64,000 nucleotides of DNA, taken from the NCBI GenBank assembly GCA_913775095.1, contig CAJYIW010000015.1:1-64000 (forward strand), read 5' to 3'. A program made the position numbers and the translations under genes. Under the pieces are notes generated by a model. It ran no database searches, had not been told where the DNA came from, and saw only the letters and a list, made by a program, of their open reading frames with translations. Positions 1 to 64,000 of the stretch are shown here, piece after piece (the first letter of the stretch is position 1; every line of letters starts with the position of its first letter). The DNA is from an uncultured Siphonobacter sp. Lineage in GTDB: Bacteria > Bacteroidota > Bacteroidia > Cytophagales > Spirosomataceae.

Positions 1-119
1 GCTCTGAAAATTGTTTTACGGAGGTTATTAAACCGATCTTCCGCCATTTAATATAACTTTATACTTAATTAATATAATGTTAGTTTGTAAGTAGCCTGGT
101 TGAACCAACCCCTATATCT

Positions 120-707
120 ATGGAAACGCTTACCGATGACAAGCTCTGGCATTTGCTCCGGCAGGGAGATCGGTTGGCTTTTGCTCAGTTATACGAGCGG
201 TATTACTCTATTCTGTACAGTTACGGTTACAAGCTTTTCCCTCAGATGACCCTGGTGGAAGACGCCGTTCAGGATTTATTCATTGACCTCTGGCGAATGC
301 GGGAGAATCTTTCCGCTGCCGATTCCATCAAGTTCTATTTATTCCGTTCCCTTCGCCGAAGCATTCACCGGCTTTCGGAAAAAGAAAATGCCTTTCATCT
401 CCTGCCACGCGAACCCATTCAGGAATCCACGGAGCAAAGCTGGATCAATCAGGAACAGGAAACCCTGATCACCCAGCGGCTTTTAACCCTGATGAAAGAC
501 TTACCCAGCCGCCAGCTGGAGGTCATCACGCTTCGGTATTACGAAAATTTCAGGACCGATGAAATAGCCCTGATCATGGGCATTTCCGAAAAAGCGGTTC
601 GCAATACTCTCTACAAAGCCCTTACGCAGCTCCGTCAGCACCTGTCCATCCTCACGATTCTGATGAGTCTGCTGAGCGGATTATTCGGTATTTTTTGGGT
701 CTGGTAA
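120..707 (+). CDS. ECF RNA polymerase sigma factor (FecI-like)
   Basis: A 195-residue sigma-70 family protein of the extracytoplasmic-function type. The region 2 helix block lies at about residues 20-90, including the YSYGYKLFPQ and AVQDLFIDLWR stretches. Region 4 with its helix-turn-helix lies at about 130-180 (LPSRQLEVITLRYYE, then EIALIMGISEKAVRNTLYKAL). The last 20 or so residues are strongly hydrophobic (ILMSLLSGLFGIFWVW) and look like a C-terminal membrane tail, seen in some Bacteroidota FecI-like factors. The next gene encodes a FecR-type anti-sigma factor, followed by a SusC with an STN signalling domain. It therefore probably directs transcription of the downstream SusCD/GH36 genes when the receptor binds its glycan. 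The family call is firm; the target promoters are inferred. Confidence 0.93.
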   Translation: METLTDDKLWHLLRQGDRLAFAQLYERYYSILYSYGYKLFPQMTLVEDAVQDLFIDLWRMRENLSAADSIKFYLFRSLRRSIHRLSEKENAFHLLPREPIQESTEQSWINQEQETLITQRLLTLMKDLPSRQLEVITLRYYENFRTDEIALIMGISEKAVRNTLYKALTQLRQHLSILTILMSLLSGLFGIFWVW

Positions 708-755
708 AAAAAAATGCTTTTTCGAGGGGACACTTTTCACTTTTTCTCCTCTGGT

Positions 756-795
756 ATAGCAAAGGAGGAAATTTTCCTCCCGAAGGCTTTGCTAT
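756..795 (+). promoter_or_regulatory. Hairpin covering the fecR start codon
   Basis: ATAGCAAAG (756-764) is the exact reverse complement of CTTTGCTAT (787-795). The ATG of the anti-sigma gene is at 794-796, so its first two bases sit in the stem. Inside lies a second inverted repeat, GGAGGAAA (764-771) with TTTCCTCC (773-780). Folding would hide the start codon, which suggests translational control or coupling of anti-sigma to sigma synthesis. The pairing is seen directly; the function is inferred. Confidence 0.45.
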
Positions 796-1858
796 GACTG
801 ACTACTCTACGTTCTCTGTCGAAGAGTTTATTGAAGACGAGTATTTCCGCGAAAGCATGCGGGCTCCTTCGCCGGAGACCGATAGGTTCTGGGCGGACTT
901 TCTCCGGAAGCACCCGCAACAACGGGCTACCCTCACCTCCGCCAGAGCTTTTTTCAGGGCTCTGGAGCATTTGCAGGTCTATCCCAGCCCCGAACAGGGC
1001 CAGCGGATGTGGGCGGGCATTGAAGAACAAACGCAGCGACCCTTCCCCGAACGAGACGCACGTCCCGGAAAAACGCATAACTTCCGCTGGTGGGCGGCGG
1101 GTCTGGCGGCGGCCCTTCTCATCGCTTTCGTCTGGTTCCAACCGGATTCCGGAGTACTGGAAAGCTCTAAGCCCCTGACGGCTACCGCAGCGGATTCCAG
1201 CTGGGTTCTGCAAGTCAACCAAACCCAGCAGCTGGCCACGTTCCAGCTCAGTGATGGCAGTGAAGTGATGCTTTCCCCGCAAAGCCAGATTCGTTATCCC
1301 AGGCAGTTCGACGCTCATAAAAGGGAAGTGTATCTGACCGGCGAAGGCTTTTTTAAAGTAGCCAGGAATCCGAAACAACCCTTTTACGTCTTTGCCGGAA
1401 ATCTCATTACGCAGGTCATCGGGACCAGTTTTCGCATTACTGCCTTTCCCGACGCTTCGCAGGTAAGGGTGACCGTTCGGACGGGCAAAGTAGCCGTCTA
1501 TTCCGCTCATAATACTACCCATTCTTTGTTCTTAACGGCCAACGAACAGGTTCAGTTTGAGGCCAGCAGCGAGAAGCTGACCAAAAGCACGGTGCCGACC
1601 CCAACGCTGTCACCGGCCACTCAGGAAGCCCAGGCTTTCGCTTTCGACAACGCTCCCATTGACCAGGTTTTTCAGACGCTGGAACAATCGTATGGCGTAA
1701 CCATTACGTACGACGCTGCCCTGTTGAAAAACTGCTCTCTGACGGCTCCTTTGGCCAATGAGTCGTTTTTCAAAAAACTGGATCTCATTTGCCAGACCAT
1801 TGGAGCTACCTACGAAGTCTGGGGCAGCCAGATCATCATTACCGCTAAGGGCTGCTAG
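794..1858 (+). CDS. FecR family anti-sigma factor
   Basis: A 354-residue inner-membrane anti-sigma regulator. The N-terminal cytoplasmic part (about 1-97) would hold the sigma factor. One membrane span lies at about 99-115 (WWAAGLAAALLIAFVWF). The periplasmic FecR domain lies at about 150-255, including GSEVMLSPQSQIRYP and GTSFRITAFP. A DUF4974-like C-terminal domain (about 280-354) contains FDNAPIDQVFQTLEQSYGV. I place the start at ATG 794 because the reading frame upstream of it runs through a hairpin and lacks family features. It follows the sigma gene by 86 bp and precedes the STN-bearing SusC, whose signal it would transmit across the envelope. Confidence 0.92.
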   Translation: MTDYSTFSVEEFIEDEYFRESMRAPSPETDRFWADFLRKHPQQRATLTSARAFFRALEHLQVYPSPEQGQRMWAGIEEQTQRPFPERDARPGKTHNFRWWAAGLAAALLIAFVWFQPDSGVLESSKPLTATAADSSWVLQVNQTQQLATFQLSDGSEVMLSPQSQIRYPRQFDAHKREVYLTGEGFFKVARNPKQPFYVFAGNLITQVIGTSFRITAFPDASQVRVTVRTGKVAVYSAHNTTHSLFLTANEQVQFEASSEKLTKSTVPTPTLSPATQEAQAFAFDNAPIDQVFQTLEQSYGVTITYDAALLKNCSLTAPLANESFFKKLDLICQTIGATYEVWGSQIIITAKGC

Positions 1859-2051
1859 GCTCTCGATTTGATTTTAACACTCTAAACAAGACCTATGATG
1901 ATTCACTTCCCCATCCATTTTTCTACCTGAAACAGGAGTTATTTCTCCCCTTCTGTGGCCTTTTTTTACATGTTTTCCTAAAGTCCCCGCTGCAATTTCC
2001 GGGGATTCAGCCTGCCTTTGTGCCCTGCTAATTTCAAAACCTCTACCTTTT

Positions 2052-5000
2052 ATGAATAATCCCTGCACTCCTTTCGTACATCGGTGGCTTAGATGGATGA
2101 GCCTTCCCCTCCTGTTTCTTGTCCTGTGTACGGAACCCTCGCTGGGCCGAAGCGGCCTGACCCAGGAGATTCTCCACCAGCCGGTATCCCTGGCCGCTGA
2201 AAATCAGGACTTGAAATCGGTTCTTACTGATTTGTCAAAATCCGCCCATATCAAGTTCATTTACGTACCCCAGGTCATTGCGGCCGCCACCAGGGTCACG
2301 TTGAAGGTAGAGCGGGAACGGCTTGACGCAGTGCTCAACCGCCTGCTGTCGCCTTTACAGATTTCGTATCAGGTTTCCGGTCAGTACATCATCCTGCGAA
2401 AACAGTCCGCTCCCTCGACTTCCTCTCTTCCCACCCCGGCGGTTGACCGCACCATTAACGGAACCGTCAGCGATGAGAAGGGGGAACCCGTTCCCGGAGT
2501 CAGTGTCCTCCTGAAAGGAACCCAGCGGGGAACGGTAACCGACCCGCAGGGAAACTTCCGGCTGTCGATTCCCGATGAACCTGCCATCCTGCTGTTTAGT
2601 TACGTGGGCTATAAAACCCAGGAAATAGCCGTGGGTACGCAAACCCAGCTTACGGTGCAGTTGACCAGTGACGAAACGGCCCTTTCGGAAGTCGTCGTCG
2701 TTGGGTACGGCACGGTCAAACGGGCGGATGTCACGGCGGCCATTGCCTCCGTTCCCATGAACGAACTGAAAGACATGCCCGTATCCAACGCCGCCACGGC
2801 CTTACAGGGGAAAATTGCGGGGGTAGTCGTTCAGCAGAACAACGGAACGCCCGGCAGTACGCCTGCCATTAAGGTTCGCGGATTTGGGTCCATTTCAGCG
2901 GGGAATACCCCTCTGATTGTCGTAGATGGCAACATCGTGGATCCAAACGTATTCAGCCTGCTGAATAGCAATGACATCGAAAGCATTGATGTACTGAAAG
3001 ACGCTTCCTCCGCCGCAATTTATGGTTCGAAGGGTTCCAATGGGGTTATTCTAGTGACGACCAAAAGCGGAAAGGCCGGCAAAACCCGACTCAACCTGGA
3101 TGTGTTCACCGGTATTCAGCAGGTAACGAAAAAAATCGATGTGCTGACTTCCCGGCAGTTCGCCGAGTTTGGCAAAGAGGCTTCCAATAATGCGTACCTG
3201 GACAATGTGCCAGGAGCCTCCCTTACGGATCCCAATTCGGCCCGGCCTTCGTCTTACTTACGCTACCGCTATCCACGCGGGGAGGTGTTTCCCTGGCTTA
3301 ATTTCGATGATCCCGCGGCCGTAGCGGCCCTGCCCGATTACGACTATCAGAATCTGGTGTTTCGGCAAGCCCGCATCAGCAACTATCAGTTGTCTGCTTC
3401 CGGAGGCACGGATAAAGTGCGTTTCCTGGTCAGTGGCGGGTACTTAAGTCAGCAGGGCATTATCAAAAAATCCAATCTGGATCGCTATACCGTTCGGGCC
3501 AATGTGGACGTGAACGTCACCTCTCAGCTGAAAATTGGATTAACCCTGAATCCCTCCTATAAGATTCAGCAGGAGATCCTGTCCAACGGACACTGGGGCG
3601 ATAATGGCATCATTAACTCGGCCTTATCAGCCATGCCCTTTGCTCCAATCTACGCGGCTGACGGCACGTATTCCTCCCAGACGGCCCTGGCGGCTCCTTA
3701 TAACTATCCGGGCATTACCAATCCCGTGGCGAACATTACCGAATACAACAGCCGGTACTCGCAAACCAACCTGCTGGGAAATACGTACCTGGAATACGCC
3801 TTCCTGAAGCACTTCAAATACCGGGCTTCGGCAAATCTTAACTATTCGGGTTACCGCCGGAATGCCTACCGAACGTCCCGAATTCCCCTGAATCAGCTTT
3901 TGCCACCGAACCTGGCCGTCGGAACGATTGGTTCCGATCAGAGCATGAGCTGGCTTTTCAACCAGTACTTTAATTTCAACAAAACCTTCCGGGATGCTCA
4001 CTCCGTAGACGTCCTGCTGGGAATGGAGTCCACGCGTCTGAACTACGAAAACAGCGATGGTTCGGCCAGTGCCTACGCCAATGATCTGGTAGAAACGCTG
4101 AATGCCAGTGCGGGCGGGGCCACCTCCCGCGTCAGCTCCAGTGCCCGTCAGAATGCGTCCATTTCCTATTTTGCCCGGGTCAACTACAGTTACCTGGGAA
4201 AATACCTGGCGAATGTATCCGTCCGCCGGGATGGCTCTTCCATTTTTGGTTCGCAAAACCGCTGGGGTACTTTCCCGGCCGCTTCGCTGGGCTGGCGAAT
4301 TAATCAGGAAAACTTCCTGAAGGGAGTCTCTCAGCTTTCGGAAGCGAAACTTCGCCTGAGTTATGGTTTGTCGGGTAATAATGCCTTCGGTAACAATTAC
4401 CCCTACGTCGCTACGCTGAATCCCGATAACTACTCCTTTAACAATAATCTGGTGAATGGACTGGTTCCGGGCTCCCTGGCGAATGCCCTGCTGGGCTGGG
4501 AAAAAAACCAGCAGCTGGATGCGGGCATTGACCTCGGGCTTTTCTCCAATCGCATTTATCTGGTGGTGGACTATTACCAACGCATTACCCGCGACCTGCT
4601 GCTTTCCGTGAACGTTCCTTCGCTGACGGGCTTTACCACGGCGACCAAAAACATCGGAAAAATGGAAAATAAAGGCTGGGAGTTTGGCTTGACAACCCGT
4701 AACCTGACGGGCCGGCTGACCTGGAATACCAGTGCCAACCTTTCCTTCAACCGCAATAAAGTGCTGGCCTTAGGACCCACGGGTGATCCCATCAAAAGCT
4801 CCAGCGGCATCGGGGAAACCAACATTACCCAGATTGGTGCCCCCATTGGCAGTTTCTACGGCTACCGGCAGATCGGCATTTTTAACAGTCAGGAAGATCT
4901 GGCCTCCTACCCGCACGATGCCACGGCTCGTCCCGGAGACGTGAAATACGAAGACGTGAATAAGGACGGCCGAATCACCGCCGATGACCGCACGATCATT

Positions 5001-5516
5001 GGTAACAATCAGCCTGATTTCATTTACAGCCTGACGAACACCTTCAACTACCGGGGCTTCGATCTGAGCATTGCCCTGCAGGGTACCCAGGGAGGCCAGG
5101 TTCTGAACCTGAGCCGTCGTTTCTTTGAAAATCTGGAAGGAAATGCCAACCAGATCACGACCGTACTCTCCCGCTGGCGTTCGCCCAGTGATCCCGGTGA
5201 CGGCGTAACGCCCCGGGCTAACGCCCGAACCACGGGGAACAATAACGCGGTGTCTTCCCGCTGGGTGGAAGATGGATCGTACCTGCGGATTCAGAACATC
5301 AGTCTGGGCTATCAGCTCCCGAAAGCCTGGCTGGATCGCATTCACCTCGAACAGGCCCGTCTGTACATCTCGGGTCAGAATCTGCACACCTGGACGAAGT
5401 ATCTGAATTACAACCCCGAAGTCAGTAACTACGAAGGCCCCCTGACCGGCGGCGTTGATTACGGCTATTATCCGCTGGCCCGCACCATTACCATTGGTCT
5501 GAATCTGGGTTTATAA
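2052..5516 (+). CDS. SusC/RagA TonB-dependent receptor with STN domain
   Basis: A 1154-residue outer-membrane importer of glycan fragments. After a signal peptide comes an STN domain (about 45-105, including PVSLAAENQDLKSVLTDLSK), which contacts FecR-type anti-sigma factors. A carboxypeptidase-D-like domain follows at about 133-215 (NGTVSDEKGEPVPGVSVLLK). The TonB plug starts at about 222 (LSEVVVVGYGTVKRADV), and the rest is the 22-strand barrel ending in a hydrophobic strand (TITIGLNLGL). The STN domain plus the upstream sigma/anti-sigma genes mark a transenvelope-signalling receptor, unlike the two other SusC proteins here, which lack STN. It is followed 19 bp later by its SusD partner. The substrate is probably galactose-containing, judged only from the GH36-like gene in the same unit. 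Confidence 0.95.
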   Translation: MNNPCTPFVHRWLRWMSLPLLFLVLCTEPSLGRSGLTQEILHQPVSLAAENQDLKSVLTDLSKSAHIKFIYVPQVIAAATRVTLKVERERLDAVLNRLLSPLQISYQVSGQYIILRKQSAPSTSSLPTPAVDRTINGTVSDEKGEPVPGVSVLLKGTQRGTVTDPQGNFRLSIPDEPAILLFSYVGYKTQEIAVGTQTQLTVQLTSDETALSEVVVVGYGTVKRADVTAAIASVPMNELKDMPVSNAATALQGKIAGVVVQQNNGTPGSTPAIKVRGFGSISAGNTPLIVVDGNIVDPNVFSLLNSNDIESIDVLKDASSAAIYGSKGSNGVILVTTKSGKAGKTRLNLDVFTGIQQVTKKIDVLTSRQFAEFGKEASNNAYLDNVPGASLTDPNSARPSSYLRYRYPRGEVFPWLNFDDPAAVAALPDYDYQNLVFRQARISNYQLSASGGTDKVRFLVSGGYLSQQGIIKKSNLDRYTVRANVDVNVTSQLKIGLTLNPSYKIQQEILSNGHWGDNGIINSALSAMPFAPIYAADGTYSSQTALAAPYNYPGITNPVANITEYNSRYSQTNLLGNTYLEYAFLKHFKYRASANLNYSGYRRNAYRTSRIPLNQLLPPNLAVGTIGSDQSMSWLFNQYFNFNKTFRDAHSVDVLLGMESTRLNYENSDGSASAYANDLVETLNASAGGATSRVSSSARQNASISYFARVNYSYLGKYLANVSVRRDGSSIFGSQNRWGTFPAASLGWRINQENFLKGVSQLSEAKLRLSYGLSGNNAFGNNYPYVATLNPDNYSFNNNLVNGLVPGSLANALLGWEKNQQLDAGIDLGLFSNRIYLVVDYYQRITRDLLLSVNVPSLTGFTTATKNIGKMENKGWEFGLTTRNLTGRLTWNTSANLSFNRNKVLALGPTGDPIKSSSGIGETNITQIGAPIGSFYGYRQIGIFNSQEDLASYPHDATARPGDVKYEDVNKDGRITADDRTIIGNNQPDFIYSLTNTFNYRGFDLSIALQGTQGGQVLNLSRRFFENLEGNANQITTVLSRWRSPSDPGDGVTPRANARTTGNNNAVSSRWVEDGSYLRIQNISLGYQLPKAWLDRIHLEQARLYISGQNLHTWTKYLNYNPEVSNYEGPLTGGVDYGYYPLARTITIGLNLGL

Positions 5517-5535
5517 TTCTCTAACCACTGACACT

Positions 5536-6981
5536 ATGAAATCAACATTTTTCTATACGGCCCTGAGTCTTAGCCTCGTGCTGGGTTCCTGTCAGAATTC
5601 ATTCATTGATCTCCAGCCTATTTCATCGGGTACAACCGATAACTTTTACCGCACGGCCGAAGACTTCCGGATTGCTCTCAACGGAGCCTACGGTTCCCTG
5701 CAAATGGGAGGAGTTTTCGGTAATAGTTACGTGTTCGGCGAAGTGGCTTCGGATAATACCGTTCCTCCGGCCTCGGGTTCAGTCACCGATCAGGACGAAT
5801 TCGACCGGTTTTACATTCGCACGACCAATCCCTTTCTCAATGGTCGATGGAATGACAGCTACAATGCCATTGCCCGGTATAATACCATTCTGGACAAGAT
5901 CGATGCGGTAAGCATGGACGCGACGCTTAAGAATCGGTACATCGCCGAAGTGAAATTTCTGCGGGGCCTGGTGTACTTCAATCTGGTTCGGACGTTCGGG
6001 GATGTTCCGGTAGTCATCAAATCCATGAATACCCCCGATGAAGGATATACGTACGGACGTTCTCCGCAAACGGAAGTGTACACTCAGATTGAAAAGGACC
6101 TTACGGAAGCCGAAGCCGTGCTTCCCGTGTCTTATCCCGCCGCCGAAATCGGCCGGGCCACGCGGGGAGCCGCCAAGGCTTTATTAGGAAAAGTCTACCT
6201 GACGCAGCGAAAATTTGCTCCTGCCGTAGCGAAGCTGAAGGAAGTCATGGATCTGAATGTTTACGACCTATTGCCGAGTTACGCCGAAGTTTTCCGGGTG
6301 GGAAACAAGAACCATAAAGAGTCGGTGTTCGATGTGCAGTATAAATCCGGCGGTGTGGGCGAAGGGAACCCCTGGCCGAATGATTTTGCCCCCGAAAATT
6401 CGGGTAATATCGTCATCCCTTTCGGGGGTAGTGGCAATAACCAGCCATCGGCGGACCTGATTGCCGCTTACGAAACGGGTGATGTTCGGAAGGATTTTTC
6501 CCTCGCTACTTCCTACGTAAACGCCAGCGGTCAGACCATTCCGGTCAATTACGTTAAAAAGTATTACGATGTTCCGGCGACGCGGGGCGATAATGGTAAT
6601 AACATTCCGGTCATTCGATACGCGGATGTGTTACTCCAGTACGCCGAAGCTCTCAACGAAGTTTCCTACCAGCCGGAAGCCCTTACCTACCTGAACCGGA
6701 TTCGAACCCGGGCCGGACTGAAGGCCAGAACGGCGGCGGAAGTGGCCACGCAGGCGGCCTTCCGTCTCGCGGTCGAACAGGAGCGTCGCGTGGAACTGGC
6801 TTTCGAAGGGCATCGCTGGTTTGATCTGGTACGAACCGGCCGGGCCATTCCGGTCATGAACAGCAAGAAGGATCAGATTCGACTGGTCAATACCCTGACC
6901 GAAAACAATCTCGTTTTTCCCGTTCCACAGGCTCAGATCGATATTAATAAAGAAAAAATCAGGCAGAATCCTGGTTATTAA
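5536..6981 (+). CDS. SusD/RagB family glycan-binding lipoprotein
   Basis: A 481-residue surface lipoprotein that forms the lid of the preceding SusC. The signal peptide ends in a lipobox (LVLGSC, Cys19). The SusD N-terminal region covers about 25-210, with the typical AEVKFLRGLVYFNLVRTFGD stretch. The C-terminal SusD domain follows, with RYADVLLQYAEALNE and the usual VELAFEGHRWFDLVRTG box near 410-425. It ends in QNPGY, typical of the family. It binds glycan at the cell surface and hands it to SusC. Confidence 0.95.
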   Translation: MKSTFFYTALSLSLVLGSCQNSFIDLQPISSGTTDNFYRTAEDFRIALNGAYGSLQMGGVFGNSYVFGEVASDNTVPPASGSVTDQDEFDRFYIRTTNPFLNGRWNDSYNAIARYNTILDKIDAVSMDATLKNRYIAEVKFLRGLVYFNLVRTFGDVPVVIKSMNTPDEGYTYGRSPQTEVYTQIEKDLTEAEAVLPVSYPAAEIGRATRGAAKALLGKVYLTQRKFAPAVAKLKEVMDLNVYDLLPSYAEVFRVGNKNHKESVFDVQYKSGGVGEGNPWPNDFAPENSGNIVIPFGGSGNNQPSADLIAAYETGDVRKDFSLATSYVNASGQTIPVNYVKKYYDVPATRGDNGNNIPVIRYADVLLQYAEALNEVSYQPEALTYLNRIRTRAGLKARTAAEVATQAAFRLAVEQERRVELAFEGHRWFDLVRTGRAIPVMNSKKDQIRLVNTLTENNLVFPVPQAQIDINKEKIRQNPGY

Positions 6982-6992
6982 TCCAGTACAGG

Positions 6993-7016
6993 GCAGGGCT
7001 ATTCGCCTTGCCCTGC
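6993..7016 (+). promoter_or_regulatory. Short hairpin between susD and the GH36-like gene
   Basis: GCAGGGC (6993-6999) pairs with GCCCTGC (7010-7016) just after the SusD stop and before the ATG at 7032. There is no T-run, so it is more likely an RNA-stabilising or attenuating element within the operon than a full terminator. Confidence 0.35.
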
Positions 7017-7031
7017 TTATATGTACTTGCG

Positions 7032-9104
7032 ATGAAGTATCTCTTCCCTTGTTTTTTCCTGAGCCTGATTTCATTCCTTGGTACAGCCCAGGCTCCCCTG
7101 ACTACCTGCCGGGCCGAGTTACAGGATGATACCCTGCGGCTGGGCAACTCCCGGATGGAACGCGTGTTTCTGTTCAATAAAGGGCAGTTGCAAACGGTTG
7201 CCATTATTGATAAACTAAAAAAGCGGCGTTGGGATTTGCCAGCCCGGCAACCCGATTTTTACGCTCCGGCGGTTGCTTCTTCCTCCGCCGGAAGTTTTAC
7301 CAGCAAAATCGTTCCGGCAACGGCCACTACTCCGGCTTACCTGAAAGCTGAAGTCATCACCCAGCTGGGGGAATTATTCCTGAAACGTATTTTCCGCATT
7401 TATCCGGACTGCCCGGCCATTGCCTGTGATTATTACGTGAAAGGTCGGCTACCGGAATCCGGGCGTACAGCGGAATCCACGGCTTACGATTTAAGGAATA
7501 TTGAATCCACCGCCGCCCAGCAGGCCGGGCAGGCTCAGGCTATGTTTCTGGATCGTCTGCACCTGCACAGCCCTCACCTTCAGGCCAAAGCCGTCGAGTT
7601 TTTCGACGCTACGGATCAGAATAATACGCTGGTGCAGGAATATCCCCGGTTATCCTATCGCCAGGAGCTACGCCTGCGGGGAAATCTGTTATTGGTCCAG
7701 GATCTGACCAGTGCTTCGGGATGGTTTTTTCTGAAAGAAGCCCCGGTATCGGGCGTCCAACTGGCCTACCCGGGTTTTGACTTTACCCTGAAAAATAATC
7801 AGGTACAGGTGGCGGGTCTGGGGGTGTCGGCCCGGGACATTCATCCGCAGGAGTGGACCCGGGGCTACAGCGTGGTTCTGGGCATTAGTGGGGGCAGCGA
7901 AGAAGAACAGTTACTGGCCCTTCGCTCCTACCAGCGGCAACTTCGGCAATCGCCCGCCGATGAAATGATTCTGCTCAATACCTGGGGCGATCGGGGTCAG
8001 GATAAAAACATCAACGAAACCTTCGTTCGTCAGGAATTGCAACGGGCGGCCCGACTGGGCGTCACCCATTTTCAGCTGGACGATGGCTGGCAACAGGGTA
8101 AAAGTGCCAATTCGGCTTTTCAGGGCGGCAGTTTTACGAACATCTGGCAAAAACCCGGCTACTGGGAACCAGATCCCGCCAAATTCCCCGGCGGTTTCTC
8201 CACCATTCAGCGGGAGGCTCAGAAACTGGGAATTTCGCTGTCGACCTGGTTTAATCCCAGCGTGGACAGCAGTTTCAAATATTGGGCTCAGGACGCTCAG
8301 GTTCTCATTGACCAGTACCGCCGCTACGGCATTCACATGTGGAAGATCGACGGTGTCAAGATTGCCGATAAGTTAGCCGAAATCAATTTCCGTCGAATGC
8401 TGGATACCGTCACGGCGGCCACCGGAGGCAAGGCCTTGTTCAATCTGGACGTAACCGCGGGTCGTCGCTTTGGCTACCATTATTTCTACGAATACGGTAA
8501 TCTGTTTCTGGAGAATCGGTACACGGACTGGGGTAATTACTATCCTCATTATACGTTAAGAAACGTATGGATGTTATCCCGCTACTTACCCCCCCAGCGG
8601 CTTCAGGTTGAGTTTTTAAATAAATGGAGAAATCAGGATAAATATCCCGCGAATGATCCCCTGAGCCCTGCGAAGTATTCATTCGATTATCTTTTTGCCC
8701 TAACGATGCCCGGCCAGCCTTTGGCCTGGATGGAAGCCCGAAATTTGCCGGAGGAGGCTTTCGGTCTGTCCAGACTTGTGAAAATTTACCAGAAATACAG
8801 TCGGGAGTGGCACGGGGGGCATATCTTTCCCATTGGAGAGGAACCTTCCGGTACCCAGTGGACGGGATTTCAGTCACTCCAGGATTCGTCAACTTCGGGA
8901 TACGTTCTGATTTTCCGGGAAAACAACGGACAACGTCAGATGCCCTTCCACCTGATGCAGCTGGCTGCGGGAACGTATCGATTCACGCTGCTGGCTGGCA
9001 GTGGAAAAAGCTTCACGACGGCTCTCACGGCCCGTCGAACCGTCCAGTTTAGCTTAGCTCAGCCCCGAAGCTTCGGTTGGTATCGCTATGAAAAAGTGAA
9101 GTAA
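7032..9104 (+). CDS. GH36-like alpha-galactosidase, secreted
   Basis: A 690-residue protein with a signal peptide (FLSLISFLGTAQA). The first 280 or so residues are beta-rich, as in the N-terminal domain of GH36 enzymes. The TIM barrel follows, with NTWGDRGQDKNI and HFQLDDGWQQG, then MWKIDGVKIAD, in which Asp440 is the probable nucleophile. The acid/base Asp is probably in the later ENRYTDWGNYYPH region, but I cannot fix it by eye. I start at ATG 7032 because the signal peptide begins there; the upstream ATG at 7008 adds eight residues that do not fit one. It closes the sigma/FecR/SusCD unit and would remove alpha-galactosyl groups in the periplasm or at the surface. Substrate within the GH-D clan is uncertain. 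Confidence 0.8.
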   Translation: MKYLFPCFFLSLISFLGTAQAPLTTCRAELQDDTLRLGNSRMERVFLFNKGQLQTVAIIDKLKKRRWDLPARQPDFYAPAVASSSAGSFTSKIVPATATTPAYLKAEVITQLGELFLKRIFRIYPDCPAIACDYYVKGRLPESGRTAESTAYDLRNIESTAAQQAGQAQAMFLDRLHLHSPHLQAKAVEFFDATDQNNTLVQEYPRLSYRQELRLRGNLLLVQDLTSASGWFFLKEAPVSGVQLAYPGFDFTLKNNQVQVAGLGVSARDIHPQEWTRGYSVVLGISGGSEEEQLLALRSYQRQLRQSPADEMILLNTWGDRGQDKNINETFVRQELQRAARLGVTHFQLDDGWQQGKSANSAFQGGSFTNIWQKPGYWEPDPAKFPGGFSTIQREAQKLGISLSTWFNPSVDSSFKYWAQDAQVLIDQYRRYGIHMWKIDGVKIADKLAEINFRRMLDTVTAATGGKALFNLDVTAGRRFGYHYFYEYGNLFLENRYTDWGNYYPHYTLRNVWMLSRYLPPQRLQVEFLNKWRNQDKYPANDPLSPAKYSFDYLFALTMPGQPLAWMEARNLPEEAFGLSRLVKIYQKYSREWHGGHIFPIGEEPSGTQWTGFQSLQDSSTSGYVLIFRENNGQRQMPFHLMQLAAGTYRFTLLAGSGKSFTTALTARRTVQFSLAQPRSFGWYRYEKVK

Positions 9105-9124
9105 ATAAATACCTTTTTTACGAC

Positions 9125-9169
9125 TTGTCCCTTCCTCAAACTCCCCTTCAGAGTTTAAGGAAGGGACAA
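9125..9169 (+). terminator. Stem-loop after the GH36-like gene
   Basis: TTGTCCCTTCCT (9125-9136) and AAACTC (9138-9143) pair with GAGTTT (9151-9156) and AGGAAGGGACAA (9158-9169), with one mismatch between the two blocks. It lies 20 bp after the stop. There is no good T-run behind it, so it may be a transcript end stabiliser rather than a classical intrinsic terminator. Confidence 0.6.
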
Positions 9170-9559
9170 ACGTTATTGAGCTATCTTCCCTAATTTTCCA
9201 GCCATGAAAAGTGCCTCCAGCCCATTGTTTCAACCCTTTTGAAAACCTTTTTTCAGGAGATATATTCATTGCTATAAAAGTAATCAACAGAGCTTAACTA
9301 AAGACGTATCATCGGCGACTGGATGTTTTAAGTCTATTTTTTACCCATCAAAGATTTATATTTCCTGTGAAATACCTTCTTTTTATCTAAGACTCCAGCC
9401 TTTATCATGAATTTGGTTTGCAGGACACCTATGAACTAAAGACTATCCATAAAAGCGGTGCGAATAAGAGTATCGTAACTGGCCAGTTTAGACAGATATC
9501 ACAAACTATAAACAGGAATAACATTCGCCTAAATAAGCTGCTCAGACCTATCTACTGAC
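9170..9559. other. Intergenic DNA without recognisable gene
   Basis: This AT-rich stretch has stops in all frames, and I see no conserved protein motif, repeat or RNA gene in it. Since it is followed by two gene remnants, it is probably part of the same decayed segment. Confidence 0.5.
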
Positions 9560-9643
9560 TCAGAAAATCAGGTTAATACCCAACTCAATCCGGGAAAATC
9601 TATCGTAGGCGGATGCACTATTTTTAACATACTTATCCCTATT
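9560..9643 (-). pseudogene. C-terminal fragment of an outer-membrane beta-barrel protein
   Basis: On the minus strand 27 codons are open before a TGA stop, ending in AYDRFSRIELGINLIF. That alternation with a terminal aromatic residue is what the last strand of an outer-membrane barrel looks like. An in-frame TAG sits directly upstream (9644-9646), and nothing recognisable continues beyond it. It reads as a relic of a larger gene. The assignment rests on a short stretch and could be coincidence. Confidence 0.4.
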
Positions 9644-9847
9644 CTATGATTTAGAAAAAAAGCATGATTAACTATCAAAATCAATCCCTTATAGGTTAAT
9701 AAACCAATAAATGATTCAGCTATCAATCATGGATTTGATAGACGACAATCTACTGGTTTGAAAGTATTAGTAAAGGACCACTACCACCTAATCCATTGTC
9801 TGTACTACTCTGATTATAAGTATGTTTTAATAACCCGATTTCCTATT

Positions 9848-10267
9848 ATGAATCGATGTGTTTCTTTACTGGGAGTTCTATGGGTAACCCGCTCGGCTTG
9901 CTGGGCTCTGCGGGTACACTACTCCAGCCAAACCATCCAACAGACTTATCAGGGGCCAGCTATTAAAGCGATTCGACCCAATCGATTTTTTTCTCCTGCG
10001 ATCACTTTAAAATAGGCAGATGGGCATAAACAATCCCTACCCAGGGACAGCATCTGGGGATATGAAGATCGCCGTGGACGACTCTATCGCTATTTCAAAG
10101 AAGCCTTTTACCAGGTACGTCATTCATAACATTTAGTTGTGTATAGTATCCAGCGGCCTAGTAGTCGAGGAGTCATGAATCTGTATTACTTTAGTCAAAA
10201 TTATGATACTCCAATCCGCTGGAGCATATCAAAATCCCGCCGTGATTCAAGCCAGGTGATTCAATAA
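9848..10267 (+). pseudogene. Hypothetical protein pseudogene with two in-frame stops
   Basis: From ATG 9848 a single frame runs 139 codons to TAA 10265. It is interrupted by TAG at 10013 and TAA at 10127. The text on either side of the stops is protein-like: ADGHKQSLPRDSIWGYEDRR and GRLYRYFKEAFYQV in the middle, RGVMNLYYFSQNYDTPIRW at the end. It resembles small secreted Cytophagales proteins with a DSIWGY...YR.Y...FY pattern, which I know only as uncharacterised. No frameshift is needed to join the parts, so nonsense mutation is the simplest explanation. The N-terminus is poorly preserved as a signal peptide. Confidence 0.6.
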
Positions 10268-10500
10268 AACGCAGGCGTTCTTCTTTAGTCAATCCTTCCT
10301 TACTTTAAATTAAAGTTCTGCAGATAGCTTCGCTCATTTCCGGGATATTCTGTTTATTTTTAAAGCTTATTAAGTATTCCGGAAGGCCCATGCTGAAGGG
10401 TATGGGTAAGCCTTGCTGGATGGGTTTTCAGTTTGTATGCCATATCCCATTTCCTCCTACGTACACTTTCCTCTACAGCTTGCCAATGATTAGCGTTTTC

Positions 10501-12417
10501 ATGAAAAAATTAGCTTTCCTTCTTTTACTCAGCAGCATTCCCGGTTTCGCTCAGATTCGTCTGCCCGCCCTCATTAGCAACGGCATGGTATTGCAGCGGG
10601 ATGTTCCGTTAAAGATCTGGGGCTGGGCCAAACCCGGTGAAAAAGTAACGGCTCGCTTTAAAAACAAAACGTATAAGGCCACTACGTCCGCCCTCGGACG
10701 CTGGGAGATGAGCCTGCCGCCCATGCCCGCCGGGGGGCCTTACCCGCTGGAGCTTACGGCCAGCAACCGCATCCGGCTGGAGGATATCTTGCTGGGCGAT
10801 GTCTGGTTTTGCAGCGGGCAGAGTAATATGGTTCATCAGCTGAACATTCACGACGTCACCTACGCTCAGGAAATCAAAACGGCAAACTACCCCCAGATCC
10901 GGCAGTTCTGGGTTCCGACGCGGACCAGCCTGAACGGTCCAGAGCAGGAACTATCACAGGGCGAATGGAAAGCAGCCGTGGGCGAAGACGTCCGGCCTTT
11001 TTCGGCAGTTGCTTACTTTTTTGCTAAAGTGCTGCACGAGCGGTACAAGGTGCCCATAGGCATCATCAATGCCAGTGTGGGCGGAACGCCGATTGAGGCC
11101 TGGATGAGTGAAGAGGGTCTGAAAAATTTTCCGGCTGCATGGGCTACCCTTGAAAAAAACAAAGACACGACGTATGTGCAAAATCTGATGCGGAAAGCGT
11201 CGTCCGTCACTCCGAAAATTCCAAGCGATGCCGGGCTGGCCGCTTCTCCAAAGTGGTACGAACCCACGGATCGGTCGAAAGGCTGGCGTTTCATTAACAT
11301 TCCGGGGTATTGGGAGGATCAGGGCCTGAAAGACCTGAATGGTACCGTCTGGTACCGCCGCGAACTGGACCTTCCCGCAACAATGGCCGGAAAGGCGGCA
11401 AAAGTTTTTCTGGGCCGCATTGTAGATGCCGATGAACTGTACATCAACGGAATTCAGGTCAGTAAAACGGCCTACCAGTATCCCCAGCGACGTTATTCGG
11501 TGCCTGAAAAAGTATTGAAAGCCGGAAAAAACAGCGTGGTTATTCGGGTCACGAATACGTCCGGAAAAGGCGGCTTTGTGCCGGATAAGCCCTACTGTCT
11601 GTTTGCCGGAGCCGATACCGTGGATTTGAAAGGTACCTGGCAGTATAAGGTCGGATCGGTATTTCCCCTCCGGCCTCGCCAGGAGTCGCCGGCGGGCCTG
11701 AATCTTTCCAACCAGCCGGCTGCCTTGTTCAACGCCATGGTAGCTCCCCTGATTCCGTATGCGGTCAAAGGGTTCTGCTGGTATCAGGGCGAAAGTAACG
11801 CGGGACAACCGCAGGCGTATGCTCAGTTATTACCGGCCCTGATTCAGGACTGGCGAACCCGCTGGCAACAGCCGTCCCTTCCTTTTCTGTACGTCCAGCT
11901 TCCTGGCTTTATGGATTATCAGTACTTACCGGGTGAGAGCAACTGGGCCCTGCTTCGGGAGGCTCAGCTGAAAGCTCTGGCCGTTCCTCATACGGCCATG
12001 GCCGTAGCGATTGACCTGGGTGAGTGGAACGACATTCATCCCGACAATAAAAAAGACGTGGGAGAGCGACTGGCCCGAACGGCCCTGCACACGGCTTACC
12101 ATGAGAATATCGTCGCAACCGGGCCCCTGTTTCAATCGGTTCAGATTGAAGGTGATAAACTGATAATCAAATTCACTAATGCCGGAAATGGCTTACAATC
12201 CCGGGACGGCGAACCGCTGAGTGAATTCGCTATTGCGGGGAGCGATAAGAAATTTGTCTGGGCTCAGGCCCGCATCGAGGGAGACCGGGTCATTGTATCC
12301 AGTGAAGAGGTACCTCATCCTCAGTACGTTCGTTATGCCTGGTCCGACAATCCGGTTAACCCCAATTTAGGCAATAAGGAAGGGTTACCGGCTTCGCCCT
12401 TCCGAACGGATCAGTAA
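10501..12417 (+). CDS. SASA-type carbohydrate O-acetylesterase (sialate O-acetylesterase family, CE20-like)
   Basis: A 638-residue secreted esterase that removes acetyl groups from sugars. A signal peptide (LAFLLLLSSIPGFAQ) begins at ATG 10501; the frame is open upstream to 10390 but that part does not look like protein. The SASA domain shows block I (GDVWFCSGQSNM, catalytic Ser in SGQSN), a GFCWYQGESNA block, and a C-terminal DIHPDNKKDVGERLA block that supplies the catalytic Asp-His. A jelly-roll insertion at about 255-400 (GTVWYRRELDLP, ADELYINGIQV) splits the domain, as in the large sialate-esterase-like proteins. It lies next to a xylan esterase operon and converges on it, so the target is probably acetylated hemicellulose rather than sialic acid. 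Confidence 0.85.
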   Translation: MKKLAFLLLLSSIPGFAQIRLPALISNGMVLQRDVPLKIWGWAKPGEKVTARFKNKTYKATTSALGRWEMSLPPMPAGGPYPLELTASNRIRLEDILLGDVWFCSGQSNMVHQLNIHDVTYAQEIKTANYPQIRQFWVPTRTSLNGPEQELSQGEWKAAVGEDVRPFSAVAYFFAKVLHERYKVPIGIINASVGGTPIEAWMSEEGLKNFPAAWATLEKNKDTTYVQNLMRKASSVTPKIPSDAGLAASPKWYEPTDRSKGWRFINIPGYWEDQGLKDLNGTVWYRRELDLPATMAGKAAKVFLGRIVDADELYINGIQVSKTAYQYPQRRYSVPEKVLKAGKNSVVIRVTNTSGKGGFVPDKPYCLFAGADTVDLKGTWQYKVGSVFPLRPRQESPAGLNLSNQPAALFNAMVAPLIPYAVKGFCWYQGESNAGQPQAYAQLLPALIQDWRTRWQQPSLPFLYVQLPGFMDYQYLPGESNWALLREAQLKALAVPHTAMAVAIDLGEWNDIHPDNKKDVGERLARTALHTAYHENIVATGPLFQSVQIEGDKLIIKFTNAGNGLQSRDGEPLSEFAIAGSDKKFVWAQARIEGDRVIVSSEEVPHPQYVRYAWSDNPVNPNLGNKEGLPASPFRTDQ

Positions 12418-12425
12418 GGATTCAC

Positions 12426-12455
12426 AAAAAAATCCACCCAATCGGGTGGATTTTT
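12426..12455. terminator. Bidirectional terminator between convergent units
   Basis: TCCACCC (12433-12439) pairs with GGGTGGA (12444-12450) around the loop AATC. An A-run precedes and a T-run follows, so both transcripts end in U. It separates the plus-strand SASA esterase from the minus-strand esterase operon. Confidence 0.9.
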
Positions 12456-12527
12456 AATTTCCCTGACCTTAACTCCAGCCTACGCAGAAGTCAACGTCAG
12501 CGGAATTTCGGGATTGGACGGGCAGCA

Positions 12528-15652
<3,125 letters not shown>

Positions 15653-15684
15653 TCAGGGATAACCCTCGTTTAGGGTTGCCCCTC

Positions 15685-16776
<1,092 letters not shown>

Positions 16777-17949
16777 CTATTGAAAAAGTAAGGGAACCGT
16801 TTCAGCTACGTAGGCCTTGACATTCATCCAGGTATGCCCGCCATCGGTGATCCGGCTTTTGAACTGAACGTTTTTCGATTTCAGATACTCCATGAATTCG
16901 AGAGTGCCCTTATACAGAAAATCCTCGCTACCGACGCTGACCCACAGCAACTTCAGTTGTTGGTTCGTCTGAGCCGGATTGCGGGTGATGGCAGGGTAAC
17001 TCCGCTCCATTTCCTGAGGCGAGAGGTACGAACTGTAAGCACAGACCCAGGCAAAGGTATCCAGGTGACCAAAGGCCGCTCGCAGGGTTTGTCCCCCGCC
17101 CCTGGAGAACCCGCCAATCGCCCGGTTTTCCCGGTTCGGCAACGTGCGGTAATTTTTATCGATGTACGGAATAATGTGCCTGGTCAGGTCATCGCCAAAC
17201 GCATTAGCCCGATTGACGGCATCGGCGTCGTCGCGGACCGTAGGATCGGCGGGTTTGGGGCCGCCCTTTTGCTCGGCCTCACGAGCAGCCACGTTCCCGT
17301 AGGGCATCACGATGATCATAGGTTTGGCTTTTCCTTCGGCCAGCAGATTATCCAGAATCAGGTTCGTACGGCCTACTTTAAAGAAGGTCTCTTCCGTATC
17401 CGTCGTGCCGCTGATGAGGTAATACACCGGATATTTTTGGGATGACTTCTGGTCGTAACCCGGCGGCGTGTACACCACCAGCGATCCCGTCGTGCCCGCT
17501 GTGGAAGGGTAATATTCATACGTGATCGTTCCGTGCGGTACTTCCTTCAGGGCGTGAATCAAAGGGGTTTCGCCCGGAATATCCACCAGACTGGCTTTAA
17601 AACGTTCGTTGGGAAAGAAAGCGACGTTGGCGGGGTCCATAACCGTTACGCCATCGACCTGAAAACTATAGGGATAGATGTCGGGTTTGACCGGCCCCAC
17701 CGTCACGCTCCAGATGCCCTGCTCGTTTTTGGTTAAGGGCACCGCTGCTTTTTCGAACTGGGTACTCAGCTTTACCTGCCTGGCCTGGGGAGCCAGGTAA
17801 CGAAAGGTTACGCTTCGGTCCGGATGTACTTCGGGAGAAATCACGAGTGGACCCCGGGGCGGCTGGGCCTGAACCAGTATGCAAAAGCAGCACAGCAGGC
17901 AGCTGACGATCCATGGCCTTTTTCTAAAAATACAGGACATTCGCTTCAT
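16777..17949 (-). CDS. CE1-like esterase with N-terminal E-set domain
   Basis: A 390-residue secreted esterase. After a signal peptide (SCLLCCFCILVQAQ) comes the E-set domain (about 35-125), then the esterase domain with [21 protein letters not shown] (Ser near 282) and TDGGHTWMN. Compared with its paralogue at 15685-16761 it carries an extra Lys/Asp-rich loop of about 30 residues after MPYGNVAAREAEQKGG, near the active-site face. An MKR start at 17949 or the ATG three codons in are both possible. It is the first of the four CE1-type genes after the CE6-like esterase. Confidence 0.87.
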   Translation of the reverse strand: MKRMSCIFRKRPWIVSCLLCCFCILVQAQPPRGPLVISPEVHPDRSVTFRYLAPQARQVKLSTQFEKAAVPLTKNEQGIWSVTVGPVKPDIYPYSFQVDGVTVMDPANVAFFPNERFKASLVDIPGETPLIHALKEVPHGTITYEYYPSTAGTTGSLVVYTPPGYDQKSSQKYPVYYLISGTTDTEETFFKVGRTNLILDNLLAEGKAKPMIIVMPYGNVAAREAEQKGGPKPADPTVRDDADAVNRANAFGDDLTRHIIPYIDKNYRTLPNRENRAIGGFSRGGGQTLRAAFGHLDTFAWVCAYSSYLSPQEMERSYPAITRNPAQTNQQLKLLWVSVGSEDFLYKGTLEFMEYLKSKNVQFKSRITDGGHTWMNVKAYVAETVPLLFQ

Positions 17950-18002
17950 AAATTAATTCAGGTTAGAGGAGTAGATGCGAGTCTGGAAATCAGATCATTG
18001 AC

Positions 18003-18863
18003 TTATTCTTTTTCACTCACGGAGTAACCCAGCAGAGTTAACATCTGAACGGCGTACCGCTTGCCCAGGTTTCGGATGCTTTCGGACGTGAAATGAAGTC
18101 GGTCCGGAACCGGCGGAAGCCCTGCCGAGGAGATGACATAAGCCTTCGGAATGGTTTGTGGCAGCGTGGCGATGATAGCATTCATGCCCGCACAGACGCC
18201 CTTCTGGTCCGCGTTCACTACCTCGCCCGCCAGTAAGGGAATGGAGTTCGGGGCCAGCCCCAGATCTTTCAACAGGTGCTCGTAGACTTTCTGAACTTTG
18301 GCGGGCCAGGCCTGATCACCCGTGTTGGATTCTCCCTGATGCAGTAAAATGCCTTTGATGACTCCCACTTTTTGAGCCGCCCGGGCCAGTTCAACCAGTC
18401 GTTCGTAGGGATTACCTCCGTAGGCTTTCGCCATGTTAATCATCCAGGGTCGTTCTGCCGCAGACGAATCGAGATAAGCCTGATACTGAGCGGTATCAAA
18501 GATTTCAATCTTACTACCCGCGACGGCCACGGGTACGATGCCTACCCGAATGGTTTCGGGCAAATGAGCGACCAGCGTTCGTCCAAAGTAATCGGCTGGC
18601 GACAGCCGGGTATTGCACCGGAAAAGGGGCGGTTTCGCCGGATACCAGTTGCCCTGCGTACGGCCCAGCTCCGGACAGGTCACCGCCGCCAAGACCTGAA
18701 ACCGGCGGTTAACCGTCGTATCCTGAGCTTCGATGGCCGCCGGGCCTTCCATATTCGACTGCCCCAGGCAGAGGTAGATATGAAAGTCAGGATCCTGAGC
18801 CAGGGCCTGCATCCCGCAGGCGATGACCAGAACCAGCACCCGGAATATTCCCATTTTTCTCAT
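18003..18863 (-). CDS. CE6-like acetylxylan esterase (SASA fold)
   Basis: A 286-residue secreted SGNH hydrolase. It shows IYLCLGQSNMEGPA (catalytic Ser in GQSN), GILLHQGESNTGDQAW, and PDRLHFTSES, which supplies the Asp-x-x-His pair near the C-terminus. Size and motifs fit carbohydrate esterase family 6, which deacetylates xylan. I start at ATG 18863 (FRVLVLVIACGMQALAQ signal peptide). The longer frame to 18923 would run into the end of the upstream GH43 gene. It lies 19 bp after that gene, in the same operon. Confidence 0.82.
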   Translation of the reverse strand: MRKMGIFRVLVLVIACGMQALAQDPDFHIYLCLGQSNMEGPAAIEAQDTTVNRRFQVLAAVTCPELGRTQGNWYPAKPPLFRCNTRLSPADYFGRTLVAHLPETIRVGIVPVAVAGSKIEIFDTAQYQAYLDSSAAERPWMINMAKAYGGNPYERLVELARAAQKVGVIKGILLHQGESNTGDQAWPAKVQKVYEHLLKDLGLAPNSIPLLAGEVVNADQKGVCAGMNAIIATLPQTIPKAYVISSAGLPPVPDRLHFTSESIRNLGKRYAVQMLTLLGYSVSEKE

Positions 18864-18882
18864 AACTGTTGAAGGTTGAACG

Positions 18883-20439
18883 TTAGGGACGAGTGAGCGT
18901 ATCGCTGATGCGGAAGTAATCAAAGTCAGCCGAGCCGCCCGGCTGTTGTGTAGCGTACATGAACAGTCCGAAGCGATAACCCATGAAATGCGGAATGGTA
19001 TAAGGCATTTTCAGTGGTTCGCCGATGGGCGTCCAGGTCTTGTTATCGAGGCTATAATAAAACAGAGCCGTATCCTTTCGATTGCGAAAATCGCATTCGG
19101 CTTTCAGGTAAACCGTTGATTGCGTGAGCGGAATGCTTTGAATATCCGTCGCCTTTCCTGCTTTGAGCTTTACCATCGTCAGGACGGGTTTGCCCTGATT
19201 AATCTTTACGCCGACCAGTCCATACTCCTTCTGTAACAAACCCAATCCGGCAAAATCGCCTTCCTTTAGCTGGGAAGCATCCAGAGCAGTCATCGCGGAA
19301 GATTCCGGGCCAATGGTTCGCTGAGTCAGAGTATTACGGGCCTGGGTAAACGAGGTATCGATCCGGTTCGTTGTAAGTCGAAGGTATCCCCGCCGTTGGT
19401 TCAGTGACCAGAGTTTAGGTTCAGGATTGTGGTTCCACTGCCAGACTAAGGGCAGGGCGGCTTCTCCTTTTTTACGGGAAAATTCGTCGGAGGCCACGAT
19501 CCCCGGAATCAGTCCCTTACTGGCGGGCAGATCCAGTTTTTCGGGGACTTTGCCATGCTCGCCCAGCACCGGCCAGCCTTCCTTCCATTCCACCGGAACG
19601 AGGTACGGAATGCGTCCTACCCCACCGAAATCGCGGAACAGGTAGGCATACCATTTTCCTTCGGGGGTATCAATCAGTCCTCCCTGAGCTACGCCCAGAT
19701 CCTGAAATCCCACTTTTCCCTCCCAGGGCCCCGTTAGTTTGTCGGCCCGGTGAATGACCACCGTTCGCATGCCTCCTTTGGGCCAGGTAATGTTAAAAAG
19801 GTAATATTTTCCATTCACCCTGAACACCTGCGAACCTTCGGCGGGCAAGCCTCCTTCGGTGCCCGAGGGCGTACTGGCATTTTCAATGATGACCTGCTCG
19901 GTCGTCCCCGGCTTCACGCCGGAAAGATCCGCCGCGAGTTCAATCATCTTCAGTTTTCCTCCGCCGTAAATCATATAGACCCGACCGTCATCGTCGAAAA
20001 ACAGGCTGTGATCGTGGTAGGAGGGTTGGAAAGAAACCTCTTTCCAGGGGCCTTTTTCAATGTTTTTGGTGGAATAAATATAGGTTTTACCCGTCGTCTG
20101 AGCGAAAGTGGTGACGTAGTACGTGCCCTTGTGGTACCGCAGGCTACTCGCCCAGGAACCCCGCCCGTAGGTGCTTTTGCCGTGGTTGAGATTCAGCTCG
20201 TCCAGCTCGCCCAGCCGGTCATAGGCGTACCCAATCAACTGCCAGTTCACCAGATCGGTGGATTTCATGAGGGGCAGGCCCGGACTCATGTGCATGGTCG
20301 TACTGCTCATGTAATAGGTGTTCCCCACCCGAATCATGGAAAGGTCCGGTACATCCGCATAGATGACCGGATTTTGGGCCTGAGCCAGAAGAATAGGTCC
20401 TGAATAAAGCAGCAGGAAACTCAGTAAAAGTCTAATCAT
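18883..20439 (-). CDS. GH43 beta-xylosidase/alpha-arabinofuranosidase, secreted
   Basis: A 518-residue enzyme with a signal peptide (LLSFLLLYSGPILLAQA). The five-bladed propeller shows the catalytic base in VIYADVPDLSMIRVG, the pKa-modulating Asp in YHDHSLFFDDDGRVY, and the general acid Glu in the GGLPAEGSQVF region. A concanavalin-like C-terminal module covers about 320-518 (FSRKKGEAALPLVWQWNHNP, FYYSLDNKTWTPIGEPL), the GH43_C2 type. The YADVPD and MHMSPG motifs suggest subfamily GH43_12. It removes arabinose or xylose from arabinoxylan. It is the second gene of the operon after GH43 20531-22204. Confidence 0.88.
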   Translation of the reverse strand: MIRLLLSFLLLYSGPILLAQAQNPVIYADVPDLSMIRVGNTYYMSSTTMHMSPGLPLMKSTDLVNWQLIGYAYDRLGELDELNLNHGKSTYGRGSWASSLRYHKGTYYVTTFAQTTGKTYIYSTKNIEKGPWKEVSFQPSYHDHSLFFDDDGRVYMIYGGGKLKMIELAADLSGVKPGTTEQVIIENASTPSGTEGGLPAEGSQVFRVNGKYYLFNITWPKGGMRTVVIHRADKLTGPWEGKVGFQDLGVAQGGLIDTPEGKWYAYLFRDFGGVGRIPYLVPVEWKEGWPVLGEHGKVPEKLDLPASKGLIPGIVASDEFSRKKGEAALPLVWQWNHNPEPKLWSLNQRRGYLRLTTNRIDTSFTQARNTLTQRTIGPESSAMTALDASQLKEGDFAGLGLLQKEYGLVGVKINQGKPVLTMVKLKAGKATDIQSIPLTQSTVYLKAECDFRNRKDTALFYYSLDNKTWTPIGEPLKMPYTIPHFMGYRFGLFMYATQQPGGSADFDYFRISDTLTRP

Positions 20440-20482
20440 TACTTAGCAACTATAGCATACGTAAAACACTCAAACCAAGGTG

Positions 20483-20526
20483 CAGGGCAGTTCCCGGCTG
20501 GTTAGTATTCACCGAGAACTGCCCTG
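20483..20526 (-). terminator. Hairpin between the two GH43 genes
   Basis: CAGGGCAGTTC (20483-20493) is exactly complementary to GAACTGCCCTG (20516-20526) with a 22-nt loop. It lies directly after the stop of the upstream GH43 gene. Without a T-run it may be a partial terminator or a processing/stability element that sets the ratio between the first gene and the rest of the operon. Confidence 0.5.
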
Positions 20527-20530
20527 ACGA

Positions 20531-22204
20531 TTACTTAAACATCGGGTCTTTACCCTCGTATTTTAAAAACCGGAACGAAGCCGTATTGGCACTGCTCTCT
20601 CCGGAAGACGTGGCGTATAGTCCGTACACGCACCCGATGAAACCACCGGCCATTTTGGTACTCACAAACTTGCCATCGACCTGATCCTTCAGCGTTTGCC
20701 ATTTTTTGCCGTCCGTGCTGTACAGAAAGTGGTATTTGTCTCCCTGCGAAGTAATGCGAAGGCTTAGTTTCTCAGACGCGTTGGGCAGCGGAGCTTCGGT
20801 GATTAACTCCATGGATTTTTGCCGGGGTTTACTTTTGAAAAGCTGGATGACATCCTTGCCGTCTTTCTGGGATTTACTCAGAAAATAGAAATGATTTTCA
20901 TCCTGAAGAACCACCATGCCGGCCTGTTCACTGGATCCCTGGGGACGGAAATTCAGCTCCGTTTCGGCCGTGCTGTTCATGTGCTGCTGGCGTTTTCCAA
21001 GAAACGAAGGGTTACCCAGGTCCATGATGGTTTCGGGTTTGAGTTTGAACGTCAATCCCTGTTTTTTGGACAGCGTATAGGAAGCAGGGTCAATCGTCCG
21101 CATGAACAGCAGCGAGGGGTCCAGTTGCTTGTCAAAAGTCAGGGTGTACCCGAAGTTACCGGATTGTGGTAAGAGGTCTTCAGGCTTGTTTTCGGCGTAA
21201 TTAACCGGATAGGAATACTGAATTTCCTTGTGGTCAGGATTGATAATGGGCCATTCGTCTTTCCATTCCACCGGAGCAATGAAGGTTTCACGACCCGTAT
21301 TATAGAAATCACCTTCATAGGGCCGGACCGCCAGGAAAATAGCGTACGTTTTGCCATCGGGGCCCTGCACGAACTGGGCGTGACCGGCTGACGTAACCGG
21401 ATGTTTCCGGTCTTCGGGTAAGCCCTTCTGCGTCAGGATGGGGTTGTGTTCGTAAGGAACGTAAGGACCCCAGACCGACTTGCTGCGAAAGACCACTTCC
21501 GAGTGGTTCACGGAGGTTCCGCCTTCGGCGGCGTAGAGGTAATACCAGTCATTGCGGTGGAGGATGTGCGGACCTTCAATCCACACGGGTTTTTTACTGA
21601 TATCCACGCCGCCATTGACCAGTTGTTTTTCTTCCCCGATTACTTTCAGGTTCTGATAATCAAACTCGTACATCCGGATGGTCCGGTGTCCGGGGTATTG
21701 AGGCTTGTTCTCCGGGGCGTCGCTGTTATAAAGGATGTAGGCTTTATCATCCTCATCGAAAAATATCGAAGGATCAATACCCCGCACCTGCGGAATCCGC
21801 ACCGGATTGCTCCAGGGACCCGCCGGATTTTTCGCCGTTACCACGAAGTTGCCGTCGTGATCAATGTCGGTGCAGGTGACGTAATAGGTGCCTTTGTGGT
21901 AACTAATGGCCGGAGCAAACAGACCTCTCGTCAGGCGTTCGCCCATGAAGTCCATTTGCGAAGGCCGGTCGATCACATTGCCAATCTGCTTCCAGTTTTT
22001 CAAATCTTTACTGTGGAAGATCGGCAGACCGGGGAAGTAGGAAAAGGTGGAATTGATGAGGTAATAATCCTGATTGACCTGCACGATACTCGGGTCGGGA
22101 TAGAAGCCCGTCAGGATTGGATTTATCAAAGTGGTCTTCTGGGCAATGGCCCCGTTCAGGCCTAACAAGCAAACAAAAAGGAAGGACCAGATAGGTTGTC
22201 TCAT
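20531..22204 (-). CDS. GH43 beta-xylosidase, secreted
   Basis: A 557-residue enzyme with a signal peptide (FLFVCLLGLNGAIAQ). Catalytic blocks are clear: PILTGFYPDPSIVQVNQDYY (base Asp), RGIDPSIFFDEDDKAYILY (pKa modulator) and VWIEGPHILHRNDWYYLY (acid Glu). The C-terminal beta-sandwich (about 350-557, GH43_C2) contains FLYSTDGKKWQTL. This is the layout of XynB-like beta-xylosidases that release xylose from xylo-oligosaccharides. It is the first gene of the minus-strand esterase/GH43 operon and diverges from the SusC gene at 22619. Confidence 0.9.
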   Translation of the reverse strand: MRQPIWSFLFVCLLGLNGAIAQKTTLINPILTGFYPDPSIVQVNQDYYLINSTFSYFPGLPIFHSKDLKNWKQIGNVIDRPSQMDFMGERLTRGLFAPAISYHKGTYYVTCTDIDHDGNFVVTAKNPAGPWSNPVRIPQVRGIDPSIFFDEDDKAYILYNSDAPENKPQYPGHRTIRMYEFDYQNLKVIGEEKQLVNGGVDISKKPVWIEGPHILHRNDWYYLYAAEGGTSVNHSEVVFRSKSVWGPYVPYEHNPILTQKGLPEDRKHPVTSAGHAQFVQGPDGKTYAIFLAVRPYEGDFYNTGRETFIAPVEWKDEWPIINPDHKEIQYSYPVNYAENKPEDLLPQSGNFGYTLTFDKQLDPSLLFMRTIDPASYTLSKKQGLTFKLKPETIMDLGNPSFLGKRQQHMNSTAETELNFRPQGSSEQAGMVVLQDENHFYFLSKSQKDGKDVIQLFKSKPRQKSMELITEAPLPNASEKLSLRITSQGDKYHFLYSTDGKKWQTLKDQVDGKFVSTKMAGGFIGCVYGLYATSSGESSANTASFRFLKYEGKDPMFK

Positions 22205-22407
22205 GTGTCTGTAAAATCGCTACTAATGATGTGTTAGAGGTGGCTGGAACCGATGCCCTCAGGTACTGAATTCTGAGGAACATCACCGTCCAGGCAATGG
22301 CATCAAAAGTAGAGCTAAGGCCCAGAAAAGCTAGGATAAAAATCTTTAAAAAATCAGAAAAAATGTTTAATTAGTTAAAAATAAGCCCCTTTTAAAGCCT
22401 ATAATTT

Positions 22408-22470
22408 ACATTATTTCTATATTTTTTTACATTTCTGCTACCGCCTGGGTATCCTGGACTGCTAGTTTTG
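22408..22470 (+). promoter_or_regulatory. Putative HTCS-controlled promoter of the second SusCD pair
   Basis: Half-site ACATTAT starts at 22408 and ACATTTC at 22429, a 21-bp repeat. The -7 box TAGTTTTG (consensus TAnnTTTG) is at 22463-22470, 34 bp after the second half-site. The same geometry occurs at 40676-40738 and 51954-52016 on the minus strand. The leader to the ATG at 22619 would be about 140 nt. Confidence 0.65.
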
Positions 22471-22618
22471 TTCATCAGTTAATCCGCTAATAACCCGCTT
22501 ATTTCTTTACAATCATTGCCAGAAAGCAGAAGTCTCCGCAGACGTTTCATTCACCGTTAACGACACTCTCCTGCCCTCTATTCCTAATCAATTACTTCAC
22601 AAAATTCCAAGCAATGCT

Positions 22619-25600
22619 ATGGGTAAATCTGTAACATTTCGGGAGCATCCAGTCCGATGGATGCTGTTACCGCCAATGGTTTGTTTACTGCTACACGGGC
22701 ATTCGTCCAGTGCCATCCCCGACGTCTGGCATCACGCGGCCACGACGGCGGCACGCGGCCCTAAAGTCTGGGTGGATCGGGTCATTACGGGAACCGTAAA
22801 GGACGATCAGGGGCAAGCCCTGCCGGGCGTCAGCCTGTCCATCAAAGGCTCTACCCTGGGAACGGTCAGTAACGAACAGGGCCAGTTTCGGTTAACCATT
22901 CCGAATGATAATACGACGCTGGTTATTACGCACGTGGGTTACACCAGTCAGGAAATCACCGTGGGTGCCCGGTCTTCGCTCGACGTGGTGCTACAAAATG
23001 ATCAGCGGGTGCTAAGTGAAGTGGTGGTTGTGGGTTACGGTACGCAACGCCGGGGAGCCATTACCGGAGCCGTTTCTTCGGTTACTTCCAAAACCCTGAA
23101 TGAGTTACCCGTTGCGGGAATTGACCAGGCCATGCAGGGCCGGGTAGCGGGCTTGAACGTTACCAACAACGGATCGCCGGGGAGTGCCCCCATTGTCACC
23201 ATTCGCGGGATCAGTTCCATTAGTTTTGCCTCCGATCCGCTGTACGTAGTTGATGGTTTTCCCACCGCTATTTCCAACATTGATCCGCGTGACATTCAGT
23301 CGGCGGAAGTGCTGAAAGATGCCAGCTCGGCGGCCATTTACGGTTCCAGGGCTACGAACGGGGTTATTCTGATTACCACGAAAAAGGGTTCGCTGCAGGA
23401 TCGTCCGAGGGTTTCCTTCGATGCCTATTTCGGCGTTCAAAGTCCCACCCGGGCGTTTGACTTACTCAATACCCAGCAGTATTTACAGTACGAACGGGCT
23501 CTGAATGGAGCCAACAGTTCGCTGCCACCCCGGCTCGAATCGACGAACTTTAACCTTCCGGTGTACGAAGGAGCCTCCCAGACCTTCGCCCAAACCAACA
23601 CCGACTGGCAGCGGGAGTATTTCCGGAGAAATCAGCCTCTGCAACAGTATAATATCTCCCTGAGTGGGGGCAACGGCACGTCACGTTTTTATACCGGAGC
23701 GGGTTACTTTGATCAGCAGGGGATTGCTCAGGGGCTGAATTTCAAGCGTTTGAACTATCGCCTGAACTCTGAGCATACGCTGAATAAGGTCTTTACCTTC
23801 GGTGAAAACCTGTACATCAGTCAATCCAGACAGCGATTCGACGTTTCTCAGGGTAACCGGACGCCCATCGTGAACGTCATTCGGATGCAACCTTATCTGC
23901 CCGTCTATAATCCCAATAACCTCGGCGGCTTCCTGGGTCCACAGAATAGTTTTGATGCCTCTGACCCCGTGAATCCGGTGGAGCGGGCCCTGCTGGTGGA
24001 AAACATCAACAACACCACCCGCATTTTAGGCACGGCTTATCTGAAAGTAACCCTCGCTCCCTGGCTGAAGTTTACGTCTACGTACGGGCTGGATTACTCC
24101 AATGTGGCCATTGGCAACTATACGCCCATTCATAACGACGGTGGCACCTCCATTGCAGCCACGGCTTCCATTCAGAATCAGCGGCTGCTGACGAATACGC
24201 AGCTCTTTACGCAGCAGCTGACCTTCGAGAAATCATTCGAAGGGCATAATCTGGGTGCGACGGTGGTCTACGAAACGCAGAGCCAGAACGTGCGGAATGA
24301 AACCGCCAGCGGTACCCAGAGCACCAACGTGGTGCGAACCCTCAACGGAGCGAATAACGTCACGGCGAACAGCATTTACGAAACCAATTTCATTCGTTCC
24401 ATGGTGGGTCGGGTGACGTACGATTTCAACGAGCGTTACCTGCTGGCGGCTTCGCTGCGGCGGGATGGGCTTTCGGTGTTTGCTCCCGGCAAGAAGTTCG
24501 AAAACTTTCCGGCCGTTTCCGCCGGCTGGCGAATCGACCGGGAAAATTTCATGAAAGACGTCTCCTCCATTTCAGAGCTGAAACTCAGGGGTGGTTACGG
24601 AATCACGGGAATTAACGGCGTTCTGCTGGGCAACTATCCTTACCTGCAACCCATCCAGCGGAATCAGGCGACGTATCCGTTCAACGGCACGGTGATCAAC
24701 GGGAATGGCTCGTTCTACAACGGATTAAGTAACCCGGACCTGGCCTGGGAAAAAACCAAACAGGCCAACGTCGGTCTGGACATGGGTTTCTTCGAGAACC
24801 GATTAACCGTCGTAGCGGAATACTTTCAGCGGAAGACGGATAACCTGATTCTGACCGTTCCTACGCCCACCAGCTTCGGCTTCGGCGGAGCCGGAACCCT
24901 GGCCAACGTAGCGGCCATGGAAAACAAGGGTTTGGAATTTCAGGTGGGGTATCGCAAAACACGCGGCGATTTTACCTGGAATGTAACGGGCTTACTGAGC
25001 GTGATTCGGAATCAGGTGGTACGGTTGAATAACGAAAATGCTTCCATTACTGCTGGCGGTGATGCCGATTTTGGCGGGGGTGGTCCGCTGACGAACACCG
25101 TGGCGGGGCAACCCGTACAGTCGTTCTATGGATACGTAGTCGAAGGCATTTTCCAGAGTGAAGCGGAAGTGACTTCGCACGCCACCCAAAGCGGAGCTGC
25201 CGCCGGGGATCTGAAGTTTAAGGACCTGGATGGCAACGGCATCATCAATGACGACGACCGAACCTTCATTGGCAGCTTTTTGCCCAAGTTCAGTTACTCC
25301 CTCAACTACGGGGCGAATTACAAAAACTTTGACTTTACGGTGTTTTTTCAGGGCGTTCAGGGGAATAAAATCTTCAACGCCGCCCGCATCATCCGGGAAG
25401 GAATGCCTCGTTTGTTCAACGCCGATGTAGCCGTTCTCAACGCCTGGACGCCTTCCAATACCAATACGGATATACCCCGGGCCGTAAACGGAGATCCCAA
25501 CCAGAACGTGCGGCCTTCCACCCGCTGGATTGAAGACGGTTCATACCTCCGGTTCAAAAACGTCATGATTGGGTATAATGCTCCTGAATCCTGGACGAAA

Positions 25601-25789
25601 CGCACGGGTGGGCTGGGCATCAGCCGATTACGGCTTTATATTTCCGCCCAGAACCTGTTTACGCTGACCAAGTATTCCGGACTGGATCCGGAGATTGGTT
25701 CGAAAAACGGAACCCTGACCAACGGGGTGGATTATGGACAATACCCCACGCCCCGCTCGTTTCAGGCAGGAATTCAGGCCACTTTTTAA
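22619..25789 (+). CDS. SusC/RagA TonB-linked outer-membrane receptor
   Basis: A 1056-residue outer-membrane importer without an STN domain. A carboxypeptidase-D-like domain lies at about 57-135 (TGTVKDDQGQALPGVSLSI). The plug starts near 140 (LSEVVVVGYGTQRRGAITGA), with AEVLKDASSAAIYGSRATNG in the plug. The barrel ends in RSFQAGIQATF. Its stop overlaps the ATG of the SusD gene (TAATG), a translational-coupling arrangement. It stands between the esterase/GH43 operon and the HTCS gene, so its substrate is probably xylan oligosaccharides. Absence of STN fits control by HTCS rather than sigma/anti-sigma. Confidence 0.95.
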   Translation: MGKSVTFREHPVRWMLLPPMVCLLLHGHSSSAIPDVWHHAATTAARGPKVWVDRVITGTVKDDQGQALPGVSLSIKGSTLGTVSNEQGQFRLTIPNDNTTLVITHVGYTSQEITVGARSSLDVVLQNDQRVLSEVVVVGYGTQRRGAITGAVSSVTSKTLNELPVAGIDQAMQGRVAGLNVTNNGSPGSAPIVTIRGISSISFASDPLYVVDGFPTAISNIDPRDIQSAEVLKDASSAAIYGSRATNGVILITTKKGSLQDRPRVSFDAYFGVQSPTRAFDLLNTQQYLQYERALNGANSSLPPRLESTNFNLPVYEGASQTFAQTNTDWQREYFRRNQPLQQYNISLSGGNGTSRFYTGAGYFDQQGIAQGLNFKRLNYRLNSEHTLNKVFTFGENLYISQSRQRFDVSQGNRTPIVNVIRMQPYLPVYNPNNLGGFLGPQNSFDASDPVNPVERALLVENINNTTRILGTAYLKVTLAPWLKFTSTYGLDYSNVAIGNYTPIHNDGGTSIAATASIQNQRLLTNTQLFTQQLTFEKSFEGHNLGATVVYETQSQNVRNETASGTQSTNVVRTLNGANNVTANSIYETNFIRSMVGRVTYDFNERYLLAASLRRDGLSVFAPGKKFENFPAVSAGWRIDRENFMKDVSSISELKLRGGYGITGINGVLLGNYPYLQPIQRNQATYPFNGTVINGNGSFYNGLSNPDLAWEKTKQANVGLDMGFFENRLTVVAEYFQRKTDNLILTVPTPTSFGFGGAGTLANVAAMENKGLEFQVGYRKTRGDFTWNVTGLLSVIRNQVVRLNNENASITAGGDADFGGGGPLTNTVAGQPVQSFYGYVVEGIFQSEAEVTSHATQSGAAAGDLKFKDLDGNGIINDDDRTFIGSFLPKFSYSLNYGANYKNFDFTVFFQGVQGNKIFNAARIIREGMPRLFNADVAVLNAWTPSNTNTDIPRAVNGDPNQNVRPSTRWIEDGSYLRFKNVMIGYNAPESWTKRTGGLGISRLRLYISAQNLFTLTKYSGLDPEIGSKNGTLTNGVDYGQYPTPRSFQAGIQATF

Positions 25790-27354
25790 TGCATCTTTTT
25801 ATGAAAGTATCCAAGAAAACCATTCGGACGGTGGGGGTCATTGTTATGCTGCCCCTGCTGCACTCCTGTAGTGATAAAGCGTTGAATACCATCAATGAAA
25901 ACGTGGTATCCACTACCGATTATTTCAAAACCAGTGACGAACTTCTGGCGGGAACCAACTCCATTTATGCAACGGTGCGTAACATTTCGCTGGTAGCCCG
26001 GGAATGGTTCTTCCTGCACGACCTTCGCAGCGATGAAGCCGCCGCCGGCGGTAGTCAGCTGGAAGTTCCCCGTTTTCAGATTCTGAGCGGGAACACGGAT
26101 CCCACCAACAGCGTGATGAATTCGGTCTGGAATGGCCTGTACACCGTCATTCACCGGGCCAATACGGTCATCGAGAACGGTCCTAACGTCACCGATAATA
26201 CTACAGTACGGGACCGGGCGGTGGCGGAAGCTAAATTTCTGCGGGGCTGGGCTTATTTCGAGCTGGTTACCTTCTGGGGAGCCGTGCCGCTGTACACCGC
26301 CCCCGTGAAAACTCCGGCGGATTACCAGTCGCGGGCGGAAGTGAACGCCGTGTACACCCAGATTATTGACGATCTGCGTCAGGCCGCCGCTGCCCTACCC
26401 GGCAAAGCGGCGACGGACCGGGGTCGGGCCACGAACGGGGCCGCCAACGCCCTGCTGGGCCGCGTGCTGATGCAGCGGAATGATTTCGCCGGAGCGAAAG
26501 AAGCCCTGCTCAAGGTAACTGCCTCTGGTGCCTATACGTTAACGGATCGCTATCTGGATAACTTTGAGGAAGAAACGGAGTTCAATTCCGAGTCAATCTT
26601 TGAAGTGGCCTACGTTGACAAGGGAGATAATGATTTCAACTGGGGAGGAACTGATTCGCCCAATTCGGCCCAGTCCACCATTCGCAATCAGGAATATAAT
26701 CCCGTCGCCTGGCGAAACCTTATTCCTTCGGACAAACTGCTGAATGAATTCGAAAACACCGCCACCGGAGCCGCTAAAACAGATCCCCGGTATAGTTACA
26801 GTTTTTACCAGACGGGTGACCGCTACAATAACGACGCGGATGTTCTGACCGACGCGGATCAGAATGGTAACTCCTCGACGGTGAACGGCGTTCGGAAGAA
26901 AGTCAGTGTCCGGAAGTTCATGATTTTGTATAAAGAAGGAAAAGCCAAGGCCAGTTATCACCCCGGCGGCAATAACCAGCGGATCATCCGTTACGCGGAA
27001 GTCCTGATCAACCTGGCCGAATGCGAAACCGAACTGGGAAATCTGCCCGCGGCGGTGGGTTATCTCAATCAGGTCAGAGCCCGGAAAAGCGTAGCCATGC
27101 CCGCGTACCCAACGAGTCAGTTTCCGACCAGCACCAAAGCTCAGGTAGTCCGGGCTATTATGCACGAAAAAATGGTGGAACACTCGTTTGAATGCCTCCG
27201 CAGTGTGGATATTCTTCGCTGGCGGCCCAAGGGCTATTTCACGCAGGAACCCTTCTCTTACTTCAGGGCGAATCGGGATGAATTATTACCGCTGCCCACG
27301 CTGGAGTTAGATAATAATCCTCTGGTGAACGGCAAGCAGAATCCGGGTTATTAA
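25789..27354 (+). CDS. SusD/RagB family glycan-binding lipoprotein
   Basis: A 521-residue surface lipoprotein partner of the preceding SusC. The first ATG (25789) overlaps the SusC stop; a second ATG at 25801 gives a more ordinary signal peptide (MKVSKKTIRTVGVIVMLPLL). The lipobox is LLHSC. Family blocks are present: AEAKFLRGWAYFELVTFWGA, RYAEVLINLAECETELGN and EHSFECLRSVDILRWRP. It ends in NGKQNPGY. It would bind xylan fragments at the surface. Confidence 0.95.
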   Translation: MHLFMKVSKKTIRTVGVIVMLPLLHSCSDKALNTINENVVSTTDYFKTSDELLAGTNSIYATVRNISLVAREWFFLHDLRSDEAAAGGSQLEVPRFQILSGNTDPTNSVMNSVWNGLYTVIHRANTVIENGPNVTDNTTVRDRAVAEAKFLRGWAYFELVTFWGAVPLYTAPVKTPADYQSRAEVNAVYTQIIDDLRQAAAALPGKAATDRGRATNGAANALLGRVLMQRNDFAGAKEALLKVTASGAYTLTDRYLDNFEEETEFNSESIFEVAYVDKGDNDFNWGGTDSPNSAQSTIRNQEYNPVAWRNLIPSDKLLNEFENTATGAAKTDPRYSYSFYQTGDRYNNDADVLTDADQNGNSSTVNGVRKKVSVRKFMILYKEGKAKASYHPGGNNQRIIRYAEVLINLAECETELGNLPAAVGYLNQVRARKSVAMPAYPTSQFPTSTKAQVVRAIMHEKMVEHSFECLRSVDILRWRPKGYFTQEPFSYFRANRDELLPLPTLELDNNPLVNGKQNPGY

Positions 27355-27375
27355 CCCTTGAGAACGTAAGAAATG

Positions 27376-27410
27376 ACCGGAGCTGAAGGAGTCTTTCCTT
27401 CAGCTCCGGT
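27376..27410. terminator. Strong terminator between SusD and the HTCS gene
   Basis: ACCGGAGCTGAAGGA (27376-27390) pairs perfectly with TCCTTCAGCTCCGGT (27396-27410) around GTCTT. TGGTTT follows on the plus strand. It ends the SusCD transcript and lies just past the stop of the convergent HTCS gene. Confidence 0.85.
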
Positions 27411-27414
27411 TGGT

Positions 27415-30400
27415 TTATAGAGCTCCTTCGGCCTTGGTTCGCTCCTGCTGGATGTACTCGGAGGGCGTCATGTTGAATTGCGATTTGAATACCTTCGTGA
27501 AATAATTAGGGTTGGCAAAACCGATTTCGTAGGCCACTTCCGCAATATTCATGTCGCTTTTGTGCAGCAGTAAAGCGGCCCGCTCCAGCTTCACCGACCG
27601 GATGTATTCAACGGGAGTCATGCCCGTGAATTCCAGTAATCGGTTGTACAGCGAAGCCCGGCTCATGGATAAATGGCTGCTCAGGGTTTCGACGGATAAC
27701 TGCGGGTTCGACAGGTTTGCGTGGATGTACGCCAGCACTTTTTCCAGGAATCGCTCCCGCTCCGGCACGATTTCCGGATTTGGGGAGGTCATGATCACCT
27801 GCTTGGTATAGGTATCCCTGAACACCCGGTTCAGAGCGATCAGGCTGTTCATTTTTGCCTGGAGTACGGCAAAATCGAAGGGCTTGGTAATGTAATCCGT
27901 CGCTCCCGATTCCAGCCCCGACAGCGGCCCGTTTTCTTCGACGGCAGCGGTTAATAAAATGATGGGAATGTGTTTGGTTCGCTTGTCGGCCCGTAATTTC
28001 CGGGTCAACTCCAGCCCATTCATTTCGGGCATATTGATGTCACAAACGATCAGGTCGGGATGATGAAACAGGATTCGCTGCCAGGCTTCCTTGCCATTCG
28101 TGGCCTCAAAGAGCCGATAATAGGTCCGGAGGTTTTCCTTGATGTAAAAACGAAAATCTTCGTCGTCTTCGACAATCAGTACCAGCGGCAGATCGGCATT
28201 TTTACCCGTGGTTTCGAACAGGAGGGCCTGGGACGGAGCCGGGATGACCGGAAGCTGGGTTTCGGATAAGACTTCAGTAGCCGCTTCCCGCTTCAGCTTT
28301 AGCTGAAAGGTAAATTTGCTGCCCAGTCCCACGGCACTTTCTACGCTAATCTGTCCATCGTGCATTTTAACGAACTCTTTCACAATGGATAAGCCAATGC
28401 CCGTCCCCTGATTCAAGATAGCCGGGCCGGTGTCATGCTGGAAAAAACTCTCAAAAATCCGGCTCTGGGCTTCGGCAGGAATGCCAATGCCGGAATCCTT
28501 GACGGAGACGGCTATGCACGCCACTTCTGGCGTAGATTCCTCCAGGCATTCTTCCAGACTTACCCGAATGGAGCCTTTTTCGGGCGTAAACTTGAAGGCG
28601 TTTGATAACAGGTTAAAAAGAATCCGTTCGACTTTATTACTATCAAAGGAAAGCGTCTGCTCTTCCATTTCACTCGAAAAGGACAAATTGATATTCTTTC
28701 GGGTGGCCAGATCATGGAACGAATGCACTACATCCTGTAAGAAAGCCACGATGGGCTCCTGGTTCAGGTGCAGCCGGAGTTCCTGCTCTTCCAGTTTTCT
28801 GAAATCGAGCAGCTGGTTTACCAGATTACTCAGCCGGCGGACATTGCGGTTAATCAGCTGAAGCTGACTGGCCGCACTTTCATTCAGGTTTAGCTTCAGA
28901 AGTTTTTCGGCAGGCCCGGCAATCAGGGAAATGGGCGTTCGGAATTCGTGACTCAGGTTGGTTAAAAACTTGATTTTCATCCGGTCGAATTCCCGTAAAT
29001 AGTCGGCCTCTTTGCGTTGCTGTTCCAGCCGCTGACTGGCCCGCAGTCGTTCCTGCTGGATGGCAAATTTCTGCTTCAGCCGGTTAATGCTGCGGCGACG
29101 AATCAAAAATAGAATACCGAAAAAGAGGAGCACGTACAGCATATACGCGTAGATCGACTGCCAGAAGGGGGGAGCAACGCTGATGCGGATGGACGTACCC
29201 TTCTGGTTCCAGAGGCCGTCATTATTGGAGGCAATTACCTGAAAAGTGTATTCGCCCGGACTCAGGTTCGTGTAATAGGCACTGTGCTCCTTGCCTGCAT
29301 CGATCCACTGGTTATCCACTCCTTCCAGCTTATATCGGTAGTGATTATGCTCGGGAACCGTGAAATTGAGGGCCTCGAAATGAATGGAAACGTTCTGTTT
29401 GTAGGCCAGCCGGATTTCCTGGGCCGTCAGTAAGGACTGATCGATGGGTCCGTCCGGGGACGGTATCACGGTTTGATTGTCAATTTTCAGCTCCGTCAGT
29501 ACTACCTGCGGAATCTGGTTATTCATGCGGATGTCCGACCGCTTGAAATGGTTGAATCCCGCCTGCCCGCCAAAGTACAGCTCCCCCGTCGACAGCTGTA
29601 AACCAGCCCCCAGGATGAAGGCTCCGCCCTGAAGTCCGTGGTAGTGGGTATAGTTTTTAAAGCGTTTGGTCACCGGATTGAAACAGCTCAGCCCTTTGTT
29701 GGTACTGATCCAGAGTTCTCCGGTGGGCGTTTCCACAATCTTCAGTACTACTCCGTTCATGAGGCCGTCGCTTTCCGACAAGACCCGGAACTGTTGGGCA
29801 CCGGGACTCAGGTACGCCAGCCCATTTCCGTTGGTTCCCACCCAGATCGTACCTTTGGCGTCTTCTTTGATGGAGAGAATATAATTGCTCGGTAAGCCGC
29901 TGTTTCTTTTGTTGTAAAACGTAAAGGTCTGACTCTCGGGACTGTACACGGAAATACCGCCCCCAAACGTCCCCGCCCAGATGCGTCCGGACCGATCTTC
30001 TTCAAAGGCCCGGATGTAATTATTGGAAGGCTGGGTGATATCATCCACCCGGTCACTTTGACTGACCCGTTTTTCGATGGTATTGGTTTTGATATTCAGA
30101 ATATTAATTCCTCCACCGTTCGTACCAATCCAGAGATTTCCTTTTCGGTCTTCCTTCAAACAAAAGATGTCATTGCTGTTGAGGTCCTGCTCGGTTTTTC
30201 CTTTTTTATACCGGGTGTACTGCTGGGTATCGGGATGGTAACAGAACAAACCGTTCAGATAAGTTCCTACCCAGATCTGCTGCTGACGGCCCTTTTCCAA
30301 CGCCAGAATACTGAGTCCATGCCGGCTGTTTTTACTATCGTCCGGCAGGCTGATCTGCCTGAAAAGGTCTTTCTGGGGGAAGTATTCGTGCAGCCCCCCG

Positions 30401-31557
30401 CCATCGGTTCCTACAAAAACGCGGCTGCCGTACTCTGCGAAAGAGGTAACCGTGGGTGATTTCAATCCGAACGAATCGAAGGCATTGCTTTGCCGGAGCT
30501 TGAAATAACTCTGGCTTTTGTCATACTTGTTAAGACCGCCCTGATACGTTCCTACCCAGGTGATGCCTTTGTCATCCATTAGAATGGAACGAATGGAGCG
30601 GCTGCTTAAACTCTGCGGGTCCCGGCTGTCGGGACCGTAAGTAACGATCTGTTCCGTAGTCAGATCCAGCATGTCCAGTCCTTCATCCGTGCCCAGCCAA
30701 AGTTTGTCATGGTCATCGGCGGCCAGGGCATAGACGGTATTACTGCTGATGGAATGCTTGCCGGGGGCATAAGCAAAATTGGTAAACCCGTCCCCACCGG
30801 GTTTCAGCTTACTAACGCCGCTGATGGTGCCAATCCAGATCTGATTGCGGCTGTCTTCGACAATGGCAGAAATGTAGTTATGGGTCAGGCTGCCGGGGTT
30901 GTTCTCTTCGTGCGTATAGTGCCGAAGCAGGGTGTACTTTGAGTCGTACAGCCACAAACCCTGGTCTGTGCCTACCCACATCTGCCGTTTTCGGTCCTGA
31001 AAGGCGTACAGCGACGTTTGTCCTTCAAAATTCTTCAGCAAGGCCTGGTAAGGCGGTTGACTAACCAGTTTTTTGGTGACCGGATCAATGATATACAGAG
31101 CTCCGTAACTGGTTACCCAGAGATTTCCCCGGTAGTCGGCCGTAATGTGGGTAATGGCCGGTTGTATTTTTCTGAAATCCCCTACTTCCTCGAACGGAAT
31201 AATGGAGTCTGAACGCCGATCGTAATAACTAAGCGAGCCTCCGTTGGTGCCGATCCACAAATCCCCGTTTTTACTTTCGAAAAGTACGGTGATATGATTG
31301 ACCTTCAAGCCCTTATAGGTTTCGGTATCGTGGCGATAGGTTTTGAAACTAGTCCCGTCGAATCGATTTAATCCGTCTTCGGTAGCCAGCCAGAGAAACC
31401 CGAAGTGATCCTTACACAAGCCGTAGACCGTGCTGGAAGACAGGCCGTCCTTGGTAGAATAACTTCTGAATCCCAGGGGTAATTTCTGAGCCCTTCCCGC
31501 AAAGCCATGCAGGGTAACCAGAAGCAGTAGAACAAAAAAACGGATAACGGTCTTCAT
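27415..31557 (-). CDS. Hybrid two-component system regulator (HTCS), first copy
   Basis: A 1380-residue one-protein sensor and transcription factor. After a signal peptide (FFVLLLLVTLHGFAG) come many regulator-propeller repeats (about 25-680, e.g. LWLATEDGLNRFDG, IWVGTNGNGL) and a Y_Y_Y domain (about 705-780, YRYKLEGVDNQWIDAGKEHS). One membrane span lies near 795-815 (YMLYVLLFFGILFLI). HisKA has its phospho-His in NLSHEFRTPISL (about 869), followed by the HATPase (DSGIGIPAEAQ, GTGIGLSIVKEF). The receiver has Asp near 1173 (VCDINMPEMNG). A C-terminal AraC-type HTH (about 1275-1375) contains MSRASLYNRLLEFTGMTPVE. It would sense imported xylo-oligosaccharides in the periplasm and activate the locus. 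I use ATG 31557; the four codons before it start with GTG. Confidence 0.95.
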   Translation of the reverse strand: MKTVIRFFVLLLLVTLHGFAGRAQKLPLGFRSYSTKDGLSSSTVYGLCKDHFGFLWLATEDGLNRFDGTSFKTYRHDTETYKGLKVNHITVLFESKNGDLWIGTNGGSLSYYDRRSDSIIPFEEVGDFRKIQPAITHITADYRGNLWVTSYGALYIIDPVTKKLVSQPPYQALLKNFEGQTSLYAFQDRKRQMWVGTDQGLWLYDSKYTLLRHYTHEENNPGSLTHNYISAIVEDSRNQIWIGTISGVSKLKPGGDGFTNFAYAPGKHSISSNTVYALAADDHDKLWLGTDEGLDMLDLTTEQIVTYGPDSRDPQSLSSRSIRSILMDDKGITWVGTYQGGLNKYDKSQSYFKLRQSNAFDSFGLKSPTVTSFAEYGSRVFVGTDGGGLHEYFPQKDLFRQISLPDDSKNSRHGLSILALEKGRQQQIWVGTYLNGLFCYHPDTQQYTRYKKGKTEQDLNSNDIFCLKEDRKGNLWIGTNGGGINILNIKTNTIEKRVSQSDRVDDITQPSNNYIRAFEEDRSGRIWAGTFGGGISVYSPESQTFTFYNKRNSGLPSNYILSIKEDAKGTIWVGTNGNGLAYLSPGAQQFRVLSESDGLMNGVVLKIVETPTGELWISTNKGLSCFNPVTKRFKNYTHYHGLQGGAFILGAGLQLSTGELYFGGQAGFNHFKRSDIRMNNQIPQVVLTELKIDNQTVIPSPDGPIDQSLLTAQEIRLAYKQNVSIHFEALNFTVPEHNHYRYKLEGVDNQWIDAGKEHSAYYTNLSPGEYTFQVIASNNDGLWNQKGTSIRISVAPPFWQSIYAYMLYVLLFFGILFLIRRRSINRLKQKFAIQQERLRASQRLEQQRKEADYLREFDRMKIKFLTNLSHEFRTPISLIAGPAEKLLKLNLNESAASQLQLINRNVRRLSNLVNQLLDFRKLEEQELRLHLNQEPIVAFLQDVVHSFHDLATRKNINLSFSSEMEEQTLSFDSNKVERILFNLLSNAFKFTPEKGSIRVSLEECLEESTPEVACIAVSVKDSGIGIPAEAQSRIFESFFQHDTGPAILNQGTGIGLSIVKEFVKMHDGQISVESAVGLGSKFTFQLKLKREAATEVLSETQLPVIPAPSQALLFETTGKNADLPLVLIVEDDEDFRFYIKENLRTYYRLFEATNGKEAWQRILFHHPDLIVCDINMPEMNGLELTRKLRADKRTKHIPIILLTAAVEENGPLSGLESGATDYITKPFDFAVLQAKMNSLIALNRVFRDTYTKQVIMTSPNPEIVPERERFLEKVLAYIHANLSNPQLSVETLSSHLSMSRASLYNRLLEFTGMTPVEYIRSVKLERAALLLHKSDMNIAEVAYEIGFANPNYFTKVFKSQFNMTPSEYIQQERTKAEGAL

Positions 31558-31717
31558 ACCCAATCCCACGGTGTAGGTACTGATTCAATGGACGAACGGC
31601 CCTTTCCCGGGCCCGTTCCAGAAGAATAGAGATTCACCCCGGGCCCGACCCGGGATACGGGAACGGTTTCAGGGAATTTTTCGAAGATACTACTTTCCCT
31701 CTGATTTTTAAACCCGG

Positions 31718-31753
31718 AAAAAAAGCGGGAGTGGCGACCACTCCCGCTTTTTT
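31718..31753. terminator. Bidirectional terminator between GH95 and the HTCS gene
   Basis: GCGGGAGTGG (31725-31734) pairs perfectly with CCACTCCCGC (31738-31747) around a CGA loop, flanked by an A-run and a T-run. It ends the GH115-to-GH95 operon and so insulates the HTCS gene, which must have its own promoter in 31558-31717. Confidence 0.92.
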
Positions 31754-31765
31754 GAAAAGCACGAC

Positions 31766-34222
31766 TCACAGACTGATCAGGGTAATGGATTCCCCCTTCC
31801 GGGTGGGAAGGTCGTACAAAAGCGTAGGCTTAACGGCACCGCCCTGAGCCTGAGCAGCCCCCACCGCCGCCGGAATTTCTTCGGTATAGTAATAGGCGTT
31901 GGGATTTGACCCCGTGGCTTGCTTCAGGACTGAGCCATTAGCCCGTTTCAGGGCCTGAGCCGTTCGAATGCGTAAGTTTCCACCCAGGGCAGACCGGAGG
32001 GTTACCTTCTTCACTTTTCCCTGCTCCCAGGTTAACTCAACAATTTCGAAGCCTCCCCGGGCCTTTAATCCCGAGATGCTTCCCTGAGGCCAGACGTCGG
32101 GCAAGGCGGGTAAGACATGCACGGCTCCGTCGGCACTTTGCAGCAGCATTTCCGTAATACCGGAGGTACAGCCAAAATTTCCGTCGATCTGAAAAGGCGG
32201 ATGGGCATCGAACAGATTCGTGTACGTGCCTCCCCCTTCTTTATTAACGCCCAGCGGGGTTAACTGGTTTTGAATCAGGGTATAGGCATGGTTTCCATCC
32301 TGTAACTTCGCCCACCAGTTTACTTTCCATCCCATGCTCCAGCCGGTCGATACATCGCCCCGGTGCTGAAGGGAGGTGCGGGCCGCGTTAAACAATTCAG
32401 GCGTGCGATACGCCGAAATCTGACTGGAGGGAAAAAGTCCGTACAGGTGCGATACGTGCCGGTGTTTATCGTCGGGGTCATCCACATCGTCGAGCCATTC
32501 CTGTAGCTGTCCGTGTTTGCCGATATGCATGGGCGGTAACTGACGGCGTTTTTCTTTTAACAGAGCTACAAAATCCGCATCCTTTTTCAGGAGTTCCGCC
32601 GCCCGGATGGCGGTACTGAATACATCAAAGACAATCTGGTTGTCCATCGTAGTACCCGCATCCACGGACGAGCCGCCGTGGGCCTGCGGAGCATTTTCGG
32701 GCGATGTACTCGGGCTAACCACCAGCCAGTGGTACTTGGGATGTTCCACCAGAAAATCCGCGTAGAACTGAGCCGCTCCCTTCAAAACCGGATACGCTGA
32801 AGCCAGAAAAGCCTGATCCCCGGTGTAAAGGTAATGTTCCCAGAGGTGCTGGCTGAGCCAGGCTCCACCCGCCGTCCACATGCCCCAGAAGGCTCCGTCG
32901 ATGGGTCCATTGATCCGCCAGAGATCGGTGTTGTGGTGAGCCATCCAGCCCCCCGCTCCGTACATGACCTTCGCCGTCTCCTGACCCGTCTCGGCCAGTT
33001 CCCGAATCATCTGAAACAGCGGTTCGTGCATTTCGGTCAGGTTGGTTTTCTCGGCGGGCCAGTAGTTCATCTGGGTATTGATGTTGATGGTGTACTTGCT
33101 GTCCCAGGGGGGCCGCATCCGGTGATTCCAGACGCCCTGAAGGTTAGCGGGCTGACCGCCGGGTTGCGAAGACGAAATCAACAGATACCGGCCGTACTGA
33201 TAATACAGCGTAACCAGTTGTGGATCGTTCCTGAACCGGAAGTTCTTCAGCCGCTCGTCGGTGGGCAGCGTAGCGGCATCGGTCGTCCCCAGGTCGAACC
33301 TTACCCGGTTGAAAAATTTCTGATACGCCTCCACGTGTGGTTTTCGAAGGGTCGGATAAGATTTAGCGAACGCTTTTTTCAAATCCGCCGCCGCCCGTGC
33401 TTCTGCATTTCCGTTCAGGTCTTTGTAAGAATTGAAATTCGTGCCAATGGAAAGATACACCGTCGCCTCGTCTGCACCGGTTACGGTCAGCGAGGTATCC
33501 GTAGACGATAGACTTCCCCCCGACGTTTTCAGTCGGGCCAGACTTTTAAACTTCACCATTCCTTTCACCCCTTCGTGATCCGAAGTTGTTCCGGAAAGCG
33601 AAAGTTCCTGCCGGTCCGTGGTGTGACGTTCGGCTTTGGTATGGGGCGTCGAAAAAGAAGCCGTAAAGGTTAGCTTACCCGGCTTGCTGGCCCTTAGCCG
33701 CATGACCATTACCTGATCGGGCAAGGAAACCAGACTTTCCCGGGTGTACGTCACTCCGTCCACCGTGTACGTGGTCCGGCAGATCGCTTCTTCCAGATCC
33801 AGCTCGCGGGAATATTTGGTAAACGATTCGTGACCGTTGAAGCGGAGATTCAGCGTACCCACGGGCTGAAACATCTGCCCGTGCGACTTTTTCGTCAGAA
33901 TTGACTGATTGGCCCGTTGTTCGGCTTCTTTGTGTTTACCGTCGAAAATTAGTTGCCGGATTTCGGGAAGAGCCGCCCGGGCATTCGGATTGTCATTGCG
34001 GTTGGGACTGCCACTCCAGACGGTATGCTCATTGAGCTGAATCATTTCGTGACTCACATTGCCGTAAATCATGGCTCCCAGCCGGCCATTACCCAGCGGC
34101 AAAGCGTTTTCCCAGGTAGTGCCCGAGGGTTGCGTATACCAGAGTTTCAGGCCCGGCTTAGGCTGCGAAAAACCCGGAATCGAAAGAATAAGTACAAGCA
34201 GGCAGAGGTAGGATTGCCGCAT
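31766..34222 (-). CDS. GH95 glycoside hydrolase (alpha-L-fucosidase or alpha-L-galactosidase)
   Basis: An 818-residue secreted enzyme (signal [13 protein letters not shown]). The N-terminal beta-sandwich starts with [18 protein letters not shown] and [16 protein letters not shown], hallmarks of GH95. The (alpha/alpha)6 barrel shows [16 protein letters not shown] (catalytic Asn pair), [19 protein letters not shown] and [16 protein letters not shown]. Characterised members cleave alpha-1,2-L-fucose, and some in xylan loci cleave alpha-L-galactose from highly branched cereal xylan. Its place at the end of the GH115/GH10 operon makes the second role attractive here. It starts 85 bp after the GH43 gene. 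Confidence 0.9.
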
Positions 34223-34307
34223 AGGTTCAGAGGTATAGTAAATTCAGGCGAAAGGTAACACCATCGTTTAAAGAATAGAACCACGGTGTTTCCCCTTCTT
34301 TCTGACT

Positions 34308-35351
34308 TTAAGCAGTTTTTTCTTCGCCCCCTTCCGTGCGATACGGGCGAATGGGTTGAATCCGGCCCCGTTCATCGTGCACCAGCTTGGTTACTTTGAT
34401 GCTTCGCAAATGGGTAACGCCTTCGGATAAACTGGAGTCATGATAAAACAGGTACCATTGATCCCCGAATGCACAGATGGAATGATGGGAAGTCCATCCG
34501 ACTACGGGTTCCAGGATAACTCCGGCGTAGGTAAACGGACCATAGGGGTTATCGCCTATCGCATAACAAATCAAGTGAGTATCCCCCGTGGAGTACGAAA
34601 AATAGTATTTCCCCTGATACTTGTGTACCCAGCTCGCTTCAAAAAACCGTCGTTCGTTGTCACTGGCAATCAGCACTTCACCGTTTTCATCGATGATCTG
34701 GATTTCCCGGACTTCCTCCGCAAATTCGAGCATATCGTCCCTTAACCGGGCGACCCGTGGTCCCAGAGCCGGTTCGTTACCCGTCGGCTCCACGTGATTT
34801 TCATGGAAGGTATTCGCCCGGTAGGATTGCAACTGTCCGCCCCACAGGCCTCCAAAATACATATACGCTACGCCGTCATCATCCACAAACACCGCAGGAT
34901 CAATGGAGTAACTCCCCTGAATGGGTTCAGGCTGTGCGGTAAAAGGTCCGGCGGGCGAATTACTTACGGCCACACCAATCTGAAAAATACCATCGGCTTT
35001 TTTGGCCGGAAAATACAGGTAATAGTTCCCTGCTTTGGTAGCCGCATCGGGTGCCCACATTTGCCGGTCAGCCCAGGGCACGTCATTCACGTGCAGGGCC
35101 AGTCTGTGATCTACCGCGGGAGCATCGGGCGTTTCCATGGAAAAAACGTGGTAGTCTTCCATGGCAAAGTGACTGCCCAGATCGTCAAACGCAATCCCGG
35201 CATCGACGTCGTGCGAAGGATAGATATAGAGTTTTCCCTCAAACACGTGAGCGGAGGGATCCGCCGTATACAGATGCGACACCAGCGGCTGAGAAATGGC
35301 CCGCCTGCGGAGCTCCTCAAAATCAATGTGTGCAATGGAATCTTCGGGCAT
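34308..35351 (-). CDS. GH43 enzyme without signal peptide (cytoplasmic)
   Basis: A 347-residue single-domain GH43. Catalytic residues are in LYTADPSAHVFEGKLYIYPS (base Asp), GSYSIDPAVFVDDDGVAYMY (pKa modulator) and RRFFEASWVHKYQGKYYFSY (acid Glu). The N-terminus (MPEDSIAHIDFEELRRRAIS) is charged and has no signal peptide, unlike the two other GH43 proteins here. It lies 12 bp after the sugar symporter gene, so it probably hydrolyses xylo- or arabinoxylo-oligosaccharides inside the cell after import. Xylosidase versus arabinofuranosidase activity cannot be told apart by eye. Confidence 0.88.
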   Translation of the reverse strand: MPEDSIAHIDFEELRRRAISQPLVSHLYTADPSAHVFEGKLYIYPSHDVDAGIAFDDLGSHFAMEDYHVFSMETPDAPAVDHRLALHVNDVPWADRQMWAPDAATKAGNYYLYFPAKKADGIFQIGVAVSNSPAGPFTAQPEPIQGSYSIDPAVFVDDDGVAYMYFGGLWGGQLQSYRANTFHENHVEPTGNEPALGPRVARLRDDMLEFAEEVREIQIIDENGEVLIASDNERRFFEASWVHKYQGKYYFSYSTGDTHLICYAIGDNPYGPFTYAGVILEPVVGWTSHHSICAFGDQWYLFYHDSSLSEGVTHLRSIKVTKLVHDERGRIQPIRPYRTEGGEEKTA

Positions 35352-35363
35352 AGTAGGTAAAAA

Positions 35364-36851
35364 TTAGTCAATGGTTTCCAGGAGAGCCCGGCGTCGGGTC
35401 TGAAGGTCTTCTTCGAGCTGATTCTCCATTTTTTTATCAATCTGATAGCCGAACAGCAGAGCGGCGGCCCCTACGAAAATCAGGCCGGGAACAATACTAA
35501 CCAGCAAACGAATTCCCTGAACGGCGGTTTCGGTCTGTACGACTGCCTCGGCATCATAGCCAAACGTACTGAGTAACCAGGCGGCAATGGCTCCTCCGAC
35601 ACTCAGCCCTACTTTCAGGCCAAAAATCATGGCGGAGAAAACGATGGCCGTAGCCCGGCGATTGTTTTTCCACTCGCTGTAGTCGGCTACGTCGGCGATC
35701 ATGGCCCATAACAGAGGCGTCGTAATACCGTAGAGAAATCCGTGGAGCATCTGTAATATGAAAACCGTGGATACCGCCGTCCGGGGCAGCAAGTGAACAA
35801 GCAGCAGGCATAGTCCCGACAGAGCCAGGAAAATGGCGTACACGTTTCGCTTGCCAATCCGGTCGGCCAGCGACTTGGAACAGATGATTCCGACAATCAT
35901 CGCCAGCGTACTGGCGGCACTGACCACACTGGCCGTGGCGTAGGGAGCACTGCCGGACTTCCGAAATTCAGCCAGGGCCGCTTTGCCGGTGATTCCTTCC
36001 AGAAAATCCAGTAAGGTGCCGAAACCCAGGCTGTCCAGAAAAGCGACCTGACTGGCGGTGGTAAGGTAATAGCGAAAGTAAAAGATATTCATGCCTCCTT
36101 TGATGGCCAGGGTAATGAATACCAGCACGGTCAGTCCGAGCATGATCAGCCAGGGCCGGTTGTGAATCAGATCCGACAAGTCCTGCGACAGCGGTGTCTT
36201 TTGTTCCTGGGGCGGTGAGACGCGTTCCCGGGTGGTAAAAAAGGTAATGAGAAAACAGATCACGCCGATGATGGCAAATACCTTCATTACCTGCTCAAAT
36301 CCAGCGGCCTTATCACCCTGACCAATGGAAATGACCAGGGGCAGCAACAACACCTGAACGATGAACTGAGCAATCATTACTGCCACAAAACGGTACGAAG
36401 ACAGGCTGTTTCGTTCCTTCATATCCCCCGTCATGACGCCGCTCAGGGCCGAATAGGGCAGGTTGTTAGCCGAGTACACCATGACCAGAATCAGGTACGT
36501 GACGAAGGCGTAGGCTATTTTGCCGCTTTCACTGAACGAAGGCGTTGAAAAAGCCAGCAGAGCCATGACGCCAAAGGGAACGGAAGTCCAGAGAATCCAG
36601 GGCCGGAATTTACCCCATCGGGTCTGGGTTCGATCCGCGATGGCCCCCATGGCCAGATTGAACACGGCCCCGATCATCCCGCCCATGAGCATAATGAAGC
36701 TGGCATTACCGGGCGAAATTTTATAGACATCCGTGTAAAAAAACGTCAGGAAGGCCATCAGCGTCTGGAAAATAAGGTTCGCGGCCAGATCCCCCAGGCT
36801 ATAGCCGACTTTTTCCAGTACGGACAATCGAGTCGAAGTAGATGATTGCAT
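35364..36851 (-). CDS. GPH-family sugar:cation symporter (MFS, MelB/XynP-like)
   Basis: A 495-residue inner-membrane transporter with about 12 hydrophobic spans. KVGYSLGDLAANLIFQ at the N-terminus and GAIADRTQTRWGKFRPW in the first cytoplasmic loop are GPH signatures. A cytoplasmic Lys/Glu-rich tail (QIDKKMENQLEEDLQ) ends the protein. An insertion of about 45 residues in the second half (LDSLGFGTLLDFLEGITGKA) lies between two spans. It sits between GH10 and cytoplasmic GH43 with 7 and 12 bp gaps, so it probably imports xylo-oligosaccharides or aldouronic acids. Confidence 0.92.
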   Translation of the reverse strand: MQSSTSTRLSVLEKVGYSLGDLAANLIFQTLMAFLTFFYTDVYKISPGNASFIMLMGGMIGAVFNLAMGAIADRTQTRWGKFRPWILWTSVPFGVMALLAFSTPSFSESGKIAYAFVTYLILVMVYSANNLPYSALSGVMTGDMKERNSLSSYRFVAVMIAQFIVQVLLLPLVISIGQGDKAAGFEQVMKVFAIIGVICFLITFFTTRERVSPPQEQKTPLSQDLSDLIHNRPWLIMLGLTVLVFITLAIKGGMNIFYFRYYLTTASQVAFLDSLGFGTLLDFLEGITGKAALAEFRKSGSAPYATASVVSAASTLAMIVGIICSKSLADRIGKRNVYAIFLALSGLCLLLVHLLPRTAVSTVFILQMLHGFLYGITTPLLWAMIADVADYSEWKNNRRATAIVFSAMIFGLKVGLSVGGAIAAWLLSTFGYDAEAVVQTETAVQGIRLLVSIVPGLIFVGAAALLFGYQIDKKMENQLEEDLQTRRRALLETID

Positions 36852-36858
36852 AAGGTGA

Positions 36859-37980
36859 CTATTGATGAGCCTGGATTACTTTGTAGAAGGCAGGTTTGGG
36901 GTTATACTGTCGGTCAAACAACAGGGGGTAATTGGTTCTTCCCCGCACGGGCCAGCCGTTGAGCCAGCTTTGTCCATCGTGTACTCCCCAGAAGGTAACT
37001 CGGGATATCTTATCCCGGTGCTTCATGAATAACCTGAACAGCGACTCGTAATCACTGGCCAGTTGCTGCTGGAGCGAGTCCGGCAGCCCTTCCGTATAGG
37101 GATTTAAGCCTTTTTCATTCTTCATCTGCTGACTGACTTCCGCTCCCTGAAAATCCCGCTTCAGTACCTCGATGTCCAGCTCCGTAATGGCTACTTTAAG
37201 CCCCAGAGCCGCGTAGGCCAGAATGCTTTCTTCAATGTGCTGCAGGGGGATTTTTCCGACGTGCCAGTGTCCCTGAATTCCTACCCCATCGATTCTCACC
37301 CCTGCCGCCTGAATCTTTTTAACGATTTCCATGCAACCCGCCCGCTTGGCTGGCTGCTCATTGTTGTAATCGTTGTAATAGAGTTGTGTTTCCGGGGAAG
37401 CGGCCTGAGCCAGCCGGAAGGCTTCCACCAGATACCCCTCTCCTAACTTATTGAGAAAGATGGACTTGCGAAGCGTTCCATCTTCGTTTAAGGCTTCATT
37501 GACCACATCCCAGGACTGCACTTTTCCCCGGTATCGACCCGCTACGGTCCGAATGTGTTCGCTGAGAAATAGCTGAACGGAGTCGACACTTTTGAGCTTC
37601 CGCACAAAAGAAGGTAACTGACTGTGCCACACCAGCGTATGAGCGTTGATGGCCAGTTTATTCTTTTTTCCGAACTCCACGAGTTTGTCCGCATACGTGA
37701 AGTTGTATTCATTCCAGCGGGGGTGAATGACTTCCGCCTTCATGATGTTTTCGGGCGTAGCCGCGTTGAACTGGGCGGTAATGAGCTGCGTCTCTCTGGA
37801 GCTTTTCTCATCGATTTGTCCCGAATTCAACGCTGTTCCGATCAGGAAGTCGTCTTTGTAGACTTCTTTCAGGGAGGGGATATTCAACCGCAGGGGCGAA
37901 CCGGGTTTCGTCGTGAAATTGGTCAGGGCCAGAAAACCCAGTCCCAGTACAGCCATGGGGGTATACTTCAATCGTATCAT
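36859..37980 (-). CDS. GH10 endo-1,4-beta-xylanase
   Basis: A 373-residue endo-xylanase, a single (beta/alpha)8 barrel without a binding module. AHTLVWHSQLPSF, SWDVVNEALNEDG (acid/base Glu162) and VAITELDIEV (nucleophile Glu267) are all present, with VTFWGVHDGQSWLNGWPV near the end. An N-terminal hydrophobic stretch (MAVLGLGFLALTNFTT) acts as a signal peptide without an obvious lipobox. It sits four bases after GH115 and eight before the symporter. It cleaves the xylan backbone in the periplasm or at the surface. Confidence 0.95.
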   Translation of the reverse strand: MIRLKYTPMAVLGLGFLALTNFTTKPGSPLRLNIPSLKEVYKDDFLIGTALNSGQIDEKSSRETQLITAQFNAATPENIMKAEVIHPRWNEYNFTYADKLVEFGKKNKLAINAHTLVWHSQLPSFVRKLKSVDSVQLFLSEHIRTVAGRYRGKVQSWDVVNEALNEDGTLRKSIFLNKLGEGYLVEAFRLAQAASPETQLYYNDYNNEQPAKRAGCMEIVKKIQAAGVRIDGVGIQGHWHVGKIPLQHIEESILAYAALGLKVAITELDIEVLKRDFQGAEVSQQMKNEKGLNPYTEGLPDSLQQQLASDYESLFRLFMKHRDKISRVTFWGVHDGQSWLNGWPVRGRTNYPLLFDRQYNPKPAFYKVIQAHQ

Positions 37981-37983
37981 ATG

Positions 37984-40542
37984 CTAGTGATGAGAGGTTT
38001 CATAAAGGGTTTCTTCCGGCCCCAGATAGCTGGGTCTGACGTTTCCGAAATCAACTACCAGCTTTTGCAGCACTACGCCCGGACTTACCAGCCAGAACTT
38101 GATCGTGTGTTTTCCCGGTTTATCAAACGTGTGTTTACCCGATTTAAGGATGATGTTCTCCGCCGCCCACTGGTTCCAGATGCCCCGGTCACTCGTTTTA
38201 TCTTCCTGATTCAGACTCACGATTTGCGGCGTCTGATCGTCGATGGATATGGCATATTGCAATCCTTTTCCGGAACCATACACATTCAGCGTTGGGGAAA
38301 AATACGCGTGAATCGTCGCCTCTCCCTGGTCATAAGTATAGACGTCGTACTCGACATGAGGCGTGTTTTCGCCCGGCGTTTGTTCGGGAGCCGTCACCGG
38401 AAAAGCCGTCAGGGCCGAACCCGTTCGACCGTGGTCGGGGAGAACTTTCCAGGTGATCCCGGCCGTGTTCACCGCTCGGGTGAAATGATCCGCGGCCAGC
38501 GATACCCCCCGTTTTTCATCCTGGTAGAAAACCGGGCCTTTCACCCCGGCCGGAATTTGGGCCTTCCGGGTATTCTTCTGCTGAGCCGCAGGTCCGGGGT
38601 TCCCTTCTCCGCCAGATAAACGAAATACCTCCGGCATGCGTTGCCGGTTGGGCTGTTGCCAGTAGGTGTACCCAATGTGCGTCTGGCTCATGAGGTGGTT
38701 CCATTTGCCATTGTTGAGCTGGTGATACTGCCGGGTAATGAGCGAATCTTTTTCGTATAACTCCTGCACCCGATCGGCGTGAGTATTGGTTTCTTTCCAC
38801 TTCTGACGATACGCCTGATGATTCAGGGCCACCTGGTAATACATCTCGTTCAGATTGGAACAGGCCTGAATCGGGTGCAACACCAGCTGGAAAAAGGCAT
38901 CCCGTTGTTCCGCCGGAAGTTTGGCCTGTAGCCTTTCGGCCCGGACCCGCAGATCCCTGTATTCCGTTACGACCCGCTCCCATTCCCCGTTTTCCAGCGT
39001 ATAGGTTTTCGCGTCCAGTAATTCAGGTTTTCTCCGGGCATTATACTTGGCGTACCGGGATAAGAGAAAAGCAATTTCCTTCGCCTGCGACGGTTCAAAC
39101 TGGGCGGCGGCCCAGGCCTCCGTGTACGTTTGTAACTGATCGTGACCGATTTTTTCGGGATTCCAGGCGTAATCCAGGAAAAAGGAAATCGGGAATTCCA
39201 TGGGTTTCAAATCGCCCACGTTGACGATCCAGATGTCCTTCACCTCATGCTCCCAGGCCAGGTGCATCTGTTCCCAGATGCGGGGCAGTGGGTTGGTATT
39301 CAGCCATTTGTAATTGCGGGGTCCGCCCACGTAGTCGAAGTGGTAATAAATTCCGTATCCCCCTTTCCGGGGGCTGGCTCCGGGAGCCGGAAGTTTTCGC
39401 AGGTTCCCCCAGTTGTCATCACAAAGCAGCAGGGTTACGTCGTCGGGCACCCGCATGCCTTTGTCGTAATAATCCTGCACTTCTTTGTACAGGGCCCACA
39501 ACTGCGGTGTTTCTTCGGCTCGTTTTCCGGTTGCTTCTGAGATGATTTGCCGCTGGTCATCCACAATTTTTTCCAGCAGGGCGGTCGCGGTTTCCCGGGT
39601 CATGGGTTCGTCCCCGTCTCCCCGCATCCCAATGCTGACCACTTTCTCATTGGTGGCCCGCTTCATGCCTGATCGCCAGAATTCACGCAGTTGCTGCGGA
39701 TTGGTTTCGTAATTCCAGGGGCCTTTGCCTACTCGTCGCCATTCGTCGTGGGCCCGCATCAGGGGCTCGTGATGGGAGGTGCCCATCACGATGCCGTACT
39801 TGTCGGCCATTTTAATGTTGAGCGAGTCATCGGCATAAAAGGCATTTCCCCACATGGCCGGCCAGAGGTAGTTTCCTTTCAGACGGAGAATGAGTTCGAA
39901 TACTTTTTCGTAAAATTTATGGTTGAAGCCCCCAAATTTTTCTTTCGTCCAGCCTGATAACGCAGGAGCTTCGTCATTCAGGAAAATCCCCCGGTACTTT
40001 ACTTTCGGGGCATCCTGCAGGGAAGCATTTTTCTGGATATATACCTCTTTCCGCTTTTTTACCGGCACATCAGCCCACCAGTACCACGGCGATACTCCCA
40101 TTTGCCGGGATAATTCGAAAACGCCGTAGGCCACTCCCCTCCGGTCGCTCCCCTGAATGATCAGAGCCTGAGCAATGCCGGGAGCAGGTTTGGTCAGGTG
40201 CCTGATCTGATACGTCTCCCAGGTATTCGTGTTACCCAGAGCGGGAAGCTTTTGATCGGCGGTCAGTTTCTTCAGTAAGTCAGAGTGCTGGGTGGAACCG
40301 ATCGCAATGACGTTTGACTTTACTTGCTCCAGCGACTGCACGACGGGGATCTTTCGGCCCGTTACCCGCTCAATATCCTGCTGAAGCAACTGAGCCGAAG
40401 TCTGAACCAGTTCCGGTTCTCCGGGATTCACGTAGATTACGGCTTTGGTAAGGGGAAAATCCGTCGGCTTCTCGGCTATGAACTGAGCACGGGCCACGGA
40501 TACCCAAAAGATTCCTATAGCAATGACTATTCCAATTCTCAT
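37984..40542 (-). CDS. GH115 alpha-glucuronidase
   Basis: An 852-residue secreted enzyme that removes 4-O-methyl-glucuronic or glucuronic acid from internal xylose residues of xylan. The signal peptide starts at ATG 40542 (IVIAIGIFWVSVARAQ); the frame upstream (to 40662) covers the promoter and is not protein. Family blocks include RGVAYGVFELSRQMGVSPWY, WYWWADVPVKKRKEVYI, KYRGIFLNDEAPALSGW and LLLCDDNWGNLRKLP. A C-terminal beta-sandwich (about 690-852) includes GKHTIKFWLVSPGVVLQKL. It is the first gene of the operon down to GH95, with the promoter at 40676-40738. Confidence 0.94.
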   Translation of the reverse strand: MRIGIVIAIGIFWVSVARAQFIAEKPTDFPLTKAVIYVNPGEPELVQTSAQLLQQDIERVTGRKIPVVQSLEQVKSNVIAIGSTQHSDLLKKLTADQKLPALGNTNTWETYQIRHLTKPAPGIAQALIIQGSDRRGVAYGVFELSRQMGVSPWYWWADVPVKKRKEVYIQKNASLQDAPKVKYRGIFLNDEAPALSGWTKEKFGGFNHKFYEKVFELILRLKGNYLWPAMWGNAFYADDSLNIKMADKYGIVMGTSHHEPLMRAHDEWRRVGKGPWNYETNPQQLREFWRSGMKRATNEKVVSIGMRGDGDEPMTRETATALLEKIVDDQRQIISEATGKRAEETPQLWALYKEVQDYYDKGMRVPDDVTLLLCDDNWGNLRKLPAPGASPRKGGYGIYYHFDYVGGPRNYKWLNTNPLPRIWEQMHLAWEHEVKDIWIVNVGDLKPMEFPISFFLDYAWNPEKIGHDQLQTYTEAWAAAQFEPSQAKEIAFLLSRYAKYNARRKPELLDAKTYTLENGEWERVVTEYRDLRVRAERLQAKLPAEQRDAFFQLVLHPIQACSNLNEMYYQVALNHQAYRQKWKETNTHADRVQELYEKDSLITRQYHQLNNGKWNHLMSQTHIGYTYWQQPNRQRMPEVFRLSGGEGNPGPAAQQKNTRKAQIPAGVKGPVFYQDEKRGVSLAADHFTRAVNTAGITWKVLPDHGRTGSALTAFPVTAPEQTPGENTPHVEYDVYTYDQGEATIHAYFSPTLNVYGSGKGLQYAISIDDQTPQIVSLNQEDKTSDRGIWNQWAAENIILKSGKHTFDKPGKHTIKFWLVSPGVVLQKLVVDFGNVRPSYLGPEETLYETSHH

Positions 40543-40675
40543 ATCGACGGCGATGCGGTACGTTAACTCAGGCCCCGAGGAACTCGCCCAAAGGCCCCTG
40601 ATCAGAAATATTTGAGGTATTCTATTGCTAAAGCAGTCCTGATTAAATTCATGACTTTTCAAAGAAATAGTTTAA

Positions 40676-40738
40676 CAAAAGTAGAAGACCAGCATCCGCA
40701 CCTGTGAGAACAAATGTATAAAAGAGTGCAACAAATGT
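40676..40738 (-). promoter_or_regulatory. Putative HTCS-controlled promoter of the GH115 operon
   Basis: Read on the minus strand, ACATTTG starts at 40738 and again at 40717 (21 bp apart). The -7 box TACTTTTG runs 40683-40676, 34 bp after the second half-site. The element at 40704-40741 is 31 of 38 identical to that at 51982-52019 in front of the third SusC. The predicted leader to ATG 40542 is about 130 nt. Confidence 0.7.
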
Positions 40739-40940
40739 TCAGCAATGATTGAACGTAAGGATTTATACGTCACAAAACCGCAGAAAAGCCACTTCCATTT
40801 CTGCCTGTAGTAGGTATAGTTCGTACATGAGTAGCAGGGAACGGGGAATAAAGTTGGGATGTACATAGATAAATAAAGTGTCAATTAAACATTTAATTTT
40901 CCTACGTAAAGCTAAAATCATAACTTTACTAATATATAAT

Positions 40941-40948
40941 TACATTTG
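40941..40948 (+). promoter_or_regulatory. Bacteroidota-type -7 box of the second HTCS gene
   Basis: TACATTTG fits TAnnTTTG. It lies 60 bp before ATG 41009 and overlaps the TTG codon at 40946 that opens the reading frame, so that codon cannot be the translation start if the box is used. No 21-bp ACATTT repeat stands at the correct distance, so this promoter appears not to be part of the HTCS regulon. Confidence 0.55.
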
Positions 40949-41008
40949 TTTGAGAAAAAACCAGCGTTAGGAGTCGTGTTGAGGCAGATTCAGGGATCTC
41001 CCCAGCGA

Positions 41009-44000
41009 ATGTTCAGGCTCTTATTTCACCAGCCATCCATGCGGTTTACCTATATTCTTCTTTGTATTTTACTAAGCTGTATCACGCTGCTGTTCAGCCG
41101 GGAGGCCCGGGCCGAAGAACCACAGCCGCTCATGTTTACTTCCCTTACGACTAAAGACGGCCTTTCATCGAATATCATTGCGGCTATTGTCAAAGACCGC
41201 TACGGGCTATTATGGGTGGCCACGGAAGATGGACTGAACCGATACAATGGGTCCCATTTTACGGTCTATCATCACGAAGAATCCAATCCCAGCAGCCTGG
41301 GCTCGAACGAGGTTTCTTCTTTATACGAAGATGCTGCGGGTCGTTTGTGGGTAGGGACGATCGAGGGATCTCTTCATTTGTACGACCGGGAGAAAGATCG
41401 TTTCATTCGGGTCAATGTGGGCCTCAATGTCTATTCCATTTGCAGCGATGGGCAGGGCCTGCTGTGGGTAGGAACGCATTCCGGCGTTTTCAACGTCAAT
41501 CCCCAAACGCTGAAAGTCACCCGGCCAACGATCAAAAATTATTCTCTGGTAGAAGGGAAACCCTGTCGCCGGCTCTTTCAGGATCGGCAGAATCGGATCT
41601 GGATTGCGACCAATGACGGACTGATCGTGTATCAGAAAACAACCAACCAGTTTAAAGCCTATCTGCACGACCCCCAGGATTCCAGCAGCCTGGCGAGCCG
41701 AACGGCCATGTGCATTACTCAGGATAAGCAGGGACGCATCTGGGTGGGTACGCAAAACGGGCTTAACCTGCTGTTGCCCGATGAAAGCGGATTCAAAACG
41801 TTTCGCTTTCAGAAGGACGATCCCGCCTCCATCAGCAATAATACGATTTATTCCATGGAAAGCGACGAGGCTGATCGTCTCTGGATCTGCACGGAAAATG
41901 GCCTGAACATCAGAGATGGCAAGACCGGGAACGTAGAACGGTATCTCCCTAACCCGAATGTCCCTTTTAGTTTGTCCAATCGCTCCGTGAAGTGCCTGTT
42001 CATGGACTCTCAGGGTATTATCTGGCTTGGAACCTATCAGGGAGGGCTTAATAAGTACGACCGAAACCTTACACTCTTTGGCTTACAAAAAAGCCGGCCC
42101 GGCGATCCCACCAGCCTCAGTGCCCCTTTTGTTACCTCGTTTGCCGAACACCCGAACGGAGATGTGTGGGTAGGAACGGATGGCGGGGGCTTACACCTCT
42201 ATCACCGCAAAACCAGCCGATTCAGCCGCGTGAAGCTTTATTCAAATGAAGGGACCGAACTACCGGATTTAGCCATTCTCTGCATGACCCTGGCTCCGCG
42301 AAATCAGCTCTGGATCGGGACTTTTCAGGAAGGTCTGTTTCTGCTGGACATAGTCACCGGAGCGTGCCGGCAGTTCAAAACGGGTATGTCCCAGTCTACC
42401 GTTAATCACAATGATATTTTCTGTTTAAAAACCGACCGGACCGGTAAGGTATGGATTGGCACCAACGGTGGGGGGCTGAATTGCTACGATCCGGTTCGCC
42501 GGGAGTTTAGTTACCTGAATCCGCCCGCCCGCCCGCCCCGCATTCCACTCAACGCCTACATCCGAGCCATTGAAGAAGATCGGGAGGGGAATCTCTGGAT
42601 CGGTTCCTTCGGGACGGGCCTTGCGGTACTGAATCCGGTCAGTCAGCAGGTTATTCGCTATGACAAGGGAAACAGCAAGCTGCCCAGCAATCGCATTACG
42701 TCCATCTATGCGGACCGAAAAGGCTTGGTCTGGGTGGGCACCAATGGAGAAGGGTTAACCCAATTTAACCCCACCACCCGTTCGTTTCTCACCTACAAAG
42801 GCTTACCCAATGGCATCGTGAATAAAATTCTGGGCGATCAGGAGGGAAGAATCTGGGTCAGCACGAATAAAGGCCTGAGTAGCCTGGAAGACGGCGGAAC
42901 CCGTTTTACCAATTACACCGCTCATAACGGCCTTCAGGACGACATTTTTGCGTACGGGGCCGGGATTCAGGCTTCTGACCATACCCTGTTTTTTGGTGGA
43001 ATTCAGGGCTTTAACTTTTTTACTACCGGAACAATCAAATCCAGTACGCTATCGCATCCCATGCTGTTCACCGATCTGAAAGTAGGTAACAAAACCATTA
43101 CTGCTGCGGACTCGGGTATCCTGGCTGGCCATATTTCGCTGGCGAAAGTCATTAATCTGGATTACAAACAGAATTTCTCCATTAGTTATGCCTCGCTGAA
43201 TTATACCAATCCTCATCAGAATGCGTATCGGTATCGGCTGAAAGGCTACCAGGAAGAATGGTATTACGCGGGCAAAACTACCGTCGCTCACTATACCAAT
43301 CTGCACCCCGGAGAATACCTTTTCGAAGTACAGAACCGCATTCACGGCGACGTCTGGAACCCAGCGGGAGCGTCCATAACCATCGTCGTTCACCCTCCTT
43401 TTTATCTAACCTTTTACGCCTATCTTTTTTACGCGTTGGCCATCGGGTTTACGCTTTGGTACCTGCGTCGTCGGGGCATTCAGAACATCCGAAAGAAATT
43501 CACGGAAGAAGAGCAAAAGCGGGAAGAACAACGCATTCGGGAGCTGGATCAGATGAAAATCAAGTTTTTAACCAACCTGAGCCACGAATTCCGAACGCCC
43601 ATTTCCCTGATTCTGGCTCCGCTGGAAGGGATCCTGGCCAAAAAACATGAGCCGTCCATCGATGGTCAGTTACAAACCATCGAAAGAAATTCAAAGCGAT
43701 TGCTGAACCTGGTTAATCATCTGCTGGATTTCAAGCAAATTGAAGAGCAGGAACAAACCCTTCAGGTATCGTCCCGAAACGTCATTGCCTTTGTCAGAGA
43801 AACCTTCGATTCGTTTCAGGATCTTTCGGAGAAAAAACACATCGACTTTGGGTTTGAAAGCTACACCACCGAGCTGATGCTTTCCCTCGATTTCGATAAA
43901 ATTGAACGGGTGCTTTTCAACCTGCTCTCCAACGCGTTCAAGTTCACACCCAAAGGGGGTAAAATCAGCCTTACCGTTTTTTCTCAGGCCGATGAACAAA

Positions 44001-45109
44001 ATCCGGATCAGCACTGGCTGGGTATTTCTGTACGGGATACCGGCATCGGTATTGCTCCCGACAAACACCTGCAGATTTTTGAGCGGTTTTATCAGGAGGA
44101 AACGCAGCGGTCAATGGTTAATCCCGGCAGTGGCATCGGCTTATCCATTGCTCAGGAATTTGTTGTGATGCACGGCGGGAAACTTCGGGTGGAGAGTGAG
44201 CCGGGCCAGGGCAGTACGTTCACCATGTCCCTTCCGCTGGAGGAAGCGGTTGCTCCGCAAACGGCTGTTTCTCAGCCGGAAAGTACCGCCCCCGCAGTTC
44301 CGGAGCTACAGACGTGTGAATCCGGCGGCATTGACAACCGGGAGCGGGTATTGATCGTAGAAGATAACGACGAATTCAGGCATTACCTGATGGACCGGCT
44401 CAGGGATCATTACCACATTTCTGAAGCCTCGGATGGCCGTGAGGGCTGGCAAAAAACGCTTTCGACGCACCCCACGCTGATCATCAGTGACGTGGCCATG
44501 CCGCACGTCGATGGCATTGCCTTTAGTCAGAAAGTAAAATCAGACAAACGGACCAGTCACATTCCCGTGATTCTGTTAACTGCCTCCACGGGCGATCAGC
44601 AGCAGCTTCGGGGGCTGTTGTCGGGAGCCAATGACTACCTGACCAAGCCCTTTAATTTTGATATTCTGAATGCTAAAGTTCACAACCTGCTGGCTCTGAA
44701 CCGGGTTTCGAAGGGTTATTACTCCAAACGAATCAACCTGGTTAAGCCCGAAGTTGAAATTGAATCGGGTAATGAAAAACTGCTGAAAGAGGTCGCTTTT
44801 TTCATTGAAGAGCACATGAGTACATCGCTGCTGAGTGTAGAGAATTTAAGTAAACACGTCGGCATGAGCCGCGGAACCTTATACACCAAACTACTGGAAT
44901 TAACCGGCAAAACGCCCGTGGAGTACATTCGATCCGTCAAGCTGGAAAAGTCCGCTACGCTGCTGGAAAAGAGTGATCTGAATATCTCTCAGATTGCTTA
45001 TACCGTAGGTTTCCCGAATGCCAATTATTTCACCAAGTCGTTTAAAAGTCAGTTTCATATGCTGCCTTCGGAATATCGCAATGCCCGGCACGTGGCGAAT
45101 GAAGTCTGA
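41009..45109 (+). CDS. Hybrid two-component system regulator (HTCS), second copy
   Basis: A 1366-residue paralogue of the HTCS at 27415-31557. Two ATGs are possible: 41009 and 41039. The latter starts directly at the signal peptide (MRFTYILLCILLSCITLLFS). Then follow propeller repeats (LLWVATEDGLNRYNG, VWIGTNGGGLNCYD), a Y_Y_Y domain (YRYRLKGYQEEWYYAGKTTV), a span (LFYALAIGFTLWYL), HisKA with NLSHEFRTPISLI (His near 859), HATPase (DTGIGIAPDKH, GSGIGLSIAQEF), a receiver (IISDVAMPHVDG, Asp near 1161) and an AraC-type HTH (MSRGTLYTKLLELTGKTPVE). It is divergent from the GH115 operon. The DNA-recognition region is very like the first copy, so overlapping target sites are plausible. Confidence 0.95.
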   Translation: MFRLLFHQPSMRFTYILLCILLSCITLLFSREARAEEPQPLMFTSLTTKDGLSSNIIAAIVKDRYGLLWVATEDGLNRYNGSHFTVYHHEESNPSSLGSNEVSSLYEDAAGRLWVGTIEGSLHLYDREKDRFIRVNVGLNVYSICSDGQGLLWVGTHSGVFNVNPQTLKVTRPTIKNYSLVEGKPCRRLFQDRQNRIWIATNDGLIVYQKTTNQFKAYLHDPQDSSSLASRTAMCITQDKQGRIWVGTQNGLNLLLPDESGFKTFRFQKDDPASISNNTIYSMESDEADRLWICTENGLNIRDGKTGNVERYLPNPNVPFSLSNRSVKCLFMDSQGIIWLGTYQGGLNKYDRNLTLFGLQKSRPGDPTSLSAPFVTSFAEHPNGDVWVGTDGGGLHLYHRKTSRFSRVKLYSNEGTELPDLAILCMTLAPRNQLWIGTFQEGLFLLDIVTGACRQFKTGMSQSTVNHNDIFCLKTDRTGKVWIGTNGGGLNCYDPVRREFSYLNPPARPPRIPLNAYIRAIEEDREGNLWIGSFGTGLAVLNPVSQQVIRYDKGNSKLPSNRITSIYADRKGLVWVGTNGEGLTQFNPTTRSFLTYKGLPNGIVNKILGDQEGRIWVSTNKGLSSLEDGGTRFTNYTAHNGLQDDIFAYGAGIQASDHTLFFGGIQGFNFFTTGTIKSSTLSHPMLFTDLKVGNKTITAADSGILAGHISLAKVINLDYKQNFSISYASLNYTNPHQNAYRYRLKGYQEEWYYAGKTTVAHYTNLHPGEYLFEVQNRIHGDVWNPAGASITIVVHPPFYLTFYAYLFYALAIGFTLWYLRRRGIQNIRKKFTEEEQKREEQRIRELDQMKIKFLTNLSHEFRTPISLILAPLEGILAKKHEPSIDGQLQTIERNSKRLLNLVNHLLDFKQIEEQEQTLQVSSRNVIAFVRETFDSFQDLSEKKHIDFGFESYTTELMLSLDFDKIERVLFNLLSNAFKFTPKGGKISLTVFSQADEQNPDQHWLGISVRDTGIGIAPDKHLQIFERFYQEETQRSMVNPGSGIGLSIAQEFVVMHGGKLRVESEPGQGSTFTMSLPLEEAVAPQTAVSQPESTAPAVPELQTCESGGIDNRERVLIVEDNDEFRHYLMDRLRDHYHISEASDGREGWQKTLSTHPTLIISDVAMPHVDGIAFSQKVKSDKRTSHIPVILLTASTGDQQQLRGLLSGANDYLTKPFNFDILNAKVHNLLALNRVSKGYYSKRINLVKPEVEIESGNEKLLKEVAFFIEEHMSTSLLSVENLSKHVGMSRGTLYTKLLELTGKTPVEYIRSVKLEKSATLLEKSDLNISQIAYTVGFPNANYFTKSFKSQFHMLPSEYRNARHVANEV

Positions 45110-45152
45110 AATCGGTAGATTCCCGACTTCATTCAGCCCGGCTGACGCTTTT

Positions 45153-46244
45153 TTAGATTTTGACGCTTTGCCCCGAACGCACCGATTGATAAATGGCCTC
45201 TACCACCCGGATGTCCCGTAACCCTTCTTCGCCCGGAGCGATGAGGTCGGTCTGGTTCATCAGGGCCAGGCAATCCTCATCCAGCTGTTTGGCCTGCTGG
45301 TTTTTGATGGGAAAGTCAATATTCGTTCCATCCGACATACTTCCTTTATTGCCCAGGTAGCTGGACTGGGGTTCGAGTTTCAGCCAGCCCTTTTCGTAGT
45401 TCACCTGAAGGTGATTCATGTTGATGCCAAAGCTGGTCTGGCAGGCGGCCCGGGCTCCGCTGGGAAAGTCCAGCAAAAACATCATGGTTTCTTCGACTTC
45501 TTTGTAAATCTCCGGACGCGTCGTAGAAGCCTGAGCGATGACACGGATGGGTTCTTCGCCCGTGGCGAGTCGGGCTCCCTGGAGGGCATAGACGCCCATA
45601 TCCCCCATGACGCCGCCGCCGAGGGCTTTTTTCTGCTTCCAGTGGTCCGTTCGGGCGTCGAAGTATCCGGCGGCACTGGTAATCATCTTTACTTTCCCGA
45701 ATTTCTGTTCTTTGGCTACCTTCATCACCGCCTGAATATTAGGATCGTGCTGGCAGCGATACCCAATGGCCAGCTTTACTTTGTTCTTTTGACAGGCCGC
45801 AATCATGGCTTCACAATCCGCCACGGAAGGAGCCATGGGTTTTTCACAAAATACGTGTTTCCCTGCGTTAGCAGCCCTGACTACAAACTCCCGGTGCATG
45901 GAAGGCGGAAGCACCACGTAGACAACGTCGATGTCCGGGTTATTGGCAATCTGGTCGAAGTTCTGATAGTTGTAAATGTTTTTATCCGGGATCTTATACT
46001 TGGCCTTCCACTGCTGAGCTTTCGCGGGTGTACCCGTCACAATGCCAGCCAGATAGCATTTTTCGGTCATTTGCAGAGCCGGAGCCAGCAGATCCGTGCT
46101 GTAATACCCCAGACCCACCAGGGCAATGCCCAGTTTGTCTTTTTTGGGTGCCGTGGCGGCCAGCAGCGGGTTACCGGAAACGAGCGTAGCGGCACCGGCC
46201 AGGGATAAAGTCGTCAGAAACTTCCGTCTTTCGATGGGTAGCAT
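45153..46244 (-). CDS. Gfo/Idh/MocA family oxidoreductase with Tat signal
   Basis: A 363-residue NAD(P)-dependent sugar dehydrogenase-type protein. It starts with a twin-arginine leader (ERRKFLTTLSLAGAATLVSG). The Rossmann domain follows (LGIALVGLGYYSTDLLAPAL) and the family box HVFCEKPMAPSVADCEAMI holds the catalytic Lys of EKP. The C-terminal alpha/beta domain includes GGGVMGDMGVYALQGARLA. Export with a bound cofactor fits the Tat leader. It is convergent with the second HTCS and downstream of SusCD 3, separated from it by a 56-bp palindrome. It may oxidise a released sugar, or be a retaining hydrolase-like member; neither can be decided here. Confidence 0.9.
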   Translation of the reverse strand: MLPIERRKFLTTLSLAGAATLVSGNPLLAATAPKKDKLGIALVGLGYYSTDLLAPALQMTEKCYLAGIVTGTPAKAQQWKAKYKIPDKNIYNYQNFDQIANNPDIDVVYVVLPPSMHREFVVRAANAGKHVFCEKPMAPSVADCEAMIAACQKNKVKLAIGYRCQHDPNIQAVMKVAKEQKFGKVKMITSAAGYFDARTDHWKQKKALGGGVMGDMGVYALQGARLATGEEPIRVIAQASTTRPEIYKEVEETMMFLLDFPSGARAACQTSFGINMNHLQVNYEKGWLKLEPQSSYLGNKGSMSDGTNIDFPIKNQQAKQLDEDCLALMNQTDLIAPGEEGLRDIRVVEAIYQSVRSGQSVKI

Positions 46245-46366
46245 AGGTTGTGTGTTTGGATGCAGAGCACAGGTTCGGTAATCCTTTTCCTTACGCTGAA
46301 CATTCGGTTTAGATCGGCGGGAATTTACCCATTCTATGGAACAGGTAATCCCTCTATATATGATAT

Positions 46367-46422
46367 TATTCCAGAAACTAAAGAAAGAGGGAGATCTCCC
46401 TCTTTCTTTAGTTTCTGGAATA
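46367..46422. repeat. Perfect 56-bp palindrome
   Basis: Two 28-bp arms meet without a spacer at 46394/46395 (centre GAGGGAGATCTCCCTC). Every position pairs. It lies 45 bp after the third SusD stop and 122 bp before the oxidoreductase start, both on the minus strand. As RNA it would form a very stable hairpin that could end or protect the SusCD transcript. No T-run follows it on the minus strand. Confidence 0.9.
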
Positions 46423-46467
46423 CAGTCAGAACGGGTAAATACTTGACCTGACCTTTATGGTAAAATT

Positions 46468-48420
46468 CTATAAATAACCCGGATTCTGGTACGCTACTTT
46501 TTCATCCGGCGTCATATCCATGTTATCCAGCTGCCCCTGAGGAATGGGGCGGAGGAAGTGATAGTTTTCAATTTTCCGGGTATAGGTAACCGGCGTGTGG
46601 TCGCCCACGTTGGGTCCGCAAATCGTATACGTGGCGGCGGTTTCTTTCCATTTCTGGGTACGCACCAGATCATACCAGCGATACCCCTCGCCGTAGTATT
46701 CCCGCGAACGCTCGGCCAGGATGTAATCAATATCAATCGTTGCGGGCGTCGCGGCCATCATGGCTGCACTGTTGTCCACGCTACGGGCCATATTCCCCTG
46801 ATTGTACCAACGCCATTTACCCGCCCGGGCCCGGATGACGTTAATGAGATCGCGGGCCGTTTTTCCGGCCTGCGGAGTCGCTCCTTTCACCGCCGCTTCA
46901 GCCGCCACAAAATACAGTTCCGAGAATTTGGCGATGTTGAAGGGACGCGTACTGGCCGCATTAGGCTGACCCAGGCCGGTACCATTATCGGTCCGATACG
47001 TACCTAATTTCCAGAGGCCGGGATACACCAGGCGACTGATGCCCCGGGGAGAGACCACGTAATCTGCCCGACCCGGCAGAACGCCGAGGCCCATACCGCT
47101 TTTATACACCGAATTGGAGTAATCAATCGCAGCGGAAGGCTCCTGGTCCAGGAAAGTCATGATGGCATCGCCCGGACGAACCTGCAGGTTATTGGCATTG
47201 TATAAAAACTCATTGGTTACCCCCGCTTTGGGCCAGTTACCCCGGTAAGCCGTGGTAAAGGTTCCGTCGTAGCGGGAATCGTTGGTTTTATCCGCAAACG
47301 TTTTGGTAATGACCTCATGCGGAGGAGCCATCCGTACCCAGGGGCGACCCAGGGACTGAGCGGCTTCCCGCTGAACCGAGTTAACGGTGCTGGGGGCACT
47401 CCAGTTGGTTTTTGAACTGGTAATGCTGGTATAATTCCAGGTCATCATCCATACCGCAAAGTTATCCGCATCACCGCCGCCGGCGTAGGTCAGGCTAGAT
47501 CCGTTGAAAAGCTCGCTGGTTTCGGTGTGATCGGCGTAAAGCAGCAGTTCACTGTTGCGGTCATTCGAGCCGAGGTGTACGTCATAATACGTATTCTGCA
47601 GGCGGAAAGGGCCGGGATTGTCAATGGCCGCAGTGGCTACATTATACGCCTGCTGGAAATACCACTGAGCATCGTGACCGTCCGGATCCGTCCGGTTCGT
47701 AGCGGGATACGTGGGGATATTATTCGGATTTTGCAGCCACCAGCCATAGGTCAGGTACGCTTTAGACAGATACAGGCTCGCCAGCGTTTTGGTAACGCCT
47801 CCTACCACGCGTCCAGTGGCCGGCAGATCACTCACCGCCTTTACCAGATCCGGGAAGATGGCCTTAGTGTAGACCTCAGGCACGGTGTTGCGTTTCGATG
47901 TTCTAAGCGTGGAAATATTGAAAGCCAGTTCACCGGAGCCCAGATCCAGGGGTACACCACCGAAGGTTTGCACCAGCATGAAGTAATCAAAGGCCCGGAA
48001 AAAGCGAGCCTCGGCAATGAGTGCTTGCGAAATGCCTACCGCCGTTGCGTTCTCGATGACGCCATTGGCCGTGTTAATGTTCGGGAAGGCATTGTACCAC
48101 AGGTTACTCGCGTCGCTGGCCTGAGGAGTAATGAGCTGTCCCCCGGACAAATCATGCGTCTGAAAGCCGCTTCCGCCGCCGCTGGCTCCCCAGGTGGCCT
48201 CATCCGTCCCCGTCACGCAGGAGTTATAAAAATAGGCATTACCGAAGATCCAACGCAGGTGAGCGTACATACCCGTCAATCCACCGTAGACGCCATTTTC
48301 CGTTTTGAAGTATTCTGGCGTGTAAATGGCCCGGGGCTTTTCGTCTAATATCTTGGTACAGCTCGTGAACAACAGCGTCAGTACAGCTGCCGTTTTGAGA
48401 TTTATAGGAAAACGTTTCAT
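46468..48420 (-). CDS. SusD/RagB family lipoprotein, long form
   Basis: A 650-residue SusD-like surface lipoprotein, some 130-170 residues longer than the two others here. Lipobox LLFTSC at the N-terminus. The core has IAEARFFRAFDYFMLVQTFGG and ILAERSREYYGEGYRWYDLVR near the C-terminus, which ends in VAYQNPGYL. The extra length lies in the middle (about 250-480), probably in extended binding-site loops. It follows its SusC by 10 bp. Confidence 0.94.
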   Translation of the reverse strand: MKRFPINLKTAAVLTLLFTSCTKILDEKPRAIYTPEYFKTENGVYGGLTGMYAHLRWIFGNAYFYNSCVTGTDEATWGASGGGSGFQTHDLSGGQLITPQASDASNLWYNAFPNINTANGVIENATAVGISQALIAEARFFRAFDYFMLVQTFGGVPLDLGSGELAFNISTLRTSKRNTVPEVYTKAIFPDLVKAVSDLPATGRVVGGVTKTLASLYLSKAYLTYGWWLQNPNNIPTYPATNRTDPDGHDAQWYFQQAYNVATAAIDNPGPFRLQNTYYDVHLGSNDRNSELLLYADHTETSELFNGSSLTYAGGGDADNFAVWMMTWNYTSITSSKTNWSAPSTVNSVQREAAQSLGRPWVRMAPPHEVITKTFADKTNDSRYDGTFTTAYRGNWPKAGVTNEFLYNANNLQVRPGDAIMTFLDQEPSAAIDYSNSVYKSGMGLGVLPGRADYVVSPRGISRLVYPGLWKLGTYRTDNGTGLGQPNAASTRPFNIAKFSELYFVAAEAAVKGATPQAGKTARDLINVIRARAGKWRWYNQGNMARSVDNSAAMMAATPATIDIDYILAERSREYYGEGYRWYDLVRTQKWKETAATYTICGPNVGDHTPVTYTRKIENYHFLRPIPQGQLDNMDMTPDEKVAYQNPGYL

Positions 48421-48430
48421 AATGAGTCTT

Positions 48431-51400
48431 TTAGAAAGTCAGGTTAACTCCTACGATGTAATTTCTGGTCGAAGGCGTGTTGGTGCCGATGGTCAGGATG
48501 CGTCGAAGAGCCGAGGATAAGGGAACAGCCGCGTTTTCGTTGCCGTAGGAGTTGGTTTCCGGATCCATCCCCGACTCGCGGTGGTAAGGTGAAAACATAA
48601 CTACCGGATTCTGAGCGGTGAAGTACACCCGCAGGTTACTCATTCCCCATCTTCCCAGCACTTTGCTGTCCACGTTATAACCCAGGGTCATGGTACGTAT
48701 TTTCAGGAACGACGCATCAAAATAACCCAGCGTACTGCCGTATTTGGGGTTATCCCCTCCGATACCGCCGGGTGCGGGGTATTTGGCATCGGTGTTCTCG
48801 GGCGTCCAGTAATCCACTTTTACGTTGTTGCCAGCCCGGGCATTCAGGTTGTTGAGGTACCCCGAAGAACCGTAGAGCGTACTATTGAGTAAACCGCCAC
48901 TTTTGAATACGCCCACAATATTCAGGTCAAATCCTTTGTAAGCCACGCGGGTATTCAAACCACCCTGGAAATTGGGCTGCATGTTGAGAATCTGACGATC
49001 CGAAGAGTTAATGGCCCGCGTGGGGGCTCCGTCGGTGTTATAATCACCGGTGTATTTCACCCGGATCATACCGGGGTTGCCGCCGGGTTCGTAGATATTG
49101 CGGAACTGATCGTCGGCCTGCCAGAGTCCTACTTTTTCGTAGTCGAAAATAACGTTGATGGGGTGGCCCACAAACCACCAGTTTCCTTCGTCACGCTGTT
49201 GTCCGGAAGACAGGGAAACCAGTTTGTTACGGTTGGCATAGATGTTAAATCCGACATCCCAGGTCCAGCCGTTTGCGTTCTCCAGCACCGTTCCGTTGAC
49301 GTTGAATTCCAGACCTTTGTTCTGAGTCTGACCAATGTTGGCGGTGTAGCCTCCTACACCCGAGGTGGGCGGTAATCCGACGCCCAGGAGCACGTTTTTG
49401 GTCTGCTGTTCGTAGACTTCAACCGTTCCTGACAGGCGGTTGTTAAAGGCCTTAAAGTCCAGACCTACGTTAATGGTGTTGGAAAACTCCCATCCCAGGC
49501 GTGGGTTCGGAGCGTTGGAGACGTAAAATCCGGTGGAGTAATTAGCATCGCCGAAGTTGTAAGGACGGGTAGAAAGCAGCCCAAGGGTTTCGTACGGATT
49601 CACGGCCTGATTGGAGGTCTGGCCGTAGCCCACTCTCAGTTTCAGCTGGTTAATCTGCGAAACGCCACTCATGAATTGCTCTTTGGAGATATTCCAGCCC
49701 GCTGAAATCGCCGGGTAGGCATTCCACTGGTGGCCTTTGGCCAGCCGGGATGAACCGTCGGCCCGGAAGGTAACGCTCAGCATGTACCGGTCATCGTACG
49801 AGTACATCACCCGACCCATGTAGGACAACAGGCCCCACTGGTTATAACCCTGATTGGCCGGGTTTACCGTTATGATTCCGTCGGCCCGACCCAGGTTATA
49901 GAACTGGAACGCATCGGAAGGAATGTCCCGGGCTCCCACGGACGACGAGTTAAACGTATTCTGCTGAGCGGAGTATAAACCCACCGCGTTAATCTCGTGT
50001 TTGCCGAACTTGCGATCGTAACTCACCAGGTTTTCAATGGCCCAGTTAAGAGTGTGCGAGTTATTGATTCCAGCCGTCGATTCATTCAGGGGGTTACCAC
50101 TGAACACGCCTTGTCCGGTGTAGTTTCCTCCCGTACTTTGCCGGTAGTTCAGGCCCAGGTTCGCTCTGTATTTCAGACCCGTAACTCCGGGAATCTGGAT
50201 TTCAGCAAAAATGGTGTTATATGAACCGTAGGCCCGGGTCTGGTCAATGTAACTGTCGCCCAGGGAGTTGAATCGTTCCAGCGAAGGCACCCATTGCGGA
50301 CCAGACGTCTGCTCCTGAATGAGCGTTTTCATGGTTCCATCGGCATTATAGGGATTGGCAATGGGTGATCTTCCCAGGGCCATTCCTACCGCAGGAATGT
50401 TGTTACCATTGTTAACGGTAAAGTTGGAATTGGTTGAAAAACCTACCCGGAAATGTTTGTTAATATCCTGCGTAATCGAGGCCTGGAGTGAATAACGCGA
50501 GAAATCCTGCAGGGGCACCACGGCATTTTCCCGGTAATAGCCTAACCCAAAGGAATAACTTCCGTTCTCGGAGCCGCCCGACACGTTGATGTCGTGACTA
50601 CTCATCAATCCGGTCCGGTACACTTTATCCTGCCAGTCGGTATTGACATCATTGGATTCATCAATCGTGTTCTGGAACCGTTGGAGACTGGCGGCCCGTA
50701 AAGCGGCAAACTCCGGCCCGTTCATCATCGGGTATTTGGCAAAAACGGTCTTGGGACCATGAAAGCCATTGTAAGAAAACGTAGCTTTCTGCCCTCTTTT
50801 GCCCGTATTGGTAGTAATGAGAATGACGCCGTTGGCCCCCCGGGAACCATAAATGGCCGTCGCGGAAGCATCCTTCAGAATATCAATGCTCTTGATATTA
50901 TTGGCATTAATATCCGTAATAGACCCCGAGAAAGGGATACCGTCCAGTACGATCAGGGGAGCATTATCTGCCCGGAGGGAACGTTGGCCCCGGATCAGGA
51001 TTTCCATGGCCGCTCCGGGTTTGGTGGAAGTTTGGGAAATGTCCACGCCCACCACCCGGCCCTGTAAGGCCTGCGATAAGTTCGGTGCCGGTACTTCCCG
51101 CAGAATATTGCCAGTCACCGAAACGACAGAACCCGTCACGGCCTCCTGACGCTGCGTACCGTAACCAACCACCACGACTTCATTCAACACCTTATCATCA
51201 TTGGAAAGGGCTACGTTTACTACGGTCTGAGCACCAATGGCGACTTCTTTGGGAGCATACCCGACTAAGGAAAAAATCAGGGTTGCGTCGCCTTCCCGGA
51301 GGGTAAGCTTAAAGTTACCGTCCTGATCGGCCGTGGTTCCACGGGTCGTTCCCTTGATTAATACGTTCACGCCCGGCAGCCCCTCTCCGTTTTCTCCGGT

Positions 51401-51586
51401 CACTTTACCCGTGATGTCCCGATCCACGGTTACTTTTCGGCCCGATCGGGTAGCTTCACGCATACGAACGGGGGGATTAGGTGCGGCCATACTGACCTGA
51501 GTCAGCACCACCAGCAGTACTACTTGCAGCAACGGAGATTTTAAATCCCTGCTGCGGACCTTCTCAAGCGTAGAAAATCGATGCAT
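48431..51586 (-). CDS. SusC/RagA TonB-linked outer-membrane receptor
   Basis: A 1051-residue importer without an STN domain. A carboxypeptidase-D-like domain starts at about 57 (DITGKVTGENGEGLPGVNVL). The plug includes NEVVVVGYGTQRQEAVTGSV and DILKDASATAIYGSRGANGV. The barrel ends in TRNYIVGVNLTF. It is paired with the long SusD downstream. Its predicted HTCS-type promoter lies far upstream (51954-52016), leaving a leader of roughly 360 nt. Substrate is inferred to be xylan-derived from that shared promoter. Confidence 0.95.
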   Translation of the reverse strand: MHRFSTLEKVRSRDLKSPLLQVVLLVVLTQVSMAAPNPPVRMREATRSGRKVTVDRDITGKVTGENGEGLPGVNVLIKGTTRGTTADQDGNFKLTLREGDATLIFSLVGYAPKEVAIGAQTVVNVALSNDDKVLNEVVVVGYGTQRQEAVTGSVVSVTGNILREVPAPNLSQALQGRVVGVDISQTSTKPGAAMEILIRGQRSLRADNAPLIVLDGIPFSGSITDINANNIKSIDILKDASATAIYGSRGANGVILITTNTGKRGQKATFSYNGFHGPKTVFAKYPMMNGPEFAALRAASLQRFQNTIDESNDVNTDWQDKVYRTGLMSSHDINVSGGSENGSYSFGLGYYRENAVVPLQDFSRYSLQASITQDINKHFRVGFSTNSNFTVNNGNNIPAVGMALGRSPIANPYNADGTMKTLIQEQTSGPQWVPSLERFNSLGDSYIDQTRAYGSYNTIFAEIQIPGVTGLKYRANLGLNYRQSTGGNYTGQGVFSGNPLNESTAGINNSHTLNWAIENLVSYDRKFGKHEINAVGLYSAQQNTFNSSSVGARDIPSDAFQFYNLGRADGIITVNPANQGYNQWGLLSYMGRVMYSYDDRYMLSVTFRADGSSRLAKGHQWNAYPAISAGWNISKEQFMSGVSQINQLKLRVGYGQTSNQAVNPYETLGLLSTRPYNFGDANYSTGFYVSNAPNPRLGWEFSNTINVGLDFKAFNNRLSGTVEVYEQQTKNVLLGVGLPPTSGVGGYTANIGQTQNKGLEFNVNGTVLENANGWTWDVGFNIYANRNKLVSLSSGQQRDEGNWWFVGHPINVIFDYEKVGLWQADDQFRNIYEPGGNPGMIRVKYTGDYNTDGAPTRAINSSDRQILNMQPNFQGGLNTRVAYKGFDLNIVGVFKSGGLLNSTLYGSSGYLNNLNARAGNNVKVDYWTPENTDAKYPAPGGIGGDNPKYGSTLGYFDASFLKIRTMTLGYNVDSKVLGRWGMSNLRVYFTAQNPVVMFSPYHRESGMDPETNSYGNENAAVPLSSALRRILTIGTNTPSTRNYIVGVNLTF

Positions 51587-51953
51587 ACTTTTCTTCTGAT
51601 TTAATAATGTATTTGAGATGTAAAGGCGTACTCTTTCCGGCCATTTTCAGCATTGAAATGGAACAGGGTCATCAAGACCGGAGGGGCAGAGGATGGCCTG
51701 ACAGTTTTTAAATCGTTCGCAGTCCCGGGGAATCCTGTCGGAATCAACCAGCGTAATGGACAAGCCTGGAAAAATAAAACTACCTTTTTACGATATACGC
51801 AGCTCCCGATTACGTCCCCACTGAAGTAGGTCTCAGCGGCAGGGCATCCTTTTCATGGGTGTACTTTAGCGTCTTTTTTTAGTTGGAGATTTACATGTAG
51901 AGGAGCAGAAACAGGGGTGTATTTTATGGTATTGTTTTTAATTAATCACTGAA

Positions 51954-52016
51954 CAAATGTAATTATAACCGGAAGCCAAGCGTGAGAAGATTTGTATAAA
52001 TAAATGCTACAAATGT
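51954..52016 (-). promoter_or_regulatory. Putative HTCS-controlled promoter of the third SusCD pair
   Basis: On the minus strand ACATTTG starts at 52016 and ACAAATC at 51995 (21 bp). The -7 box TACATTTG runs 51961-51954, again 34 bp from the second half-site. The upstream half is the better match; the downstream one deviates after ACA. The remaining 51587-51953 would be an untranslated leader; I see no known riboswitch in it. Confidence 0.68.
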
Positions 52017-52097
52017 TCAATAAAACCATTTTTTATAAAAAATATCCTATAAAACCAGTTCTGTCTGATCTATAACCCGGGAATCAATCTTTCATTT

Positions 52098-52197
52098 TAT
52101 ACCCGATCGGGTATATTGTATATTTTAATTTCTGTTTTTATACCCTTTCGGGTGTAAATTCATGTAATTTGTTTTACATTGTACCCGAAAGGGTATA
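52098..52197 (+). promoter_or_regulatory. Three hipB operators with 41-bp spacing
   Basis: TATACCCGATCGGGTATA (52098-52115, perfect palindrome), TATACCCTTTCGGGTGTA (52139-52156) and TGTACCCGAAAGGGTATA (52180-52197) share TRTACCCnnnnGGGTRTA. Their centres are 41 and 41 bp apart, about four helical turns, so all lie on one face of the DNA. The last ends two bases before the hipB ATG. HipB-type dimers bind such inverted repeats and repress their own operon. Confidence 0.85.
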
Positions 52198-52199
52198 TT

Positions 52200-52409
52200 A
52201 TGACGATCGCATCATTTATCAAACAGAAGCGTAAGGTGGTACATTTAACTCAGGCGGAGCTCGCTGAAAAAGCGGGTGTAGGCTTACGCTTCATTCGGGA
52301 ACTGGAACAGGGCAAGCAAACCCTGCGACTCGATAAGGTAAACCAGGTCCTGCAATTATTTGGCTACGAAGCCGGCCCCGTCCTCCTTACTCAGGATCAG
52401 CACGCATGA
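52200..52409 (+). CDS. hipB: HipB-like XRE family antitoxin/repressor
   Basis: A 69-residue protein that is almost entirely a helix-turn-helix of the Cro/CI type: LTQAELAEKAGVGLRFIREL followed by EQGKQTLRLDKVNQVLQLFG. I start at ATG 52200; the frame is open to a TTG at 52179, but that segment is the third operator. It is the DNA-binding member of the hipBST operon and would repress transcription by binding the three upstream operators. The stop overlaps the next ATG by 4 bp (ATGA). Confidence 0.92.
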   Translation: MTIASFIKQKRKVVHLTQAELAEKAGVGLRFIRELEQGKQTLRLDKVNQVLQLFGYEAGPVLLTQDQHA

Positions 52410-52735
52410 AGAAGGCCCTTATAAAAATGGATACCCAGGTAGCGGGCTGGCTCACCCAGGATGAGCATGGCTATCATTTTGTCTATGACTCCGCTTACCT
52501 GAAAGACCCAGCCGCCAGGCCCGTCAGTTTGACGCTGCCCCTGCGGGACCTTCCCTTTACCTCAACTCTATTATTTCCGTTTTTTGACGGCTTAATTCCC
52601 GAGGGCTGGTTGCTGGATATTGCCGAGAAGAACTGGAAACTGAATCCCAGGGATCGAATGGGCTTGCTGCTGGCCTGCTGTAAGGATTGCATTGGAGCCG
52701 TAAGTGTAGAAGAAATCAAAGAGGAGCCGCGATGA
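52406..52735 (+). CDS. hipS: HipS-like protein (HipA N-terminal subdomain)
   Basis: A 109-residue protein equal to the N-terminal subdomain 1 of HipA: VAGWLTQDEHGYHFVYDSAY, then SLTLPLRDLPFTSTLLFPFF and DGLIPEGWLLDIAEKNWKL. In the tripartite hipBST systems of Escherichia coli O127 this separate piece is the antitoxin that neutralises the kinase. It overlaps hipB and hipT by 4 bp each, so the three would be made together. The antitoxin role here is inferred from that precedent. Confidence 0.9.
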   Translation: MKKALIKMDTQVAGWLTQDEHGYHFVYDSAYLKDPAARPVSLTLPLRDLPFTSTLLFPFFDGLIPEGWLLDIAEKNWKLNPRDRMGLLLACCKDCIGAVSVEEIKEEPR

Positions 52736-53670
52736 AAAAATGCCTGTACTGTTATAAACCTCTGGATCACGAATCGGTCGATTTTCATCCGTCCTGCTCT
52801 AGAAAGATATTCGGTCGATCCACGCCGCCGGATCTGCCCTACTCAGAAAAAGACCTGGAACCGCTGGCCCGGCAGGTCATCCAGACCCAAACCGCCGTGA
52901 CGGGCGTGCAGGCCAAGTTATCTATTCACATTATGGAATCTCACGCGGGCTCTCAACGGTTTACCATTGTGGGTCTGTGGGGCGGCTATATTTTGAAACC
53001 GGCCACTCCCTCCTATCCTCAGTTACCGGAAGTGGAAGACCTGACGATGCACCTGGCTCAGCTGGCCGCTATCAAAACGGCTCCTCATAGCTTAATCAGG
53101 CTCACGTCCGGCGAGTTAGCCTATGTGACCAAACGCATCGACCGAACCTCGAACCATAAACTGGCCATGGAGGACATGTGTCAGCTGACGGAACGGCTGA
53201 CCGAAAACAAATACCAGGGCAGCTATGAGCAGATTGGAAAAACCATTCAGAAATATTCGGCCACTCCGGGGCTTGACCTCGTCAATTTCTTTGAATTAGT
53301 TCTGTTTTCATTCCTGACGGGTAATGCGGACATGCACCTGAAGAATTTCTCCTTACTGGAACAACCGGGACTGGGCATGATCCTTTCGCCCGCCTATGAT
53401 CTGGTCAATACCGCGTTGGTCAACCCGGCCGATCCGGAGGAACTGGCTCTGACCTTAAATGGCAAAAAAAGAAAGATTAAAAAGCAGGATTTCAGTACCG
53501 CCATGCATACCCTGAAAATTGAGCCACGGCAGCAGGTGAATATCTTCAGAAAAATGGAAAAAGCACTTCCCAAATGGATGCTTCACATTGAAAACAGTTT
53601 TTTAAGCAGAAACTTTCAGCAGCAGTACAAGGAAATCATTCTGGAAAGAGTGCAGCGAATGAAGGACTAA
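52732..53670 (+). CDS. hipT: HipT-like serine/threonine kinase toxin (HipA C-terminal type)
   Basis: A 312-residue HipA-family kinase lacking the N-terminal subdomain, which is encoded separately by hipS. An N-terminal CxxC...HxxC cluster (Cys4, Cys7, His19, Cys22) may bind zinc. The Gly-rich loop is AVTGVQAKLS (55-64), WGGYILKP follows, and the catalytic Asp200 is in LTGNADMHLKNFSLL. The metal-binding Asp223 is in LSPAYDLVNT. The relative E. coli HipT phosphorylates tryptophanyl-tRNA synthetase. The loop position matching HipT Ser57 is Ala55, and that matching Ser59 is Thr57, so autophosphorylation control may differ. Start at ATG 52732 (ATGA overlap). Confidence 0.9.
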   Translation: MKKCLYCYKPLDHESVDFHPSCSRKIFGRSTPPDLPYSEKDLEPLARQVIQTQTAVTGVQAKLSIHIMESHAGSQRFTIVGLWGGYILKPATPSYPQLPEVEDLTMHLAQLAAIKTAPHSLIRLTSGELAYVTKRIDRTSNHKLAMEDMCQLTERLTENKYQGSYEQIGKTIQKYSATPGLDLVNFFELVLFSFLTGNADMHLKNFSLLEQPGLGMILSPAYDLVNTALVNPADPEELALTLNGKKRKIKKQDFSTAMHTLKIEPRQQVNIFRKMEKALPKWMLHIENSFLSRNFQQQYKEIILERVQRMKD

Positions 53671-53684
53671 GTTCCGCCCTTTGT

Positions 53685-54434
53685 TCATAAGGATAAGGCT
53701 TTTTTTATACTTTCCTTTCTCAAACGGGAAATCGGGACTTTGAATTCATCCATCATCAGTAAATACCCACTGTCTTCTTTAAGTAAGCTTTTCACGTAGC
53801 TAACATTCACTAAATGAGAATGGTGAGGCCGGATAAAGCCATATTCCTTCAGCATTTCATCGTAGTCAAACATAGGTTTGGAAACCAGCAGCTTTTCCCC
53901 ATTCGTCAGAAAAAACAAGGTGTAATTATTGTCCGCCACACAACGGATGATTTCGCCCGTTTTCACCAACCGGGTCTCGCGGGCAGACGCTAAAGCAATC
54001 CGGTGTTCCGTTTTCTGCTGGCTGTGAAGTAATAGCTGCACCAGGTTTTGAAGCTGTCCGTTTTGCTGCTTTTCGGTAATCTTTTCTACCGCTCTGGCTA
54101 CGGCGGCTTTTAAGTCCTGGATATCGATGGGTTTAAGTAAATAGTCAATGGCAGAAAAACGAATGGCCTGAATGCCGTACTGATCAAAGCCCGTGACAAA
54201 AATAACTTCAAAGTCAGGCTTGACCAGGGAAGTAAGCAAATCAAACCCACTCTTTCCGGGCATCTGAATATCCAGAAATACCAGGTCCGGCCGCTGGTTC
54301 CGGATCACTTCTATCCCATCATCAGCGTTACTGGCCTGACCCGTTACGGTAATCTGCGGGCAATGGCGAAGTAATAAGGCTTTCAGGTTCGTAAGGTTAG
54401 GTTCTTCGTCGTCAATGATTACCGCTCGTATCAT
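53685..54434 (-). CDS. LytTR-type response regulator
   Basis: A 249-residue transcription regulator. The receiver domain (about 1-120) has the acidic pocket IIDDEE and the phospho-acceptor Asp55 in LVFLDIQMPGKSGFD, plus the conserved Lys in YLLKPI. The LytTR DNA-binding domain (about 140-249) includes GFIRPHHSHLVNVSYVKSLL and PISRLRKESIKKAL. It overlaps the kinase gene by 4 bp and is its cognate partner. It is convergent with hipT across 14 bp. Target genes are unknown. Confidence 0.94.
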   Translation of the reverse strand: MIRAVIIDDEEPNLTNLKALLLRHCPQITVTGQASNADDGIEVIRNQRPDLVFLDIQMPGKSGFDLLTSLVKPDFEVIFVTGFDQYGIQAIRFSAIDYLLKPIDIQDLKAAVARAVEKITEKQQNGQLQNLVQLLLHSQQKTEHRIALASARETRLVKTGEIIRCVADNNYTLFFLTNGEKLLVSKPMFDYDEMLKEYGFIRPHHSHLVNVSYVKSLLKEDSGYLLMMDEFKVPISRLRKESIKKALSL

Positions 54435-56086
54435 AGCCAGTTTTTGAGAGTAAAGGTAACCCGGGTGCCCGTTGAATCCGTCTGCATGTTCATCCGATAG
54501 CCTCTCTTATTGAGCAGCTTGATTCGCTCGTGAGTCAAAGCCAGACCTTTCCCCGGAGCCACGGAGGCCGTATCATAACCCTTTCCGTTATCCTGAATGG
54601 TGATAACCAGATCGGAACCCCCAACAGCAAAATCAATGCGTAACCTTCCCTGGTTTCTCATCCCTGAGATGCCGTGCTTGATGGCATTCTCGATTACGGG
54701 CTGAATCAGTAAAGTCGGTACCTCAGGGTCCAGGTTTTGCAACCGGGGATCGACTACCCGTTCATACACAAACCCAAACCGAAGCTGTTCAAGTTTAAGA
54801 TAGTTTTCAATGGTTTCCATTTCCACGGACAGCGGCACGAGTTCCTTACTGGATTGATACAGGGTGCTTCTCAGGAGTTTACTAAAACCCGAGAGGTAGG
54901 TATTGGCCCGATCCAGGTCCTGCGTATTGATGAGTCCCTGCAAAGAACCCAGAGCATTAAACACAAAGTGAGGATTCAGCTGAGCCTGAATAGACTGCAA
55001 TTCCAGGTTGGTTTTTCTAGCTACATCTTTCGTTTTCCGCAATCGGCTTTTAAACCAAAAGTAGAGGATGAGGCATAGAAGGAGTGCGGCCAGCCAGGGA
55101 ATTCTGAAGAGTGACAACGTAACCAGCCGCAGGGTCATCAGCGTAAGATACGTATGGTACCCCAGGCTACTGTACCAGTGATGATTCACCGTGAAGGGAT
55201 ACGTTCCGACGTTGGGATGCTCCCGTGTATAGGAAAACTGTAATTCATGAGATCCATCCGTTAGCCAGTTCCAGTTTTCCATGTTCTGTGCTAACTCGAT
55301 GAAAGGCGTTTTTTCCTTACTGGTTCCCCGCCAGGGGTCCCGAACGGCGGCTCGATAATAAACGCGGGAATCCTGGACCTTACCGTCGTAATAGACCTTT
55401 TTAAAGCCGAAAAACAGGCCCTGTTCCCCCATGCAGAGACGATCCGGAACGGCACTGCCGGAAGAGTAAGTCGGTTTATTACGGATAAAAAAAGGCAAAA
55501 ACTTCCGAAACTCGGTCGTATCGCTTACCCTGAAATCTACCTCCGGCTGGATGCTCACATACACCAATTCAGGTTTGGGGTAAACGAACGTGATCCGTAA
55601 CTCACTCATCGTCTTTCCAGTGCTCTCACACAGAGAAATGGTTACTTCCGCTTTACCAAAGGGCAGTGAAGGCCCCGCCAGGCATAACTCCTTCCCTACC
55701 TGATAAGAAACGACCTGAGGACTCAGCTCAGCGGCCCCAACCATCTGATTATCCACTTTGAAAAAGTAGCCCTGGGGTAATTCATCCGGATCCCGAATCA
55801 CCAGGAAAGCCTGTTCCGCCATTCGTCCCAGTCTGACCTGATGGGTACCCGTCCGGAGTAGACGGACGGTAGGTTTGTTAAGGGTATCCATCACTATTAA
55901 TGGCCCCAGGTTTCGCTTTTCAGTATCCGTGAAGCTTCTGATGATCAGGTCCAGCCTGGGTTTCTGGCCGGGTTCGTTCATCAGAAAACGGTTGTGTTGC
56001 GGGTTCAATACAAGCGTCTGAGCCAGGGCAACCGTGTTTCCGAAAAGGAACAAGCCGAAGAGTTTCAGTAAAGTCCATTTTTTCAT
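54431..56086 (-). CDS. LytS-type sensor histidine kinase
   Basis: A 551-residue membrane kinase. A signal peptide is followed by a large exported beta-rich sensor (about 22-315) that I cannot assign to a family; it contains two repeating segments of LVYVSIQPEVDFRV-like strands. One span lies near 318-343 (FRIPWLAALLLCLILYFWF). The His_kinase domain has LQSIQAQLNPHFVFNALGS (phospho-His near 373), and the ATPase has VIENAIKHGISG and IQDNGKGYDTASVAPGKGLA. It passes phosphate to the overlapping LytTR regulator. Confidence 0.92.
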   Translation of the reverse strand: MKKWTLLKLFGLFLFGNTVALAQTLVLNPQHNRFLMNEPGQKPRLDLIIRSFTDTEKRNLGPLIVMDTLNKPTVRLLRTGTHQVRLGRMAEQAFLVIRDPDELPQGYFFKVDNQMVGAAELSPQVVSYQVGKELCLAGPSLPFGKAEVTISLCESTGKTMSELRITFVYPKPELVYVSIQPEVDFRVSDTTEFRKFLPFFIRNKPTYSSGSAVPDRLCMGEQGLFFGFKKVYYDGKVQDSRVYYRAAVRDPWRGTSKEKTPFIELAQNMENWNWLTDGSHELQFSYTREHPNVGTYPFTVNHHWYSSLGYHTYLTLMTLRLVTLSLFRIPWLAALLLCLILYFWFKSRLRKTKDVARKTNLELQSIQAQLNPHFVFNALGSLQGLINTQDLDRANTYLSGFSKLLRSTLYQSSKELVPLSVEMETIENYLKLEQLRFGFVYERVVDPRLQNLDPEVPTLLIQPVIENAIKHGISGMRNQGRLRIDFAVGGSDLVITIQDNGKGYDTASVAPGKGLALTHERIKLLNKRGYRMNMQTDSTGTRVTFTLKNWL

Positions 56087-56217
56087 GTTACTGGAGTTGA
56101 TAAGTGGTCAGGCAAAAATGAACTGATTTGGGGAACGGAAAATAGGGGAATGTGTGATTAGCGGTTCCGGATGTGTCAAATACATCGGCAAAGTACGTGG
56201 CTTTTGGGCCATTATTG

Positions 56218-56245
56218 GTGTTTAGCGAGGCATCACCAACAACGG
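56218..56245 (-). repeat. Inverted repeat copy A
   Basis: Its reverse complement matches 56875-56902 at 25 of 28 positions (core GATGCYTCGCTAAACAC). Each copy also holds a short internal dyad, TTAGYGA. The two copies face each other 630 bp apart in otherwise non-coding DNA. Confidence 0.65.
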
Positions 56246-56314
56246 TTTGCACTAGTGCAGGATGAACCCCGAAGGCATTTCAGGCCGGGTGTTACATGGG
56301 AAGGGTTAATGCCC

Positions 56315-56380
56315 GGCAGTTACAAACTGCCTTTTCATCTTTTGTTCCAAGTGGCGTCCTTTGGACGAACACTTGGAACA
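56315..56380. repeat. Two adjacent hairpins (REP-like)
   Basis: GGCAGTT (56315-56321) pairs with AACTGCC (56325-56331). TGTTCCAAGTG (56343-56353) and CGTCC (56355-56359) pair with GGACG (56363-56367) and CACTTGGAACA (56370-56380) around TTT. A 10-bp palindrome GCACTAGTGC lies just upstream (56249-56258). There is no open frame with protein character across it. It could be a REP-type element, a structured RNA or the end of a lost mobile element. Confidence 0.6.
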
Positions 56381-56402
56381 GTTGGGGTCCACTAGGAAAG
56401 AA

Positions 56403-56874
56403 AAGATTGTACAGCTTACTGAAAATTAATGCATTAATACAGTTTCTCAAACTTTATCATCATGTACAATCTATTCATAAATTACCATCGTAGCGGCGAA
56501 CCTTTGTATTTTTCAAATCTGCAAAGATTCCTTAGCTCATTATTTTGGATCTAGTCATAATTTACTATCTATTGACCTCTAGCTGAGATGTTCGATCTTC
56601 GAATAGTTAGCTCGTCAATTACGGCAAAGATACTGGGCATATTTTCCAAAAAATCTATTGTTTTCTGTTTTAAAAACGTATTATGGTATTGAGTTCACAA
56701 ATCTGATTTATCGCACGAGCTATAACAGGATACGCAGGAAACTATAGCCTTATATTGCTCAGGTATCTAGGCGTTTGTTACAAGACATGGCTTTCTCTAG
56801 TAGTCTTTATATTCTTGACTCACTGCTCCTACCTATTTGTGAAGCCGTTCGCATTTCCAGTAATAAGTTTTGAG
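56403..56874. other. AT-rich non-coding stretch
   Basis: No reading frame with recognisable protein features, no T-rich terminator and no RNA gene seen. It lies between the two copies of the inverted repeat and may be the decayed interior of a mobile element, but no transposase remnant can be read. Confidence 0.45.
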
Positions 56875-56902
56875 CCATTGTTAGTGATGCTTCGCTAAAC
56901 AC
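56875..56902 (+). repeat. Inverted repeat copy B
   Basis: Partner of 56218-56245 in opposite orientation, 25 of 28 matching. Beyond the 28 bp the similarity fades within about 10 bp. Confidence 0.65.
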
Positions 56903-57047
56903 AAATTCAATGATAGGTATAAGTCTATCCATAAACCTGCAACACCTTACTGCTATCTGTTAAATAATCCTAAGATTTTGTGACAGATTAGCTAGCCTTA
57001 GCCAGAAGAGATATCTATGCAGAAGTAATCCATCTTCAGCCTTTTTC

Positions 57048-57575
57048 ATGAAAACACTTCTATTACTTCTGGTCCTGATTTCTGGTGTAGTGCATCAGCC
57101 TGTAATTTACGCTCAGAACTACCCCCAACCGAATAGCACTCACTATGATCCCAGGTTAAACCAGTACGAAGGCGAATGGATCTGGGAAGGCAATGATGAG
57201 GTTTTTAAATGGGTGGTCTCTAAAGTCATGGTCACTCATGTCGCCAATATAAAGGCGGAAACGTTGAGCGGATATCATCATTACCAGAAGAATGGAAAAG
57301 TCATTGAAAGCTCCTATGATGCCTACCTCGCTAAAGTAGATACCGGGAGAACGGTGCTTATCGGTAGTTCGACCGAAAAAGGTGATAACGGTAAATTAGG
57401 AGGAATAATTAATGAATTGGCTAAAAAGAAGTTGGCAGAGCTAACCATCTTATACAATCCGGAACGAGATGAGTTATCCGTAGAAGTAACGAATGGAGAA
57501 GGTCTACGAATCGCTCCCTTTGATCCTACGCATTCGATTCCAACTTCATTCGTCTTACGACGAGTCAAAAAGTAA
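57048..57575 (+). CDS. Small secreted protein of unknown function
   Basis: A 175-residue protein with a signal peptide (LLLLLVLISGVVHQPVIYAQ). The rest alternates beta strands in a way that suggests a small lipocalin-like barrel: LNQYEGEWIWEGNDEVFKWV at the start and SIPTSFVLRRVKK at the end. It vaguely recalls the DUF6705 group of Bacteroidota proteins, but I am not sure. It lies 22 bp before the serine hydrolase gene on the same strand and may be cotranscribed with it. Confidence 0.75.
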   Translation: MKTLLLLLVLISGVVHQPVIYAQNYPQPNSTHYDPRLNQYEGEWIWEGNDEVFKWVVSKVMVTHVANIKAETLSGYHHYQKNGKVIESSYDAYLAKVDTGRTVLIGSSTEKGDNGKLGGIINELAKKKLAELTILYNPERDELSVEVTNGEGLRIAPFDPTHSIPTSFVLRRVKK

Positions 57576-57597
57576 AGTATAGCTCCTAAATCAACCG

Positions 57598-58968
57598 ATG
57601 GCACTCACTCGCTGGATTTTTACATCCTTTTTTCTCTTTACGATCTTTAACTCCTACGCTCAGAGGGATTTTGATGAGAACCTTAATCGGGAAATAGATT
57701 CTCTTTTCTCCCGGCAATTGCCTGCCGTTGCTCCCGGCGGCGTGTTATTGATCGCGAAGCAGGGAAAAATTCTCTATCATAAAGCATTCGGAAATGCGGA
57801 TCTGGAACATTCCATTCCCATGCAGCCCGATATGATCTTTCGCATCGGGTCCATGACCAAACAGTTTACCGCCGTAGCCATTCTTCAACTCGTGGAGGCG
57901 GGCAAACTTTCCCTTCAGGACCCCGTTCAGAAATATATTAAGAACTTTCCCGGCAAAGGCCACACGCTGACCATTGAACACCTGCTGACTCACACTTCCG
58001 GCCTTAAAAATTACTTTGAAATAAATAACCCGGCCCAGCAACGACCTACGTATACACCCGCTCAGGGGGTTGATTATTTTAAAGATGAACCGCTGAGCTT
58101 TGTACCCGGAAGTCAGTTTGAATACAGCAATTCCAATTACTATTTGCTGGGTTACCTCATTGAAGTCATCACGGGGCAACCTTACGAGCAGTACATTCGC
58201 GAACATGCTTTGTCCCCGGCGAACCTTGCCCATACTTCGTATAGCAATCCGAACAGTCCGGTAAGCCCGATGCCGGTGGCTTACTCCAAAGTAGACGGGA
58301 AGCTGGAAAAAGCCAGTCTTCAGGAAGTTTCCACGCTGTACGCCGCCGGGGGTCTGCTTTCTTCGGCCAATGATCTGCTTACCTGGCATCAGGCCTTGCA
58401 GGCAGGAAAACTGATTAGTGATACCTTACTTAAAAAGGCCTGGACTTCCTTCAGGCTTACCAACGGCACGGATGCTCCTTATGGATACGGCTGGTACCTC
58501 AAGGAACGTAACGGGCAAGCTACGATCGAGCACGCCGGTTCGACGGATGGATTTCAAACCAATGCCGTGTATTTGCCCCAGTCGGATCTTTTCGTGACGA
58601 CTCTGTTTAATGGCTTCGAGCTGGACATGGACTGGGTGGTCCTGACCAATGATGTGATCGATCTGGTATTCGGGCGAAAACCCTATGTCTTAACGACTGC
58701 CCAGCTACAGCCGTACGTAGGGACGTATACGTACAATAAATCGTATCAGATGGTGGTTACCCTGGAAGGAGATCAATTATACATCCGGGCGACCAATCCC
58801 AAATCCCGTTTACCAAACGTGCAGTTGCATCCGAGAAGCGACGGTTTTTTCTTCATTAAAGAAGCGGAATTAACGTTTAGCTTTCAAAAGGATACCCAGG
58901 GGGGCGTTGCTTCCATGGCCAGTTACTACCGTAATAACAAAGATGTAGACTGGAAAAAGGAAAAGTGA
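57598..58968 (+). CDS. Secreted serine hydrolase of the class C beta-lactamase family
   Basis: A 456-residue protein with a signal peptide (FFLFTIFNSYAQ). The catalytic SxxK is SMTK (Ser85, Lys88) in FRIGSMTKQFTAVAILQL. The second motif is YSNSNYYLLGYL (Tyr near 176), and the third is a HAG box (IEHAGSTDGF). A C-terminal domain (about 365-456, YVGTYTYNKSYQMVVTLEGD) is common in D-aminopeptidase/esterase-type members. Such proteins are usually peptidases or esterases, not resistance enzymes. The ATG at 57598 follows directly on the small secreted protein. Confidence 0.9.
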   Translation: MALTRWIFTSFFLFTIFNSYAQRDFDENLNREIDSLFSRQLPAVAPGGVLLIAKQGKILYHKAFGNADLEHSIPMQPDMIFRIGSMTKQFTAVAILQLVEAGKLSLQDPVQKYIKNFPGKGHTLTIEHLLTHTSGLKNYFEINNPAQQRPTYTPAQGVDYFKDEPLSFVPGSQFEYSNSNYYLLGYLIEVITGQPYEQYIREHALSPANLAHTSYSNPNSPVSPMPVAYSKVDGKLEKASLQEVSTLYAAGGLLSSANDLLTWHQALQAGKLISDTLLKKAWTSFRLTNGTDAPYGYGWYLKERNGQATIEHAGSTDGFQTNAVYLPQSDLFVTTLFNGFELDMDWVVLTNDVIDLVFGRKPYVLTTAQLQPYVGTYTYNKSYQMVVTLEGDQLYIRATNPKSRLPNVQLHPRSDGFFFIKEAELTFSFQKDTQGGVASMASYYRNNKDVDWKKEK

Positions 58969-59016
58969 ACGGGTTAGCCTCCGGTATTCCGAGCTGGACG
59001 GTTTGAACAACGGACA

Positions 59017-59060
59017 AAACCGAGGCCCCGGCAAGCTTGTACTTGCCGGGGCCTCGGTTT
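59017..59060. terminator. Strong bidirectional terminator
   Basis: Two 19-bp perfectly paired arms (59017-59035 and 59042-59060; core CCGAGGCCCCGGCAAG) with a 6-nt loop. The arms start with AAA and end with TTT. It separates the convergent serine hydrolase and SDR genes, and its GC-rich stem is the strongest in the window. Confidence 0.93.
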
Positions 59061-59066
59061 GACTGA

Positions 59067-59861
59067 TTACACAACCGGGAAATTGCCCCCATCCACTGCC
59101 AGGTTGGCTCCGGTAATGTAGGAAGCACGGGGAGATACCAGGAAGTGTACCAGCTCGGCAATCTCTATCGGATCGGCCATTCGCCCCAGGGGGACTCCCC
59201 CGACCCGGGCCAGCAATTGTTGAGTCATTTCTTCGGTACTGATGCCTGCGGTTGCAGCAAGCCCCTCGAGAAAGGTACTCATGGCTCCCGTTTTCGTCAG
59301 ACCGGGCGAAACCGTCACTACCCGTACCCCCTGAGCCGCTACTTCGGTAGCAAGGGATTTGCTATAGGCGTTCAACGCGGCTTTGGCGGCACTATAGGCC
59401 ATCGTGGTATCCCACAGGGGGAACATGCCGCTGATAGAAGAGATATGAACAATGACCCCCGATCCGCGGGTAATCATGGCAGGGAGTAACATTCGATCCA
59501 GTCGTACGGACGCCAGTAAATTCACCTGTAGGGCCTGATCCCAGTCTTCGTCGCTCAGGGTGCTAAATCCTCCAGCGGGGGCGTGGTTGGCTCCCATGTT
59601 ATTAATGAGGAGGTCTACCCCACCGAAGCGTTCATTGATCTGCATAGCCAGTCTGGTGACTTCACCAGCACGCGACAGATCGGCCGCCATGAAGTGAAAG
59701 TCTTCGCCCCATTCATCGGTTGAGCTTCGGGCGGTGATGATTACCGTTGCTCCGGATTGTTTCAGTCGCTGGGCAATGGCTTTGCCAATTCCTTTGGTCC
59801 CGCCGGTGACAAGGGCGATTTTTCCTTCCAGCTCTAAGCCGGATGCGTGTTCGTTCTGCAT
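59067..59861 (-). CDS. SDR family oxidoreductase
   Basis: A 264-residue NAD(P)-dependent short-chain dehydrogenase. TGGTKGIGKAIAQ is the cofactor-binding loop, NNMGA stands for NNAG, and YSAAKAALN gives the catalytic Tyr-Lys. It ends with a typical ASYITGANLAVDGG block. I start at ATG 59861; the longer frame to 59990 covers two operator-like sites and is not protein-like. It is downstream of, and codirectional with, the TetR gene. Substrate unknown; the arrangement resembles TetR-controlled detoxification genes. Confidence 0.92.
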   Translation of the reverse strand: MQNEHASGLELEGKIALVTGGTKGIGKAIAQRLKQSGATVIITARSSTDEWGEDFHFMAADLSRAGEVTRLAMQINERFGGVDLLINNMGANHAPAGGFSTLSDEDWDQALQVNLLASVRLDRMLLPAMITRGSGVIVHISSISGMFPLWDTTMAYSAAKAALNAYSKSLATEVAAQGVRVVTVSPGLTKTGAMSTFLEGLAATAGISTEEMTQQLLARVGGVPLGRMADPIEIAELVHFLVSPRASYITGANLAVDGGNFPVV

Positions 59862-59873
59862 GGTCGTAAATTG

Positions 59874-59889
59874 TGAAATGATTGTTTCA
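59874..59889. promoter_or_regulatory. Putative TetR operator 1 (SDR promoter)
   Basis: TGAAATGATTGTTTCA, an imperfect inverted repeat of TGAAAYRA with 6 of 8 positions symmetric, 12 bp upstream of the SDR ATG. Confidence 0.6.
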
Positions 59890-59963
59890 AAATAAGGTAT
59901 AAAGATTCCTTTTGGAAGGTTGAGTATCCCTCTCTTCCGTCGTAGAGCAGGACAAACCTTTTC

Positions 59964-59979
59964 TAAAACAATCGTTTCA
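59964..59979. promoter_or_regulatory. Putative TetR operator 2 (between tetR and SDR)
   Basis: TAAAACAATCGTTTCA, same family as 59874-59889 and 60612-60627. It lies between the SDR start (59861) and the TetR stop (59997). Confidence 0.55.
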
Positions 59980-59996
59980 GAAAAGCTCAAAAAATT

Positions 59997-60575
59997 TTAA
60001 TGGAGTACTTGTTCGATCATGAATTGGGCTAATTTTTTAATCTTGAGAGGGTCTTTGTGAAGAATATACAGCTCATACCACCCGGTATAGGTGCTGATTA
60101 TATAATCGGCTACCAGTCCGGCATTGGTAGACGCGGCCATTTCCCCTTTTTTTACTGCCGATTGAATCAGGGTACTCAGGAACGTATGAGTAAAATCGTT
60201 GTCATCCCTGAGCAGCGTTTGAATGGTTCTGTCGTTAGGGGAAACCTCAAAAGCGGTCTTGATTGCAAAGCATCCATTGGCATCTTTGATGACCACTTCA
60301 GCTACCTCGTTAATAAAACTTTCCAGGGCTTCCCGTGGAGAATCGAAAGCATTGGCCCGCTGCTCCAGGAGCGTTCTTCTTTTGCGGGTATAATACCGGA
60401 GACATTCCAGAAATAGCTGATGTTTATCGCCCAGACTGTTGTACAAACTGCTGGAATTGATTTGCATGGCCGTCGTCAGATCTCTCATGGAAGTGCCGTG
60501 AAAACCTTTTTCCCAAAAGACATCTAAAGCCTTTTCAATCGCTTCATCAAGATCAAATGCAACAGTCCTGGCCAT
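59997..60575 (-). CDS. TetR/AcrR family repressor
   Basis: A 192-residue regulator. The N-terminal HTH (about 8-55) shows AIEKALDVFWEKGFHGTSMR and DLTTAMQINSSSLYNSLGDK. The C-terminal part is the helical ligand-binding domain, similar to the YxaF/TetR_C group by pattern only. It precedes the SDR gene on the same strand by 136 bp, and similar TGAAAC-type inverted repeats lie in front of both genes. It probably represses itself and the SDR gene until a ligand, perhaps a substrate of the SDR, binds. Confidence 0.92.
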   Translation of the reverse strand: MARTVAFDLDEAIEKALDVFWEKGFHGTSMRDLTTAMQINSSSLYNSLGDKHQLFLECLRYYTRKRRTLLEQRANAFDSPREALESFINEVAEVVIKDANGCFAIKTAFEVSPNDRTIQTLLRDDNDFTHTFLSTLIQSAVKKGEMAASTNAGLVADYIISTYTGWYELYILHKDPLKIKKLAQFMIEQVLH

Positions 60576-60611
60576 CGGCGTTCAGATTTTGAACAAAAGT
60601 AGAAGTTATTT

Positions 60612-60627
60612 TGAAACGATCGATTCA
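60612..60627. promoter_or_regulatory. Putative TetR operator 3 (tetR promoter)
   Basis: TGAAACGATCGATTCA with central CGATCG, 37 bp upstream of the tetR ATG. It matches the two sites near the SDR gene. Confidence 0.6.
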
Positions 60628-60804
60628 CAATCCGCTCTTTTTTGTTCACATTTCCTAAAAATCAAGCTAAACTACTGAAAAACAATACTTTAATTAAATA
60701 TCGTATCCAGGGGAAGCAACCCATAGGTAGAACACCCCTGACCGTAACACGGGAATTATTCACTAAAGACCTGCGATGCGTGAGCAGAGGCTACTGGACT
60801 CTGA

Positions 60805-61230
60805 TCAGGGAAAGGGTACCTGAGTCTTTTCGCGGGCGAGCCGCTGGTACCTGGCAATGGCGGCGTCTGGTTCGGTCTGGAGTTCGTTTAGTAAACCGGG
60901 ATCGATGGCCGTGGAGCCATGCCTGGTTCCCCACAAAAGGAGGGCGACAAGAATGGGGACCGTATCAATACCTTTTTCGGTCAGGTGGTAGATGAATTTC
61001 GATTTCTTATCGGAGGCTACCACCTTCGTTACCATGCCGTGAGTCTCCAGTAAGGCCAGCCGGTCGGCCAGGATGTTGGTCGCTATTTTTTCGGCTGACT
61101 GTAAAAATTGCCCGTACGTGGATTTTCCCCCAAATACTAAATCCCTGATAATGAGCAACGTCCATTTATCTCCCAGCACGTCGAGCGAGGTGCTCACGGG
61201 ACAGGTAGATCGCTGTTTTACTTCTTTCAT
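60805..61230 (-). CDS. HxlR family transcriptional regulator
   Basis: A 141-residue winged-helix regulator. The family's conserved N-terminus is complete: CPVSTSLDVLGDKWTLLIIR, with Cys at the usual redox-sensing position. Then follow GGKSTYGQFLQSAEKIATNI and LTEKGIDTVPILVALLLWG. I start at ATG 61230 (MKEVKQRSTC); a TTG nine codons upstream also opens the frame but falls inside an operator. It is divergent from the NmrA-type reductase gene. HxlR proteins paired with such reductases usually respond to electrophiles, quinones or aldehydes. Confidence 0.92.
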   Translation of the reverse strand: MKEVKQRSTCPVSTSLDVLGDKWTLLIIRDLVFGGKSTYGQFLQSAEKIATNILADRLALLETHGMVTKVVASDKKSKFIYHLTEKGIDTVPILVALLLWGTRHGSTAIDPGLLNELQTEPDAAIARYQRLAREKTQVPFP

Positions 61231-61247
61231 AAAATCATTTATTTTTT

Positions 61248-61300
61248 TTACTTGCAATTTGCAAGTAATTCACTTTACCTTTGACTTGCAAATTGCAAGT
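61248..61300. promoter_or_regulatory. Twin HxlR operators in the divergent promoter
   Basis: Two near-identical palindromes: 61248-61268 (arms TTACTTGCAA / TTGCAAGTAA with one central base, perfect) and 61284-61300 (ACTTGCAA A TTGCAAGT, perfect). Their centres are 34 bp apart, about three helical turns. They sit between the HxlR and reductase start codons, so one regulator would control both genes. Confidence 0.85.
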
Positions 61301-61331
61301 AAATATACGCGAATTTTTAAATCTTTCTACC

Positions 61332-62195
61332 ATGATTTTAGTCACTGGAGCCACGGGTGGATTAGGCCACCAGGTTATTGATTCTTTACTGACGACTACC
61401 CCGGCCGCAGACATTGCCGCCCTGGTCCGCGACGTTAACAAAGCCACGGACCTCAGGGAGCGGGGCGTAGACGTCCGGCCCGCTGATTATCTGGACTATT
61501 CGGCATTGGTGCAGGCCTTTCAGGGCATTGATAAGGTACTGCTGGTTTCCGCCGTGGCCTTCACCGACCGGGTACTTCAGCACCGCAATGTCATCGACGC
61601 CGCCAGGGAAGCCGGGGTGAAACACCTTTTTTGCACAAGCATCCAACGCAGCAGTAACTTCGTACTGACGGAAGTTACGGAAAGCGATTTAGCGACAGAA
61701 GCGTATCTGAAAGCGTCCGGACTCGTGTACACGATACTTAAAAACGGATACTACTGGGAAGGCCTTGCCTACCTGATTGGGAGTGAAGTACCGCACACGG
61801 AGATACGTTTCCCGGCCGGAGAAGGGAAGATTGCCTTCGTCAGGCGGAGTGAACTGGCCGCTGCTACGGCCGCCCTGCTGACGAGTGAAGGACATGAAAA
61901 CCAGGAGTACACGCTGTGCGGAAGTGAAGCCTATTCGTTTCACGACATCGCCCGGGAATTATCTGCGTTGGCAGGCAGGTCCATAACCTACCAGGACATT
62001 GCTTCAGAAGCTTATAAGGAGCAGAAAATAGCCGCTGGCTACCCCGAAATCGTCGCCAACTTCTTTGCTCAGTGGGGTGCCGCGACCCGGCACGGCATGC
62101 TGGCCGGAACGGACCCTACCGTCGAGCGTTGGTTAGGACGCAAGCCTGCTTCGCTGCGGGAGTATCTGAAAACAACTTATTTTCCAGGTTCCTGA
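61332..62195 (+). CDS. NmrA-like NAD(P)H-binding oxidoreductase (QorB-like)
   Basis: A 287-residue atypical short-chain dehydrogenase. The cofactor motif TGATGGLGHQ follows the ATG at 61332 directly (MILVTGATGGLGHQ). FCTSIQRSS and YTILKNGYYWEGLAYLI match QorB-type quinone reductases, and the usual SDR Tyr-x-x-x-Lys is not present in standard form. The frame upstream to 61281 covers the second operator and is not used. Divergent HxlR control supports a role in quinone or electrophile reduction. Confidence 0.88.
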   Translation: MILVTGATGGLGHQVIDSLLTTTPAADIAALVRDVNKATDLRERGVDVRPADYLDYSALVQAFQGIDKVLLVSAVAFTDRVLQHRNVIDAAREAGVKHLFCTSIQRSSNFVLTEVTESDLATEAYLKASGLVYTILKNGYYWEGLAYLIGSEVPHTEIRFPAGEGKIAFVRRSELAAATAALLTSEGHENQEYTLCGSEAYSFHDIARELSALAGRSITYQDIASEAYKEQKIAAGYPEIVANFFAQWGAATRHGMLAGTDPTVERWLGRKPASLREYLKTTYFPGS

Positions 62196-62363
62196 ACGCT
62201 TCTCCTGACGGCTGCCGTATTGTACCATTATGTAATAAAGGGGGGCGGAATAAATTCCGGCAAAAGAGCTTACTCTACTTTGTTTGAGGGCTTTTTTCAG
62301 GTAAGCTGTCTCCCTTTCTCCTCTCTTTTACAAGCAACGGATTCCTTACGTAAGGCCTCAGGT

Positions 62364-62966
62364 TCAGCGTGCCTCATGCTCAGGGCAGTCCAGGCGAAGA
62401 TGGTCTGACTCCAGTGGAATGCGTAATAATCCGCAGTAATGCACCTGCTGATTGAGTTGGTAATGAATGCAGGTACTGCACATCCGCTGAATGGTAAGTA
62501 AGCCAGACTGGGTTAACTCATGAATGAGTTTGAATAACCCCTCATAGAGGCCGGTTTTCAGCCCGGGTTCCAGCCCCTGAATAAACGATTGCAGAACCGA
62601 AGAAAAATGGCCCGTTTGCTCCACGATTTGCTGTCCTGCTTCGGTTACCCGCAACTGATGACTACGGCTGTCGGTAAGGTGAGCGATCCGTTCGACCAGT
62701 TTTTTCTGATGAAGCACCTTGATGGCATCGCTCATCGTGGGTTTGGTGACGTTAAATTCTTTCGCCAGGTACCCGATTTTGCACTGCTGAGGTTCGTGAA
62801 AGGCCAGAAACAGCATGACCTGGATCTGAAGGGGGCTCAGTCCCGTCTGACGACTCTGTTGCCAGAGTAACACCCGGAACACTTCAGCCATGCGTTCGAG
62901 TCCCGCGATAATCTTCGCGTCTATTGAGCGGTTCTGGTAGTTTACATCAAAGGGAGAGTCACTCAT
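62364..62966 (-). CDS. MarR family regulator with C-terminal cysteine cluster
   Basis: A 200-residue regulator. The winged helix (about 30-135) includes GLSPLQIQVMLFLAFHEPQQ, YLAKEFNVTKPTMSDAIKVL and DSRSHQLRVTEAG. After it come about 40 residues absent from ordinary MarR proteins: CSTCIHY, then HYCGLLRIP and DCPEHEAR. The C-x2-C-x2-H-x9-C-x15-C spacing suggests a metal or iron-sulfur site and therefore redox or metal sensing. It overlaps the upstream small gene (TAATG). Its target is unknown, possibly its own operon. Confidence 0.88.
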   Translation of the reverse strand: MSDSPFDVNYQNRSIDAKIIAGLERMAEVFRVLLWQQSRQTGLSPLQIQVMLFLAFHEPQQCKIGYLAKEFNVTKPTMSDAIKVLHQKKLVERIAHLTDSRSHQLRVTEAGQQIVEQTGHFSSVLQSFIQGLEPGLKTGLYEGLFKLIHELTQSGLLTIQRMCSTCIHYQLNQQVHYCGLLRIPLESDHLRLDCPEHEAR

Positions 62967-63226
62967 TACAAATCACACGTTTCACAGTAGAGGTGATATT
63001 CTCGGTATAAAGGAGAAAATCGGCCCCCCGCACTGACCAGTTTCGTTACATCAACCTGATCTCCCGTAGCGAGAAAGACCTTCTCTTCCGGGGCTTGCCC
63101 GTCAAGCTTGAACAGAATAGTATCAAGGGTGATGAGCTCACGAAGGTCGGTAAAATATTGAACTTTAAGGTACCGGCGTTCCTGGATTAGCTCTTTTATA
63201 TACTTCCGAAAAGGCAGCGTTTCCAT
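62966..63226 (-). CDS. Small protein of unknown function, cotranscribed with marR
   Basis: An 86-residue protein with no signal peptide or membrane span. It has a basic N-terminal helix (FRKYIKELIQERRYLKVQYF), beta strands in the middle (ITLDTILFKLDGQAPEEKVF) and a C-terminal YCETC dipeptide pair. The stop overlaps the marR start, so the two are translationally coupled and probably work together. I see a faint likeness to small Sm-like/Rof proteins but would not name it. Confidence 0.75.
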   Translation of the reverse strand: METLPFRKYIKELIQERRYLKVQYFTDLRELITLDTILFKLDGQAPEEKVFLATGDQVDVTKLVSAGGRFSPLYREYHLYCETCDL

Positions 63227-63263
63227 AAATAAGGCATTTGATTGGAATGAAAAGTAAAGCAGA

Positions 63264-63284
63264 TAGCAGCCGGCAGGGCTGCTA
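63264..63284 (-). terminator. Hairpin after the edge gene
   Basis: TAGCAGCC (63264-63271) pairs with GGCTGCTA (63277-63284), loop GGCAG. On the minus strand it is followed by TCTGCTTTACTTTT. It lies 19 bp after the stop of the partial gene and 38 bp before the small gene. Confidence 0.65.
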
Positions 63285-63302
63285 CCTGACGAACGTCCCT
63301 GT

Positions 63303-64000
63303 CTATTTTTTCTTTACGGTATAAGGCAGAGAAAGGTTTCCGGAAAGCACTCCATACACCGAATACACGCCCAGCAGGGGTTTGTCGGACGTGCCGTGGT
63401 GGGCGGAACCATGGTCGGAGTGATGCATTTCCAGGTAACAGCTGACGGCATCAAACTTAAAATCAGTACGATTATTGATGCGATACGCGGGGATGGAAAC
63501 CCGAATGCTGGATCCTGTGGCAGCCACCCCATAACCCGGCGAGTCAAAATAAATGGGTACACCCGGAGCCGTCTTCGGTAGCACGACGGATGTATCATCT
63601 TTCTGAAAAGCCTTGACGCTCAGTCCGCCCGGCACGCGTTCATCTTTCTGTAACACGACCCAGTGCGGATGCCAGACCAGTCCGTCATTATCAAAGTTTC
63701 CGTCGTTGTTTTCGTCCCATAACGGCGTATCGTCCATATCCGGGTGCGAGGTAAGTGCTAAGGCCACAATGCCTTCCGTTGCTGAAAACCCAACATCCTG
63801 GGGCTTCAGGGTGGTTGGAAAGACGTAGGCCAGCACGGGAGCATTCGCCGTACTACCCGATGGCCTGGGCGTCGTGCGTCCGGCTTTTCCACTGACCTGA
63901 ATGCTCATTACCAGCAGATCCAGATCTGCGTGATAAACGGCTTCGGTTGAAGTGATTTTGAAGTCAGCGTTATTGTAGACCGCACCCGGATCTTTGCTCT
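63303..64000 (-). CDS. Uncharacterised protein, cut by the window edge
   Basis: The frame is open without a stop from the edge of the window to TAA/TAG-type stop at 63303, so at least 232 residues are encoded and the start lies outside. The ATG at 63908 is internal: codons before it (AVYNNADFKITSTEAVYHAD) continue the same style. The C-terminal part is a beta-rich domain with DTPLWDENNDGNFDNDGLVW, a possible calcium-binding loop, and a His/Asp stretch YLEMHHSDHGSAHHGTSDKP near the end that may bind metal. I do not recognise the family. No signal peptide can be judged because the start is missing. Confidence 0.8.
   Translation of the reverse strand, partial: SKDPGAVYNNADFKITSTEAVYHADLDLLVMSIQVSGKAGRTTPRPSGSTANAPVLAYVFPTTLKPQDVGFSATEGIVALALTSHPDMDDTPLWDENNDGNFDNDGLVWHPHWVVLQKDERVPGGLSVKAFQKDDTSVVLPKTAPGVPIYFDSPGYGVAATGSSIRVSIPAYRINNRTDFKFDAVSCYLEMHHSDHGSAHHGTSDKPLLGVYSVYGVLSGNLSLPYTVKKK

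Follow-up and report, generated by a model that had tools for sequence, protein, structure and literature searches.

Genes and repeat elements of the locus

The stretch of DNA that we analysed (64,000 nucleotides from an uncultured Siphonobacter sp., hereafter the window) carries two HTCS genes, around which Pfam places two SusC/SusD pairs together with GH43, GH10, GH115, GH95 and esterase genes (Table 1). In both HTCS1 and HTCS2, a single polypeptide combines a propeller sensor of the periplasmic type with HisKA, HATPase, receiver and AraC-type HTH domains, as expected of an HTCS. Ahead of four sets of genes lies the same arrangement, in which two ACATTT-like half-sites start 21 bp apart and a TAnnTTTG −7 box begins 34 bp past the start of half-site 2. 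At the SusC3 element, half-site 2 reads ACAAAT, with 2 mismatches to ACATTT. The sequence-only reading had described three of these elements, and on re-inspection their places, their orientations and both spacings (21 bp and 34 bp) were all exact; the identity of 31/38 that it gave for the GH115 and SusC3 elements was reproduced as well. All three of the transcription units to which it assigned a shared promoter pattern therefore stand, but the count was too low, as the promoter of a GH43 gene (20531–22204, minus strand) had been overlooked. The fourth element, ahead of this gene, has the usual 21/34 spacings and one mismatch. This element and the SusC1 element are adjacent and point away from each other, and the distance between the starts of their first half-sites is 42 bp in the window and in three congeners (G002, G003 and G005), but 44 bp in G004. 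Between the four window sites, the gaps from half-site 2 to the box are identical at 3 to 13 of 21 positions. The order of the GH115, GH10, MFS and GH43 genes is identical in G002 and G004.

Table 1. Elements and genes of the locus, with the fifth match in the same genome (positions in the window unless a contig is named).
Feature	Position	Strand	Details
GH43/esterase genes	12528–22204	−	Two GH43, SASA esterase and four Esterase-family genes; behind the fourth element
Fourth (GH43) element	22304–22366	−	Half-site 1 from 22366, half-site 2 from 22345, −7 box TACTTTTG at 22311–22304
SusC1 element	22408–22470	+	Half-site 1 from 22408, half-site 2 from 22429, −7 box TAGTTTTG at 22463–22470
SusC1 and SusD1 genes	22619–27354	+	Behind the SusC1 element
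HTCS1, 1384 aa	27415–31569	−	Pfam: propeller, Y_Y_Y, HisKA, HATPase, receiver, AraC-type HTH (residues 1296–1374)
GH115, GH10, MFS transporter and GH43 genes	34308–40542	−	Behind the GH115 element
GH115 element	40676–40738	−	Half-site 1 from 40738, half-site 2 from 40717, −7 box TACTTTTG at 40683–40676
HTCS2, 1387 aa ORF	40946–45109	+	Pfam: architecture as HTCS1, HTH residues 1301–1379
SusC3, SusD3 and Gfo/Idh genes	45153–51586	−	Behind the SusC3 element
SusC3 element	51954–52016	−	Half-site 1 from 52016, half-site 2 from 51995, −7 box TACATTTG at 51961–51954
Fifth own-genome match	C4, 222349		Correctly oriented; between the end of the third HTCS gene (C4:218352–222236) and a SusC-like gene

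The boxes also touch on the annotation of gene starts. The longest GH115 ORF starts with a TTG at 40662, just 14 bases past the −7 box, and the ATG at 40542 is the likelier start. Before HTCS2 there is a TACATTTG box (40941–40948) with a lone ACATTT ~52 bp upstream (window 40889–40948), and a similar conserved stretch is found in G003 and G005; because this box overlaps the TTG at 40946, HTCS2 probably begins later. The SusC3 leader (51587–51953, minus strand) is long, with 375 nt from the box to the ATG here and 419–432 nt in four congeners, and its ATG-proximal end is the better conserved. A known RNA leader was not found at SusC3, the window having no Rfam family at the gathering threshold.

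Specificity and conservation of the spaced pattern

At up to 2 mismatches, the window contains 4 matches to the full pattern, versus 0 in 100 dinucleotide shuffles. When half-site period and box distance were varied over a grid of 221 combinations, 21/34 gave 4 matches in the window (grid mean 0.04, runner-up 2), and the same combination gave 15 matches in the xylan loci retrieved from four other genomes (runner-up 6). Throughout the window's own genome (5.65 Mb), there were 5 matches at ≤2 mismatches and 1 for a reversed-pattern control, and 5/5 of the former stand before genes of loci with an HTCS gene. The fifth match, on contig C4, has a counterpart in G005; the gene that it precedes was named SusC-like by eye from its sequence. 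The expectation that a genome-wide search would return matches confined to HTCS-linked loci was thus borne out at ≤2 mismatches only. At ≤3 mismatches, specificity was gone, with 14 matches versus 108 for the reversed pattern. Nine of the 14 carry exactly 3 mismatches, including one that precedes a beta-helix gene of the third HTCS locus and one at 12952 of the window, within an esterase gene. Over six Siphonobacter genomes, ≤2 mismatches yielded 27 matches (19 of them xylan sites and 2 belonging to the third HTCS), and the reversed-pattern control yielded 8. The idea that the pattern is a code for xylan had to be given up: the core ACATTT is also used at the third HTCS locus, which has no assigned substrate, and is therefore not xylan-specific.

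The GH115, SusC3 and SusC1 elements are present with 21/34 spacing in five genomes of the genus, the window's own included. For the GH43 element, the box distance is 34 in four of the five genomes and 33 in G003, the one site among all elements of these genomes that departs from 34. We counted invariant columns over four site sets of congeners, omitting G003 from the GH43 set on account of its 33 bp. Invariant columns made up 76/84 of the first 21-bp unit, 50/56 of the first 14 bases of unit 2 and 31/32 of the box, versus 24/80 in the 20 bp separating half-site 2 from the box. Outside the element, the 5 bases immediately preceding unit 1 had 13/20, the more distant upstream stretch (−40 to −6) 31/140 and the downstream flank 46/188. 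As the half-sites and the box are near-invariant while the gap and the flanks diverge, selection acts on the two half-sites and the box; judged by these columns, the elements are phylogenetic footprints.

The sixth genome, G001, had 0 matches at ≤2 mismatches, and an HTCS1 orthologue was not found in it by search (best match 44%). It encodes homologues of HTCS2 (52%) and SusC3 (40%) side by side, and at this SusC3-type promoter visual inspection, done once the strict search had come up empty, revealed a diverged repeat with 21/34 spacing. With this find, which is post hoc, G001 was rejected as a counter-example.

Predicted operators of HTCS regulators

The four elements are very probably operator-promoters of HTCS transcription activators, a prediction made from sequence. 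That the repeat is the operator of an AraC-type HTCS beside a −7 box had been proposed at the outset, and the prediction is upheld by the HTCS-linked matches (5/5), the footprints and the occurrence of ACATTT pairs in 4/8 distant genomes (see below). In the mechanism that we envisage, two activated HTCS proteins would each place one AraC-type HTH on one of the two half-sites, whose separation of 21 bp, or two helical turns, would bring both HTHs to the same side of the double helix. Of the two half-sites, the nearer one spans the place that a −33 element would occupy and ends ~20 bp before the TAnnTTTG −7 box. Because it occupies the −33 region, a bound regulator could contact RNA polymerase and so replace the −33 element. 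We infer that the HTCS proteins would bind the predicted operators in a phosphorylation-dependent manner and activate from them, and that this activation would be class-II-like.

At araI1-I2 of E. coli, AraC binds with a 21-bp spacing and an overlap with the −35. The elements are like this system in their adjacent direct-repeat half-sites beside a promoter and in the HTH class of the regulator; they are unlike it in that the sigma and the −7 box are of the Bacteroidota type and that the regulator is a predicted membrane HTCS, versus AraC's soluble dimer. On induction, AraC monomers occupy adjacent I1 and I2 (PMC4486848).

Closer precedents come from HTCSs themselves. Using comparative genomics, Ravcheev et al (2013; PMC3878776) predicted the motifs of 16 Bacteroides HTCSs as direct repeats with a mean distance of 21 bp. 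The elements described here share with those operators, as portrayed there, two conserved direct-repeat sites ~21 bp apart, a place upstream of PUL genes and a regulator with an AraC-type HTH. They differ from them in belonging to another order and to other HTCSs, and in that the distance to the −7 box was measured here and is nearly constant. A fixed distance from HTCS sites to the −7 box was not found in the literature consulted and may nonetheless have been published. HTCS receiver-HTH proteins have been gel-shifted on susCD promoters with predicted sites (PMC11253607). The Bacteroidota housekeeping promoter consists of −7 TAnnTTTG and −33 TTTG, although no −33 motif was detected in Flavobacterium johnsoniae (PMC7366714); the TAnnTTTG box is common to it and to our elements, whereas the −33 region is here taken by half-site 2. 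The kind of control (21-bp HTCS repeats) is already known; the elements are a well-supported further case of it and bring a useful positional rule, which ties the known repeat to a near-fixed position relative to the Bacteroidota −7 box. Such a rule would aid the prediction of PUL regulons and the building of inducible promoters, and the pattern provides two HTCSs of a xylan locus outside the gut Bacteroides with a predicted operator that can be read throughout a genome.

For more distant bacteria, we used a set chosen by HTH similarity (19 stretches from 8 genomes, 339 kb, with five stretches shared with the self-similarity scans below). Here, ≤2 mismatches gave 0 matches at 34 bp, four at 33 bp and one in total over the other 33/35 spacing pairs. 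Behind the four 33-bp matches lie one GH43 gene, one gene of the GlcNAc-2-epimerase family and two genes judged SusC-like by eye. Exact ACATTT pairs numbered 4 at period 21, from 4/8 genomes, and ≤1 at each of 28 other periods. Several of these results count against the HTCS operator reading, namely that the HTH-chosen regions gave nothing at exactly 34 bp, that 4/8 of their genomes are without an exact ACATTT pair at 21, and that such pairs are found elsewhere too, with 6 exact pairs at period 21, and more at periods 14 and 22, in other regions totalling 2641 kb. A distance of exactly 34 bp was rejected as a phylum rule, since relatives show 33, as does the G003 GH43 site. L068 carries an exact 21/34 element ahead of a SusC-like gene; in this case the site drew attention before the HTH did.

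A self-similarity scan of upstream DNA across the phylum served as a test of the grammar, and our case is not rested on it; period 21 leads, weakly. With the 19 boxes from outside the genus that precede SusC-like genes, period 21 with distance 33 ranked first among 680 cells; 0/300 shuffles reached the observed mean at 33–34, and 71/300 matched the grid maximum in some cell. When all 91 boxes were used, the best cell was period 21 with distance 37, which 10/300 shuffles reached anywhere, and 5/300 shuffles reached the mean at 33–34.

Other HTCSs of the genus were covered by a box-anchored comparison of the fetched HTCS neighbourhoods. Near three of them (L147, L149 and L152), it revealed conserved sites at the corresponding place before the box, with C-rich half-sites and a best period of 22 or 23. 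A period of 21 for every HTCS of this genome was thereby rejected, and these sites also count against the operator reading. The HTH helices of the three read MSQ or LSQ, and KYFR; those of HTCS1 and HTCS2 read MSR and NYFT, and those of HTCS3 MSR and SSFS. No such site was found by this comparison near L150, L151, L153 or L154. That L150 and L151 are without one although their HTHs read MSR is a further point against the operator reading; by this method, MSR in the HTH is not sufficient for ACATTT, and the link from helix to site is therefore a lead only.

Tentatively, and with somewhat more doubt than conviction, we propose that HTCS promoters across Bacteroidota may share a rigid grammar and that the letters of their half-sites may track the two HTH recognition helices. 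In this grammar, half-sites would lie 21–22 bp apart, the nearer one starting 33–34 bp before the −7 box and replacing the −33 element. In the helix code, as it might hold for the genus, HTCS1–3 (MSR with NYFT or SSFS) would correspond to ACATTT, and MSQ or LSQ with KYFR to C-runs. If both were true, PUL regulons could be read from sequence alone.

Another AraC-family protein, or an unrelated regulator of xylose or xylan genes, could instead bind the repeats, with the HTCSs acting elsewhere. AraC-family proteins that are not HTCSs likewise use direct repeats, and G002 has a gene for an AraC-like protein (L181) close to the module. We nevertheless consider this improbable, because the fifth genome match is flanked by another HTCS gene and the SusC-like gene that goes with it, the sites remain with their HTCS where the modules are separated, and the recurrence in distant genomes was found by selecting on the HTCS HTH. 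That the resemblance is accidental, or reflects non-functional promoter DNA copied recently, might be argued from the frequency of lone TAnnTTTG and from the AT-rich SusC1/GH43 region, but is negligibly probable given the absence of matches in 100 shuffles and given gaps from half-site 2 to the box that differ among sites and diverge between species while the half-sites do not.

One regulon or two modules

With the four elements read as HTCS operators, there are two ways in which they could be wired. The region from 12 to 52 kb had been suggested to form a single xylan regulon, a proposal that fares poorly in the congeners. In G002 (contigs C1 and C5) and G004 (C43 and C192), the region is split over contigs, each part with its own HTCS and two elements. 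One part holds the GH95, HTCS1, SusC1/D1 and GH43/esterase genes, and the other the GH115, GH10, MFS, GH43, HTCS2, Gfo/Idh and SusC3/D3 genes. HTCS1 and HTCS2 are on different contigs in G005 too, and in congeners their orthologues adjoin the corresponding elements. In G003, two contigs end within the GH43 gene that connects the modules in the window, which is compatible with the joined module order. Since each module occurs separately in G002 and G004, with an HTCS and elements of its own, two adjoining HTCS modules are likelier, and the 12–52 kb stretch most plausibly consists of two neighbouring PULs. Under this assignment, which we regard as reasonably probable, HTCS1 would act on the SusC1 and GH43/esterase promoters and HTCS2 on the GH115/GH10 and SusC3 promoters.

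Two relatives are informative here. The HTH of L068 is identical to that of HTCS1 at 84/125 positions and to that of HTCS2 at 61/123, and its site matches the HTCS1-module sites at 19 and 17 of 26 positions and the HTCS2-module sites at 15 and 13. The HTH of G001 is closer to HTCS2 (73/125) than to HTCS1 (59/125), and its site matches the HTCS2-module sites at 17 and 15 positions and the HTCS1-module sites at 14 and 10. The site thus sides with the module of the closer HTCS in both (n=2).

The alternative is one xylan regulon, in which HTCS1 and HTCS2 would each bind all four sites. Their HTH regions are identical at 66/123 positions, with near-identical recognition helices, the core and the geometry are common to all four sites, and the modules are adjacent in this genome. 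The half-sites of SusC1 are also about equally similar to those of GH115 (17/26), in the other module, and of GH43 (16/26), and paralogous HTCS pairs such as BT4111/BT4124 have been proposed to share sites (PMC3878776). On balance, we consider a shared regulon rather unlikely: each module of G002 and G004 is isolated with its own HTCS and two elements, and the sites of L068 and G001 follow the module of the closer HTCS, the latter evidence amounting to two cases, in one of which (G001) the SusC is also a SusC3 homologue. The assignment to two modules suggests that neighbouring PULs can be wired separately.

Two further repeats were observed in the genus. G002 and G004 have an additional, weaker element with 3 mismatches (L184:15760 and L188:15956 (minus)), and the gene behind it encodes 1018 aa with a secretion tail and, in G002, a GH30 match below the Pfam cutoff. 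On the window's own contig 15, near 70.3 kb (L155:10340–10402), a different conserved 21-bp repeat lies 34 bp before TACATTTG, and it is also present in G002 and G003.
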